From Verrucomicrobiota bacterium (lineage in GTDB: Bacteria > Verrucomicrobiota > Kiritimatiellia > UBA8416 > SLMC01): DNA of 35,948 nucleotides. Within the stretch, counting starts at the first letter, position 1. Each line of letters opens with the position of its first letter. The DNA lies in contig JASEHE010000006.1 in NCBI GenBank assembly GCA_030018915.1, forward strand, positions 1 to 35,948. Direction: 5' to 3'. The position numbers and the translations under genes were made by a program. Positions 1 to 35,948 of the stretch are shown piece by piece. The notes beneath the pieces were generated by a model that saw only the letters and a program-made list of their open reading frames with translations, did not search any database and was not told the origin of the DNA.

Positions 1-27
1 CGCGCCGGAAGATTTCTCAATCGCCAT
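1..27 (-). CDS. Start of a gene cut by the left edge
   Basis: An ATG at 27-25 opens a frame that reads MAIEKSSGA and runs off the window. It overlaps the TGA of the preceding small ORF (stop 17-19), the coupling style used throughout this genome. Only nine codons are visible, so no function can be given. Confidence 0.35.
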
Positions 28-130
28 GCTGTGGCTCGTTCACGATCTCCACCTGCTCAAACACGCGGAGGACTGGACGTTCGAGGTTGGCGAGTGCGTC
101 AAGAAGTCGCTGGCGCGCCGGCTTCGTCAT
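17..130 (-). CDS. Small ORF, 37 aa, unknown
   Basis: The reading frame starts at ATG 130-128 (MTKPARQRLLDALANLERP...) and ends at TGA 19-17, overlapping the start of the next gene by a few bases. The product is predicted to be mostly helical and mildly basic, ending in EPQHGD. It begins inside the 3' part of the overlapping ORF at 99..194. I do not recognise it. Support comes from the overlap pattern and the lack of any better frame here, not from similarity. Confidence 0.35.
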   Translation of the reverse strand: MTKPARQRLLDALANLERPVLRVFEQVEIVNEPQHGD

Positions 131-194
131 CGGCGTCGGCAAGCGCGCGGAGCCAGACGGCGGTGTAGCGGTCGTTCTCATTGTAGTAGATCAT
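99..194 (-). pseudogene. Short ORF resembling the N-terminus of a phage cytosine-C5 methyltransferase
   Basis: This 31-codon ORF (ATG 194-192, TGA 101-99) begins MIYYNENDRYTAVWLRAL. That resembles the opening of many phage C5-cytosine DNA methylases, which start with something like YYNEIDPYAAQWLRNL. Similarity stops after about 18 residues. No PCQ catalytic loop or SAM-binding motif can follow, because the frame closes after 31 codons. It could be a remnant left by deletion, a genuine tiny protein, or chance. There is no good Shine-Dalgarno (SD) sequence. The resemblance is from memory and was not checked by a search. Confidence 0.35.
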
Positions 195-260
195 TCCTGC
201 AAGGCAGGACCCCGGGCCGATCTCCGTGCCGGTCTCCGGGGCCCTGCGAATCGTCTCTCT

Positions 261-2123
261 CTAAGCAACGACGGTAGCTCCAATCAGGGTTCGCACCTTA
301 GAGAATTTGCCGTCTTTTTCGACGGCGAATAATGACCACCCGGCCATCGCCTCGACCGATTCCGGCATGGTCTCCGGCGTCGCCGCCAGGAATGCCTGCT
401 CGAGCCCGGCGCGCTCCAGAACCTCGTTGACCGCGCCCCGGTTGTCGCCATCGAGGATCTCTGCACCATCGAGAATGAGGATGCCGGTCCCTGACCGCTT
501 GGCGAGCGCCGCCGCGAAGGCAAGGTTAAGCCGGTAATCCTCGGAGGCCGACAAAAGCGCCGCCGGCGAGCCGTCGATCCAGATGGCAAAGCCGTTCTCC
601 ATGCCGATCGCCACCACGCCGAGTCCGACCGCCTGGGCGTATTCGTTGACCTCGGCCACGAATTGATCCCCACCGCCCTCCATGAGCTTCGCGCGCACCA
701 GCCCTTTGGGGCCGATCCGGTCGATCAGGTCCTCCAGATTGGACAGCCGCGCTTCAATCTCCCCCTTCTGCTTAATGGCCCGGTTGCGCTCGTCTACCGC
801 CCCGGCGAGCGCGCGCTGGCGACCGACGAACTCCTCGCCTTTCACGATCTCCGCGTCGATCTCCGCAGTATTGGCGAGCTTCGGAGCTGGCTGAGCCAGC
901 GCGGCCTCGACATCGTTGATGGCTTTGCGGGCATCGGCATGGCGCTCCTTCAGGCGTTCTTGCGCTCGGGCATGTTCGCGAATCGACTCGATCTGGCCTT
1001 TAAACTCCAGGATCTTCTTACCTCGCCCTTGGTCGTAGGCCAATTCTTCGAGTCGGGCCTGCTTGGGCTTGAGTTCGGCCACGATCTTCGTCCCCTCGTC
1101 CTTAAGCGTCTTGGTCACACCATCGATATCGGTCTTGGAGAGAATCCGCACGCAGGTCGGGCACTTGCCCTTGAGGCCGGAGAATGTCTTGAACTGTTGA
1201 CGAGCCTGCTCCAGTCGGCCGGAGAGTTGGTCGATCTCGGAGCGCAGAGCATTGTACTCGGCATCGCGTCCGTTTTCGGCTTCCTCTAGCTTCTTGATCT
1301 CCTTCTCAATGGCGGCCGGGTCCCCTTTCGGCGGCCCTCCGAGATCGCTGTTGAGCACTTCTTGGGCCTGTATGAGCCTCTGCTTGAGGACGTTCACGCG
1401 CGCGTCGTAGTCGGCCTTCTGCTTGACGATCGCATCGCGGTCTCGGCGCAAATCACGCAGCGCCTCCTCGGCATCGCGAATATTGACCGAGGCGGTTTCA
1501 GCCGCGCTCGCGGGCAGGTCTGGGACGATGACGGCTGCGATCTGGCGCTTGAGTTCAGGACGCAGCGCCCGGAGTTCCTTTTCGGCGCGGTCGATCGCCT
1601 CGACCGAATCGAGCGGCCCGGTCGTGGCGTCGAATTGGCTGGCGGCAGGCCCGAGAAGCTGGCGGATATCGGCGTCCGAAACCGCCGAGCCGGCCACCGA
1701 TAAGACGATCTGCTTCTGTGTGGCCGGCGGGAGTCGGGTGAAACTGGCCGTCTGAACCAAGGTGCGGGCCAGAACCGGATCGATTCCGTATTTCTGACCG
1801 ATTTGAGCTTGAACCTTCGCTTTGGGCCCCTCGCCCAGGCCACGCACGATCGCGCCTTTGGTCGTCATCAGGCTGACCCCGAATGCCTTCGGGGCCTGTT
1901 CCGGATCAGCGAAGAGCGTCTTGCGCGTAACAAGGTGCTCGGCACCCGAACCGCGATCGTCGACGCCTCGCGTGACACCCGTAAGGGCATAGCCGATAGC
2001 ATCCAAGATGCTGCTCTTGCCTGCGCCGTTTTTGCCGAGGAAGCAGCAGAACTTCTCAAGTCCGACGACCTCGGTGTTGAGATGCGACCGGAATCCTCGT
2101 AACTGAATCTTTGTGATCTTCAT
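261..2123 (-). CDS. Rad50/SbcC-like ATPase with zinc hook
   Basis: The start is placed at ATG 2123 (MKITKIQLRGFRSH), 620 aa. It has an AGGAG 9 nt upstream that overlaps the TAA of the nuclease gene, and the N-terminus fits the family. Visible parts are a Walker A near residues 30-37 (GKNGAGKS), a long coiled coil from about 190 to 480, a CPTC zinc-hook turn at 321-324 in its middle, an ABC signature LSASE at 524-528, and a Walker B ILILD ending at D552. This order is that of Rad50/SbcC, which dimerise through the hook and open or tether DNA ends together with a nuclease. At 620 aa it is shorter than cellular Rad50, like T4 gp46. No SbcD/Mre11 phosphoesterase lies next to it. Its neighbour is a Fe-S PD-(D/E)XK nuclease, which may be its partner (inference). 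Likely role: phage recombination, replication or end processing. Confidence 0.85.
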   Translation of the reverse strand: MKITKIQLRGFRSHLNTEVVGLEKFCCFLGKNGAGKSSILDAIGYALTGVTRGVDDRGSGAEHLVTRKTLFADPEQAPKAFGVSLMTTKGAIVRGLGEGPKAKVQAQIGQKYGIDPVLARTLVQTASFTRLPPATQKQIVLSVAGSAVSDADIRQLLGPAASQFDATTGPLDSVEAIDRAEKELRALRPELKRQIAAVIVPDLPASAAETASVNIRDAEEALRDLRRDRDAIVKQKADYDARVNVLKQRLIQAQEVLNSDLGGPPKGDPAAIEKEIKKLEEAENGRDAEYNALRSEIDQLSGRLEQARQQFKTFSGLKGKCPTCVRILSKTDIDGVTKTLKDEGTKIVAELKPKQARLEELAYDQGRGKKILEFKGQIESIREHARAQERLKERHADARKAINDVEAALAQPAPKLANTAEIDAEIVKGEEFVGRQRALAGAVDERNRAIKQKGEIEARLSNLEDLIDRIGPKGLVRAKLMEGGGDQFVAEVNEYAQAVGLGVVAIGMENGFAIWIDGSPAALLSASEDYRLNLAFAAALAKRSGTGILILDGAEILDGDNRGAVNEVLERAGLEQAFLAATPETMPESVEAMAGWSLFAVEKDGKFSKVRTLIGATVVA

Positions 2124-2136
2124 GATGTCGGTCTCC

Positions 2137-3309
2137 TTACTGCTTCTCGTTATCCTCATCTTCGCCGTCATCCCCGGCTTGCCGAAGGATGAAGCGAGTA
2201 GACGGTCGGTCCCGCGTGATGGCATCGATGCGCCCGTGGAGCGCCTCATTCTTGCGAACCTCTCGCGCCAGTAGTTTTGAATCTCCCTTGAGAAACCTTA
2301 GGGGTTCGAGCCCCACCTCCCGGAGCACGCGGCAGAGCTCCTCCGTATCCCAAGACAACTTATGCTGCACCGAATAATCCGCAAGCATTCCGGCTGCTTC
2401 GACGGGCCCATTGACATCGACGTAGTGCTTGAGCGCATCCGTGATCGTGTCGCGTTCCTGGTTCAGGAATACGAGACGCTCTACTAGGCGCTCAGCCTCG
2501 TCCTGCCGCTCTGGCTGCACTATCTTGCCGTTTGTGGCGCGGACCTTGGCCGGACAAGTCGCGAAAGCTGGACAGTTCTGGCAGGCGAGAAAACTAGGCG
2601 TCGCCGGCCATTCGTTCTTGGCGCGCATAGCCTCGATCTCATCTGAAGCCCGCGTTATCTCCTCGCCCATTCCTGCTACCGCACCCGGCTCGAAGTCGGT
2701 CGGAAACAGCGCCCGCTTACGCGGGTAGTAGAGCTGCGCCACGATCTTGACCGCCTCAGGCAGGAGCTTTGTTACCACGAAGGCATAGCGACGCATCTGC
2801 GGCGTATTGGCATCCTTGTCGATTTTGCGTCCGGTTTTCAGGTCCCAAACGATCGCCACCAGGTCTTGTGTCAGTTCAAGCCGGTCGATCTTGGCCCGGA
2901 AGAAAACGTCTTTCGCGAGCCACTTGACCGGCTTCCAGTGCTCATTGAAAGCGATCGACTGCTCGCTGGAGACCACTTGTCGCGGGTCGATGACGCATTC
3001 CTCGCGAATCGCATAGACGAGACCAAGCATGTCCTCATAGAGCGATTCGGGCAGCATCGCCCAGTCCGCGTTCTGCCGTCGGTTCACCCAGGCCGTTTGA
3101 GCGATCGATTCGGCCATGGCGAAGTCGGAGCGCTGGCCGGTCTTGACCAGGTGCTTGAAGTATTGGTCGGTGATTTCATGAACGAAAGAGCCCAGCGCCA
3201 TCGGCAAGGATGGCTCACCCTTGATCTTATCGATGCGCTCGGTCTTGAAGCGCAACGGACAGGATTCGAAGAGTTCGAGTGCGGAGTGGGAGAGCGCTAG
3301 CCTTCCCAT
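2137..3309 (-). CDS. PD-(D/E)XK exonuclease with Fe-S cluster (Cas4/AddB/RecB-type)
   Basis: A 390-aa protein from ATG 3309. The nuclease core shows H44 (GSFVHEI), D142 (AKIDRLEL), D156-x-K158 (VWDLKTG) and the following QMRRYAF helix near 171-177, the usual motif order of RecB-family nucleases. Four cysteines flank the core: C17 in the first helix and C243, C246 and C252 in CQNCPAFATC. This is the arrangement that holds a 4Fe-4S cluster in Cas4, AddB and related exonucleases. The tail is acidic. The gene overlaps the upstream 42-aa ORF and is followed after 13 bp by the Rad50-like gene, whose SD lies across this gene's stop, so the two are probably translated together. The expected activity is 5'-3' or end-resecting exonuclease; direction cannot be read from sequence. 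Confidence 0.88.
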   Translation of the reverse strand: MGRLALSHSALELFESCPLRFKTERIDKIKGEPSLPMALGSFVHEITDQYFKHLVKTGQRSDFAMAESIAQTAWVNRRQNADWAMLPESLYEDMLGLVYAIREECVIDPRQVVSSEQSIAFNEHWKPVKWLAKDVFFRAKIDRLELTQDLVAIVWDLKTGRKIDKDANTPQMRRYAFVVTKLLPEAVKIVAQLYYPRKRALFPTDFEPGAVAGMGEEITRASDEIEAMRAKNEWPATPSFLACQNCPAFATCPAKVRATNGKIVQPERQDEAERLVERLVFLNQERDTITDALKHYVDVNGPVEAAGMLADYSVQHKLSWDTEELCRVLREVGLEPLRFLKGDSKLLAREVRKNEALHGRIDAITRDRPSTRFILRQAGDDGEDEDNEKQ

Positions 3310-3425
3310 GGGGCTTCCCCAAGTACGTCAATCTCAAATTGATCCTCGATAAAGCGAAGGTCATTTTCATCAATGTCGAAGATGATCCAGCATTTGCCAT
3401 CGCAGAAAATCTCGTAGTTCTTCAC
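3297..3425 (-). CDS. Small acidic ORF, 42 aa
   Basis: This frame fills the gap between two well-supported genes. It uses GTG 3425-3423 (MKNYEIFCDGKCWIIFDIDE...) and stops at TAG 3299-3297, 12 bp inside the nuclease gene. The product is strongly acidic with two cysteines (CDGKC) near the N-terminus. A purine-rich GGGGGTAG lies upstream. It fits the gene chain exactly: it starts 3 bp after the RDF-like gene's stop. I know of no homologue; it could be a small metal-binding or inhibitor-type protein, but this is a guess. Confidence 0.55.
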   Translation of the reverse strand: MKNYEIFCDGKCWIIFDIDENDLRFIEDQFEIDVLGEAPWEG

Positions 3426-3428
3426 AAT

Positions 3429-4529
3429 CTACCCCCAAGGTCGCTTCTTCGGCGCAGTCGCTGCGCCCACCGACTGCGGCACCGGCCTGGCCGGCACCAA
3501 TGGCGCTACGGATTTGCCTGGCTCTATCGGTGATCCCTGATCGTCGAAACCACCTCCTTCCTGTTCTTGAGCATCCCCGACCTCAAGCGGGTCGGATTCC
3601 AACTCCTCCTGCCTGGGTGGTTGTTGCTGACCTAGGCGAGCTCGCGCTGCGGTGGCCGGATCACCATTGACCTTGGGCGGCTCCTTGCCTTTGCCGAGTT
3701 GCGCGTCGAGAGCCGCGCCGCCATTCGGGTAGAGATCGTCCGGCACATCCTTCGGGTCCGGCTTCGGCATCGCCGACTCGGCGACTGGGCCCTCAATTAA
3801 TTTTGGATTGCGTCGGAGTGCCATCAGAGACTGAAGCGACCCTTCGTATTTCACGGTCAGGATATGGATGGTTTTTTTCTTGCCCTCTACCTGAACATCC
3901 ATCGGCTCAAGCCGCAACTTGAGGGGGATCATCGACACCCGCCCGGCCACCGCGCGGATCGACTCGATGTAACTGTTGATGTTGCGCGTACCATTGTCGG
4001 AAGAAGTCACGATTTGATAGACCCCGAAGCCCGGCACTTTGGGCAGGAATATCAGGAGGCGTGCGACCGGCTTGCAGAAGCCGCTCTTGAAGAAACCACA
4101 CTCTTCGAACGGACAGGGCAGTTCGAAAAGCGAACCAACTTCAACGTCCTCGCCGGTCTGCTTGAGATATGCCTCGCCATCAGGATCATAGGGCTGGCCT
4201 TTCGGAATCTTGGTGAACTGTCCATCGGAGATTCCGAGCCGAACCCGCCTCGCCTCGTGGCCGTCGTCAGAGGCGCAGAAGAGCCCACTCTTGCGATAAG
4301 CTTTGAGTTTCTGTTCGAAGAAGAGTTCAACGCGCTCGGTGGGAAACATCACGTCCAATTCTTTCGGGTTGTTCCCGTAGACTTCCTTCACGCCGGGGGC
4401 GTCGTCGAGACGAAAATAATCGAGCGCCCTCGGGTACTCTCGACCACTGGCGTTCTTGACCTTCTCGCCAAGCCTAATCACGCCAATGCGCGGGAGGCGC
4501 ACTCTGTCACCGAAGCCTGGGATGGGCAT
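3429..4529 (-). CDS. Phage protein resembling the recombination directionality factor-like family
   Basis: A 366-aa protein from ATG 4529, with GGAG 8 nt upstream. The N-terminal half opens MPIPGFGDRVRLPRIGVI and continues with RALDYFRLDD and KELDVMFP. This matches my memory of the family annotated as recombination directionality factor-like (Gp3-like) or hydrolase/metal-binding phage protein. A cysteine group at about 140-155 (CPFEECGFFKSGFC) probably binds zinc. The last 130 residues are Pro/Gln/Glu-rich and probably disordered, ending KKRPWG, like the tails of phage single-strand-binding partners. No integrase is present in the window, so a true excision role is not supported. A DNA-binding or recombination accessory role beside the nuclease and Rad50-like genes is more likely (inference). 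Confidence 0.55.
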   Translation of the reverse strand: MPIPGFGDRVRLPRIGVIRLGEKVKNASGREYPRALDYFRLDDAPGVKEVYGNNPKELDVMFPTERVELFFEQKLKAYRKSGLFCASDDGHEARRVRLGISDGQFTKIPKGQPYDPDGEAYLKQTGEDVEVGSLFELPCPFEECGFFKSGFCKPVARLLIFLPKVPGFGVYQIVTSSDNGTRNINSYIESIRAVAGRVSMIPLKLRLEPMDVQVEGKKKTIHILTVKYEGSLQSLMALRRNPKLIEGPVAESAMPKPDPKDVPDDLYPNGGAALDAQLGKGKEPPKVNGDPATAARARLGQQQPPRQEELESDPLEVGDAQEQEGGGFDDQGSPIEPGKSVAPLVPARPVPQSVGAATAPKKRPWG

Positions 4530-4530
4530 G

Positions 4531-4890
4531 TTAATTCTCCGTTCTCTCTATCGCCGCCTCGGCCTTGCGCGAGACCAGGCATTTTTTGACGAGCTTCCGG
4601 TCATTCTTCGCGTAGAACATATAGACGCTGCCGGCCATCGTGTGGGCCTCGACGAATTGATCCTTCTCTTTGAGCTTCAAGAAAGCCGTATCGAGCTCGG
4701 TCTCGCGGAATTCGACGTTCGCCTTGGCCTGGGCGAGTTCGTCGAGTGCCTCGCCGAGTTGCGTCGCGCGCTCGATGATCAGGCCATTCGTGGCACGCTT
4801 AAAAATGCGGCCTTCGAGATCGAGCTGATCGGGATTCTCTTCCCCTTCTAGGGGAAGATGCGGCACATCTGTGGTGCTGAGCCTAGGCAT
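4531..4890 (-). CDS. Hypothetical 119-aa helical protein
   Basis: ATG 4890 has a perfect AGGAGG 6 nt upstream, one of the best ribosome sites in the window, and the TAA is one base before the RDF-like gene's ATG. The product is predicted to be helical and charged: an N-terminal acidic stretch (PLEGEENPDQLDLEG), then two helices rich in Glu, Ala and Leu, then a basic tail (RKLVKKCLVSRKAEAA). No known motif was recognised. It is the first protein of the leftward DNA-metabolism block after the tRNA transcript, so it is probably an early or recombination-associated accessory protein (inference). Confidence 0.75.
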   Translation of the reverse strand: MPRLSTTDVPHLPLEGEENPDQLDLEGRIFKRATNGLIIERATQLGEALDELAQAKANVEFRETELDTAFLKLKEKDQFVEAHTMAGSVYMFYAKNDRKLVKKCLVSRKAEAAIERTEN

Positions 4891-5328
4891 GGTGATCCTC
4901 CTGGTGGATGGTGCTGCCGAAATGATGGATGGGCTGGGAGGCGGAACAATGGGCCTCCTCCATGTCGCTCAGCAAGACCTTGAGGCGACGTGCGGGGCGT
5001 TCTCGGCGCTTTCCACACTTCCCCGCCGTTCTTCCTGTCTGGCCGACTCTTGCCTTCCAAGTCCTCGCTGGAGAGAGCTGAAGCGCTCGCAGTTCGCGGG
5101 TTCACCCCGCGAGCCCCCAGGGCTGTGCCGGCTAGTCCAACCGCGTTACCGCGGACGGGTTTTGCTTCGCCGGTCTTGTCGCCGGTCTTGTCCCCGGGCT
5201 GCGCCAGGCCGTAGGCAGAGCCCTTCTCCAACGAACGACAGCCCATCCAAATTGGCACGGCAACCCCGGAGGGTAATGCCTTCACGGACGCCGCTCGCAC
5301 GCGCCGCCCGGGAACGGGGTCGCAAAGC
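4891..5328 (-). ncRNA. Probable structured non-coding RNA region downstream of tRNA-Asn
   Basis: About 440 nt between the tRNA and the next gene contain no convincing ORF. Read on the minus strand it is rich in short strong hairpins. One stem, CCGCG/CGCGG, is capped by a GNRA-type GTAA loop (about 5143-5156). Another, CGCGGG/CCCGCG, has a GTGAA loop (about 5096-5112). A nearly exact direct repeat ACAAGACCGGCG occurs twice (about 5167-5190). Large phage RNAs such as GOLLD and ROOL also sit beside tRNAs, but I see no sequence match to a named family. The minus-strand ORF covering most of it overlaps the well-marked start of the 4531..4890 gene and reads as low-complexity, so I prefer RNA. Confidence 0.4.
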
Positions 5329-5401
5329 CTGGCCAGGGAGGATTCGAACCTCCAACGGGGCGGTTAACAGCCGCCTGCTCTACCTGTTGAGCTACCGGCC
5401 A
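5329..5401 (-). tRNA. tRNA-Asn (anticodon GTT)
   Basis: A 73-nt cloverleaf reads on the minus strand. The acceptor stem pairs TGGCCGG with CTGGCCA (one G-T wobble), and G follows as discriminator. The D arm is GCTC-AACAGGTA-GAGC. The anticodon arm is GGCGG-CTGTTAA-CCGCC, with anticodon GTT. A 5-nt variable loop follows, then the T arm GGAGG-TTCGAAT-CCTCC. CCA is not encoded. It lies about 180 nt downstream of a strong promoter and is the only tRNA seen here. It may compensate codon use in late genes or serve another role. Confidence 0.95.
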
Positions 5402-5586
5402 AGAGGAAAGGACACCCCTCGACTGCCCTCGCCTTTGGGCGCAGCCGAACCGCGCATTTCGCGTAGCCGACCTACGGTAGATGCAGGGAGGACGGATGCA
5501 AGCGAAGCTGAGAGGTGCCCTAAAATCGGACACCTGAAAAGAAAAACCGCCCTCCGTTCGATCGGTCATGACTGCGCCCAAGAGGG

Positions 5587-5615
5587 AATATAGCAGACAT
5601 GCCGCCGCGTGTCAA
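5587..5615 (-). promoter_or_regulatory. Sigma70-type promoter for the tRNA / DNA-metabolism transcript
   Basis: On the minus strand TTGACA (5615-5610) is followed by exactly 17 bp and TATATT (5592-5587). It lies just downstream of the stop of the 5632..6027 gene. The predicted start is near 5580, giving a leader of about 180 nt with no clear ORF before tRNA-Asn. Confidence 0.85.
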
Positions 5616-5631
5616 GGGATTTTTTCGAGCC

Positions 5632-6027
5632 CTACTTGATCGCGCCCTTAAAGACTTCATCGGAGGAATACACGGCTTCCTCGATCACGTCGGCGATGAT
5701 ATCGGCTGCGGCGCCCGGAAACACGCGCCTAAGCGCCTCGACGACGCACGCCTTTTTGTCGGCGCCCTGCCCGCGGTCTGGAATCAAATATTCGACGAGT
5801 TCGACATTGGCCAACGTGGCCTTGCGGAGCTTCTCCTTGAGGATCGGATCATCCACCTTCTTATCGAGGATGCTCTGGATCGCGCCGGCGGTTTGTCTCT
5901 TGACGAGAGCGCCCATAGCGCTTCGCAAGCGTGGCCAGAAGACTTTGAGCAGCACGCCACCCAAGGCACCTCCGACGAACAGGGCGGGCTTGCTTGCGAA
6001 TATCTTAGCCAGCAGGGCTTCGATCAT
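5632..6027 (-). CDS. Membrane-associated protein, 131 aa, possible lysis or superinfection function
   Basis: ATG 6027 overlaps the TGA of the small basic ORF upstream (ATGA), and the gene ends at TAG 5634-5632. A hydrophobic segment at about 13-30 (ALFVGGALGGVLLKVFW) is the only likely membrane span. The rest is a mixed helical domain with AIQSILDKKVDD and a C-terminal AAADIIADVIEEAV helix. It is the last gene of the late transcript, directly before the tRNA promoter. Small membrane proteins at this place are often holins or spanins, but no family motif was seen, so the role is inferred from position only. Confidence 0.7.
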   Translation of the reverse strand: MIEALLAKIFASKPALFVGGALGGVLLKVFWPRLRSAMGALVKRQTAGAIQSILDKKVDDPILKEKLRKATLANVELVEYLIPDRGQGADKKACVVEALRRVFPGAAADIIADVIEEAVYSSDEVFKGAIK

Positions 6028-6167
6028 TTTGCCTCCGGATCATCTTTGGGTCGTCTGCGAAACTTGCTCCAGATCGCTTGAGCCCTGCCGAAGCGAAAGC
6101 GCAAGAGGGGTACCCAGACACGCTGGATACCCTCACGTTGTAGTAGCTTCTTCAGCAACTCAAGCAC
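6024..6167 (-). CDS. Small basic amphipathic protein, 47 aa
   Basis: A frame hidden in the gap between two genes. GTG 6167-6165 has AAGG about 9 nt upstream, and the TGA (6026-6024) overlaps the next ATG. It reads MLELLKKLLQREGIQRVWVP and ends in a basic tail (KFRRRPKDDPEAK). The N-terminus would form an amphipathic helix. An upstream in-frame TTG would add nine residues. The overlap and the good fit of the frame to the gap support it. A membrane-active or lysis-accessory peptide is possible but unproven. Confidence 0.55.
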   Translation of the reverse strand: MLELLKKLLQREGIQRVWVPLLRFRFGRAQAIWSKFRRRPKDDPEAK

Positions 6168-6200
6168 TCTGTCGCGCCTTCGTTCGCATCTCAAAATAGA

Positions 6201-6476
6201 TCACTTGGGAAAGACCGCCAAAAAAGCTCTGAATTCCTTCAAGGCCAAGAGCAGCCCAATGAACATGCCAAAGGCAGATAGAACGCCCATCGTTATCGTT
6301 CCGAGACGGCCGGTAGCACGACGCTCCGCCTTGACTCCATGCGCCTCATCAGATTCGATATGAGCGTTGAGTTTCGACGAGAGGCCATCAAGCCTTTTCT
6401 CGTGAGTCTCAGTCCGTTCGTCGATGCGGATTAGAAGCTCGCGATCGCTCATATCCTCGCGCTTTTTATCACTCAT
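6201..6476 (-). CDS. XhlA-like protein: coiled coil plus C-terminal membrane segment
   Basis: A 91-aa protein from ATG 6476, overlapping the fibre gene's TGA (ATGA). Residues 1-55 form a charged coiled coil (ELLIRIDERTETHEKRLDGL). Residues about 60-83 are one membrane span (GTITMGVLSAFGMFIGLLLAL), leaving a short tail KEFRAFLAVFPK. This layout is that of XhlA/haemolysin-type holin partners and many phage lysis-cassette proteins placed right after tail fibre genes. No endolysin is adjacent, so its partner is unknown. Confidence 0.7.
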   Translation of the reverse strand: MSDKKREDMSDRELLIRIDERTETHEKRLDGLSSKLNAHIESDEAHGVKAERRATGRLGTITMGVLSAFGMFIGLLLALKEFRAFLAVFPK

Positions 6477-7312
6477 GGTGCCAGAACCTCGGCGCGAATG
6501 TCGCCAGTAATCGTACCGGCGCTTGGAGTGATCGTAAGTTTCGTAAGTTGTGCTGATCCGCTATATTCGCCACCGCCGGCGCATTCTCCGGCTGTTGCCA
6601 CACTGGCACCGCTCCAAATGGTGTAGGTTGATGTTATTCGCTGGTCTCGGCGATTTGGATACACTATCATCGTCACGGCACCGTAGTTTCCAGAGCCGAG
6701 ACCTCCGCCAGAATTGAACAGACGGATCGCCACCGCACCCGTCCCATAAGATGCAAACCCAACACCGTCGGTATAAACGCCATAGCATGCGTATTTATAA
6801 TTTGCGCCTGTATCATCGTTGAAAGTCATGTCCAAAACCGCATTTGCACTATTCTGAATATAGTTGATCGTGAGTCGAATAGGAAAGCTCGAACTCAAAT
6901 TCGTAAAAGCTACTGACGTAGCGGCGCTGACAGTCTTTGTTGAGACAATAGACCACCCACCGAGAATAATGCCATCGAAGCGCGCGGCCGTCGTGAATGC
7001 GCCGCCATTGATTGTCAAGGTTGAGACGAAGGTCGCAGGACTTGCATGGTACTCAGAGGCCGTGAATGTGGATACCCCATTAAATTTACTTGTGCCGCCC
7101 CAAGTATTGACGCCAGTCCATGAGTTGTCGCCAGCGAGTGTCGGCAGATCCCTGACGTCGGCGTTCGTTTTCCGCATCGCGTCGGCCAATGCTCGATTAT
7201 TCTGATTAACCGCGGCTGCATCGCGAATGTCGCGCGTCTCGGTCAATGTGTAAGGAGGGTTCTGGGACCACGCCGGGAGCGTAAAAGCCAGCGCTAGGAG
7301 TACTGGGCTCAC
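6473..7312 (-). CDS. Tail-fibre-like protein with Sec signal peptide
   Basis: A 279-aa protein from GTG 7312 that overlaps the stop of the 2088-aa gene (GTGA). Residues 1-16 (MSPVLLALAFTLPAWS) form a signal-peptide-like stretch with a likely cut near AWS or WSQ. Then come NQNNRALADAMRKTNADV and TLAGDNSWTGVNTWGG, typical of the stalk start of phage fibres. Next are beta-rich Thr/Ser/Gly repeats (TFVSTLTINGGAF) and a C-terminal beta domain. Only two cysteines are present (ACYG and GECAGG). The place after the ejection proteins and before small membrane proteins fits a receptor-binding fibre. The signal peptide is not expected for a normal phage fibre. Confidence 0.72.
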   Translation of the reverse strand: MSPVLLALAFTLPAWSQNPPYTLTETRDIRDAAAVNQNNRALADAMRKTNADVRDLPTLAGDNSWTGVNTWGGTSKFNGVSTFTASEYHASPATFVSTLTINGGAFTTAARFDGIILGGWSIVSTKTVSAATSVAFTNLSSSFPIRLTINYIQNSANAVLDMTFNDDTGANYKYACYGVYTDGVGFASYGTGAVAIRLFNSGGGLGSGNYGAVTMIVYPNRRDQRITSTYTIWSGASVATAGECAGGGEYSGSAQLTKLTITPSAGTITGDIRAEVLAP

Positions 7313-10300
7313 TGGGCCTCTATTTCTCGGAAGATGGGCCGAAGTTGTCTCGGTGCCGATTTGACCTGAATGAGAGCTTTTTTGCCGCGCATTTTGAGGA
7401 TATGATTCTGCACGGCTTCCACTGAGACTTGGATCAAATCTTCGAAACGCCTTTCTTTCTTAGCTTTCAGGTTGTTTAGTCGAAGCTCGGCGATGATGTT
7501 CTGATATTCTTTCATGTCCTTTCTTTCGCGCGCTTTCGCAAGCCTCTCTACGAACCGCTGCGTCCGAACTTCAGTCCGCGCTTCAAATCGTCGTTTCGCA
7601 TCTCGTTTCTCATACGCACGTGACCATTCCCATGCCTGATAACCGATTGCCTTGCCTAATATCTGCCCGCTCGTGATCTCCTCTTTGGGCACAACCACTT
7701 CGCCGGATGGATAGGCAACGCCTTCCTGGGCGATACGAGATGCGTGCATGATGTTCGAAATGGCCCGTGGCATGAGGTTCTCGAACGCCCGGCCGGGCTC
7801 GCCTTGCGCGAAAAGGCTTCCCGCCTTGATTGCTCTGCCAACGATCGCGCCGGGGGCTCCGAGCGCCGCCCCGCCAAGAGCCTCGATCCAATGCTGTCCC
7901 ACTCGTGGCGACGGCACGAACTCACCAAGGCCCAGCGAACGGCGCGTGTCGAGTCCAAGGGCCGAGGCCGGCAGGCCGCCTAGGATCGTATCGGCGATCC
8001 ATTCTTTGTCCTTAAACTTTTTGCGAATCCACATCGGCACGTCCATCCCGCCGAATTGCCAGGCGCCCCATAGCGCCAGGCCGGCACCCGGGGCTCCCTC
8101 AAGGCCGGCCAGGCCAAACATGCCAGCCGCTTGCCGCCAGAGCACCTTGGGATCAAATTCCTTTGTGAAATACTGCCGCATGATCCGATCGACGGAATGG
8201 AAGCTATATCCGTGGAATGTGTAAAGGAGCTTGGTCAGGCTCTTGAGCCGCCCAGTATCCGAAATGAACGCTGGTAGATTGGCCGGGCCGAAAGCATACT
8301 GTGTCCGGTGGATGAACTCGCGCGCGAAGTTGATTGCGGCTTTGCCCCTGAGTCCTTGGCGCTCTGCTATATCGAGCGCGACCAGGCCGGTTTGTAATCT
8401 ATTGAACTGCTCCGAGACGTGTCCGTAGAGACCGAGAATCTTGTCGGTTTTATGGCGCAGAGGAAGTTTGCGCTCCTGGAGCATTTCTTCGGTCCATTGA
8501 CCCGAGAGCACACCTTCCTGCTCAAGGCGCTTGAGCGCGGCTTTCTTGAGCGGGGAGAATCCGGTCAAGTCGTAGGAGCCCTTCCGAAACGACTTTGCCA
8601 TGATGGCTGCGGCGTCCTTATAGGCCCGGCCCATGACGATTTCGGGCTGCACACCTTTGAGAAAGCGGGCCGATTCGTTCCAGGTATTCTGGATGGTTTG
8701 GGTCGCGTTATTGAGAAGGAAGGAAGTCTTGAAGGCCAGCTCCCAGTTGTAGAGGAAATGCCGCAACCTCGAATGCTCCGCTTCGCCGGAATCCTCGAAG
8801 GTACTGATATAGCGGTTAACATCATCCCACAATATCCGCGATTTGGTTGGGTTGATCTTTGAATCGCGCACCTTGCGCGCGGCACCGAGAGCCTCATATT
8901 TTGAGAGCTGCTTGGAGGCTGAGAAGATGAAAGTCTCAATTGACTCGGCCAGGTTTTCCGGCGTATGCGGATAACCAGGAATCCAGTTGCGGTGCATGAG
9001 ATCGCGCAGCCGGAGAGTTTCCGCCTTGGCAAGAAGTTTCTGGATTTCCGGATTGTTCCGATCAACCTTTGCCGTGTTGACCAGCATGTCTAATTGATAA
9101 CCGGAAAGTTTATTGCCGTATGCCTTCCAGAAATTTTCTGGGAGTTCCGTGCGTGGATATTTTTCCACGTCGGTATAACCCAAGCCGGCGAGAAGATTCG
9201 CTTCGCGCCTCGCCTCCATCTCGCTCTTGTAAAAATTGAACCAAATCTTCGTCTCGTCGGCGGCACTCCTAGCGAATACGACGTAATCGCCGAATCGCAT
9301 GACAGGAAAATAGTGGCCCAGCTTAAGCATATCTTCCTTGATTTCTCTGTCGATCCTGAGTTTCTCCTGGGCATTCACCTCATAATAATGCCTGCGCTGG
9401 CGGACAAGTTCGATGTGAAGATCAGTCGCGTAACGCACAGCACTGACCATGTTTTTGTAAGCGCTGATTTCATCAGGACTCAGGTGATATGGATAGCGTG
9501 CGAGTTCGTCGGCAGTCGCGTAATTCTCGGCCTGCGGATTGTCCAAGTCGCGGATAACCCGCGTCACGCGCTGCCTGGAAGTCTCGGGAAGTTTATAGAA
9601 AGACTCCAGATCGGCCTTGCGTAAGCCGATAGTCTCCCGGCGAGCACTGGCATAACTATAGCCCTGCAAGTGATTGTAGACCTGGGCGAAGATCGGATCG
9701 CGCTGCGCCTTGGAGAGCGGCGTTGCGATGAGGTTATGGAGACGCTGTCCTTCCTCCTTGATCATATCGAGCCAACCGCGGCGGGTCTCCTTAACGGCCG
9801 GATCGAGATCGACACCCTTAAAATGGCTCCACAATTTGCGGCCCATATCGGCTACGCTGCGGTCGCCGAAATCGGCCTTGAGGATTGGATTATCGACCGT
9901 GCTGAAAAATGGTCTAACCACCTCCGCGACTTTCGGATTACGTTCGAGATTCTCCATCCAGAGCTTCGTGAATGTCGGCGCGACCCGCTCGGCGAGTTGA
10001 TAGTCGACGATTTTGGCGACGAACCAATCCGCGAGCAGTTCGGCGTGAGAGCCACGATATGTCGTCCAGTGCCTATCTTTCGAGAAGGAGCCTGCTTCGG
10101 GATAGTAGGGCCGGACGTGCTGGGCGAGTTCTTTGAGTTCTCCACGGACGATACGTTCGAGATCTGGATCGGCACGCTTGCCGAGTTTTTGGATGAGTCC
10201 AAAAGGATCATCCTTGGCCTTGAAGCGCGTCCCGAGCGCGTAATCTATCGCATGCCCGGTCTCATGGATGGCCGTGCCGATATTGTGCCAGTCCTGAGTA

Positions 10301-13300
10301 ATCATCATCTCGCCTGTCGCCGGATCGAAATGGCCTTTTCCCCCTTTGCCCTCGTATTCCAGGAACGTGACGTTTTCTGGAATATTCAGCTTCGCACGAA
10401 GTTCGCGCATGCGCTCCCACCACGCCATAGTGTCGATGCGCTTGAGCATTGTCGTCGCGAAGGAGCGGCGCTTATCATCGGCGCTCTGGATCGGCGGCTC
10501 GCGAGGCGGAAGTTGCTGCTCGCGGCCGGTCAATAGATCGCCGAGGCGAGGGGGAGGCGGCTCCATGTCGGCCAGCGGGCCTTCCGTTTCCGGAATCTCG
10601 CGACGCTCCCAGAGTCCAGCTTCGCGCGCTTCTCCCGCGAGCGGCGGCTCAGCCGTGAAGATATCATCGCCATGGAATTTCGTGTAAGGCGTCAGGACCG
10701 AGACCGGCTTGCCTTTGACCCTGCCAATGAGTTCGGCATTCTTGTTGATGTGCCATTCCACGTCAGGATGGCGATTCACGATCGAGATGAAGCGGAGCTG
10801 GTCATATATGACGTAGCGGCCGTCGGCCGTCTCGAATACGGCCAGCGGGGGTCGCCCCGATCCATTGGTCAGCGAAGGGTCGATCGGTACCGGAGAGACG
10901 CCTTCGATGGATGATTCCTGCGCGGCGTAATACAGCAGTTTCGCAGATTTGGCTTCAGCATCGGCTTTGGCGACTACTTTTTCCAGTTCAGCGCGCGATA
11001 TTGCCCTGTCGAGTTTCTTGATCTTGCCGCCCGTCGCCTCGCCCTGGATGATGACCCGGCCATCCGTGATCCAGCCGCCGCCATCGACCGTGACGAGCGG
11101 GTCCATACGCTCTTTGCGCGCCGCCGTGTAAATGAGCTTCTGGAGCGATACTTTCTGCTTGCCCAGCAGAGCCCTTTCGGGAAGCTGCTTGAGGCGCGCG
11201 CGCAAGTCATCAAGGGCTTCTTTGGTCGCCTTGACCTTAATGCCGCCGTCGATTTTAATCTCCACGACAGGAGCGCCTTCTTTGATGCGTTCGTAGGATT
11301 TCTCGGGCTTGGCCTTGGCTAGGTGCGCCTCGACCTCGGCTAGCGCTGCGACCTTGCGCTGTTTGGTGATGACCTCGGCGGTCATCGTTGGGGCGGGCAC
11401 CAGAGGAACCTGAATCGCGGGCCTAGGCAGGGCTGGGGCTGCGGGCTCTCCGGTGGGCGGAATTGCTGCGGGAACCTGTCTGGCCACGCCCTCAATCTCC
11501 CGGCGCATCGCGTCGGCCGGCTCTTCGCCAGCGGCATCCATTACCTCCGACCAGGAACCCTCATAGGTGCTCTTGGTGGATGCGAGCTGTTCTTTGACCT
11601 TCTGGAGCTTCTTGCCTTTGATCTTGCCGGTGGCGAGTGCGGCCTCAAGTTCCTGGATGGCCTGCCAACGGCCGATCTGTTCGGCTCTGGTGGCAGCCAA
11701 GAGGGCGGCCAGCTCATCGCCCTCGTAGGCTGATTCAGCCCTAGCGCCGGATGGCACTTCGGTGGGAGGTATTTTAGGGGCCACAGCGGGGCCAGGGATG
11801 GCGCCGGGTGCGCTCGGAGGCGGCGCGGCGGGTTCAGGCTCCGGGCCGCCTTCAGGCGGCTCCTGGGGCATTTCTGGGCGTTTTAGACCCGCCAGCTTCT
11901 TGTATTCGGCATTGAGCTTGGAAAGTTCAGTCTTAAACCGTCGCCTTTGGTTGATTTCGCCAGCCGTAGCCTTGCCCTCACGAGCCTGAATAGCCTGGTC
12001 GATCCTGAGAAGCGCCTGGTTGATCTCATTGAGTCGGCGGTCTAGTACGGTCTTGCGGCCCATGGCAGCCGGGGGCACCGCGGGGCGCTCTTTCCCGGGG
12101 ATTCCGGGAGCAACAGCCTTCGGTGGGGCCAATTCTGGCCCTTTCGGGGCCAATTTAGGCGTGATAGCTGGCTTGGCGGGCTCTGGGCCCAAAGAAAGCT
12201 GCTCCGGCTTGAGATAATAGCGCTCGCCGTCAGGAGCTTCCACGACGTAGCGCTTGCTCGCTGGATTCCAGCCTACGGCGCGGACCTGGACATTCTTGCC
12301 GGCAGGCCCCCTGATCGTCTTGATCGCTTGGCCAAGCTTCAGCTTGAGGGGATTGCGGTCAGGCGGTTCTGGGGCCAGCGCTGCCGGCGAAATTGGCACT
12401 TCTGGGACCATCACCCCGGGGCCCATGGCTAATTCGCGCATGGCCGTGTCTCGGGCAGCCTGAACCTGTTCTGGAGTGAGCTTTACTTCCCCCGCACCAG
12501 CCACATGACCCTCTTCGACTGGATAAATGCCTTTCGGCTTCAGGAGTCCTTGGATGCGCGCGAAACTGACCTTGGCCGCCTCGGCCAGGCTCATCCTACC
12601 ATCAGCGACCTGGCTGCGTATCTCTGGGGGGACCAAACCCGGCATTTCCGGTGAGATTATGTCCCCACGGCCGCCGACACCGGGATTTCTAATTCGTGAG
12701 CGCAACTCATTGAGTTCCAACTTTATCCTCGCCCGGATAGACGGCGCCATGCGTCCCCAGGCCGCAGAGACAGCCTCAGATGCCCCATGGATGCCGACGC
12801 CAAGGGCCGCGCCAGCGAGCATGCCTTCCTGAACATCCTCAGCCTTGACCTGACCATGGACTGCCATTTCGTTCAAAGTGGCAAAGACTCCGCCCACGGC
12901 GGCGCCTTCTACTCCAGAAACCGTCAGGGCCGTGAGGAGACGCGGCGCCGCGGTGCCGAACATGGCCCCGGCGCCTGCGAGTCCGAGACCCGCCGCCATG
13001 CGGACTGGCGCTCCAACAGCCAAGCCGAGAGGCAAGTCTCCAATGATGGGCCCGGCGATTGATGCCGCAGTCTCGAGACCGCCCTCCGGAACGAATTCAG
13101 GCTTGACGGCTTCAGCGGCGCGAGCAAAAGCCGGACCGAGACCCTGCGGTAGATTAGCCAGGCCCACGAAGCCGCCGCGCCAGCCTCTACCCGGAGTCCC
13201 TAGTATCTGCGAAATGCGCTGGAAGAGGCCGGTCATCTCCGCGTCAGTCGGACCGCGCTTGGTCGGGTCTTGAGGAAGTTTCGGCTCTGGTTCAACGCCA

Positions 13301-13575
13301 GTCAGAGTTGGCACCTCCATCGGGGTGGGCTCGACGGCCGCTTTTCTCGGATTGAGCGAAGCCGGATCGGTCCAGATTTCGGCTGGCATCTGGAAATTCG
13401 TCAGCCGATTGCGGAGATCGGCGAATGGAATATCACGCTCTTTCGCGGCTCGGAATATTTCCGGGAGTGCGGCGCGCATCTCCGAGCGCACTTGGTCAAG
13501 CGTGTAGCCGGAGTCGAGCGCGAACTTGACGAGCGAGTCCCAACTTGTACCCGAGGAGCGGGCGGCGACCGGCAT
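7309..13575 (-). CDS. Giant ejection/internal virion protein with zincin motif (2088 aa)
   Basis: ATG 13575 has GAGGAG upstream. It stands in the T7 gp16 position, last of three internal proteins. In order: a helical N-terminus; Gly/Ala hydrophobic stretches at about 165-260 that could insert in membranes; long Pro/Ala/Glu-rich linkers (about 370-720); a zinc-peptidase-like domain with H1104-E-T-G-H1108 and a downstream Glu at 1179 (SHAELLADWF); a long helical region; and a C-terminal part resembling PLxRFG or large polyvalent phage proteins (KLLYTFHGYSFHSVDRIMRQ), again with Gly-rich hydrophobic segments. I found no cysteine in the whole protein. Such proteins are ejected with the DNA and form a conduit through the envelope. 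The zincin could cut host protein or cell-wall peptide, or mature the particle (inference). No lysozyme or transglycosylase motif was seen. Confidence 0.8.
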   Translation of the reverse strand: MPVAARSSGTSWDSLVKFALDSGYTLDQVRSEMRAALPEIFRAAKERDIPFADLRNRLTNFQMPAEIWTDPASLNPRKAAVEPTPMEVPTLTGVEPEPKLPQDPTKRGPTDAEMTGLFQRISQILGTPGRGWRGGFVGLANLPQGLGPAFARAAEAVKPEFVPEGGLETAASIAGPIIGDLPLGLAVGAPVRMAAGLGLAGAGAMFGTAAPRLLTALTVSGVEGAAVGGVFATLNEMAVHGQVKAEDVQEGMLAGAALGVGIHGASEAVSAAWGRMAPSIRARIKLELNELRSRIRNPGVGGRGDIISPEMPGLVPPEIRSQVADGRMSLAEAAKVSFARIQGLLKPKGIYPVEEGHVAGAGEVKLTPEQVQAARDTAMRELAMGPGVMVPEVPISPAALAPEPPDRNPLKLKLGQAIKTIRGPAGKNVQVRAVGWNPASKRYVVEAPDGERYYLKPEQLSLGPEPAKPAITPKLAPKGPELAPPKAVAPGIPGKERPAVPPAAMGRKTVLDRRLNEINQALLRIDQAIQAREGKATAGEINQRRRFKTELSKLNAEYKKLAGLKRPEMPQEPPEGGPEPEPAAPPPSAPGAIPGPAVAPKIPPTEVPSGARAESAYEGDELAALLAATRAEQIGRWQAIQELEAALATGKIKGKKLQKVKEQLASTKSTYEGSWSEVMDAAGEEPADAMRREIEGVARQVPAAIPPTGEPAAPALPRPAIQVPLVPAPTMTAEVITKQRKVAALAEVEAHLAKAKPEKSYERIKEGAPVVEIKIDGGIKVKATKEALDDLRARLKQLPERALLGKQKVSLQKLIYTAARKERMDPLVTVDGGGWITDGRVIIQGEATGGKIKKLDRAISRAELEKVVAKADAEAKSAKLLYYAAQESSIEGVSPVPIDPSLTNGSGRPPLAVFETADGRYVIYDQLRFISIVNRHPDVEWHINKNAELIGRVKGKPVSVLTPYTKFHGDDIFTAEPPLAGEAREAGLWERREIPETEGPLADMEPPPPRLGDLLTGREQQLPPREPPIQSADDKRRSFATTMLKRIDTMAWWERMRELRAKLNIPENVTFLEYEGKGGKGHFDPATGEMMITQDWHNIGTAIHETGHAIDYALGTRFKAKDDPFGLIQKLGKRADPDLERIVRGELKELAQHVRPYYPEAGSFSKDRHWTTYRGSHAELLADWFVAKIVDYQLAERVAPTFTKLWMENLERNPKVAEVVRPFFSTVDNPILKADFGDRSVADMGRKLWSHFKGVDLDPAVKETRRGWLDMIKEEGQRLHNLIATPLSKAQRDPIFAQVYNHLQGYSYASARRETIGLRKADLESFYKLPETSRQRVTRVIRDLDNPQAENYATADELARYPYHLSPDEISAYKNMVSAVRYATDLHIELVRQRRHYYEVNAQEKLRIDREIKEDMLKLGHYFPVMRFGDYVVFARSAADETKIWFNFYKSEMEARREANLLAGLGYTDVEKYPRTELPENFWKAYGNKLSGYQLDMLVNTAKVDRNNPEIQKLLAKAETLRLRDLMHRNWIPGYPHTPENLAESIETFIFSASKQLSKYEALGAARKVRDSKINPTKSRILWDDVNRYISTFEDSGEAEHSRLRHFLYNWELAFKTSFLLNNATQTIQNTWNESARFLKGVQPEIVMGRAYKDAAAIMAKSFRKGSYDLTGFSPLKKAALKRLEQEGVLSGQWTEEMLQERKLPLRHKTDKILGLYGHVSEQFNRLQTGLVALDIAERQGLRGKAAINFAREFIHRTQYAFGPANLPAFISDTGRLKSLTKLLYTFHGYSFHSVDRIMRQYFTKEFDPKVLWRQAAGMFGLAGLEGAPGAGLALWGAWQFGGMDVPMWIRKKFKDKEWIADTILGGLPASALGLDTRRSLGLGEFVPSPRVGQHWIEALGGAALGAPGAIVGRAIKAGSLFAQGEPGRAFENLMPRAISNIMHASRIAQEGVAYPSGEVVVPKEEITSGQILGKAIGYQAWEWSRAYEKRDAKRRFEARTEVRTQRFVERLAKARERKDMKEYQNIIAELRLNNLKAKKERRFEDLIQVSVEAVQNHILKMRGKKALIQVKSAPRQLRPIFREIEAQ

Positions 13576-13578
13576 AGC

Positions 13579-14550
13579 CTATTGCTCCTCTTCTTCAATA
13601 TCCGGGAGAGGTTGTTCCTGCTCTTCTTGAACTGGCGCGAGTGGGCTGGGTGCTGCTCCAAGGATTGCTTCCATGATGGCCTCGCGCAGGCTGGGCTGCT
13701 GATTCTGGACGGCCTGATTTTTCAATCGGCGGAGATTGGCATTAAAAAGTTCATCAAGGCTGGGAATATCCTGGGGCAATGCAGTGATGTCTCTTTTGAG
13801 TATAGCGAGCTGGGCATTGGCCGCCTTCTGCGCCTCGAGTCGTAAGCGCTCTTCCAAGCCAAGACCCGCAGCGACTTTGCCCCCCTTGCCGTAGAATCTA
13901 GTCCAATAGGCTCTGCCGCGCATGGCAGCGTTCCAATCGCGCAACGGAATCGTCTGGTTCTCCAACTCCGACCAGTCCGCATATGGCTTGAGTTGCTCGA
14001 TCAGCCGCCTCGTCAAGACGATGTCGCCAGCCTCCTTCGGCTTGGCTGGAGGAGCAATCACTTCCAATTCCGGGGCCCCTGATCTTGGACGATAGCCAAA
14101 CTGCGCGCCGAGCTGAGACAAAAGCACATCGGGCGGTGGCCCAACATCACGAGCTCCGGCCGGATAAATGTCCGTCGCTGGCTTGCTCATCCCGGGAATC
14201 TGCATCCCAGTGAACGGATCGAGAACGGGAAGCATTGTCGTCTGTGGAATTTCGGCCGGAGCAGCGATGGGACGCAGCATACCACGCGACGCAAGCGCCC
14301 GAGTAAGCGCAGCCATCATAGAATCGGCCTGACGCTCGGAAAGTGAGGCTTGAAGCTGTTCGGCGAGTTCCTTCTTGTGGCCGAACTCTCGCTCTTCGGC
14401 GCGCTCCTTGGCCTTGCCGGCACCGTGCTCGCGTGCGATGCGACCGATGCCCGAAAGCGCCGCTACGAGCGGATCGGCACGACTCGCGTCGATCTGCGCG
14501 GCGAGGCGGTACAGGTCATCCGGTAACCGCGGCCGACCGATGAAGGCCAT
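13579..14550 (-). CDS. Internal virion protein (gp15-position), 323 aa
   Basis: ATG 14550 directly follows the stop of the upstream gene, and the TAG is 3 bp before the giant gene's ATG. The protein is helical, rich in Ala, Leu, Arg and Gln, with a charged coiled-coil segment near residues 40-75 (KAKERAEEREFGHKKELAEQ) and an acidic tail (DIEEEEQ). It contains no cysteine. Its place between the Gln/Met-rich small internal protein and the 2088-aa protein matches the gp14-gp15-gp16 order of T7-like ejection modules. The assignment rests on order and composition, not on a recognised domain. Confidence 0.65.
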   Translation of the reverse strand: MAFIGRPRLPDDLYRLAAQIDASRADPLVAALSGIGRIAREHGAGKAKERAEEREFGHKKELAEQLQASLSERQADSMMAALTRALASRGMLRPIAAPAEIPQTTMLPVLDPFTGMQIPGMSKPATDIYPAGARDVGPPPDVLLSQLGAQFGYRPRSGAPELEVIAPPAKPKEAGDIVLTRRLIEQLKPYADWSELENQTIPLRDWNAAMRGRAYWTRFYGKGGKVAAGLGLEERLRLEAQKAANAQLAILKRDITALPQDIPSLDELFNANLRRLKNQAVQNQQPSLREAIMEAILGAAPSPLAPVQEEQEQPLPDIEEEEQ

Positions 14551-15156
14551 CTAAGCGAGCCATCCACTAGACTTGCCGTAAGCCTGTCCGATGCCAAGAC
14601 CGGCTTCCCAGAGAGCCGCCTGCTGGCCCGCCAGATGTCGCCGGCCTTCGGCCGCGCGCATTTCGCCAAGACCCTGCTGGAACATCTGTATGTCGCGCTG
14701 GGCGGTCATCTCCTCGCCCATCGCCTGGGCGATCATCTGCATCATGGCGCGCTGCGCCGCCACGTCGCCCGACCGTGCGCGGGAGAGAAGCTGGGCGAAC
14801 ATCTGGCTGTTCTGGAGCGCGATCCCGGAGAGCATTTGGGCGATGTTGCCTTGAATCTGCGCGCCCTGCTGGCCCAGAGCCTGCGCCTCGATCGAACCCC
14901 CTGTCAGGCCGCGTCTGGCCATCATGCCCATGAGGTCGGCTTGCTGGCGCTGGCCCGCGGCCTCCATGCCGGCGATCTGCGGGGCGACCATCTGGCCGCG
15001 CTGCGAAAGGATATTCTGCAATTCGGGCATAAACTGCGACTCGGTAGCCGTTTGCTGCGAGAGCATCCTGATGATATTCTCGTAGGAAGGCGCGGTACCG
15101 CCGATTTGTGGAAAAGTGAAAGGCTGGATAGTCTGCGCGTAATCGTGAGCGGCCAT
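14551..15156 (-). CDS. Internal virion protein (gp14-like), Gln/Ala/Met-rich, 201 aa
   Basis: ATG 15156 has GGGAGG about 9 nt upstream, and the stop of the nozzle-like gene lies 4 bp before the start. The product is almost wholly helical and unusually rich in Gln, Ala, Met and Gly (MMARRGLTGGSIEAQALGQQ; QMLSGIALQNSQMFAQLLSR), with no cysteine. The GSIEAQA-type segment is common in podovirus gp14-like internal core proteins that form the outer-membrane part of the ejection channel. Immediately downstream are the gp15- and gp16-position genes, so the three probably form one ejectosome. Confidence 0.7.
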   Translation of the reverse strand: MAAHDYAQTIQPFTFPQIGGTAPSYENIIRMLSQQTATESQFMPELQNILSQRGQMVAPQIAGMEAAGQRQQADLMGMMARRGLTGGSIEAQALGQQGAQIQGNIAQMLSGIALQNSQMFAQLLSRARSGDVAAQRAMMQMIAQAMGEEMTAQRDIQMFQQGLGEMRAAEGRRHLAGQQAALWEAGLGIGQAYGKSSGWLA

Positions 15157-15159
15157 GCC

Positions 15160-18009
15160 TCAATCCTCCCGGAGCGGCCGGTACTGAAGGGCTCCGCGAT
15201 AGAACTTCCAATGCTGTGTACCCGTATTGAGAATGTCGAGACTAATATATCTGCCCGAGACCTGGCCGTCAAGCGGAGCAGGCACGTCGCCGTAGACGAT
15301 GCCGGTGTCCTCATTGAGATAGACGAGCGAAAGCGGGACCGCCGTCACCTTGTCAACATAGGCGGCGATCGTCATACTGACGCTGTCGCTAGCATCGCGC
15401 AAGGGCGAAAATTCGAGTTTGGCGCCGAGGAGCTCCTTGCGCCTGAGCCAATTTCCAGCGTCAAAGTCCTTCGTCCTAATTCGGCTCGTGAAAGCCGCTC
15501 CGGCGTCGTCGTAGCCCGCATAGAGCGAATAGGTCTGGCCGTTATCAGCTCCGTCGCCGATGATAAGACGCTGCGCTGGAGTGAAAGTGAGTGCCGACAT
15601 GGCTGGCATATTGTTCCAAAGCGCCCAGCGATCCCGATAATCGAGCACAAGAGCATGGCTATTGTCGGCTCCGGAGGCGGTTGAAGTCGTGTAAAACAGG
15701 TGGTACTTATGATCGACGATTGCCGAGGCGGTCTCTGGGCGCGAGGCGCCCTCGTTCCAGTTGAAGCTACAATCCTGTAGCGAGATTCCGGAAATCGCTT
15801 GTGTTGCCGATTGGAAATCGAAGAAAGCGCGATAGGCCACAAAAGTCGCCGTGCCGATCGAAATGACGGAATTGTTGACCTGGCTGTTCCAGGTGGCCGT
15901 CGTCCGCGTGACAGCATTACAGGTTGTGCCAGTGGCGACAAAGAGTGAAAGAGTCGCATTTGTTGGGATCGTGAGGCTACACTGGAAAAGGCCCCAGGAA
16001 GTGATCGGGGTTCCGGGATTGCGGCACTGGCTAATGAAGTAGCCGGTCGTCGCCGCCGATAGATTAACTACAGTGATCGAAGCGACTGAGATAGTCTCAG
16101 GTGGCCCGGGCCTGATCGAGTGTTTGAAATACTGTCGCTGCGGCGAAGTGATAGGGACACCTAACGACTGAGAAACCATCGTGGAATAGGTGCCGCCCGC
16201 CGTAGTCGCTGACTGCGTAAAGAAGGTCATTGAAGAAATCGAGCTACTCGTGACCGAGACACCATAGTCGCGCCAGGTCGGCGTCGAAAGGCCGGTGTTG
16301 TATTCCACGGACTGCTGTAGTTCATAGAATGTCGGAAAACGAAAAGAATCATGCTGTGTCTTGGAATCTCCAATCTCGACTTTGATATGCCGTCCGGGAA
16401 GATTACCTGTCTCCGTGACCGACGAGACCAAAATTCCGTCAAGGAATACGGCAGTAAAACCATTTGCGGCACGACTGACGCGAAGCGAGTGATAGTTTCC
16501 ATTTGTCAGCAAGGATACTTGAGTTGTCTTGCAGACGGGATTGAGTACGTCAACGGAGACACAAAACTCTACCCGCGAAGTGTCATTAATGTCCTGGCTG
16601 AGGTTTACCTGAATTGTTTGAAGTGTTGTAGTATCGAGCGAGACCTTTACGACGCTCCACAAAGTATTGAGCGTGGATGTTGACCGAACGATCCAAGACC
16701 ATGTTCCCGTTGATGCCACGGCAGAAGTAGCCGCTGAAGCGACGGAGACAAGAGGGGCGCTAGATCTCGAATTCACAAGTTCATTTGATACTATCGCAAC
16801 AGAGCCGGCCGATGCGGTCCATGTGACGTTGCCAGTCAGATCCCCGTCGTCGAAATTATCGAGATAGTTGGCAATCGCAACCGCAGTCGTATCGACATCG
16901 ACCATCTCCCAGGTGTCATTGTTGAGGCCGCCGGTCGTCACGGCCCAAGTTGTCGGCACGACGTTATTGACGGAGATCGTGGCACTCAGCGGAGCGCCCG
17001 GACCAGATACCGTGAGATTGCCGGCCTCGAAGTCAGCCTGCCGCGTGTCAGTCGCGCTCACCGAATTGCCGGCCGCGCCCACGATCGTCTGGAGGATATC
17101 GTAGATGGGTTCAGAGACCCGCCAGTCGATGGAAGTCCCGCGCAGGCGCTCGACTCCACGCCGTGAGAGCCAGACAAGAGAACCGTCATACTCCTGGACG
17201 GAAGTACTCTCAAGACAACCAACCTCGCGCGAGAGTTCGCGCACTTGGAAGTCGTTATTGTCGAAGCCGTAGAGGCCGAAGAGGCGATTGGACGTGCCGA
17301 TGATATAGGTGTCGCCGTAAGTGCCCATGAGACATGTGATCTTCTCGCCGTCATTGACGCCAGTGATCGGCTGGATGAATGGGCTCGTTGACTGAGAGGC
17401 GGTCGTCCAATCCGCCCCGTCGAGATAGCCAGAGGCATAAAGGCGGCTTTGATTGCTGGCGACATCAGCAACCAAGACGCGATTTCGGAAGTTGCCGATG
17501 AGCCCGCCCAGCGGACCCGCTGATACGCCCATCGTCGATGCCACGACACCGTCCCAGTAGAAAAGCCCATCGATTTTGTTAACGCACCACAATTTTCCTA
17601 GAACCTGCGTGCAGGCTGTCTTTTCTGTGGGCGAAATGGTCCCTGTCAGCGCCGTGAAATTGCCCGAGTTCGTCGCCCGCCAGACCTTATCTGAAGAAAT
17701 GGCGACGACGTAGTGTGTGCCGTCTGGTGCACTGAACTGGTAAAGCCTACGGATCGCGGTCGGGGTAGAAAGCGCTGTGCCGTTGAAGTTGGCATAGCCC
17801 GGCCGTCGTTGAATCCCCAAGTCCCTGTCGTAGGTGACATTGAGTGCCTCCTGCAAGCAGCCATCGGCGATCACATGCGAAGCATAGCGGGTGACAAGAC
17901 CACATTCGGATGGACCCAGAGGAATGCTGGCAGCTTCAGGTGGCGCTGGTATCTCGACGGCCCGAGCCGAGCTGGCTGCGAGCGCCAGGGCGAAGAGAAC
18001 TTGGAGCAT
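15160..18009 (-). CDS. Tail nozzle-like (tail tubular B-like) protein with signal peptide and inserted lectin-like domain
   Basis: A 949-aa protein whose ATG 18009 touches the TAG of the adaptor gene. Residues 1-17 (MLQVLFALALAASSARA) are a clear Sec signal peptide. An N-terminal propeller-like part (about 50-310) contains GIQRRPGYANF, the RRPG motif common near the start of phage nozzle proteins. The last 190 residues (SAIVDHKYHLFY, LVLDYRDRWALW, LIIGDGADNGQTY) match the C-terminal pattern of the same proteins. Between them, at about 380-560, a DNFDDGDLTGNVTW start and a YHSLRVSRAANGFTAVFLDG strand suggest a concanavalin/LamG-like domain. Twelve cysteines fall in sequential pairs (36/51, 133/142, 226/265, 483/493, 662/677, 697/747), as in disulfide-bonded exported proteins. 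A signal peptide on a nozzle is highly unusual. Confidence 0.8.
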   Translation of the reverse strand: MLQVLFALALAASSARAVEIPAPPEAASIPLGPSECGLVTRYASHVIADGCLQEALNVTYDRDLGIQRRPGYANFNGTALSTPTAIRRLYQFSAPDGTHYVVAISSDKVWRATNSGNFTALTGTISPTEKTACTQVLGKLWCVNKIDGLFYWDGVVASTMGVSAGPLGGLIGNFRNRVLVADVASNQSRLYASGYLDGADWTTASQSTSPFIQPITGVNDGEKITCLMGTYGDTYIIGTSNRLFGLYGFDNNDFQVRELSREVGCLESTSVQEYDGSLVWLSRRGVERLRGTSIDWRVSEPIYDILQTIVGAAGNSVSATDTRQADFEAGNLTVSGPGAPLSATISVNNVVPTTWAVTTGGLNNDTWEMVDVDTTAVAIANYLDNFDDGDLTGNVTWTASAGSVAIVSNELVNSRSSAPLVSVASAATSAVASTGTWSWIVRSTSTLNTLWSVVKVSLDTTTLQTIQVNLSQDINDTSRVEFCVSVDVLNPVCKTTQVSLLTNGNYHSLRVSRAANGFTAVFLDGILVSSVTETGNLPGRHIKVEIGDSKTQHDSFRFPTFYELQQSVEYNTGLSTPTWRDYGVSVTSSSISSMTFFTQSATTAGGTYSTMVSQSLGVPITSPQRQYFKHSIRPGPPETISVASITVVNLSAATTGYFISQCRNPGTPITSWGLFQCSLTIPTNATLSLFVATGTTCNAVTRTTATWNSQVNNSVISIGTATFVAYRAFFDFQSATQAISGISLQDCSFNWNEGASRPETASAIVDHKYHLFYTTSTASGADNSHALVLDYRDRWALWNNMPAMSALTFTPAQRLIIGDGADNGQTYSLYAGYDDAGAAFTSRIRTKDFDAGNWLRRKELLGAKLEFSPLRDASDSVSMTIAAYVDKVTAVPLSLVYLNEDTGIVYGDVPAPLDGQVSGRYISLDILNTGTQHWKFYRGALQYRPLRED

Positions 18010-18726
18010 CTAGGGGACCGTGCGGTTAAGCGGCATCCCAGGCGTCAGGCCCGGACGGTAGCTCGGCCGGTCGTTGATCTCCCTCCGAAAACGATCGAGA
18101 CCGTCCTTGAAGAGTCCGAGATAGAGGCCGGCGAGGTCCGCTCGGCCGTCGATAGCCGCCATGTGCCCAGCGGCGTAGTAGGCGAGGAAATGATGATGAG
18201 GATTAAATTCAGCCGTGCCGCCGAACGGCTCGTCGGTCGTCGCCTTCATGTTGGTCGTCTGAGCCCAATATTCGTATCGGACCGTTCCGGTCGATTGGCC
18301 CGTGTCGGGCCAGGGATAAAAAGCGATCTTGGTCCGGCTCGAAAAGTTGATGTAGTAGGATGTCGGCTGCCCCTTGGCTTCGATCCAGTTCCAGCCCACC
18401 TTGCCGGCGAGAGCCTCGGGAGTCGTCTCTCCAAGCTCGCGATATTTCCAGGTGACGCGAGCGATCTGAAGAAAGTCGGACGGTAGAGCATAATAAGTCG
18501 TCCCAGCCGAGGTTTCAAAGAGCGAACTCTTGCGGATAGCCTTAACGTCCAGATTGGCGACGCGCTGGGCCTCATTGAGCCAGCCGTCAATGGTGGCGGT
18601 CGAGAAGCGCAGGCGGTTGCCATTGTCTAGAGCGAGGGCACGCGACTCAGTGCGGAGGTCCGCGAGCGTGAGCGCGTCAGCCGCGCTCGGCAACCACAGA
18701 ACCAAGATGAGAAGAACGCCGTTCAT
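18010..18726 (-). CDS. Tail adaptor-like (tail tubular A-like) protein with signal peptide
   Basis: The start is ATG 18726 (238 aa), which overlaps the upstream TGA and has GGAG upstream; an ATG 69 nt earlier has no such support. Residues 1-19 (MNGVLLILVLWLPSAADAL) form a Sec signal peptide with a likely ADA cut. The mature part is typical of head-tail adaptor or tail tubular A proteins: LADLRTESRALALDNGN, ATIDGWLNEAQRVANLD, then YALPSDFLQIARVTW and a FNPHHHFLAYYAAGHMA helix near the end. It lies directly upstream of the nozzle-like gene, the standard adaptor-nozzle order. No cysteine was noticed. The export signal conflicts with the usual cytoplasmic assembly of this part. Confidence 0.78.
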   Translation of the reverse strand: MNGVLLILVLWLPSAADALTLADLRTESRALALDNGNRLRFSTATIDGWLNEAQRVANLDVKAIRKSSLFETSAGTTYYALPSDFLQIARVTWKYRELGETTPEALAGKVGWNWIEAKGQPTSYYINFSSRTKIAFYPWPDTGQSTGTVRYEYWAQTTNMKATTDEPFGGTAEFNPHHHFLAYYAAGHMAAIDGRADLAGLYLGLFKDGLDRFRREINDRPSYRPGLTPGMPLNRTVP

Positions 18727-19142
18727 CGCCGGTCTCCCACGCAGGGGTAATCGCGTTCGCACATCGCGGCCTCCCCTGGATTGCGGCGGTGGCAATCTTC
18801 ATGGAGTAGGCAACCCAGGAAGCTCCGGCCAATCGCGATGACCGGCTTGCGCCCGTACCACGCGGGACGGCCGGAGTAGCAGGCCCGCGGATAGTAGTTG
18901 ACCGGCCCGCCACTGTCCGTCTTTCCCTTGATCCAAACATGCGGGGACTGGACGCTCCGGCTGGCCCGCCTGCAATGTCGTCCCACCGCTGCGTCATCGC
19001 AGGCGATGACATGGAAGTCGGGATAGGTCGTTCGAGTGCAGTCCGCGCGGTGGAAGGCCGAGAACCCGCAGCCCAGGAGAGCGGCCAGAGTGATAATGGA
19101 AGCGATGAAGAACGCGACAATTCGCGCCATGCGCTCGTTCAC
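18723..19142 (-). CDS. Cysteine-rich putative lipoprotein with HExxH motif
   Basis: A 139-aa protein from ATG 19142, overlapping genes on both sides by ATGA. Residues 8-25 (IVAFFIASIITLAALLGC) make a lipoprotein signal with C25 as the likely lipidated cysteine (LLGC). The mature part has eight further cysteines and ends with FLGCLLHEDCHRRNPGEA, where H114-E-D-C-H118 is an HExxH zincin motif. A tiny exported metallopeptidase, or a non-enzymatic Zn/disulfide protein, is possible. It sits between fibre-like and adaptor genes, so it could be a virion or envelope component rather than a lysis gene. I recognise no exact family. Confidence 0.65.
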   Translation of the reverse strand: MNERMARIVAFFIASIITLAALLGCGFSAFHRADCTRTTYPDFHVIACDDAAVGRHCRRASRSVQSPHVWIKGKTDSGGPVNYYPRACYSGRPAWYGRKPVIAIGRSFLGCLLHEDCHRRNPGEAAMCERDYPCVGDRR

Positions 19143-19513
19143 GGGATGCGCTCCACGGTCTTCGCCCGCTCCGCGAGCCGCTTGAATTCGGCGAGCTGCT
19201 CCGGGGTCAAATTGATGACCTCGATCCGAGACGTAGGCCCCGTCTTCGCCAAGTTGATTTTCTCAACACGTAGGCAGGGCGAGGCGCACCCGGTCAAGGA
19301 TAGAAACAAGGCGAGCCAGACAGAGCAGGCGGACCGTATACCACCTGCATCCTTCACGGCGCACTTGTATCCGGTATTGCCTGCGGAATCAGCGTCGAAT
19401 GATTGCCACAGCAAGCCGTGCGCTCGGCATCGCCCTCGATTCCATTTGCGGCGTCGGGCATATGGGTAGGCTCCGGTCATAAGAAGAAGAACGGCAAGTA
19501 AAATTAGTTGCAC
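19139..19513 (-). CDS. Membrane/lipoprotein, 124 aa, with a possible internal lipoprotein start
   Basis: The longest reading starts at GTG 19513, overlapping the fibre gene's end by 10 bp, and stops in an ATGA overlap with the next gene. Residues 1-15 (MQLILLAVLLLMTGA) are a membrane or signal segment, followed by a basic stretch (RRRKWNRGRCR). A second hydrophobic stretch at about 65-76 ends in LSLTGC, a good lipobox. An in-frame GTG at 19357 (VKDAGGIRSAC) would make a free-standing lipoprotein of about 72 aa, ending in a charged helix (TPEQLAEFKRLAERAK). This resembles nested Rz/Rz1-type spanin coding, but in one frame. Which start is used cannot be decided here. Confidence 0.6.
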   Translation of the reverse strand: MQLILLAVLLLMTGAYPYARRRKWNRGRCRAHGLLWQSFDADSAGNTGYKCAVKDAGGIRSACSVWLALFLSLTGCASPCLRVEKINLAKTGPTSRIEVINLTPEQLAEFKRLAERAKTVERIP

Positions 19514-21393
19514 GTGTTCGCCACCGCCGCCGCGACTTGGTACCAGTCCGTCCCATCACTGCACACTCGCACCACATCACATGGCGTGAGTGCTACGTCA
19601 GCGCCTGCTGCCGTGTTGAAGTTGGCGTTCGTGTCGAGGGTGATCGTATCTACGGTGTCGATATTAGTCACGTCCATGCAGCATCCGCGATTCGCCGCTG
19701 CGGGGGCGGTGAATGTGTTTGTGGTGTCCGTGGTAACATTCCCGCCAGCGTTGATAGTTTTGATTCCGCCGCAGGCATCTGCCGTGATCGTGGCGCCCGC
19801 CGCGATAGTTTGTGCCGCGCCGTTGTAGACAATAAGGCTTCCTTGTACTAGGGTGTCTGAGGCGTTGCTCCCTACAACGATGGCGGGACTTGTGCCGTCA
19901 ACAGTCAACGTCCCACTGCTCATGTGAAGCTTAGTACCTGGGTTCCCCCCCGAAGTGCCGGCCCCGATACCAAGACTACCGCTGACTAGTGCCAGGTGAG
20001 TGGTAGCGCCTGAGTCATTACTGAATACCACGCTGGAATTAGCCTTTATTGACAAGCTATGAGCTTTGGTGCCCGGTTGGTGCGCTCCCGCTGCCGTGAC
20101 GTGTTCTAATTCTGTAGATACTGTAGTATCGCCATTGGTAAGGGCCAGGTTGGCATTGTTTCCGACCGCCCCCTTTAGTCGCAGATACGCGAAAGCCGAA
20201 GCTGTAGGTTGGATCGTAACGGAACCGCCCGTCACCGTCATTGTAGTTTCAACCCCCAATCCTCCGCTTGCGACATTTTTCCCACCAATATTGCTTACGG
20301 TTAATGAACTTCCGGCAATGGTGACTTGCGTTGAAATGGTCACGCCTAGTTGCGCCCGAATATCGAAGAGATTAGAACCGCCATCGTTCGTCGTAACGGT
20401 AAGGGTAGAACGATGAACTACGAGCCCTGATGTCCCGCCGATGGTAGCGTCTTTAAGTACGCAAGATGCCGTTCGGCAGAATAAATATGAGGAAGCGGGC
20501 GTGGCGTACCCAAATTCCAAATCAACGCCCAAATAACTATCTATCGTATCGGCATTCACTCCAAACACTTGCAAATGTCCGGCCCGACTGCCCGCTGCCC
20601 CGGTTCCAATACCGAGAGTATTGACTCCAACTCTTGAAATTCCGGCGTCTCTTGTTCCTGCACCATCGGCGCTAGTAGTGAAAGCGAGTCTATCAGACGT
20701 GCCCATGTTGAACGAATTGCCGTCAGAGTACATGCTGCGCCCAGTTGATCCCGCCGACAAGGCATTCGCTTCTGTGTCATACCACGAGATTCCAGCATAG
20801 TTCGTCAGATAGCGGGCCATGACGCCGTTACTGGGCGAGCTTCCGGCTCTAAGCGCGAGCGTTCCACCGGCTCCTCCGGTAACGCTCAGATTACCGCCCA
20901 CAGTCAACCTATCGGCCGCTCCGATCGTGGTGCCCACGGCGAGCGTTTGAACGCGGTGACTCGTGTCCATGAGCTTGTCGGTGTCCACAGAATCTAGGGC
21001 AAGCTTCGCCGTTTGGACGGCCGCGTTGAGGAGTTTGTTCGCCGTGACCGCGCCCGAAGCGAGTTTTTCTGTCCCGACGGCTCCAGTGTCGATCTTGTCG
21101 GAGTCCACAGCAAACGAATCGATCTTCGCTCGGGTCACGGCATTCCCGGCGATCTTTTCAGTACCCACAGCCCCGGTGGCGATCTTGTTCGACTCGACCG
21201 CGAAGCTGATGAGTTTGGCGCTGGTAATGGCGTCGGCTGCGACCTTTTCCGTGTTGACCGCGCCGGTGGCGATTTTGTCGGAATCTACGGAGAAATTGCC
21301 GACGCCACCAGACGCCAAGATCGCGCCGCCGAGGTTTGCGTATGCGGACTGCGGGCCAGCGGCCCACAGGAGAAGAATGAGCCACAAGCCCAT
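19504..21393 (-). CDS. Secreted tail-fibre/spike-like protein with SDK-type repeats (629 aa)
   Basis: The start is ATG 21393, with GGAGG 5-6 nt upstream; the longer reading from 21462 lacks this. Residues 1-19 (MGLWLILLLWAAGPQSAYA) are a Sec signal peptide. Residues about 30-135 hold ten or so imperfect 10- to 11-residue repeats of the form AVxTEKIAxxAVTxxKI, a pattern of trimeric fibre stalks. A long Thr/Ser/Gly-rich beta region follows (STLTVTTNDGG, TISTQVTIAGSSLTV). The C-terminal domain has most of the eight cysteines (GCCMDV, LTPCDVVRVCSDG, ANTCN), probably disulfide-bonded. The repeat region is shared with the 211-aa protein encoded upstream. Likely a receptor-binding or capsid-surface fibre. 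Confidence 0.72.
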   Translation of the reverse strand: MGLWLILLLWAAGPQSAYANLGGAILASGGVGNFSVDSDKIATGAVNTEKVAADAITSAKLISFAVESNKIATGAVGTEKIAGNAVTRAKIDSFAVDSDKIDTGAVGTEKLASGAVTANKLLNAAVQTAKLALDSVDTDKLMDTSHRVQTLAVGTTIGAADRLTVGGNLSVTGGAGGTLALRAGSSPSNGVMARYLTNYAGISWYDTEANALSAGSTGRSMYSDGNSFNMGTSDRLAFTTSADGAGTRDAGISRVGVNTLGIGTGAAGSRAGHLQVFGVNADTIDSYLGVDLEFGYATPASSYLFCRTASCVLKDATIGGTSGLVVHRSTLTVTTNDGGSNLFDIRAQLGVTISTQVTIAGSSLTVSNIGGKNVASGGLGVETTMTVTGGSVTIQPTASAFAYLRLKGAVGNNANLALTNGDTTVSTELEHVTAAGAHQPGTKAHSLSIKANSSVVFSNDSGATTHLALVSGSLGIGAGTSGGNPGTKLHMSSGTLTVDGTSPAIVVGSNASDTLVQGSLIVYNGAAQTIAAGATITADACGGIKTINAGGNVTTDTTNTFTAPAAANRGCCMDVTNIDTVDTITLDTNANFNTAAGADVALTPCDVVRVCSDGTDWYQVAAAVANTCN

Positions 21394-21404
21394 GAGTCCT
21401 CCGG

Positions 21405-21800
21405 TCAGTAGAGTTGCGTTAAGACGAGCCTCGCGCCGGCCGCGGCATCCGAAACGCACCATATCTGGAATGTCTGGTCTATTGCCAGCGTCCAGCCTAG
21501 TCTCGGCCCGATCCGGCGACCGTAGTTGATGTTTCCAGCCGTAGAACTTACGCTGGCCGTGAAGGCGCAGAAGGCGGTATTGGTCGAATCATCGTTGAAT
21601 ATTTCTAGAACGAATCGCTTGACGACACCGTCGAGACCGGAGAGGGCCCGCGTACTGACATCGAGTTGGACGGCCGTCGTGTTGACCAGGACGTTTCGGA
21701 CAGATCCCGTGCCCTTGGCGGTCTCATAGACATGGGTTTGCGCGCTCGCCAAAGACGGGACCATGTCGAGAACGGCGAGCAGCACTAACAACTTGACCAT
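21405..21800 (-). CDS. Exported beta-rich protein, 131 aa
   Basis: I place the start at ATG 21800 (MVKLLVLLAVLDMVPSLASA), 5 bp after the upstream stop, because it gives a clean signal peptide ending ASA before QTHVYETAK. A reading from 22166 in the same frame runs antiparallel to nothing useful and lacks support. The mature part is beta-rich (VRNVLVNTTAVQLDVSTRAL, FVLEIFNDDST) with exactly two cysteines (AFCAF and IWCVSD), suggesting one disulfide. There is no strong SD, so translation is probably coupled. Function unknown; a small virion-surface or fibre-tip protein is plausible from context. Confidence 0.68.
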   Translation of the reverse strand: MVKLLVLLAVLDMVPSLASAQTHVYETAKGTGSVRNVLVNTTAVQLDVSTRALSGLDGVVKRFVLEIFNDDSTNTAFCAFTASVSSTAGNINYGRRIGPRLGWTLAIDQTFQIWCVSDAAAGARLVLTQLY

Positions 21801-21804
21801 GCGA

Positions 21805-22440
21805 TTACTCGCAGTTTCCACAGCCATCGACATGAATGCTGGCTGAGTTCGAGCAGACGCCGAAGCCGCCAGTATTGCCGCCGCGGATGCAGATGATCTT
21901 TCCACTGTCAGGTCCCACTGAGCCCCACATGAGTTTAGAGGTCTGGATTGCGTCGCGGAGAATTTTCTGAGTGTTGACCGAACCAGATGCCAGCCTATCG
22001 GTTTCCACAGCACCCACGGCCAAGTGGCCTTTTTGTACGGCGAGAGTCTGAATCTTTTCCGAGTTAACAGCGTTTCCGGCCAATTTCTCCGAATCCACGG
22101 AGAGTACGGCAAGTTTAGCGGACTGGATCGCCAAATTGGCAATGTCAGCATTGGCCACCGATGCATCGGTCAGACCGCCAGCCGTGATGTGCAACGCCTT
22201 CCAAAGGAGCGATGACGTGCCCAGGTCGGCGTCATTGGTCGTCGTGGGAATGACTCCGCCGGTCGAGTCGATGCAGGCTTCCGCGCCGGACGGTCCAGCG
22301 CACCATATATCGCCGTTGTTGGCGGGCGAGGTAATCCTGGCGAAACTAATGTCCGAGACCGCGGCACCCCAAGTCAAGAGGCAAATCGCCAGGAGGAGGC
22401 AGATCCTCGTTTTCTGCGTCCGGCTCAAAATCCAGTTCAT
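21805..22440 (-). CDS. Exported fibre-like protein with the same SDK repeats, 211 aa
   Basis: ATG 22440 has a perfect AGGAGG 5 nt upstream. Residues 1-34 contain a basic start (SRTQKTR), a hydrophobic core (ICLLLAICLLTWGAAV) and a possible cut near SFA. The middle has several units of the SVDSEKLAGNAVNSEKIQTL type, close to those of the 629-aa protein downstream, so the two probably share ancestry or co-trimerise. The mature region has six cysteines, in DIWCAG, EACID, KIICIR, FGVCS and a CGNC end, consistent with disulfides or metal binding. It is the first of the run of exported proteins after the capsid genes. Confidence 0.72.
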   Translation of the reverse strand: MNWILSRTQKTRICLLLAICLLTWGAAVSDISFARITSPANNGDIWCAGPSGAEACIDSTGGVIPTTTNDADLGTSSLLWKALHITAGGLTDASVANADIANLAIQSAKLAVLSVDSEKLAGNAVNSEKIQTLAVQKGHLAVGAVETDRLASGSVNTQKILRDAIQTSKLMWGSVGPDSGKIICIRGGNTGGFGVCSNSASIHVDGCGNCE

Positions 22441-22449
22441 CCAGTCCTC

Positions 22450-23034
22450 CTAGTATCTCCTGATGCGGCCGCCGGTCCTGACGACTGGCCGGAAGCGCTC
22501 TAGGTTCGGTAGATCGGCGTTATCCGGGTCGAGCCGTCTGGCGAGTTCCTTGTAACGATGGGCCCGGCGTTGGAATTCGGAATTGCCGACTTCCATCGCA
22601 ATCGACTTCTCGCAAGCGCGCATGTACTCCTGCTGCAACTCGTGGTCGTCGCCCTTCGGGTAGCGGCCCATCTCGCGCGAGGTGAGCATGTGCTTACGGA
22701 AGAAGTCCTCATGTTCCCGCATCTCCTTGCAGGCGGATTGGCGTTTGGCGCCTATGAACTTGTGGGCCTGCGGGGACATCGCATCCAGGGCTCGCTGACG
22801 CCGCTTGATGCGAACCTCGATCGCCGAGGTGTCGATATCCTTGATGTGCCCGGGCGACAGATGCGCGTCCGAGTTGTCATCATCGGAGACTCGGATACGA
22901 CCATGAACGGCATTCAGATACCGAGTTTCGCCGGCGATCTCGCCACGCAGGCGCTTTTCTTCCTCTATCGTCAGAAGCGTGAGTGGACGCTTGCGCGGTC
23001 CACTCCGCGTGTTCGCCTTCGCGGTGAGTTTCAT
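22450..23034 (-). CDS. Hypothetical virion-region protein, 194 aa, charged and helical
   Basis: ATG 23034 to TAG 22452-22450, between the major capsid protein and the exported cluster. The product is rich in Arg, Glu and Lys and mostly helical (LLTIEEEKRLRGEIAGETRY; EVRIKRRQRALDAMSPQ; DFFRKHMLTSREMGRYPKGD) and has one cysteine near the middle and one near residue 140. No signal peptide is present, which marks the border of the export cluster. No family was recognised. The place just after the capsid gene is often used by head-completion or small packaging proteins. Confidence 0.7.
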   Translation of the reverse strand: MKLTAKANTRSGPRKRPLTLLTIEEEKRLRGEIAGETRYLNAVHGRIRVSDDDNSDAHLSPGHIKDIDTSAIEVRIKRRQRALDAMSPQAHKFIGAKRQSACKEMREHEDFFRKHMLTSREMGRYPKGDDHELQQEYMRACEKSIAMEVGNSEFQRRAHRYKELARRLDPDNADLPNLERFRPVVRTGGRIRRY

Positions 23035-23061
23035 GAGAGATACTCGGTGCCGTCTGTCGCC

Positions 23062-23952
23062 TTAACTCGCGTTGTGGCCATAGACGAACGGCCAATTCAC
23101 GGCGGATACATTGGATGACATATATCCGGCGTGCTTCGAGACGAGAGTATCCATCTCTCCCGCGAAGAAGAACTCCACGGGGTTCCAGTCGTACCATCGG
23201 AGGAAGCGCTTCATCTGGCGCTGGTTGATCATGAACCAGTTGGTCTGATCCGTCAACCAGTTGTGCCACACGGCGAGCTTGTACTTGCCTTCGTGGAAGT
23301 TTGGGTTGTTGATCGCCGTATCGACCTTCCCCTTGGACTTGATCAGCTCGTAAGCCTGCTCCTCCAGATTAGTCGGCACAAGGAGCATGTCCGGGAAAGT
23401 CGCCGCCTGGATGTTGTCGCGGTTGGTCTTGAACTGGATCATGAGCCGCCGCGTCGCCTCGACATTGGCTGGCGAGAAGGCGGAAGTCCCGGAATTGCTC
23501 TGGTTCGAGCCGCCGACATCAGAAGTGTGCGCCGTGTTGCACAAGGACAGCGTGTCCGCCACCGTCGTCGTGCTAAAGGCACCGTTAAAAATGCTGGAGC
23601 CCAGACTCTCCCGCTTGGCCCGGAAGCGTCGCGCGAGTCCCTGGACCTGTTCGCGCACGATGCCGTACATATCGTTGCGTCGAAGCTTCTTGGTCACCTT
23701 AACGCCGAGAGCATACTCGACTTCCTCGGTCGATTTGCGGTAAGACTGCTTGGACTCGTCGTAGGAGATCTCGCCGTCGAATACCGCAACGTCGCCCAGG
23801 TCGCCGATCAGGGCCTCATAGACAATCGCCTGATCTGGCGTTTTCTGATCGAAGAAAGCACCGATCATGCTCGAGAAGTCGCCGTACTCGACCGCGAACC
23901 AATCCGACAGGTCCTTTTGGACGAAGAACGTGTAGTTGCCCTGGTTCAGCAT
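23062..23952 (-). CDS. Major capsid protein
   Basis: A 296-aa protein from ATG 23952 with GGAGGAG upstream. The pattern is that of Mu gpT/HK97-fold head proteins: an N-terminal segment with FAVEYGDFSSMIGAFFDQ; a middle helix with RRFRAKRESLGSSIFNGAFS; FSPANVEATRRLMIQFKTNR; the conserved MLLVPTNLEEQAYELIKSKG followed by NPNFHEGKYKLAVWHNWLTD; and a C-terminal WFMINQRQMKRFLRW. These strand and helix landmarks are common in phage capsid subunits. Its place two genes after the scaffold-like protein supports the call. Length is near the usual minimum for the family. A strong promoter lies one gene upstream. Confidence 0.88.
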   Translation of the reverse strand: MLNQGNYTFFVQKDLSDWFAVEYGDFSSMIGAFFDQKTPDQAIVYEALIGDLGDVAVFDGEISYDESKQSYRKSTEEVEYALGVKVTKKLRRNDMYGIVREQVQGLARRFRAKRESLGSSIFNGAFSTTTVADTLSLCNTAHTSDVGGSNQSNSGTSAFSPANVEATRRLMIQFKTNRDNIQAATFPDMLLVPTNLEEQAYELIKSKGKVDTAINNPNFHEGKYKLAVWHNWLTDQTNWFMINQRQMKRFLRWYDWNPVEFFFAGEMDTLVSKHAGYMSSNVSAVNWPFVYGHNAS

Positions 23953-23976
23953 GCTCGTCTCCTCCCTGATGCCGGC

Positions 23977-24005
23977 CCTGGGGCGGCGAAATCATCCGCC
24001 CCGGG
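23977..24005 (-). promoter_or_regulatory. Strong hairpin between capsid-associated and capsid genes
   Basis: On the minus strand GGGGCGG and CCGCCCC pair around a 9-nt loop (ATGATTTCG), and CCC/GGG extends the stem past one bulged A. There is no T-tract, so it is not a textbook terminator. It lies about 25 nt upstream of the capsid gene's start and might protect the capsid mRNA 5' end or mark RNA processing. Confidence 0.6.
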
Positions 24006-24021
24006 ACCCTTCTTCAGCGAT

Positions 24022-24798
24022 CTAGTCTAAAGGGTTGTACGATGTGTCTACCGGTATGAGAACCTGCCTGAATTTCACATCTCCGCCGGTGCCGACGTTG
24101 AGATTGTGATGCACGGCCGGGTCGAGTTCGATCCAGCCTTCGTCTCCAGCCCGGCGGAATTCATTCTTAAGCACGCGCCATGGCAGTGAGCCAGCTGCGG
24201 CGGTAGATTTGATCTTGTCGGCCGCAGTGTTGAGCGCCACCGTCTGATGGAACTTGCGGCGCATGATGAGGACGCGCGAAGTGTTGTCAAGGGTAGTCGT
24301 CGAGGCTGACTTGATGGTAGCAGTGCCGGAAGCCGAGGCCGTCTGATAGAGGACGAGACCGGAGGCGGTACCCGAGCGCACATAGATCCATGAACCGTCG
24401 ATATCGTCCTCGATGCTTGTAATCGTCAGGACGGTTGAAGTGGCCGAGGCGACGGCCACATCGTTGCTGGTGTCGTTAGCCATCTCCGCGCCGACTTCGC
24501 AGCCTGGCAGGAAGGGCTCTACGCCACGCACGGAGCCGCCGGTTCCGCGGCCGCCGGCCTGCTCGGTCTGCTTGATCGTGCCGGCGTCCGGATCGGCGTC
24601 GGTGGTCGCCAGCGCGTTGTGCAGCTCGGCCAGGAGACCAATGGAGTCGGCCGCGGCTCCAGAGGCTACGATCGCCACCGAACGATTGTTCTCGTCGGTC
24701 ACGCCCGGCATGATGACTGCACCCTGATTGATATTGGTGAGATTGCCATCGATAGGCAGGTACAGGAGGCGAGAGGGCCGGTTTCTGACGATCTGCAT
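24022..24798 (-). CDS. Capsid-associated (possible decoration) protein, 258 aa
   Basis: The start is ATG 24798 (MQIVRNRPSRLLYLPIDGNL), with GGAGG 6 nt upstream; an in-frame ATG five codons earlier would overlap this SD. It is the first gene after a strong promoter. The protein is beta-rich with many Ala, Thr, Ser and Gly (TSTVLTITSIEDDIDGSWIY, TIKSASTTTLDNTSRVLIM), and no cysteine other than the one in GCEVGAEM was noticed. Genes directly upstream of major capsid genes in this class often encode head decoration or capsid-assembly proteins. That is the best guess; the exact family was not recognised. Confidence 0.7.
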   Translation of the reverse strand: MQIVRNRPSRLLYLPIDGNLTNINQGAVIMPGVTDENNRSVAIVASGAAADSIGLLAELHNALATTDADPDAGTIKQTEQAGGRGTGGSVRGVEPFLPGCEVGAEMANDTSNDVAVASATSTVLTITSIEDDIDGSWIYVRSGTASGLVLYQTASASGTATIKSASTTTLDNTSRVLIMRRKFHQTVALNTAADKIKSTAAAGSLPWRVLKNEFRRAGDEGWIELDPAVHHNLNVGTGGDVKFRQVLIPVDTSYNPLD

Positions 24799-24832
24799 TG
24801 AGACCTCCAACATTAGCGCGATCTGTCGCGCC

Positions 24833-24850
24833 GAGCCGACGTATCGGCTC
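24833..24850 (-). promoter_or_regulatory. Leader hairpin with UNCG-type tetraloop
   Basis: In the about 100-nt leader between the promoter at 24903-24931 and the 24022..24798 gene, GAGCCGA and TCGGCTC form a perfect 7-bp stem closed by TACG (UACG in RNA, a UNCG-class tetraloop). It may stabilise the capsid transcript. Confidence 0.6.
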
Positions 24851-24902
24851 TTAGAGTCCTAGATGCAGATCAGGAAGGATCGAGATGCGTAAGAGTCGCT
24901 GA

Positions 24903-24931
24903 ATTGTAACGATACGATACCGCGTTGTCAA
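24903..24931 (-). promoter_or_regulatory. Sigma70-type promoter for the capsid genes
   Basis: On the minus strand TTGACA (24931-24926), a 17-bp spacer and TACAAT (24908-24903). It sits immediately after the TGA of the zinc-ribbon gene. The predicted start is near 24896, upstream of the capsid-associated and major capsid genes. Confidence 0.85.
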
Positions 24932-24939
24932 GCACAAGA

Positions 24940-25281
24940 TCACGCGAGATAATTTTTCGAGCCGCACAGAGGGCAAGCAGCGCCCGCTGGAACGACCCGA
25001 TTTCCATGCGTCTCCGAGAGCGACGCGCCAGCCAGGGTCGTGCCTGTCGTTGTCGTCTTAGTTACGGCCGCCAGACCGCCATCACCGGAATAGGTGCCGC
25101 CGCGAGCGGTCTTGGCCGCATCGACGAGAAAACCGCATTGCCTGCATGGCACCATGCGCTTAGATGATCCGCGCCCCTGCCCCTGGCCGGAGCGGGCGCT
25201 GTTGCGGCGCAGCCGCCCGCTGCCGGCCGTAGGACTCGGGAGAAACTTCTCGCCGTCACCCTGGAACTCGGGTTCTCTCAC
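24940..25281 (-). CDS. Zinc-ribbon protein, 113 aa
   Basis: GTG 25281 directly follows the scaffold-like gene's TAG; the TGA is followed at once by a promoter. Two knuckles, C46-RQ-C49 (VPCRQCGF) and C103-PL-C106 (ACPLCGSKNY), frame a 50-residue Gly/Thr/Ala loop, an unusually long insertion for a zinc ribbon. The N-terminal 45 residues are Gly/Arg/Ser-rich and probably disordered. The place between scaffold and capsid genes suggests a small structural or assembly factor, but similar proteins also bind nucleic acid. The family was not recognised. Confidence 0.68.
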   Translation of the reverse strand: MREPEFQGDGEKFLPSPTAGSGRLRRNSARSGQGQGRGSSKRMVPCRQCGFLVDAAKTARGGTYSGDGGLAAVTKTTTTGTTLAGASLSETHGNRVVPAGAACPLCGSKNYLA

Positions 25282-26100
25282 CTAGCCCCTGTTGAACTTG
25301 GGCGCCGGCTCTTTCGGGAACTGGACGCCGTTCGGATCGTTCTTGTGCTGGATTCGCTTGCGCGTCTCCGCTGATAGACTGTCCTCGTCGACGCCTACGA
25401 TGAATCCCCATTTGCCGTCCGGTGACTTGTACTCCGCGCCAGACTTGATCGCCTCCTCCGGCATTTCCGGCTCAGGATCGGGCCCGCCGGGAGTCGGCGA
25501 TGGATTCGGATTCACCTTGCCTCCTTTGCCGGGCGTGCGCCCTGGAGTGCCGCTAGCTTCGGCGATTTTCCCGCGCGCGTAAGTCTTGGCGTGATTGATT
25601 TCCGCTTTGAGCCTGTCCGGATCGGCGCGCGTCTCGAGCGGTAGTCGGTCTAGATAGGTTTTCATGTGCGCCCGGAGATTGTGAACCTTCGGATCGACCG
25701 TCTGTGCGTCGTCGATCGCATCGCGTACGTTCACGCGACTGGCAAGGTCCAGATTCTGATTCCGCAGTTCGTAACCCTCCACCTCGCGCAGTATCTCGTC
25801 GAAAGGCCTACCGAGCTGCTGTTCGATGTTATCGCGCTGATCCTTCGTGCAGGATCGCAGGGAAGCCGCCGTGACTTTGGCAGGTTGGGGCAATGAGACA
25901 GGAGTCTGTTGCGTTCTGAGCCGCGCGTTCTCGGATTCGAGTTCCGCGATACGCTTGGCATCCGCGACGGCCGGGTTCTCTGAGCCATCTCCGTCGTTTC
26001 CTTCCGGCGCTTCGGGATCGGGCTGTGCTTCCTCGCTTTCTGGCTCCGTCTCTTCTTCTGGCGCGGTCGGCTTGGCTGGTTTGCCCTTGAGTGTTTTCAT
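25282..26100 (-). CDS. Putative scaffolding protein, 272 aa
   Basis: ATG 26100 overlaps the upstream TGA (ATGA). The N-terminus is very acidic and Pro-rich (TAPEEETEPESEEAQPDPEA), followed by a helix likely to be coiled coil (AKRIAELESENARLRTQQTP), more helices to about residue 180, a Gly/Pro linker and a short basic end (APKFNRG). Acidic start, coiled coil and flexible tail between portal and capsid genes are the hallmarks of phage scaffolding proteins. The last part contains YKSPDGKWGFIVGVDEDSLS, which looks like a small folded domain. The call is from composition and gene order. Confidence 0.7.
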   Translation of the reverse strand: MKTLKGKPAKPTAPEEETEPESEEAQPDPEAPEGNDGDGSENPAVADAKRIAELESENARLRTQQTPVSLPQPAKVTAASLRSCTKDQRDNIEQQLGRPFDEILREVEGYELRNQNLDLASRVNVRDAIDDAQTVDPKVHNLRAHMKTYLDRLPLETRADPDRLKAEINHAKTYARGKIAEASGTPGRTPGKGGKVNPNPSPTPGGPDPEPEMPEEAIKSGAEYKSPDGKWGFIVGVDEDSLSAETRKRIQHKNDPNGVQFPKEPAPKFNRG

Positions 26101-26510
26101 GCGATTACCCTCCCTCGGTGTCTCTCGGTGTTGGTGGCCGACGCCTTGGCATGCAGGCTGTCGAGTTTCTGCTTGAGATTAACGATCTCATCATTGAGCG
26201 CGGCGATCTTGTCGTCCGCGTGTTCAACGTTGGCGACGATGCCGCGATAGGCCCTAGCTGCGGCGGCGCGGCGCTTTAAGCGCACGACCTCGCGCTGCGG
26301 GTTGAAGTCTGCCGGCTCCTCGCCGTCCAGATCATGGGCGTTCATCGCTTCCTGGGTTTTGGCGCTGTCCTCAATGTCCTCGCGCAGCGCTTTCCAGCCG
26401 GGATGCTCGGCCAGTTCCTTCACCCGGGCAAGGCGCTTGGCGCGTTTGGTGCGAAATTCTATCGACTCCTCAAGTCTGACGGCGAAGAGCTTTTCATCAG
26501 TGGTCAGCAT
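26097..26510 (-). CDS. Coiled-coil protein between portal and scaffold genes, 137 aa
   Basis: The start at ATG 26510 (MLTTDEKLFAVRLEESIEFR) is chosen for the AGGAG 8 nt upstream, which overlaps the portal's stop. The frame is open further upstream, but only through the portal's 3' end. The product is almost entirely helical and charged, with a long coiled coil in the C-terminal half (NDEIVNLKQKLDSLHAKASA). It overlaps the scaffold-like gene by ATGA, and the two may work together in head assembly (inference). Confidence 0.72.
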   Translation of the reverse strand: MLTTDEKLFAVRLEESIEFRTKRAKRLARVKELAEHPGWKALREDIEDSAKTQEAMNAHDLDGEEPADFNPQREVVRLKRRAAAARAYRGIVANVEHADDKIAALNDEIVNLKQKLDSLHAKASATNTERHRGRVIA

Positions 26511-26520
26511 TGTTGGTCTC

Positions 26521-28626
26521 CTAACGACGCCTGCCGTTTGCCATCGGGCCGCCCATACCCGGAGGCGGGACCATGTTGCCCGCCGCCTGCGGCGGACCTC
26601 CGGTTGGCATTCCCGGCCCCGGCTGGCCGGGGCCTCCCATTCCAAGCGCGCCCTGGCCCGCACCAATGGCCGAGACGAGTTGTTCGAGATTGACCGGCTG
26701 GCCGCCCATCATGGCTGTCACGCCGTCGGGCTGCATCTGGACTTGGAAGCGCTCCGGGCGCTCGATGCGGCTGGCAGCGACAAAATCGTTCCAGAGCTCG
26801 ACGACCGCCATTGGCTTCATCTGCATCACGAATGGAAAGCGTTGTAGAGCAACCGCGATAGCTGTGATGCGCTGCATCTCCACTTCCGGCGAGATGGCTG
26901 GCTTGATCGGCTTGAGGGCGGCCTTGATCTTTGGGTCGGCGAATACGGCCGTCGGCACAGTTCGCTCCTGCTCGCCTTCGTAGCCAGCGGTGATGGCAAT
27001 AGATGACCCGATATTCTGGAAATAAAGCGCGCGCAAGAGATCGGTCGCAGCCGGCACGGACCGTTGCCACTCGCCGACCATGTCCTCGGTGCGGATATCG
27101 GAGCGCTGGAGCAGCATCGCGGTCTTGGCGGCCGGGGCGTGAGGATCTTGCGGGGCCTCCTGGCCGGACTGTCCCTGCGAGACGCCCAAGATGAAGTCGA
27201 GCATACGCTGCAACAAGCCCTCCTCATCGAGTGAAGTATTCGTGCGAGAGGTGTCTTGGATGGCGAGTTGCCGCGGTGCCATCTCCGCGCGCATGTAGTT
27301 GTCTGGCAAATAGAGTACGCGCCCAGGGACGAAGTAGGCATATTCGGCGCCGAGATCGACGCGCTCCTTGAGCGTCTCCGGAAACAACAGCGTTACCGAA
27401 TCTGTTAACCGTCGCTGGTTGGAGCGGTGGCGGTGGAGCGCATTGATTTCCCGGAAGAGCTTCTCCGAGTCCTCGAGCAGCGAGGCGCCTAGGAAGCGAC
27501 CGTCTGGCCGGCGCACGAGCCGAAAGGGGACGATGCAGGGCACATTCCTGCGGACCGCGTATGCCTCCCAGCGTAGTGATTTGTCCTTCTCCATGTCCCA
27601 GATGACGACATAGCGCTCGGGGATGGAGTCGCCGTCGATGTCCTCCGACACGATCAGATAGGCGAGTTGATATGCCGCCTCCTCGGGCGAGACGTTGATG
27701 CCTTCCAGCGCTGCGCGGCTGCGGTCCCAGTCGTCTAGCATCGCTCCTGCGGAGGCCCGCCGCTTTACTTCCTCCGCCGGACCCTTGTCATAGTAGCCGA
27801 GTTTGGTCAGCATCTCGAAACGCTGCGGCGTTTCGGTGTATTGATAGCCGTAGAGGCGCATCTTTTCGAATGCCTGAGCGTAAAGTGGCGCCCAAAGGAA
27901 CTTGGCGAGCGGGAACGTCGTGAATTCGGGACCGTTTTGGGCGAGAAAGTCGATCTCAAACTCGACGTTAATCTCATTGCCTTCGATGAGTTCGGCGAGG
28001 ATCGCCTCATGCTCCGCCTCGGTGATGCCGGCCGCTTCTGGAGTCTCGTAGTCAGCGCGAAACTCGTCGGGGCTCGCGTAAATGCGGTAGTCGCAGCCGT
28101 GTTCGATGCGTCGCGCCCACTGGCCATGAATGAGGGCCACGCGGTCGCGAAAGGCGGGGACGATTGTGTCCTTGAGGCACTCGTTGAAGTTGCAGTCGTA
28201 TTCCGCAGTCCAGTTGAGGGCAGTCTCAGCCTGATTGAGGTCCTCGCGCTTGACTCCCGGCATCGGCACGGCGACATAGGTCCTCGCCGGATCGGAAAAA
28301 ATACTTTTAATGATAGAGGCGCGCATGGCTCGCAGATAAGCCGTCGCGAGACGAATGTCGATGCTCGAGGACGCCTCCGGCCCGAACGGGAAATCGACGT
28401 ATTCCTCAGCGCCGTCCAGGAAATCGGCCAGAGCTTTCATCTTGGTCCGCATGGAGGACGTCGCGCGAATATTCTCCTCGATCATCTTGCCAATCTTCTG
28501 ATCAAGGCGCTCGCGTTTGGCCTGCTGCATATTTACCTTGCGAGCGACGTAAGCCTGCTCAACGGCGGCGACGGCCATGGCGGATTGGGTTTCGGCGTCC
28601 GGAGGTGGCTTGAGCCGGAAATACAC
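26521..28626 (-). CDS. Portal protein, 701 aa
   Basis: GTG 28626 has GGAG 6-7 nt upstream. Features of the large podovirus-type portals are visible: an N-terminal helical clip region, a WTAEYDCNFNECLKDTIVPA segment, QNGPEFTTFPLAKFLWAP, a run of conserved residues around RLVRRPDGRFLGASLLED, and the stem-like helix DSEKLFREINALHRHRSNQR. The last 70 residues are Gly/Pro/Met-rich and probably disordered. Position after the terminase block and before the scaffold-like gene is the classic packaging order. At 701 aa it is in the size range of P22- and T7-like portals. It forms the dodecameric DNA gate of the head. Confidence 0.88.
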   Translation of the reverse strand: MYFRLKPPPDAETQSAMAVAAVEQAYVARKVNMQQAKRERLDQKIGKMIEENIRATSSMRTKMKALADFLDGAEEYVDFPFGPEASSSIDIRLATAYLRAMRASIIKSIFSDPARTYVAVPMPGVKREDLNQAETALNWTAEYDCNFNECLKDTIVPAFRDRVALIHGQWARRIEHGCDYRIYASPDEFRADYETPEAAGITEAEHEAILAELIEGNEINVEFEIDFLAQNGPEFTTFPLAKFLWAPLYAQAFEKMRLYGYQYTETPQRFEMLTKLGYYDKGPAEEVKRRASAGAMLDDWDRSRAALEGINVSPEEAAYQLAYLIVSEDIDGDSIPERYVVIWDMEKDKSLRWEAYAVRRNVPCIVPFRLVRRPDGRFLGASLLEDSEKLFREINALHRHRSNQRRLTDSVTLLFPETLKERVDLGAEYAYFVPGRVLYLPDNYMRAEMAPRQLAIQDTSRTNTSLDEEGLLQRMLDFILGVSQGQSGQEAPQDPHAPAAKTAMLLQRSDIRTEDMVGEWQRSVPAATDLLRALYFQNIGSSIAITAGYEGEQERTVPTAVFADPKIKAALKPIKPAISPEVEMQRITAIAVALQRFPFVMQMKPMAVVELWNDFVAASRIERPERFQVQMQPDGVTAMMGGQPVNLEQLVSAIGAGQGALGMGGPGQPGPGMPTGGPPQAAGNMVPPPGMGGPMANGRRR

Positions 28627-28629
28627 GGA

Positions 28630-28899
28630 CTACTCCATGTCCTCGATGCCGCGCAACTCAAGACTCATGCGCGGAGATTCGCCATCCGAAAACTCGATCG
28701 AGCGGACCTTGACCTTCATCCACACAGTCTTGGTTTGCCCAACACGCGAAAGCCCCTTGATCTGATGGCGCAGATTCGCCGTCGGATACCATTTGCGCGA
28801 CGATTTCGGCATGGCGGCATATCTGGCCTTTGAGGATTCGCCAAGATCCTTGAACCGCGGAGAGCGCTCTGGCTTAGCGCGGAAAGAATGCTCACGCAC
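28630..28899 (-). CDS. Small basic protein, 89 aa
   Basis: GTG 28899 overlaps the end of the DUF6496-like gene by 8 bp, and the TAG ends 3 bp before the portal's start codon. The N-terminal half is basic (RAKPERSPRFKDLGESSKAR) and the C-terminal half beta-like (VWMKVKVRSIEFSDGESPRM). No motif was recognised. Tight coupling to the portal suggests co-expression with head genes. Confidence 0.65.
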   Translation of the reverse strand: MREHSFRAKPERSPRFKDLGESSKARYAAMPKSSRKWYPTANLRHQIKGLSRVGQTKTVWMKVKVRSIEFSDGESPRMSLELRGIEDME

Positions 28900-29083
28900 G
28901 TCGCCGCCTCTTCTTCCTGCGACGCCGCGATAGACCAGCCTCTGAAAGACCGATGGCGATGGCCTGCTTGCGGCTCGTCACCTTCGGGCCATGTTTCGAG
29001 CCGGACCGAAGAGTGCCACGCTTGAATTCCCCCATCACGACTCCGACCTTCTCCTTGCCGGCTCGGAAGCGAGCGTGCGCCAT
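28892..29083 (-). CDS. DUF6496-like small basic protein, 63 aa
   Basis: ATG 29083 to TGA 28894-28892. The segment MGEFKRGTLRSGSKHGPKVT followed by SRKQAIAIGLSEAG and a poly-basic end (RRRRKKRRRRA) matches the DUF6496 pattern (VMxEFKxGxLxSGSGKKVxxxKQAIAIALSEA). That family is widespread in proteobacterial and phage genomes and has no known function. The strong positive charge suggests nucleic-acid binding or packing with the genome. It belongs to the run of small basic genes upstream of the portal. Confidence 0.8.
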   Translation of the reverse strand: MAHARFRAGKEKVGVVMGEFKRGTLRSGSKHGPKVTSRKQAIAIGLSEAGLSRRRRKKRRRRA

Positions 29084-29086
29084 GGC

Positions 29087-29341
29087 CTAATACCGAGCGA
29101 CCTGCTTCTTCTTGCGCCGCCGGCTGCCGCCATATCTCACGACCATGCCCTTGCGCTTGCCCTTCTTGCCCTTGGTCCCGGTACTGGCGGCCGAGAGCGG
29201 ATTGCCGCGAGGATTGCCCGCTCCGTAACGTGGCGCGCTGCCCTTGGGGCCGCGGCCAGCGCCGGGCGCAACCTGAATCTGGCCGCCGCCGGAAGGTTCC
29301 TCCGGTCGCGAGATGAAACGCGCGTGGTTTCTATGCTTCAT
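29087..29341 (-). CDS. Basic low-complexity protein, 84 aa
   Basis: ATG 29341 overlaps the previous TGA (ATGA); the TAG lies 3 bp before the DUF6496-like gene's start. It is rich in Gly, Arg, Lys and Pro (GGGQIQVAPGAGRGPKGSAP; TGTKGKKGKRKGMVVRYGGS) with a basic C-terminus (RRRKKKQVARY). It is probably disordered and likely to bind DNA or RNA. No family was recognised. Confidence 0.65.
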   Translation of the reverse strand: MKHRNHARFISRPEEPSGGGQIQVAPGAGRGPKGSAPRYGAGNPRGNPLSAASTGTKGKKGKRKGMVVRYGGSRRRKKKQVARY

Positions 29342-29532
29342 CCCTTCGGTCCGCCCTTGCCCTTGTGCGGCGTCTGAATGGACTTACCGCCCTTGACTTC
29401 GCAGTCCGCTCCGAGGCCGGAGCCCTTGATGTCGCCGTCAATCGGCCCGCCTACGACTTGTTCAGCGGAGGTATAACTCAATCCCTCCTTACCGACCGGC
29501 GTATTCTTCGATCCTTTGGGTCCAGACATCAT
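29338..29532 (-). CDS. Gly/Lys-rich small protein, 64 aa
   Basis: Two consecutive ATG codons (29532 and 29529) follow AAGGAGG; the second has the better spacing. The protein (SGPKGSKNTPVGKEGLSYTS... HKGKGGPKG) is of low complexity with one cysteine (GADCEVKGG). It is coupled by ATGA to both neighbours. Function unknown; probably a short flexible accessory protein of the head region. Confidence 0.6.
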   Translation of the reverse strand: MMSGPKGSKNTPVGKEGLSYTSAEQVVGGPIDGDIKGSGLGADCEVKGGKSIQTPHKGKGGPKG

Positions 29533-29729
29533 TCCTCCTTGGCCTTCGGCTCCTTCGATTCAGGATGCACGGCGAGGAGCTCGTCGAGACAACGGTCGAG
29601 TAGAATCTCGGCCTTGGAGTTGGCGCTGAGTTTCGTTGGCGAAGATGACGACAACACGGCCAACGCGGCGATCACTCCGGAGACCGATGAATCTTCACTG
29701 ACAGAGATAGAGACATTCTTGTCGGCCAT
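29529..29729 (-). CDS. Small acidic protein, 66 aa
   Basis: ATG 29729 with AGGAG about 9 nt upstream, ending in an ATGA-type overlap with the next gene. It reads MADKNVSISVSEDSSVSGVI, a Ser-rich hydrophobic middle (AALAVLSSSSPTKL) and a charged helix (KAEILLDRCLDELLAVHPES). No membrane span is strong enough to call. Unknown function. Confidence 0.6.
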   Translation of the reverse strand: MADKNVSISVSEDSSVSGVIAALAVLSSSSPTKLSANSKAEILLDRCLDELLAVHPESKEPKAKEE

Positions 29730-29732
29730 GGT

Positions 29733-29993
29733 CTACTTTCTCCTGCTTCCGGGCGCCTCATGGCGCTCGAGGATGTAGGCGAAGTTCGATTTGAGCGGCT
29801 CGCCCAAGCGCAGGCCGATTTCGTTGGCGATGAGGATCAAGTCCGAGCGAAGCTGCTTGATTTCGTCGTGAAGCCCCATCGTCTTTGGTGCCGCATTGGC
29901 GATCTCGGCAACGGCAGGCGCGGGCCCTGGCTCGGAAGCATTCGGAGCGACGGCGGATTTGGGCCTCTTCTCAGCGACGGCGAATTTGGGCAT
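29733..29993 (-). CDS. Small protein, 86 aa, Ala/Pro N-terminus and helical C-terminus
   Basis: ATG 29993 has AGGAG 6 nt upstream. An Ala/Pro/Lys-rich start (KFAVAEKRPKSAVAPNASEP) leads to a helix (HDEIKQLRSDLILIANEIGL) and a basic end (HEAPGSRRK). It resembles short coiled-coil proteins placed between terminase and portal genes in many phages. No family was recognised. Confidence 0.6.
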   Translation of the reverse strand: MPKFAVAEKRPKSAVAPNASEPGPAPAVAEIANAAPKTMGLHDEIKQLRSDLILIANEIGLRLGEPLKSNFAYILERHEAPGSRRK

Positions 29994-30001
29994 TGGATCT
30001 C

Positions 30002-30358
30002 CTATGGCCTGATCTTGTCGGCATGGCGCATGGCGATCTTCTGGAGCGCATCGCGCGATTTCGCATTGGCCGCAAGCGTGTCTTGTGGCAACAGGGAATT
30101 AAGCAGCCCGGCGAGCTGCGAGAGGCCGCCTTCAAGATACTCGATACGTCGTTGATGCGCCACGTCCCGGTCGTTGTTGCTGGCGATGAGTTCGTGCAGC
30201 TCCTCGATGACGGTTTGTGGCGCGGGTCTGCTGGTGAGCGTCGGCGGAGTGCTCGCTGATGTCTTGGCTGGCCGAGGCTGAATGTTCGGTTGAGCGCGCA
30301 ATCTAGCCCTTGCATCCTCAGCCGGCGTCTTTTTCGGTTTTGAAGCGGTGCGGGTCAT
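30002..30358 (-). CDS. Small protein, 118 aa, with C-terminal helical region
   Basis: I use ATG 30358, which overlaps the upstream TGA (ATGA), rather than the in-frame extension to 30463 that lies over the previous gene. Residues 1-60 are Pro/Thr/Ala-rich and basic. Residues 65-118 form helices (VIEELHELIASNNDRDVAHQ; RRIEYLEGGLSQLAGLLNSL). It shares the design of its 86-aa neighbour. Unknown function. Confidence 0.62.
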   Translation of the reverse strand: MTRTASKPKKTPAEDARARLRAQPNIQPRPAKTSASTPPTLTSRPAPQTVIEELHELIASNNDRDVAHQRRIEYLEGGLSQLAGLLNSLLPQDTLAANAKSRDALQKIAMRHADKIRP

Positions 30359-30735
30359 TTCGGGATGAGAAGTTTGCGCGCCTTGGCCAGACTCTCTCGC
30401 AGCCGAACCGGCAGGCTGCGCTGCTGCTCGGCTCTCTTGGCCGCCATGAAACTCGCATACCACGTTTTCACGATGTCCTGAGCCTGGACGAGGAGCCCCA
30501 GGGCTTCAATCGGTTTCATCTTGAAGAGTTTCATCTCGACGACGAGAGTGCCAGCCTTATCGACGAATCCGATTTGCCAGGTTTTCTCAGACTGCGCTTG
30601 GTCGATTGGCGCCGACGGCTTTTGCTCAGCCTCCGGCGATGCCGATTCGCCAAGGTTCGAGCCGCCGACGGCGCGGTGATCGACGATTTTGATCTCTTCG
30701 GCGGCGCCGTTGAGGAATTTCTGGTCAAACGTCAC
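30355..30735 (-). CDS. Hypothetical protein, 126 aa
   Basis: GTG 30735 overlaps the GroES-like gene's TGA (GTGA), the local rule for starts. An upstream GTG or ATG would lie inside that gene. The middle, ASPEAEQKPSAPIDQAQSEK, is a linker; WQIGFVDKAGTLVVEMKLFK looks like a small beta unit, and the rest is helical and basic (MAAKRAEQQRSLPVRLRESL). No family was recognised. Confidence 0.65.
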   Translation of the reverse strand: MTFDQKFLNGAAEEIKIVDHRAVGGSNLGESASPEAEQKPSAPIDQAQSEKTWQIGFVDKAGTLVVEMKLFKMKPIEALGLLVQAQDIVKTWYASFMAAKRAEQQRSLPVRLRESLAKARKLLIPK

Positions 30736-31040
30736 GCGAGGACCGCCTGGATGGCATCGGTCGGGATCAGCGCGTACTCGTCGCCGTCCCACTTGATGAA
30801 GCGCGAATCGTCCACATTGGTGTAGGAGCTGACGTGGACGCGATCGCCGGCATGGACGTCCTGGGCATCGTCGCCTAACTTCGGGTTGATAGCCAGCACC
30901 TCCGCCTCGAAGGTATGATTCGGCTTGCGCCAGAGTTTCGGGTTGATGATCTTGCCGATCATCTCCGCCTCTGGTATGCGCTTAACGAGGGCGCGGCCCT
31001 CGGTCGGCCGGATGCGGTTGGGATCGATGGCGTTGAGCAT
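30732..31040 (-). CDS. GroES-like co-chaperonin (Cpn10 family), 102 aa
   Basis: ATG 31040 has GAGG 7 nt upstream. The sequence follows the Cpn10 order: IRPTEGRALVKRI at the N-terminus; a mobile-loop region of about 20 residues containing IGKIINP in place of the usual GGIVL; EVLAINPK; then VHAGDRVHVSSYTNVDD, IKWDGDEYALIPTDAIQAVL at the end. Length fits GroES (about 97 aa). Phage co-chaperonins such as T4 gp31 replace or modify host GroES to fold the capsid protein. Its place between large terminase and the head genes fits this role. The changed mobile loop suggests tuning to the host GroEL. Confidence 0.82.
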   Translation of the reverse strand: MLNAIDPNRIRPTEGRALVKRIPEAEMIGKIINPKLWRKPNHTFEAEVLAINPKLGDDAQDVHAGDRVHVSSYTNVDDSRFIKWDGDEYALIPTDAIQAVLA

Positions 31041-31059
31041 GTAGTATCCTCGATGTCGA

Positions 31060-32724
31060 TTAAACGACGCCTCCAGAAGCGCCGGACGGTTTGGGCGAAA
31101 GGTGCTTGTGACCGCGGTGATCCTCGATCGACTTGCGGCCTCGATTCACCGTGACGATTCCTTCCTCGGGGACGAAAGTTCGACGCATCGCGTAACAGGC
31201 GGCCATGAGCGTCGTGATCGTGTCATCGTAGCAGCCGGTCGTGGCTTCGAGTTTACCGTCTTGCGTCACCACGAAGGTTTTGAGTTCGGCCAAAGTGTAC
31301 TTGCTCGCGACTTTTATGTCAAGCTCCCGAAGCATCCTCTGGGCGTCGGAGACCATCGTCGCCTTGAGCGGCTCGGTCGTCTTGAAGCCCGTCTCTTGAG
31401 CCGTTGGCTTGCCCGGATCGCGCATGAGGTTTGGATAGGCGAGCGCTCCGCGCAACGCGACTTCGACGGCATTGCCGGGATATTTGTTCTCGACGAAGAT
31501 GAGCGCCCAGTTGTAGTAGGCCCCGATCCGATAGGCGAGCTGCTCGGCGAAGGCATCGGTCGGGCGATAGCCGACCCACTGAGCGACCTGCCGGCCGGAA
31601 CGCAAGTCCCACACATCGGCCACCGAGCGATCCAGACCCGGCGTGCCAGTCGAGGCGTCGATCGTGACGAGATAAGTCCCCGTCACAGCCGGCGTCTCCC
31701 AGACGACGAGTTTGCCGAACATCTCGGCCATCTTGTGCGGTTTGCCGCCGTTGTCGTCGGGCACGAACCGATATTCCCCGGCCACGTCGTCAAGACGCCC
31801 GACCCACTTGGGCGTCGGCGCGTTGTCCTCGTGGATTTTGACCGCCTCCCAGTCGAAGACCATGCGGCCGCTCGCCAGGAATGCCTCGTCGGGATAGGCG
31901 GGATACTCCTGCGGGAAGAGTTTGGGATCGACCATGTTTCGGAGCTTGTCGCGCCACCAGGCGAGTTGCCCCCAGTCGAGATTGAACTGCCGCTGATACT
32001 TCTTCTCCCATTCGGTGAGTTCTACCGGCTGAGCGCCCGCGATCCGGTAGCCCGGGTCCTTCCACCAGGCGTGAAAATGCGGCTTGATGTTGGACTCGCC
32101 GTTTTCGGCCGCCTTCCAGATTTCGTGGTAGGGCGTGCCCGCCCCGTTGGCGGTGCTCTCCAGCACGAAATAAGAGTTGTTGATCAGGGCCTCCTGCACG
32201 CCGCTGACGACATCGAGTTTCTCGTAGAAAGCCGGTTCCGACAGATGGCCGTGCGTGATATCATCGCCGCGGCCGAAAGCGCGCGCGCCGGCCGTGCCGA
32301 TGTAGAGCCAGGAGCCGGTGTCGGAAAAAAGCAGCGTATCGCCGCGCCGGCGCCAGTTGATCTTGACGGCGGCGTTGTCGAGCATATAGATGGCGCGCTG
32401 CAACAAGCGCTCGGTGGACTCGGCTTCGTGGCTGACGATGACGGCACGCCGGTTTTCCTGGGTGATGCAGGCGTGCAGCCATAGCGCGATGATAAGGCTC
32501 GAAAATCCCATCTTGCGCGCCTTCAGGATGATGTCGCGGCGCGAGCGCTCAGCGAGATACTTGCGCTGGGCGCCGTTGACGCGAAAAGGAACTTTCTTGG
32601 AATCCTTGTCGAGGATGAAAAAAAACGATTCGATGAAGAAGGTCGGATCATCGACCAAGAGTCGGGCCGTCTCCAGTTCGTGCGGAGAAAGGCTAGGATC
32701 TCTGGGGCTCGTGGGCGAAAGCAC
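31060..32724 (-). CDS. Terminase large subunit, 554 aa
   Basis: GTG 32724 overlaps the end of the SpoVG-like gene; no better start is visible. The ATPase has an atypical Walker A K68-ARKMGFSS-76 and a Walker B-like stretch ending H-L161-S-E163 (THGHLSEPAF). The RNase-H-like nuclease shows D356 (YLVTIDAST), E412 (IFVENKYPGNA) and D500-D501 (GCYDDTITTLMAA). This set defines TerL. It pumps and cuts the genome at the portal. It directly follows small terminase and SpoVG-like genes and precedes the co-chaperonin. Confidence 0.93.
   Translation of the reverse strand: MLSPTSPRDPSLSPHELETARLLVDDPTFFIESFFFILDKDSKKVPFRVNGAQRKYLAERSRRDIILKARKMGFSSLIIALWLHACITQENRRAVIVSHEAESTERLLQRAIYMLDNAAVKINWRRRGDTLLFSDTGSWLYIGTAGARAFGRGDDITHGHLSEPAFYEKLDVVSGVQEALINNSYFVLESTANGAGTPYHEIWKAAENGESNIKPHFHAWWKDPGYRIAGAQPVELTEWEKKYQRQFNLDWGQLAWWRDKLRNMVDPKLFPQEYPAYPDEAFLASGRMVFDWEAVKIHEDNAPTPKWVGRLDDVAGEYRFVPDDNGGKPHKMAEMFGKLVVWETPAVTGTYLVTIDASTGTPGLDRSVADVWDLRSGRQVAQWVGYRPTDAFAEQLAYRIGAYYNWALIFVENKYPGNAVEVALRGALAYPNLMRDPGKPTAQETGFKTTEPLKATMVSDAQRMLRELDIKVASKYTLAELKTFVVTQDGKLEATTGCYDDTITTLMAACYAMRRTFVPEEGIVTVNRGRKSIEDHRGHKHLSPKPSGASGGVV
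31294..31322 (-). promoter_or_regulatory. Possible promoter inside the large terminase gene
   Basis: On the minus strand TTGACA (31322-31317), exactly 17 bp, then TACACT (31299-31294). It would start RNA near 31287 and could add transcripts for the co-chaperonin and small genes. It lies in coding sequence, where chance matches to TTGACA occur, so it is only a candidate. Confidence 0.35.
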
Positions 32725-32980
32725 GGTGGCGGTCCCAGGCGTTTAAGACGTGATCGGTCATGTACTGGCGCATCTGCGGCGTGATCGGATGGGCGATGTC
32801 GGCATAGGAACCGTCGTCTTTCTGGCGGGAAGGCATGCAGAGCATGAGGCGCTCTGGGTCGCGACGGGATTTGATGAGCTTGAGACTCGTCACGACGAAG
32901 ACGTTGTCAAAGACGACTGTCACGTAGCTTAGGAATTCATTGCGAGCTTCGCCGTGAAAACTCACTTCGGTGATGGTCAC
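32693..32980 (-). CDS. SpoVG-family protein, 95 aa
   Basis: GTG 32980 overlaps the small terminase's TGA (GTGA), and its own end overlaps the large terminase start. The core reads VTVVFDNVFVVTSLKLIK, LMLCMPSRQKDDGSYADIAH and HPITPQMRQYMTDHVLNAW. This matches SpoVG, whose conserved centre is FVVxxIRVI...LFVAMPSRR...FRDIAHPI. SpoVG proteins are small site-specific DNA/RNA-binding regulators of sporulation, division and virulence in several bacterial groups. A copy between the two terminase subunits is unusual. It may bind the packaging site, regulate late genes or act on the host. Confidence 0.85.
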   Translation of the reverse strand: MTITEVSFHGEARNEFLSYVTVVFDNVFVVTSLKLIKSRRDPERLMLCMPSRQKDDGSYADIAHPITPQMRQYMTDHVLNAWDRHRAFAHEPQRS

Positions 32981-33576
32981 GCGGTCGATTCTGATGGCGT
33001 AACGTCGAGGGCGCGGCGCTTGCGCTCCTCGTGGACGGCCGCGACGAGTTGGGCGAGGGTCATAGGGGATTCGTCCTTGACGCTTTGCTGAAGCAGACCT
33101 CGCAACTTCAGATTCATCTCCGCGGCGCGCAGGCGATACTCATGATCGGGGGTGTGAATCGGAATCTTCTTCTTGGCGTCGTCGGGATCGGCTGTGGTGC
33201 CGACGATCCTCACGGCCCCGAGGGCTTCGGCGATCGCGCGGCATGAAGCCTCCACCGTCGCGCCGGCCTGGTCGAGGCATTCATCGACGTATTCGCGGAC
33301 ATCGGTGCGAGAGAGAAGGCGCCGCGCCTCGGAGAGAGACAGGCCGGCCGCGTCGGCGTGCGTCTTAAGCCCCTTGCGGGGGTCGGCCATGTAATTGTCC
33401 GCGAGCAGTTTGACATGGACCGGCATGGTCCTCATGAATTTCGGCGTGATTGGATCTTCGAGAGCCGGATCGGATGCCGGCGCCGGCATCATCACCTGGG
33501 GCGCAATCTTGAGTTGCTTGATCTTCTCAGGGCTCGGGTCCGGGAAGATGGAGTCATTGCCGCGTCGGCGAGCCAT
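32977..33576 (-). CDS. Putative terminase small subunit, 199 aa
   Basis: ATG 33576 overlaps the stop of the small membrane ORF (TAATG). After a disordered N-terminus (about 1-60), a helix-turn-helix-like part (THADAAGLSLSEARRLLSRT), a helical segment DVREYVDECLDQAGATVEAS and a late DHEYRLRAAEMNLKLRGLLQ match the usual plan of phage small terminases: HTH for recognising the packaging site, then an oligomerisation helix. Position just before the large subunit (with the SpoVG-like gene between) supports this. Confidence 0.75.
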   Translation of the reverse strand: MARRRGNDSIFPDPSPEKIKQLKIAPQVMMPAPASDPALEDPITPKFMRTMPVHVKLLADNYMADPRKGLKTHADAAGLSLSEARRLLSRTDVREYVDECLDQAGATVEASCRAIAEALGAVRIVGTTADPDDAKKKIPIHTPDHEYRLRAAEMNLKLRGLLQQSVKDESPMTLAQLVAAVHEERKRRALDVTPSESTA

Positions 33577-33719
33577 TAACTCCGCCCTCGGATCTGGCCA
33601 TAGATGAGCATGCTGCCAATCACTATTCCAGTCACGGCTATGCCGACTAAGACGATGGCGCCGAAGTGAACGAGGAGGAATCTGGCCACTGCACCGATCG
33701 CCAGCGCCGCGGCGAACAT
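33576..33719 (-). CDS. Small membrane protein, 47 aa
   Basis: A frame fitted exactly between two genes: ATG 33719 overlaps the upstream TGA (ATGA) and TAA 33578-33576 overlaps the small terminase ATG by one base. It reads MFAAALAIGAVARFLLVHFG and AIVLVGIAVTGIVIGSMLIY, so it has one or two membrane spans over almost its whole length, and a basic end (GQIRGRS). This matches short phage membrane proteins. The role is unknown; a holin-like or membrane-tethering function is possible. Confidence 0.65.
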   Translation of the reverse strand: MFAAALAIGAVARFLLVHFGAIVLVGIAVTGIVIGSMLIYGQIRGRS

Positions 33720-33919
33720 CAAAGACCCCTAGCCCTCATGCCTCTGACGTGCTCGTTATAGTCGTCGAGGAGGGAATCCTGACGTTTCATGCGCGAGGTG
33801 TCCTGGAACTTAGGATCAACCACAGCGTACCATCCGCAGATACAGGCGAGGCGGCCCAGTATGAGCGTGCGGATGGCATGAGTCTTATCCGAGCGGCCAT
33901 CACCGGAGGGTTCTTTCAT
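33719..33919 (-). CDS. Hypothetical protein, 66 aa
   Basis: ATG 33919 to TGA in an ATGA overlap with the membrane ORF. It reads MKEPSGDGRSDKTHAIRTLI, then ACICGWYAVVDPKFQ and a charged end (DDYNEHVRGMRARGL). The start lies only about 14 nt after the predicted start of the promoter at 33940-33968, so the leader is very short and has no clear SD. Unknown function. Confidence 0.6.
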   Translation of the reverse strand: MKEPSGDGRSDKTHAIRTLILGRLACICGWYAVVDPKFQDTSRMKRQDSLLDDYNEHVRGMRARGL

Positions 33920-33939
33920 GAGCGAGCATATCGCGCAAA

Positions 33940-33968
33940 AGTTTACTCGGTGCAGCCACGCCTGTCAA
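33940..33968 (-). promoter_or_regulatory. Sigma70-type promoter A
   Basis: On the minus strand GTTTGACAG gives TTGACA (33968-33963), exactly 17 bp, then CGAG preceding TAAACT (33945-33940). It resembles promoter B almost base for base outside the spacer. It precedes the 33719..33919 gene and the packaging genes. Confidence 0.82.
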
Positions 33969-34221
33969 ACACGCCGCGCATCTTGCGCCGACTGCGCCGC
34001 CGACGCATTTCCCGCACCTGAGCCGACGGCGTCCTGACCGGTTTGGCGAAGAGCATGCAGGCAAGGGCCTCGATCGTCAACCCCGGCGGCAGCGGGCGCA
34101 TGGGTCTGATCTTGAGCCGGCCATCCTCGGCCAGCCTGCCCTCGCGCTTCCACTCGCGAAGTTTCGCACGCCACCACAAACACGTATCCTCCAGCGCCGT
34201 AAGCCGATTGGCTCGCGGCAT
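33943..34221 (-). CDS. Hypothetical basic protein, 92 aa
   Basis: ATG 34221 to TAA 33945-33943; the stop lies inside the -10 box of promoter A. It begins MPRANRLTALEDTCLWWRAK, with LKIRPMRPLPPGLTIEALA in the middle and a highly basic end (EMRRRRSRRKMRGVFDRRG). An alternative ORF in another frame (ATG 34228) covers the same bases and cannot be excluded. I prefer this one for its compositional fit with other basic small phage proteins. Confidence 0.45.
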   Translation of the reverse strand: MPRANRLTALEDTCLWWRAKLREWKREGRLAEDGRLKIRPMRPLPPGLTIEALACMLFAKPVRTPSAQVREMRRRRSRRKMRGVFDRRGCTE

Positions 34222-34227
34222 CGCCCA

Positions 34228-34425
34228 TCAGTTGAAATTGAGGCGGCGGTGAAGGTATAACACGATGCCATCATCGACGACCACCCGGGCTGGCATGCAC
34301 CAACAGATGAGTTTGCCGCCCCTGTGGCGTAAATTGCCCTGGGCCTCGCCGCCCAGATGATTGCGTTTGGCGGCAACAAATAGCGGGCCCTGCTGGAGCG
34401 GCGAGGCGAGCCGAGACAATCTCAC
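34228..34425 (-). CDS. Hypothetical protein, 65 aa, possibly leaderless
   Basis: GTG 34425 lies where transcription from promoter B is expected to begin, so the mRNA may be leaderless. No SD is visible. It reads MRLSRLASPLQQGPLFVAAK, then GGEAQGNLRHRGGKLICWC and VVVDDGIVLYLHRRLNFN. The two cysteines and beta-like end slightly recall small zinc-finger regulators, but no complete CxxC pair set is seen. Unknown. Confidence 0.5.
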   Translation of the reverse strand: MRLSRLASPLQQGPLFVAAKRNHLGGEAQGNLRHRGGKLICWCMPARVVVDDGIVLYLHRRLNFN

Positions 34426-34431
34426 GCGAGA

Positions 34432-34460
34432 AGTTTACTCGCTAGGGACGCCGCTGTCAA
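34432..34460 (-). promoter_or_regulatory. Sigma70-type promoter B
   Basis: On the minus strand GTTTGACAG gives TTGACA (34460-34455), 17 bp of spacer, CGAG, then TAAACT (34437-34432). It shares these elements with promoter A, 492 bp away. The predicted start coincides with the GTG of the 65-aa gene. Confidence 0.82.
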
Positions 34461-34475
34461 ACATCGGCGACAGGA

Positions 34476-34613
34476 TCAGCGGCGCGCAGGAGGCCCTGCG
34501 GACTTCAGGCGCCCAAAGCCATCCGGCACGATTTTGCGCCCGCGGCACCACGCGCAGGTTCGCATCACCTCCCGCGGCTCAAGACCCGAGCCCTGGCAGC
34601 GCGGGCAGATCAC
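34476..34613 (-). CDS. DnaJ-type zinc-knuckle protein, 45 aa
   Basis: GTG 34613 overlaps the upstream TGA (GTGA). The short product contains CPRCQGSGLEPREV and TCAWCRGRK, two CxxC knuckles of the DnaJ cysteine-rich (CxxCxGxG) type. A longer reading from 34670 (64 aa) or further is possible in the same frame. Such small phage zinc proteins often act as translational or transcription regulators, or bind RNA. It lies just before promoter B. Confidence 0.65.
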   Translation of the reverse strand: MICPRCQGSGLEPREVMRTCAWCRGRKIVPDGFGRLKSAGPPARR

Positions 34614-34852
34614 GCCGCCGCCCAAAGCTGGTGCACTGGATCGGACTCGGCCAGTGGACACACGATCCATCCGCCATGCCGGCGCCACTTCACTGGCAGC
34701 GCCGGCGGCGTAGGCCGCTCGGCCGGTAAGGGGTTGTGGCGGGTTCGGCCTCCCGACCCCCAAGACCCCCGGTTGGGTCCCAGTGGTCCCAGACTCCGGA
34801 TATCCCCGTCGCCCGCGCGCGCGTAACGCCCATAACGGGAGACTGAGACCAC
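34610..34852 (-). CDS. Hypothetical protein, 80 aa
   Basis: GTG 34852 to TGA 34612-34610, overlapping the zinc-knuckle gene. The C-terminal half (VKWRRHGGWIVCPLAESDPV) looks like real protein. The N-terminal half is Gly/Arg-rich, lies in very GC-rich DNA and has no clear SD. Other frames are also open here. Moderate to low confidence. Confidence 0.45.
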   Translation of the reverse strand: MVSVSRYGRYARAGDGDIRSLGPLGPNRGSWGSGGRTRHNPLPAERPTPPALPVKWRRHGGWIVCPLAESDPVHQLWAAA

Positions 34853-34867
34853 TGAGGCCCAAGCCCG

Positions 34868-35050
34868 TCAAAGCATCTCCTCCTGGGTTTCTTGATTTTT
34901 GAGGGAGATGCCCTTGAATCCCTTTCGGCTGCCCTGCGACCGCGGCGGCACTTCCTGCCGCTCCAACTGCTCGATGAGCACGCGTGCCCACCCCTGCCGC
35001 GCCCACGGCCCGCACATGTTCAGTCTCACCCGCCCGCTTCTACCCGCCAT
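34868..35050 (-). CDS. Small basic protein, 60 aa
   Basis: ATG 35050 has GGAGG 6-7 nt upstream and overlaps the upstream TAG by about 11 bp. It reads MAGRSGRVRLNMCGPWARQG, RVLIEQLERQEVPPR and ends ISLKNQETQEEML. One cysteine. Predicted helical and basic. Unknown function; the overlap and SD support it as a real gene. Confidence 0.62.
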   Translation of the reverse strand: MAGRSGRVRLNMCGPWARQGWARVLIEQLERQEVPPRSQGSRKGFKGISLKNQETQEEML

Positions 35051-35627
35051 ATCTCGCCTCCCACTCCTGCTCTAGCCGGACCCATTTGCCGTCTGAGAGC
35101 TGTTTGACCATCCCCTCGACCGAGCGCGCCAGGTCGCTTTCATCGCGCACCCGCTCGACCCAGTAGCGCTCCCCCTCGGCGTCGGAGGGATCGCACATCT
35201 GCACCAGGGCCCGCAGGCGGGCCAGAGCCGCAGCGAAGTTGCGTGGGCCCGGAGCTCCCGCCACTGGCCGCACGCAGCGCTCCGCCCGGAAGCGCCGGAG
35301 GCACAGGCGGCCCAACTCAAGGGCGAAGCGCCGGCGGTCCTCGTTGCCGGTCGCGTCCCAGCGCTTGCGACCTGCCCGGGGCCCGTAGAAGTTCGCCGCG
35401 CAGTCCAGGAGCGCGGCGAGGAGAGCCCAGCGCGCGGCGCCCTCATGGCTAGCCGGGTAGTGCCCGGCGCCGCCCTCATCCCTAGCCGGCTCGGCCGCCT
35501 GACTGAGGTCGCCAAGGGCTGGCAGCGGCAGCCGGGGGTCGCACCACCAGCCGCGGTCGGTTTTGCGCCAGGGCCGCCAGGGCCGATCCGGCGCCGGGTC
35601 ATGCGGGGGGGGTAGGGGCCGGATCAT
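35040..35627 (-). CDS. Hypothetical protein, 195 aa
   Basis: I use ATG 35627 (MIRPLPPPHDPAPDRPWRPW), which overlaps the upstream TGA (ATGA). After a Pro/Trp-rich start with WWCDPRLPLPALGDL, the rest is helical and Ala/Arg/Leu-rich (RWALLAALLDCAANFYG, RNFAAALARLRALVQMC), ending WVRLEQEWEARYGG. No motif was recognised. It might be a DNA-binding or packaging accessory protein; evidence is only coding pattern and coupling. Confidence 0.62.
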   Translation of the reverse strand: MIRPLPPPHDPAPDRPWRPWRKTDRGWWCDPRLPLPALGDLSQAAEPARDEGGAGHYPASHEGAARWALLAALLDCAANFYGPRAGRKRWDATGNEDRRRFALELGRLCLRRFRAERCVRPVAGAPGPRNFAAALARLRALVQMCDPSDAEGERYWVERVRDESDLARSVEGMVKQLSDGKWVRLEQEWEARYGG

Positions 35628-35948
35628 CGCTTCCACCAGTCCGGATCATCCCAGTCATCCGGGGGGGTGGCCTGGGTAACCGGGGGGGTGGCCCCCCCCG
35701 GGGGTGGGGGGGTGGCCGGGGGTACGCCGTTTACAGTGGCCGGTAGGGGTGTGGTAGTTGGTGGAGGGCCGTATATACTCTCGCGCGCGACGCGCGCGCG
35801 GTCTCCCACCTCTCCCATATCTCCCAGATCTCCCGCGCGCGCGTTCGAGACCCCTAGGAGCGGGCTCCTAGGTGACTGGAGCGGGCTCCTAGGTGACTGG
35901 AGCGGGCTCCTAGGTGACTGGAGCGGGCTCCTGCTGGAGCGGGCTCCT
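35624..35948 (-). CDS. C-terminal part of a gene cut by the right edge, with Arg-Ser-Pro heptad repeats
   Basis: The frame ends at TGA 35626-35624 (after DDWDDPDWWKR) and has no stop up to the right edge. An internal ATG at 35818 exists, but the frame is open far beyond it. Near the edge the 21-bp tandem repeats read as in-frame RSPLQSP heptads, then LLGVSNARAGDLGDM, a Thr/Pro-rich linker (PPPTTTPLPATVNGVPPATP) and an acidic-aromatic end. It is probably the flexible C-terminal tail of a larger protein encoded off the window. Confidence 0.5.
   Translation of the reverse strand, partial: GARSSRSPLQSPRSPLQSPRSPLQSPRSPLLGVSNARAGDLGDMGEVGDRARVARESIYGPPPTTTPLPATVNGVPPATPPPPGGATPPVTQATPPDDWDDPDWWKR
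35857..35948. repeat. 21-bp tandem repeat at the right edge
   Basis: Copies of GGAGCGGGCTCC plus TAGGTGACT start at 35857, 35878, 35899 and 35920 and are near-identical; a fifth GGAGCGGGCTCC follows a shorter gap at 35936 and reaches the edge. Each copy holds an inverted repeat (GGAGC/GCTCC). The first copy lies in a 20-bp inverted repeat, CCTAGGAGC-GG-GCTCCTAGG, at 35853-35872. It may be an iteron-like element, a terminus or an assembly break. Confidence 0.85.

Follow-up and report, generated by a model that had tools for sequence, protein, structure and literature searches.

Predicted Sec Signal Peptides on the Tail Proteins, but not the Head Proteins, of a Lineage of Tailed Phages

Introduction

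In known podoviruses the tail is regarded as a cytoplasmic product whose proteins close the freshly filled head, and parts of these tails contact membranes during infection. The tail of Escherichia phage SU10 (Kuravirus) consists of portal, adaptor, nozzle, and needle (PMC9509320; PDB 7z47), and T7 gp11 and gp12 likewise form adaptor and nozzle rings beneath the portal (PMC6702177). Filamentous phages have virion proteins with Sec signal peptides, as does the lineage described here, and M13 G3p is exported through SecYEG (PMC8310372), but these phages are of an unrelated type in which head, portal, and the packaging of DNA into a capsid are all absent. Searches of the open-access literature turned up no report of a tailed phage with signal peptides on its tail hub; the passages available on phiCbK deal with lysis proteins.

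Here we analyze a stretch of 35,948 nucleotides (the window) that encodes an uncultured, short-tailed phage. The adaptor shares a Pfam family and fold with that of SU10 and the portal is weakly similar, but compared with SU10 the window lineage adds a predicted signal peptide to each tail protein, together with paired cysteines. The nearest named relatives by capsid are Alcaligenes phage vB_Af_QDWS535, Roseobacter phage CRP-901, and Manatee Spring phages, e.g., MW202796 and MW202601, with 21–29% identity in the major capsid protein (MCP) and a structural gene order comparable to that of the window; unlike in the window lineage, their tail-region proteins lack signal peptides.

The Signal-Bearing Tail Module

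Signal peptides were scored with our own model, for which 37 E. coli signal peptides served as the training set. A reference set of 126 proteins from T7 and lambda has a median score of −9.75, and 5.6% of them exceed 8, including known membrane or exported proteins such as Bor and Lom; of 111 genes in the host bin, 14 (12.6%) score past 7. A preliminary description of this DNA had reported eight consecutive genes from 15160 to 22440 that begin with signal peptides, membrane segments, or lipoproteins. The run is indeed consecutive but comprises seven genes, which lie on the minus strand (22440 down to 15160) and all open with signal-peptide-like or lipoprotein-like segments. They are listed with an additional fibre gene (^, predicted cut).

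21805..22440, minus strand: fibre-like protein, 211 aa (phrog_892, E 3e-10; strong GGAGG upstream); signal peptide MNWILSRTQKTRICLLLAICLLTWGAAVSDISFA^RITSPA at 22339–22440, score 10.9
21405..21800, minus strand: small tail-module protein, 131 aa (50% identity to L045 7110–7484); signal peptide MVKLLVLLAVLDMVPSLASA^QTHVYETA at 21741–21800, score 12.7
19504..21393, minus strand: fibre with SxKIATGAVxTEKI repeats, 629 aa (phrog_892 tail fibre, E 1e-16; GGAGG upstream); signal peptide MGLWLILLLWAAGPQSAYA^NLGGAI at 21337–21393, score 10.4
19139..19513, minus strand: 124-aa gene from a putative start, with two hydrophobic stretches in its sequence, the second ending in lipobox-like LTGC; score 9.7
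18723..19142, minus strand: 139-aa gene with lipobox-like LLGC and a HEDCH motif in its sequence; score 9.6–11.3
18010..18726, minus strand: head–tail adaptor of the SU10 adaptor family, 238 aa (Pfam PF24175, E 2.9e-24, residues 20–218); signal peptide MNGVLLILVLWLPSAADA^LTLADL at 18673..18726, score 9.7
15160..18009, minus strand: nozzle, a P22 gp10/SU10 nozzle-type stabilisation protein with an N-terminal signal peptide, 949 aa (profile-profile); signal peptide MLQVLFALALAASSARA^VEIPAP at 17959..18009, score 16.6, retained in relatives with diverged sequence
6473..7312, minus strand: second fibre-type protein, 279 aa (signal-bearing homologues in L055, L058, L074, and L077); signal peptide MSPVLLALAFTLPAWS^QNPPYT at 7265–7312, score 9.0

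The signal peptide already attributed to the last of these fibres was recovered, and the homologues of that fibre carry their own. Unlike their window counterparts, T7 gp11 (−14.4) and T7 gp12 (−10.5) have negative scores in this test. The other 17 window genes scored (head, packaging, ejection, and nucleases) range from −4 to −32 at their annotated starts, in agreement with the earlier statement that the flanking head and ejection proteins lack signal peptides. The window run is not due to chance, because the same gene families bear signal peptides in relatives.

By our model the layout is that of Sec and signal peptidase I substrates, with a short n-region, a hydrophobic core, and small residues at −3 and −1, all at the true N-terminus. 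Lys and Arg are often absent from the window n-regions, and adaptor and nozzle have none ahead of the hydrophobic core. A lipobox with Cys at +1 occurs in 18723–19142 and possibly in 19139–19513, and in none of the adaptor, nozzle, and fibres. Pfam and PHROG searches gave no family match for 18723–19142, which is probably, from its sequence, a lipoprotein or lysis protein and no virion part; counterparts of both lipobox-like genes were not found in relatives, and the two resemble genes for small membrane proteins or lipoproteins more than genes for virion parts.

The start sites underlying these assignments proved real. A mechanical open reading frame list had placed three starts too far upstream, the supported positions being 21800, 21393 (GGAGG upstream), and 18726 (GGAG upstream). 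Near the cut there is mostly no usable internal start, and signal-free internal starts were mostly ruled out by the start-site check.

Both proteins for which an adaptor-like or nozzle-like role had been suggested are what they appeared to be. The adaptor reaches 87 bits against PF24175 (cut-off 27), its structure model matches the folds of the SU10, GP4, and Pa223 adaptors (7z47, 8jov), and its ATG follows GGAG and overlaps the stop of the upstream gene. Homology to the Pfam SU10 model begins at the predicted mature N-terminus, adaptors outside the lineage begin at the position of the predicted cut, and the motif LTL(A/S)x(L/V)RTE right behind the cut is kept in closer relatives. For the nozzle, identity comes from profile-profile comparison with outgroup nozzles (probability 98.0, E 1.9e-13, residues 37–292), its structure model (mean pLDDT 35.6) being too poor for use; tblastn matches are annotated "phage stabilization protein", and the lineage nozzle profile had no match among PDB chains.

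Tail and Head Proteins across the Lineage

The signal-free virion and packaging genes of the window are as follows.

7309..13575, minus strand: probable internal or ejection protein, 2088 aa, no signal peptide (weak phrog_342 and DarB-like matches; score −4.2)
13579..14550, minus strand: candidate ejection or internal protein, no signal peptide; Cys absent in every relative
14551..15156, minus strand: candidate ejection or internal protein downstream of the nozzle, no signal peptide; Cys absent in every relative
22450..23034, minus strand: conserved gene between MCP and tail module; signal peptide in 0 of 11 phages
23062..23952, minus strand: MCP, no signal peptide (Pfam and PHROG capsid matches)
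26521..28626, minus strand: portal, no signal peptide (SU10_portal, E 7e-7, at 28.5 bits slightly under the curated cut-off of 30; relatives' portals 36–54% identical)
31060..32724, minus strand: terminase large subunit, no signal peptide (phrog_2, E 1e-21; L046 51% identical)

Relatives were recovered by MCP alignment and then by adaptor and nozzle alignments, giving a survey set of 14 phages including the window (GC 36–62%), 13 of which have tail genes on their contigs; the window MCP is 64–74% identical to those of L044–L053. Direct IMG/VR searches with the window adaptor, nozzle, and terminase yielded no close relatives, nor did GTDB genomes searched with the adaptor and then the MCP alignment yield any relative.

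Across the 14 phages, signal peptides are predicted on 46 of 51 intact tail proteins versus 1 of 84 head and packaging proteins (Fisher p 3.5e-29), and the boundary between signal-bearing and signal-free genes falls exactly between portal and adaptor. Five tail proteins score under the threshold, four of them with an evident hydrophobic N-terminus. The signal sequences themselves have diverged and the residues behind the cut are conserved: in the L045 counterpart of the 131-aa protein, QQHVYETA follows a signal peptide of another sequence, and the positional counterpart there of the 629-aa fibre reads MYRLAALILLTSSNAFA^LGGGAI. In the family of the 211-aa protein all 12 members on the surveyed contigs bear a signal peptide. 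Among outgroup adaptors and nozzles, 0 of 19 do. The MCP tree is silent on whether the signal-peptide lineage has a single-clade origin, because the long branches of its distant outgroups fell in different places.

Paired Cysteines

Cysteine makes up 1.62% of mature tail proteins versus 0.48% of head proteins (3.4 times; p 5e-33), and cysteine counts are even in 42 of 47 tail proteins versus 23 of 56 head proteins. Among the 15 Cys columns that vary in the nozzle, 12 agree exactly with a partner column (shuffle mean 0.39), as against 2 of 32 Trp, His, and Met columns pooled as a control. One Cys pair in the adaptor, which taken alone shows no Cys enrichment, appears and disappears jointly, as does one pair in the fibre family. 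The mostly even counts in mature tail proteins and the pairwise gain and loss of nozzle Cys columns form independent evidence for export, the pairing being as expected of disulfides; the bonds predicted for the nozzle are C36-C51, C133-C142, C226-C265, C662-C697, and C677-C747. Such bonds could in principle form after lysis instead.

Discussion

These patterns suggest separate cell compartments for the making of head and tail, which would join late. We propose that the adaptor, nozzle, fibres, and small tail proteins would be made with cleavable Sec signal peptides, cross the inner membrane via Sec, be cut by signal peptidase I, and fold in the periplasm with disulfide bonds formed. Portal, capsid, scaffold, and ejection proteins would remain in the cytoplasm, where the DNA would be packaged, and the halves would be joined when a holin opens the inner membrane at lysis, which we slightly prefer, or at a membrane-docked portal. 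Export of the tail proteins, as read from their sequences, is highly probable. We infer that cleavage actually occurs, that the tail proteins are periplasmic, and when and where the halves join, and consider the entire chain of export, cleavage, periplasmic disulfides, cytoplasmic heads, and late joining to be reasonably likely. It counts against this proposal that a tailless filled head would need to retain its DNA until the tail arrives, that the window adaptor and nozzle signal peptides lack Lys and Arg ahead of the core, that five tail proteins score under the threshold, that the adaptor shows no Cys enrichment, and that disulfides could in principle arise after lysis.

The host bin encodes BamA; therefore, a periplasm exists. 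The bin also contains a Cas12b gene, on whose contig there was no CRISPR array linking host and phage. The relative L058 encodes a clear endolysin (Amidase_2) without a signal peptide, and therefore a holin presumably opens the membrane in that phage.

The preliminary description took assembly at the inner membrane, or across it, as one implication of export; this is only one among several possible mechanisms. In one form, uncut N-termini would anchor the adaptor ring in the inner membrane, its body lying on the periplasmic side, and heads already filled would dock from the cytoplasm. Unplugged heads would then not leak, and the cleavage motifs are weak in the adaptors of L086, L083, and L050 (copy 1), but most N-termini have A-x-A-type sites with conserved sequence right behind the cut, and a ring anchor leaves the signal peptides of fibres and small tail proteins unexplained, so that we regard this arrangement as unlikely. 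A non-virion use of exported copies, such as receptor blocking or action on neighbouring cells, with virions built from a fraction that escapes export, is still less probable. Receptor blocking would suit export of fibres only, and in L019, a phage outside the lineage, a single fibre and no other bears a signal peptide; no such use is obvious for adaptor and nozzle, however, no second, signal-free adaptor or nozzle was found in the longer relatives L045, L049, and L050, and good internal starts near the cut are mostly absent.

We give little credence to the view that the tail proteins stay in the cytoplasm in the usual way, with N-termini that are hydrophobic for, e.g., insertion into the target envelope at infection. 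Tail parts of other podoviruses do touch membranes at that stage, but this would not account for covarying Cys pairs and Cys enrichment on the tail side only, or for an n-h-c layout that stops at the normal N-terminus of the family. That the hydrophobic N-termini are an artefact, whether of wrongly placed starts, of chance, or of contig contamination or chimerism, is scarcely credible, for although the window comes from a metagenome bin and a ribosome-binding site is absent at 11 of 31 starts checked, a Shine-Dalgarno-like sequence is present at the other 20, the window adaptor and nozzle have no in-frame start close to the cut, and conservation of the pattern in 13 phages, drawn from many samples, already contradicts it.

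Returning to separate manufacture of head and tail, we lean slightly against its being obligatory, such that infectious particles would arise only after the inner membrane is breached; were it so, holin timing would control virion completion too. If the proposal is true, a membrane would separate the making of heads from that of tails, phage tails would gain disulfides, and virion completion would be tied to lysis or to the membrane. When and where tails join, how long an unplugged filled head lasts, and whether tail export evolved elsewhere would become testable questions, and the combination of signal peptide and paired cysteines would provide a signature with which to search for such phages.

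The Phage and Its Tail Module

The window, which is the entire 35,948-base contig C176 of a 2.1-Mb metagenome bin, reads from its gene content as an SU10-type short-tailed phage encoded on the minus strand.

Features of the window phage (the tail module follows the capsid)
32724-31060, minus strand, terminase
28626-26521, minus strand, portal
between portal and capsid in listed order, minus strand, scaffold-like genes
23952-23062, minus strand, capsid
22440-15160, minus strand, tail module
after the tail module, minus strand, ejection-type genes
7312-6473, minus strand, second fibre

The window also holds genes for an SbcC-like ATPase, a PD-(D/E)XK nuclease and a Gp3-like (recombination directionality factor-like) protein (261-4529), a tRNA-Asn (gtt) within the phage contig (5327-5402) and, at the extreme contig end, tandem 21-base repeats (35857-35932) that possibly caused the assembly break. 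The bin is diderm, because it encodes BamA, and its organism is a candidate host only. A Cas12b gene lies in the bin (L105:3-4037, NCBIfam E 9e-252), and no CRISPR array was found on the 5.9-kb contig, C19, that carries it.

Adaptor identity, as given in the preliminary description, is borne out. Its match to Pfam SU10_adaptor (E 2.9e-24) begins at residue 20, immediately after the predicted mature start (residue 19), and adaptors outside the lineage have their N-terminus at the position aligned with that start. The structure model (mean pLDDT 66.7) matches the SU10, GP4 and Pa223 adaptors (Foldseek E 1.6e-4 to 1.3e-3) with TM-scores near 0.45; because these are modest, the sequence match carries the main weight. 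The nozzle assignment also holds by sequence profile, its structure model having failed: the window nozzle matches outgroup nozzles (probability 98.0, E 1.9e-13), and an earlier profile mixing the two also reached solved nozzles, but no PDB chain was found with a lineage-only profile.

Signal Peptides in the Window and Its Relatives

N-termini were scored with a small n-h-c model that took 37 E. coli signal peptides as its training set and in leave-one-out placed the cut exactly in 33 of the 37. The median score of T7 and lambda proteins is -9.75 bits; known membrane or exported proteins are found among those that surpass 8 bits. The tail run, previously counted as eight genes, comprises seven, all of which do have export-type N-termini (9 to 17), as does the fibre at 7312-6473 within the same range. 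The remaining window genes, including the head and ejection proteins described as signal-free, score -4 to -32 at annotated starts. Several tail proteins have textbook cut motifs (SARA^VE, ADA^LT, AYA^NL, ASA^QT; ^, predicted cut). The gene at 18723-19142, with a lipobox-like N-terminus and a HEDCH motif, could encode an envelope-located metallopeptidase or lysis protein; at 19139-19513 a lipobox-like LSLTGC closes a second hydrophobic stretch, with no usual start codon just ahead.

Relatives were collected from IMG/VR by capsid searches first, more being added through adaptor and nozzle alignments, and merging near-identical contigs left 14 phages including the window (GC 0.36 to 0.62), of which 13 have contigs that cover tail genes. 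Capsids of the first-found relatives are 64-74% identical to that of the window, and more distant ones about 48-65% identical to the nearest among the window, L045 and L050 capsids. All 13 phages with tail genes have signal peptides on them; altogether these occur on 46 of 51 tail proteins and, among proteins of the head or of packaging, on 1 of 84 (Fisher p 3.5e-29, a guide only, as the proteins counted are related); the sole positive head protein uses an internal TTG start. Four of the five sub-threshold tail proteins (the L045 and L077 adaptors, the L077 and L083 nozzles) have an evident hydrophobic N-terminus, and the fifth, the L049 fibre, has an uncertain start upstream of which KITALVLFLLSGPAMA^QDAPYFPR can be read. 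The L074 nozzle passes the threshold at the wrong place, an evident signal peptide lying further in and ending SLALA^QAEE. L050 encodes two tandem adaptor paralogues (12514-13934); each has a signal-peptide-like N-terminus and shares about 35% identity with the adaptor of the window. A lipoprotein-like gene (MINRQGVLLSCALPLLSGC) lies between the scaffold-like and capsid genes of L045 (3322-3840).

Signal sequences vary between phages and the residues after the cut are kept: the closer adaptors have LTLxxxRTE there, the small tail protein QxHVYETA and most fibres R(I/V)T. A Shine-Dalgarno-like sequence precedes 20 of 31 signal-peptide starts. Within a stretch reaching from 6 codons ahead of the cut to about 26 beyond it, 19 of the 31 contain no in-frame ATG, GTG or TTG, and such a codon is accompanied by a Shine-Dalgarno-like sequence in only 4; thus a signal-free form made by internal initiation is unlikely as a rule.

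Lineage tail proteins mostly have signal peptides, whereas 19 adaptors and nozzles from outside the lineage, those of T7 included, score -0.5 to -18.7. L019, an SU10-type phage of the same phylum and another lineage, has a strong signal peptide on a fibre-like protein (17884-19125) and none on its adaptor. It is a possible halfway state, and export of fibres alone is therefore perhaps more widespread.

Cysteine Content and Pairing

Mature tail proteins contain 1.62% cysteine versus 0.48% in head proteins, and ejection-type families contain none. Counts are even in 42 of 47 cysteine-containing tail proteins versus 23 of 56 head proteins. Cysteine makes up 0.85% of outgroup nozzles and 0.70% of outgroup adaptors; enrichment is thus clear for the nozzle and fibres, not for the adaptor. 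Aligning 11 nozzles shows paired cysteine columns at (133,142), (226,265) and (677,747); further pairs fall at window positions (80,118), (277,290) and (803,817), where the window lacks both members, and (36,51) and (662,697) also pair if gaps are treated as absence or missing data. Exactly concordant partners exist for 12 of 15 variable cysteine columns versus 0.39 expected from shuffles, and for 2 of 32 tryptophan, histidine and methionine columns on the same phylogeny; for more abundant residues the fractions lie in between, which is what their many columns would lead one to expect. The adaptor has one concordant pair (alignment columns 86 and 241), as does the fibre family (columns 49 and 58). 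Cysteine content and pairing are sequence-level evidence of export that is independent of the signal peptides.

Implications for Assembly

The divide falls at the portal/adaptor joint: proteins inside or part of the head lack a signal, and those below the portal have one. L045, L049 and L050, whose records are 44-45 kb long, yielded no second, signal-free adaptor or nozzle; the copies that are exported should therefore be those built into the virion. Tail proteins would likely be exported from the cytoplasm, be cut by signal peptidase and form disulfides in the periplasm, the heads meanwhile filling in the cytoplasm. Hole formation would then let heads and tails meet; the endolysin of the relative L058 (Amidase_2, E 4.7e-34) lacks a signal peptide, pointing to a holin there. 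The main rival to such a meeting is that portals dock on membrane-held adaptors, and the sequences are compatible with either course.

Searches of the open-access literature brought up no account of tail hub proteins with Sec signal peptides in tailed phages. The tail protein families themselves are known; within the scope of these searches, exporting an entire tail is new, and assembly in two compartments would be its stronger and novel reading.

Follow-up and report, generated by a model that had tools for sequence, protein, structure and literature searches.

Tailed phages are generally viewed as assembling in the cytoplasm, and the locus described here raises the question of whether the outer part of a short tail can be made of exported proteins that are locked by disulfide bonds. 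We report that a clade of uncultured short-tailed phages, represented by the window (the whole stretch of DNA that was analysed, 35,948 nucleotides; contig JASEHE010000006.1), appears to send outer tail parts, and not heads, across the host inner membrane. Specifically, we consider it probable that in this SU10-like clade the outer tail proteins are exported through Sec and subsequently locked by disulfides, and that export does not extend to the portal, capsid and ejection proteins. The tail may thus be built outside the cytoplasm, since its outer parts are apparently exported and the cysteine pairs of the nozzle come and go as disulfides do.

The nozzle was modelled with AlphaFold using an alignment of ten homologues as input, and the model has a mean pLDDT of 58.7, with most of the propeller at 70-89 and the insert at residues 321-592 below 50. 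The top Foldseek matches of the model are tail nozzles, i.e. those of Pseudomonas phage Pa223 (9nwi_Y, E 2.9e-14) and Escherichia phage SU10 (7z47_G, E 1.5e-10), with further matches to cyanophage A4 and VP1 and, lower down, to T7 and P22; using VIA the Z scores were 30.4 against Pa223 and 28.1 against SU10 (7z4b_DW, 457 residues aligned). Both the platform and the beta-propeller of the nozzle fold are present, and the variable insert is modelled poorly. Judged by this model the 949-aa protein is a tail nozzle. The preliminary description of the locus, which had called it nozzle-like, was right in this, because solved tail nozzles come first among the structural matches, a SU10-type adaptor gene adjoins the ORF and PHROG tail fibre matches lie nearby (Table 1). 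The adaptor matches the Pfam family SU10_adaptor (PF24175; 86.6 bits, cut-off 27), and its fold gave Z scores of 12.7 against Pa223 and 11.4 against SU10 (7z47_A). The 652- and 211-aa proteins matched the PHROG tail fiber family with E values of 1.1e-16 and 3e-10, respectively, while the portal matched SU10_portal with an E value of 7e-7 (28.5 bits, below the cut-off of 30) and the MCP matched Phage_capsid_4 with an E value of 3.6e-7. An internal, ejection-type role of three further genes is suggested by their position after the nozzle.

Table 1. Features of the window; residue numbers refer to the nozzle, and scorer values to the signal-peptide scorer described in the text.
Feature	Position	Strand	Basis or remark
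Tail nozzle ORF, 949 aa, 12 Cys, signal-peptide-like N terminus	15160..18009	(-)	ORF; Foldseek/VIA fold match
Predicted nozzle signal peptide, residues 1-17, cleavage after 15 or 17	17959..18009	(-)	Scorer 5.05
Cys pair 36/51	17857..17904	(-)	Both or neither in 10/10 homologues
Cys pair 133/142	17584..17613	(-)	Both or neither in 10/10 homologues; hairpin in model
Cys pair 226/265	17215..17334	(-)	Both or neither in 10/10 homologues
Cys 483 and 493, candidate pair	16531..16563	(-)	In variable, poorly alignable insert 321-592, pLDDT <50
Cys pair 662/697 (earlier 662/677)	15919..16026	(-)	Both in 10/10 full-length homologues
Cys pair 677/747 (earlier 697/747)	15769..15981	(-)	Both in 4 and neither in 6 of 10
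Tail adaptor, 238 aa from ATG 18726, 0 Cys, signal-peptide-like N terminus	18010..18726	(-)	SU10_adaptor
Fibre-like protein, 652 aa, signal-peptide-like N terminus, 8 mature Cys	19504..21462	(-)	PHROG phrog_892; scorer 5.03
131-aa protein, signal-peptide-like N terminus, 2 Cys	21405..21800	(-)	Start inside 253-aa ORF 21405-22166
Fibre-like protein, 211 aa, signal-peptide-like N terminus, 6 mature Cys	21805..22440	(-)	PHROG phrog_892; scorer 5.88
279-aa protein after internal virion genes, signal-peptide-like N terminus, 2 Cys	6473..7312	(-)	Scorer 4.53
Three putative internal (ejection-type) genes, no signal peptide, no Cys	7309-13575, 13579-14550, 14551-15156	(-)	Position
Head genes (portal 26521-28626, MCP 23062-23952, neighbours), no signal peptide	22450..28626	(-)	Pfam; scorer
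Terminase large subunit	31060..32724	(-)	PHROG phrog_2, E 1e-21

The family was assembled through a search with the MCP, which led to viral contigs at approximately 74% identity, followed by searches with nozzle, MCP and adaptor alignments, and comprises 12 distinct nozzles including that of the window. Single-sequence scans of viral contigs with the nozzle and adaptor gave no close relatives, 94 further genomes from a set of 95 related to the bin that contains the window had none either, and genome contigs searched with the MCP or nozzle alignment gave no relatives. Moreover, when 50,697 phage records were searched by tblastn with these two proteins, no match was returned and thus no close relative in a named phage, and sequence similarity of the kind expected within Kuravirus was not found. 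A portal search of 288 genomes of the class gave, beyond the window, only a weak match of 59 residues (E 9.3e-4), which was not used.

The 12 cysteines of the nozzle are located at residues 36, 51, 133, 142, 226, 265, 483, 493, 662, 677, 697 and 747, as stated in the preliminary description, where they were paired consecutively. The six gaps between consecutive partners total 138 residues; among 200,000 random placements of 12 cysteines a sum of at most 138 occurred in 0.4%, and all six gaps were at most 50 in 0.6%. With null frequencies of this order, and since any even number of cysteines can be paired in sequence, the clustering constitutes modest evidence only.

For the analysis of co-occurrence we used an alignment of ten sequences, the window nozzle and nine homologues, two of which are partial (L022 and L024) and were counted as missing past their reliable part; these were later exchanged for the full-length L070 and L075. 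The cysteine counts do not include L011, L010 was unaligned, and L034 was excluded because its adaptor and nozzle are both frameshifted, with a signal-like stretch visible in another frame. A Cys column was considered variable if at least two rows have Cys and at least two others lack it, and its partner was defined as a column with the identical pattern no more than 80 residues away. Applying these settings, 16 of the 19 variable Cys columns (0.84) were partnered and form eight disjoint pairs (36/51, 80/118, 133/142, 226/265, 277/290, 677/747, 803/817 and 896/907, respectively), and the three unpartnered columns are all within the variable insert. Null columns of other residues, matched for frequency and position, gave a mean fraction of 0.04, and 0.84 was reached in none of 5000 draws; the draws come from the same alignment, such that shared ancestry, which can make patterns alike, is allowed for. 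The numbers of partnered columns for Met, Trp and His were 0/19, 2/22 and 0/4, respectively, and commoner residues reach fractions as high as 0.42 owing to their large number of columns. Ten T7-like nozzles without signal peptide served as control and are unlike the clade in that their cysteines are few (39 of 8046 residues compared to 128 of 8952) and unpaired by co-occurrence (none of six variable columns partnered). With L070 and L075 in place of the partial rows, 16 of 20 columns were partnered, Cys 662 and 697 are present in all ten sequences, and all four C-terminal pairs are either complete or absent in both L070 and L075.

A lack of cysteine conservation among homologues, named earlier as an outcome that would speak against disulfides, is therefore not what we observed, since the variable cysteines vary as pairs. 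This gain and loss in pairs strongly supports, at the level of sequence, that the nozzle would carry disulfide bonds. For three of the consecutive pairs, 36/51, 133/142 and 226/265, the homologues support the original assignment, but 662/677 and 697/747 are unsupported and the homologues support the last four cysteines pairing as 662/697 and 677/747. In the secondary structure of the model, Cys 133 faces Cys 142 across a hairpin made of the strands 132-136 and 139-143; this predicted register is the sole geometric support for disulfides.

Signal peptides were predicted using a simple home-made scorer, not SignalP, and by this scorer the window nozzle has a predicted Sec signal, i.e. a hydrophobic core together with a small-x-small motif. 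A hydrophobic signal-like start is present on all 12 distinct nozzles (the window included), which were chosen by homology. Of those that were scored, nine out of ten nozzles and ten out of ten distinct adaptors clear the cut-off; the exception is the L023 nozzle, where the hydrophobic core begins beyond residue 37 and there is no close upstream start codon. Most of the N termini in the clade end in small-x-small motifs, which are typical of signal peptidase sites. The nozzle model aligns from residue 23-25 to residue 1 or 2 of most solved nozzles, and the adaptor model from residue 15-20 to the beginning of most solved adaptors, with the alignment beginning at chain residue 7-11 in the SU10 and T7 adaptors. 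Because the window proteins align to the starts of most solved chains only past their N termini, the latter represent additions. Residues 2-45 of the nozzle include no other start codon, and this speaks against an additional form that stays in the cytoplasm. Across the clade, adaptor, nozzle and fibres have signal-peptide-like N termini that the solved homologues lack, which points to export of these proteins. Among named relatives, which were fetched by capsid or terminase similarity, none of five annotated adaptor or stabilisation proteins clears the scorer, and no signal peptide was seen in the ORFs read from the marine nozzle-like relatives L010 and L011. Pelagibacter phage HTVC023P (L040:18448-20523), a named capsid relative, has 218- and 461-aa proteins with signal-peptide-like N termini, and one relative has two tandem adaptor genes (L013:12514-13934), each with such an N terminus.

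Genes were also compared by class. In a tally of eight loci, none of 53 head genes and none of 21 internal genes clears the scorer cut-off; for the exported class the number is 42 of 43, which is partly circular because this class had in part been selected by N terminus. The exported class has 236 Cys in 16,319 aa (zero, even and odd numbers in 7, 32 and 4 proteins, respectively) and the head class 97 Cys in 14,416 aa (13, 21 and 19, respectively), and among Cys-containing proteins the number is even in 32 of 36 exported (one-sided P 1e-6) versus 21 of 40 head proteins. The 21 genes of the internal class (from the window, L008, L009, L023, L025, L027 and L035) have only two Cys in 12,039 aa, and both are in one L025 ORF whose start is over-extended across the preceding gene. 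Long internal-type genes of the named relatives have 0-1 Cys each. The even mature counts reported earlier for the exported neighbours, 2, 2, 6 and 8 in the 279-, 131-, 211- and 652-aa proteins, respectively, were reproduced; two ORFs with hydrophobic N termini had been omitted, however, and their numbers are odd (five Cys in 19139-19513, and nine in 18723-19142, one of them lipobox-like). These two ORFs, located between fibre and adaptor, have lipobox-like Cys (LLGC, LTGC) and possibly represent lysis lipoproteins, or are not genes. The 211-aa family retains the Cys pair 47/56 in six of seven rows, the first Cys being displaced in the seventh, and while the window adaptor lacks Cys its relatives in L013 and L035 have Cys at matching places.

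Solved tails provide some insight into what sets the clade apart. The SU10 tail is reported to have a dodecameric adaptor and a hexameric nozzle (PMC9509320). The window phage and SU10 (a Kuravirus; adaptor gp11, nozzle gp17) have the adaptor Pfam family and both folds in common. In the SU10 chains the first aligned residue is 2 in the nozzle and 7-9 in the adaptor, which leaves the N-terminal extensions of the window proteins unmatched. Likewise, Pa223 (9nwi) is the best match for nozzle and adaptor alike, and its chains are both aligned from residue 2, with no counterpart of the extension. The window clade thus departs from SU10, whose solved adaptor and nozzle chains lack an N-terminal signal peptide, and for this reason we refer to the clade as SU10-like and do not place it in Kuravirus. 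In filamentous phages, virion proteins cross the inner membrane aided by host secretion and assembly is periplasmic or takes place in the membrane, but these phages are tailless, extruded and unrelated to the window phage, which by comparison would export its tail module only. In searches of open-licence papers we recognised no report of a tailed phage with an exported adaptor or nozzle, which is not proof that there is none.

Our data suggest the following sequence of events. Fibres, adaptor and nozzle would be made with Sec-type signal peptides and leave the cytoplasm, while the portal, capsid and ejection proteins would stay unexported. We infer that the extensions are cleaved after Sec export and that oxidation occurs outside the cytoplasm, where the nozzle would be locked by the intrachain disulfides 36/51, 133/142, 226/265, 662/697 and 677/747, as probably would other exported proteins. 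In the most speculative step, the DNA-filled cytoplasmic heads would meet and join the exported tails once lysis opens a breach in the inner membrane. The wider proposal that virion assembly is split, with heads filled in the cytoplasm and complete disulfide-locked tails built outside it before the two are joined at the lysis breach, is put forward tentatively, as a real but somewhat doubtful possibility.

The genome bin containing the window (90.5% complete) gave no DsbB, VKOR, DSBA or Thioredoxin_4 match, and DsbB was matched in none of 57 related genomes; if the bin is the host, oxidation would for this reason need another route. An Omp85-family outer membrane protein is present in the bin. 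Phage and bin have a tetranucleotide correlation of 0.87, at the lower margin of the 0.875-0.948 obtained within the bin itself (with the sampled bin stretches L048 and L049, GC 0, dropped), and in the CRISPR array of the bin, with three repeats, two spacers and two flanking stretches have at least 11 mismatches to the phage loci tested. The link of the phage to the bin as its host is weak and unproven.

The preliminary description took the cysteine pairs as independent evidence that the protein folds in an oxidising compartment, which goes too far. T7 gp11 and gp12 have the same folds as the window adaptor and nozzle, respectively, and in the report on T7 tail structures (PMC6702177) disulfides are given for both (nozzle C504-C554, adaptor C133-C171), although neither has a signal peptide. 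A disulfide in a virion hence does not tell where it was formed, and oxidation could follow lysis, which speaks against our preferred explanation. Ordinary virion disulfides formed after release, with a tail that folds in the cytoplasm and hydrophobic N termini that serve another role, would also agree with the bin being devoid of Dsb and VKOR matches. We nevertheless regard this as unlikely, because both cysteine density and pair turnover are far above those of the ten T7-like nozzles (16/19 versus 0/6), and because N termini of one type are common to several unrelated tail proteins.

The N termini might also be retained as anchors, such that the inner membrane would hold the tail parts and be the place where heads dock, with no periplasmic release. 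This fits the hydrophobic core in every intact homologue read, but is distinctly improbable given the small-x-small ends of most N termini and the solved homologues that begin just past them. That nozzle, adaptor and fibres are secreted for use outside the virion, e.g. in blocking receptors or superinfection, is very improbable indeed, since a 45-kb relative contig has a single nozzle match and the loci listed show no additional adaptor or nozzle that lacks a signal peptide. The chance that the Cys pairs bind metal ions is close to negligible: some are closely spaced, but the cysteines are gained and lost in twos, not fours, and the window pairs are 9 to 70 residues apart and not of CxxC type. 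Sec export followed by disulfide formation remains the reading we prefer, and were the outer tail exported, the joining of heads and tails would be spatially separate from DNA packaging, which would change the view of lysis and virion completion in such phages. The component parts are already known, while their export would be new, and the Cys pairs and N-terminal extensions make the proposal simply testable.

Finally, the window has a tRNA-Asn gene (anticodon gtt) at 5327-5402 and, at 6201-6476, encodes a charged 91-aa protein with one C-terminal hydrophobic stretch, which is a holin-like candidate with no Pfam match. Lysis-type genes in the relatives include an amidase gene in L009 and, in L025 and L023, genes for M23 and M15 peptidases. 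Moreover, a large ORF upstream of the portal in another relative (L035:130-1746) reads like a GroEL chaperonin, and several named relatives carry an annotated GroES gene close to the portal or capsid.
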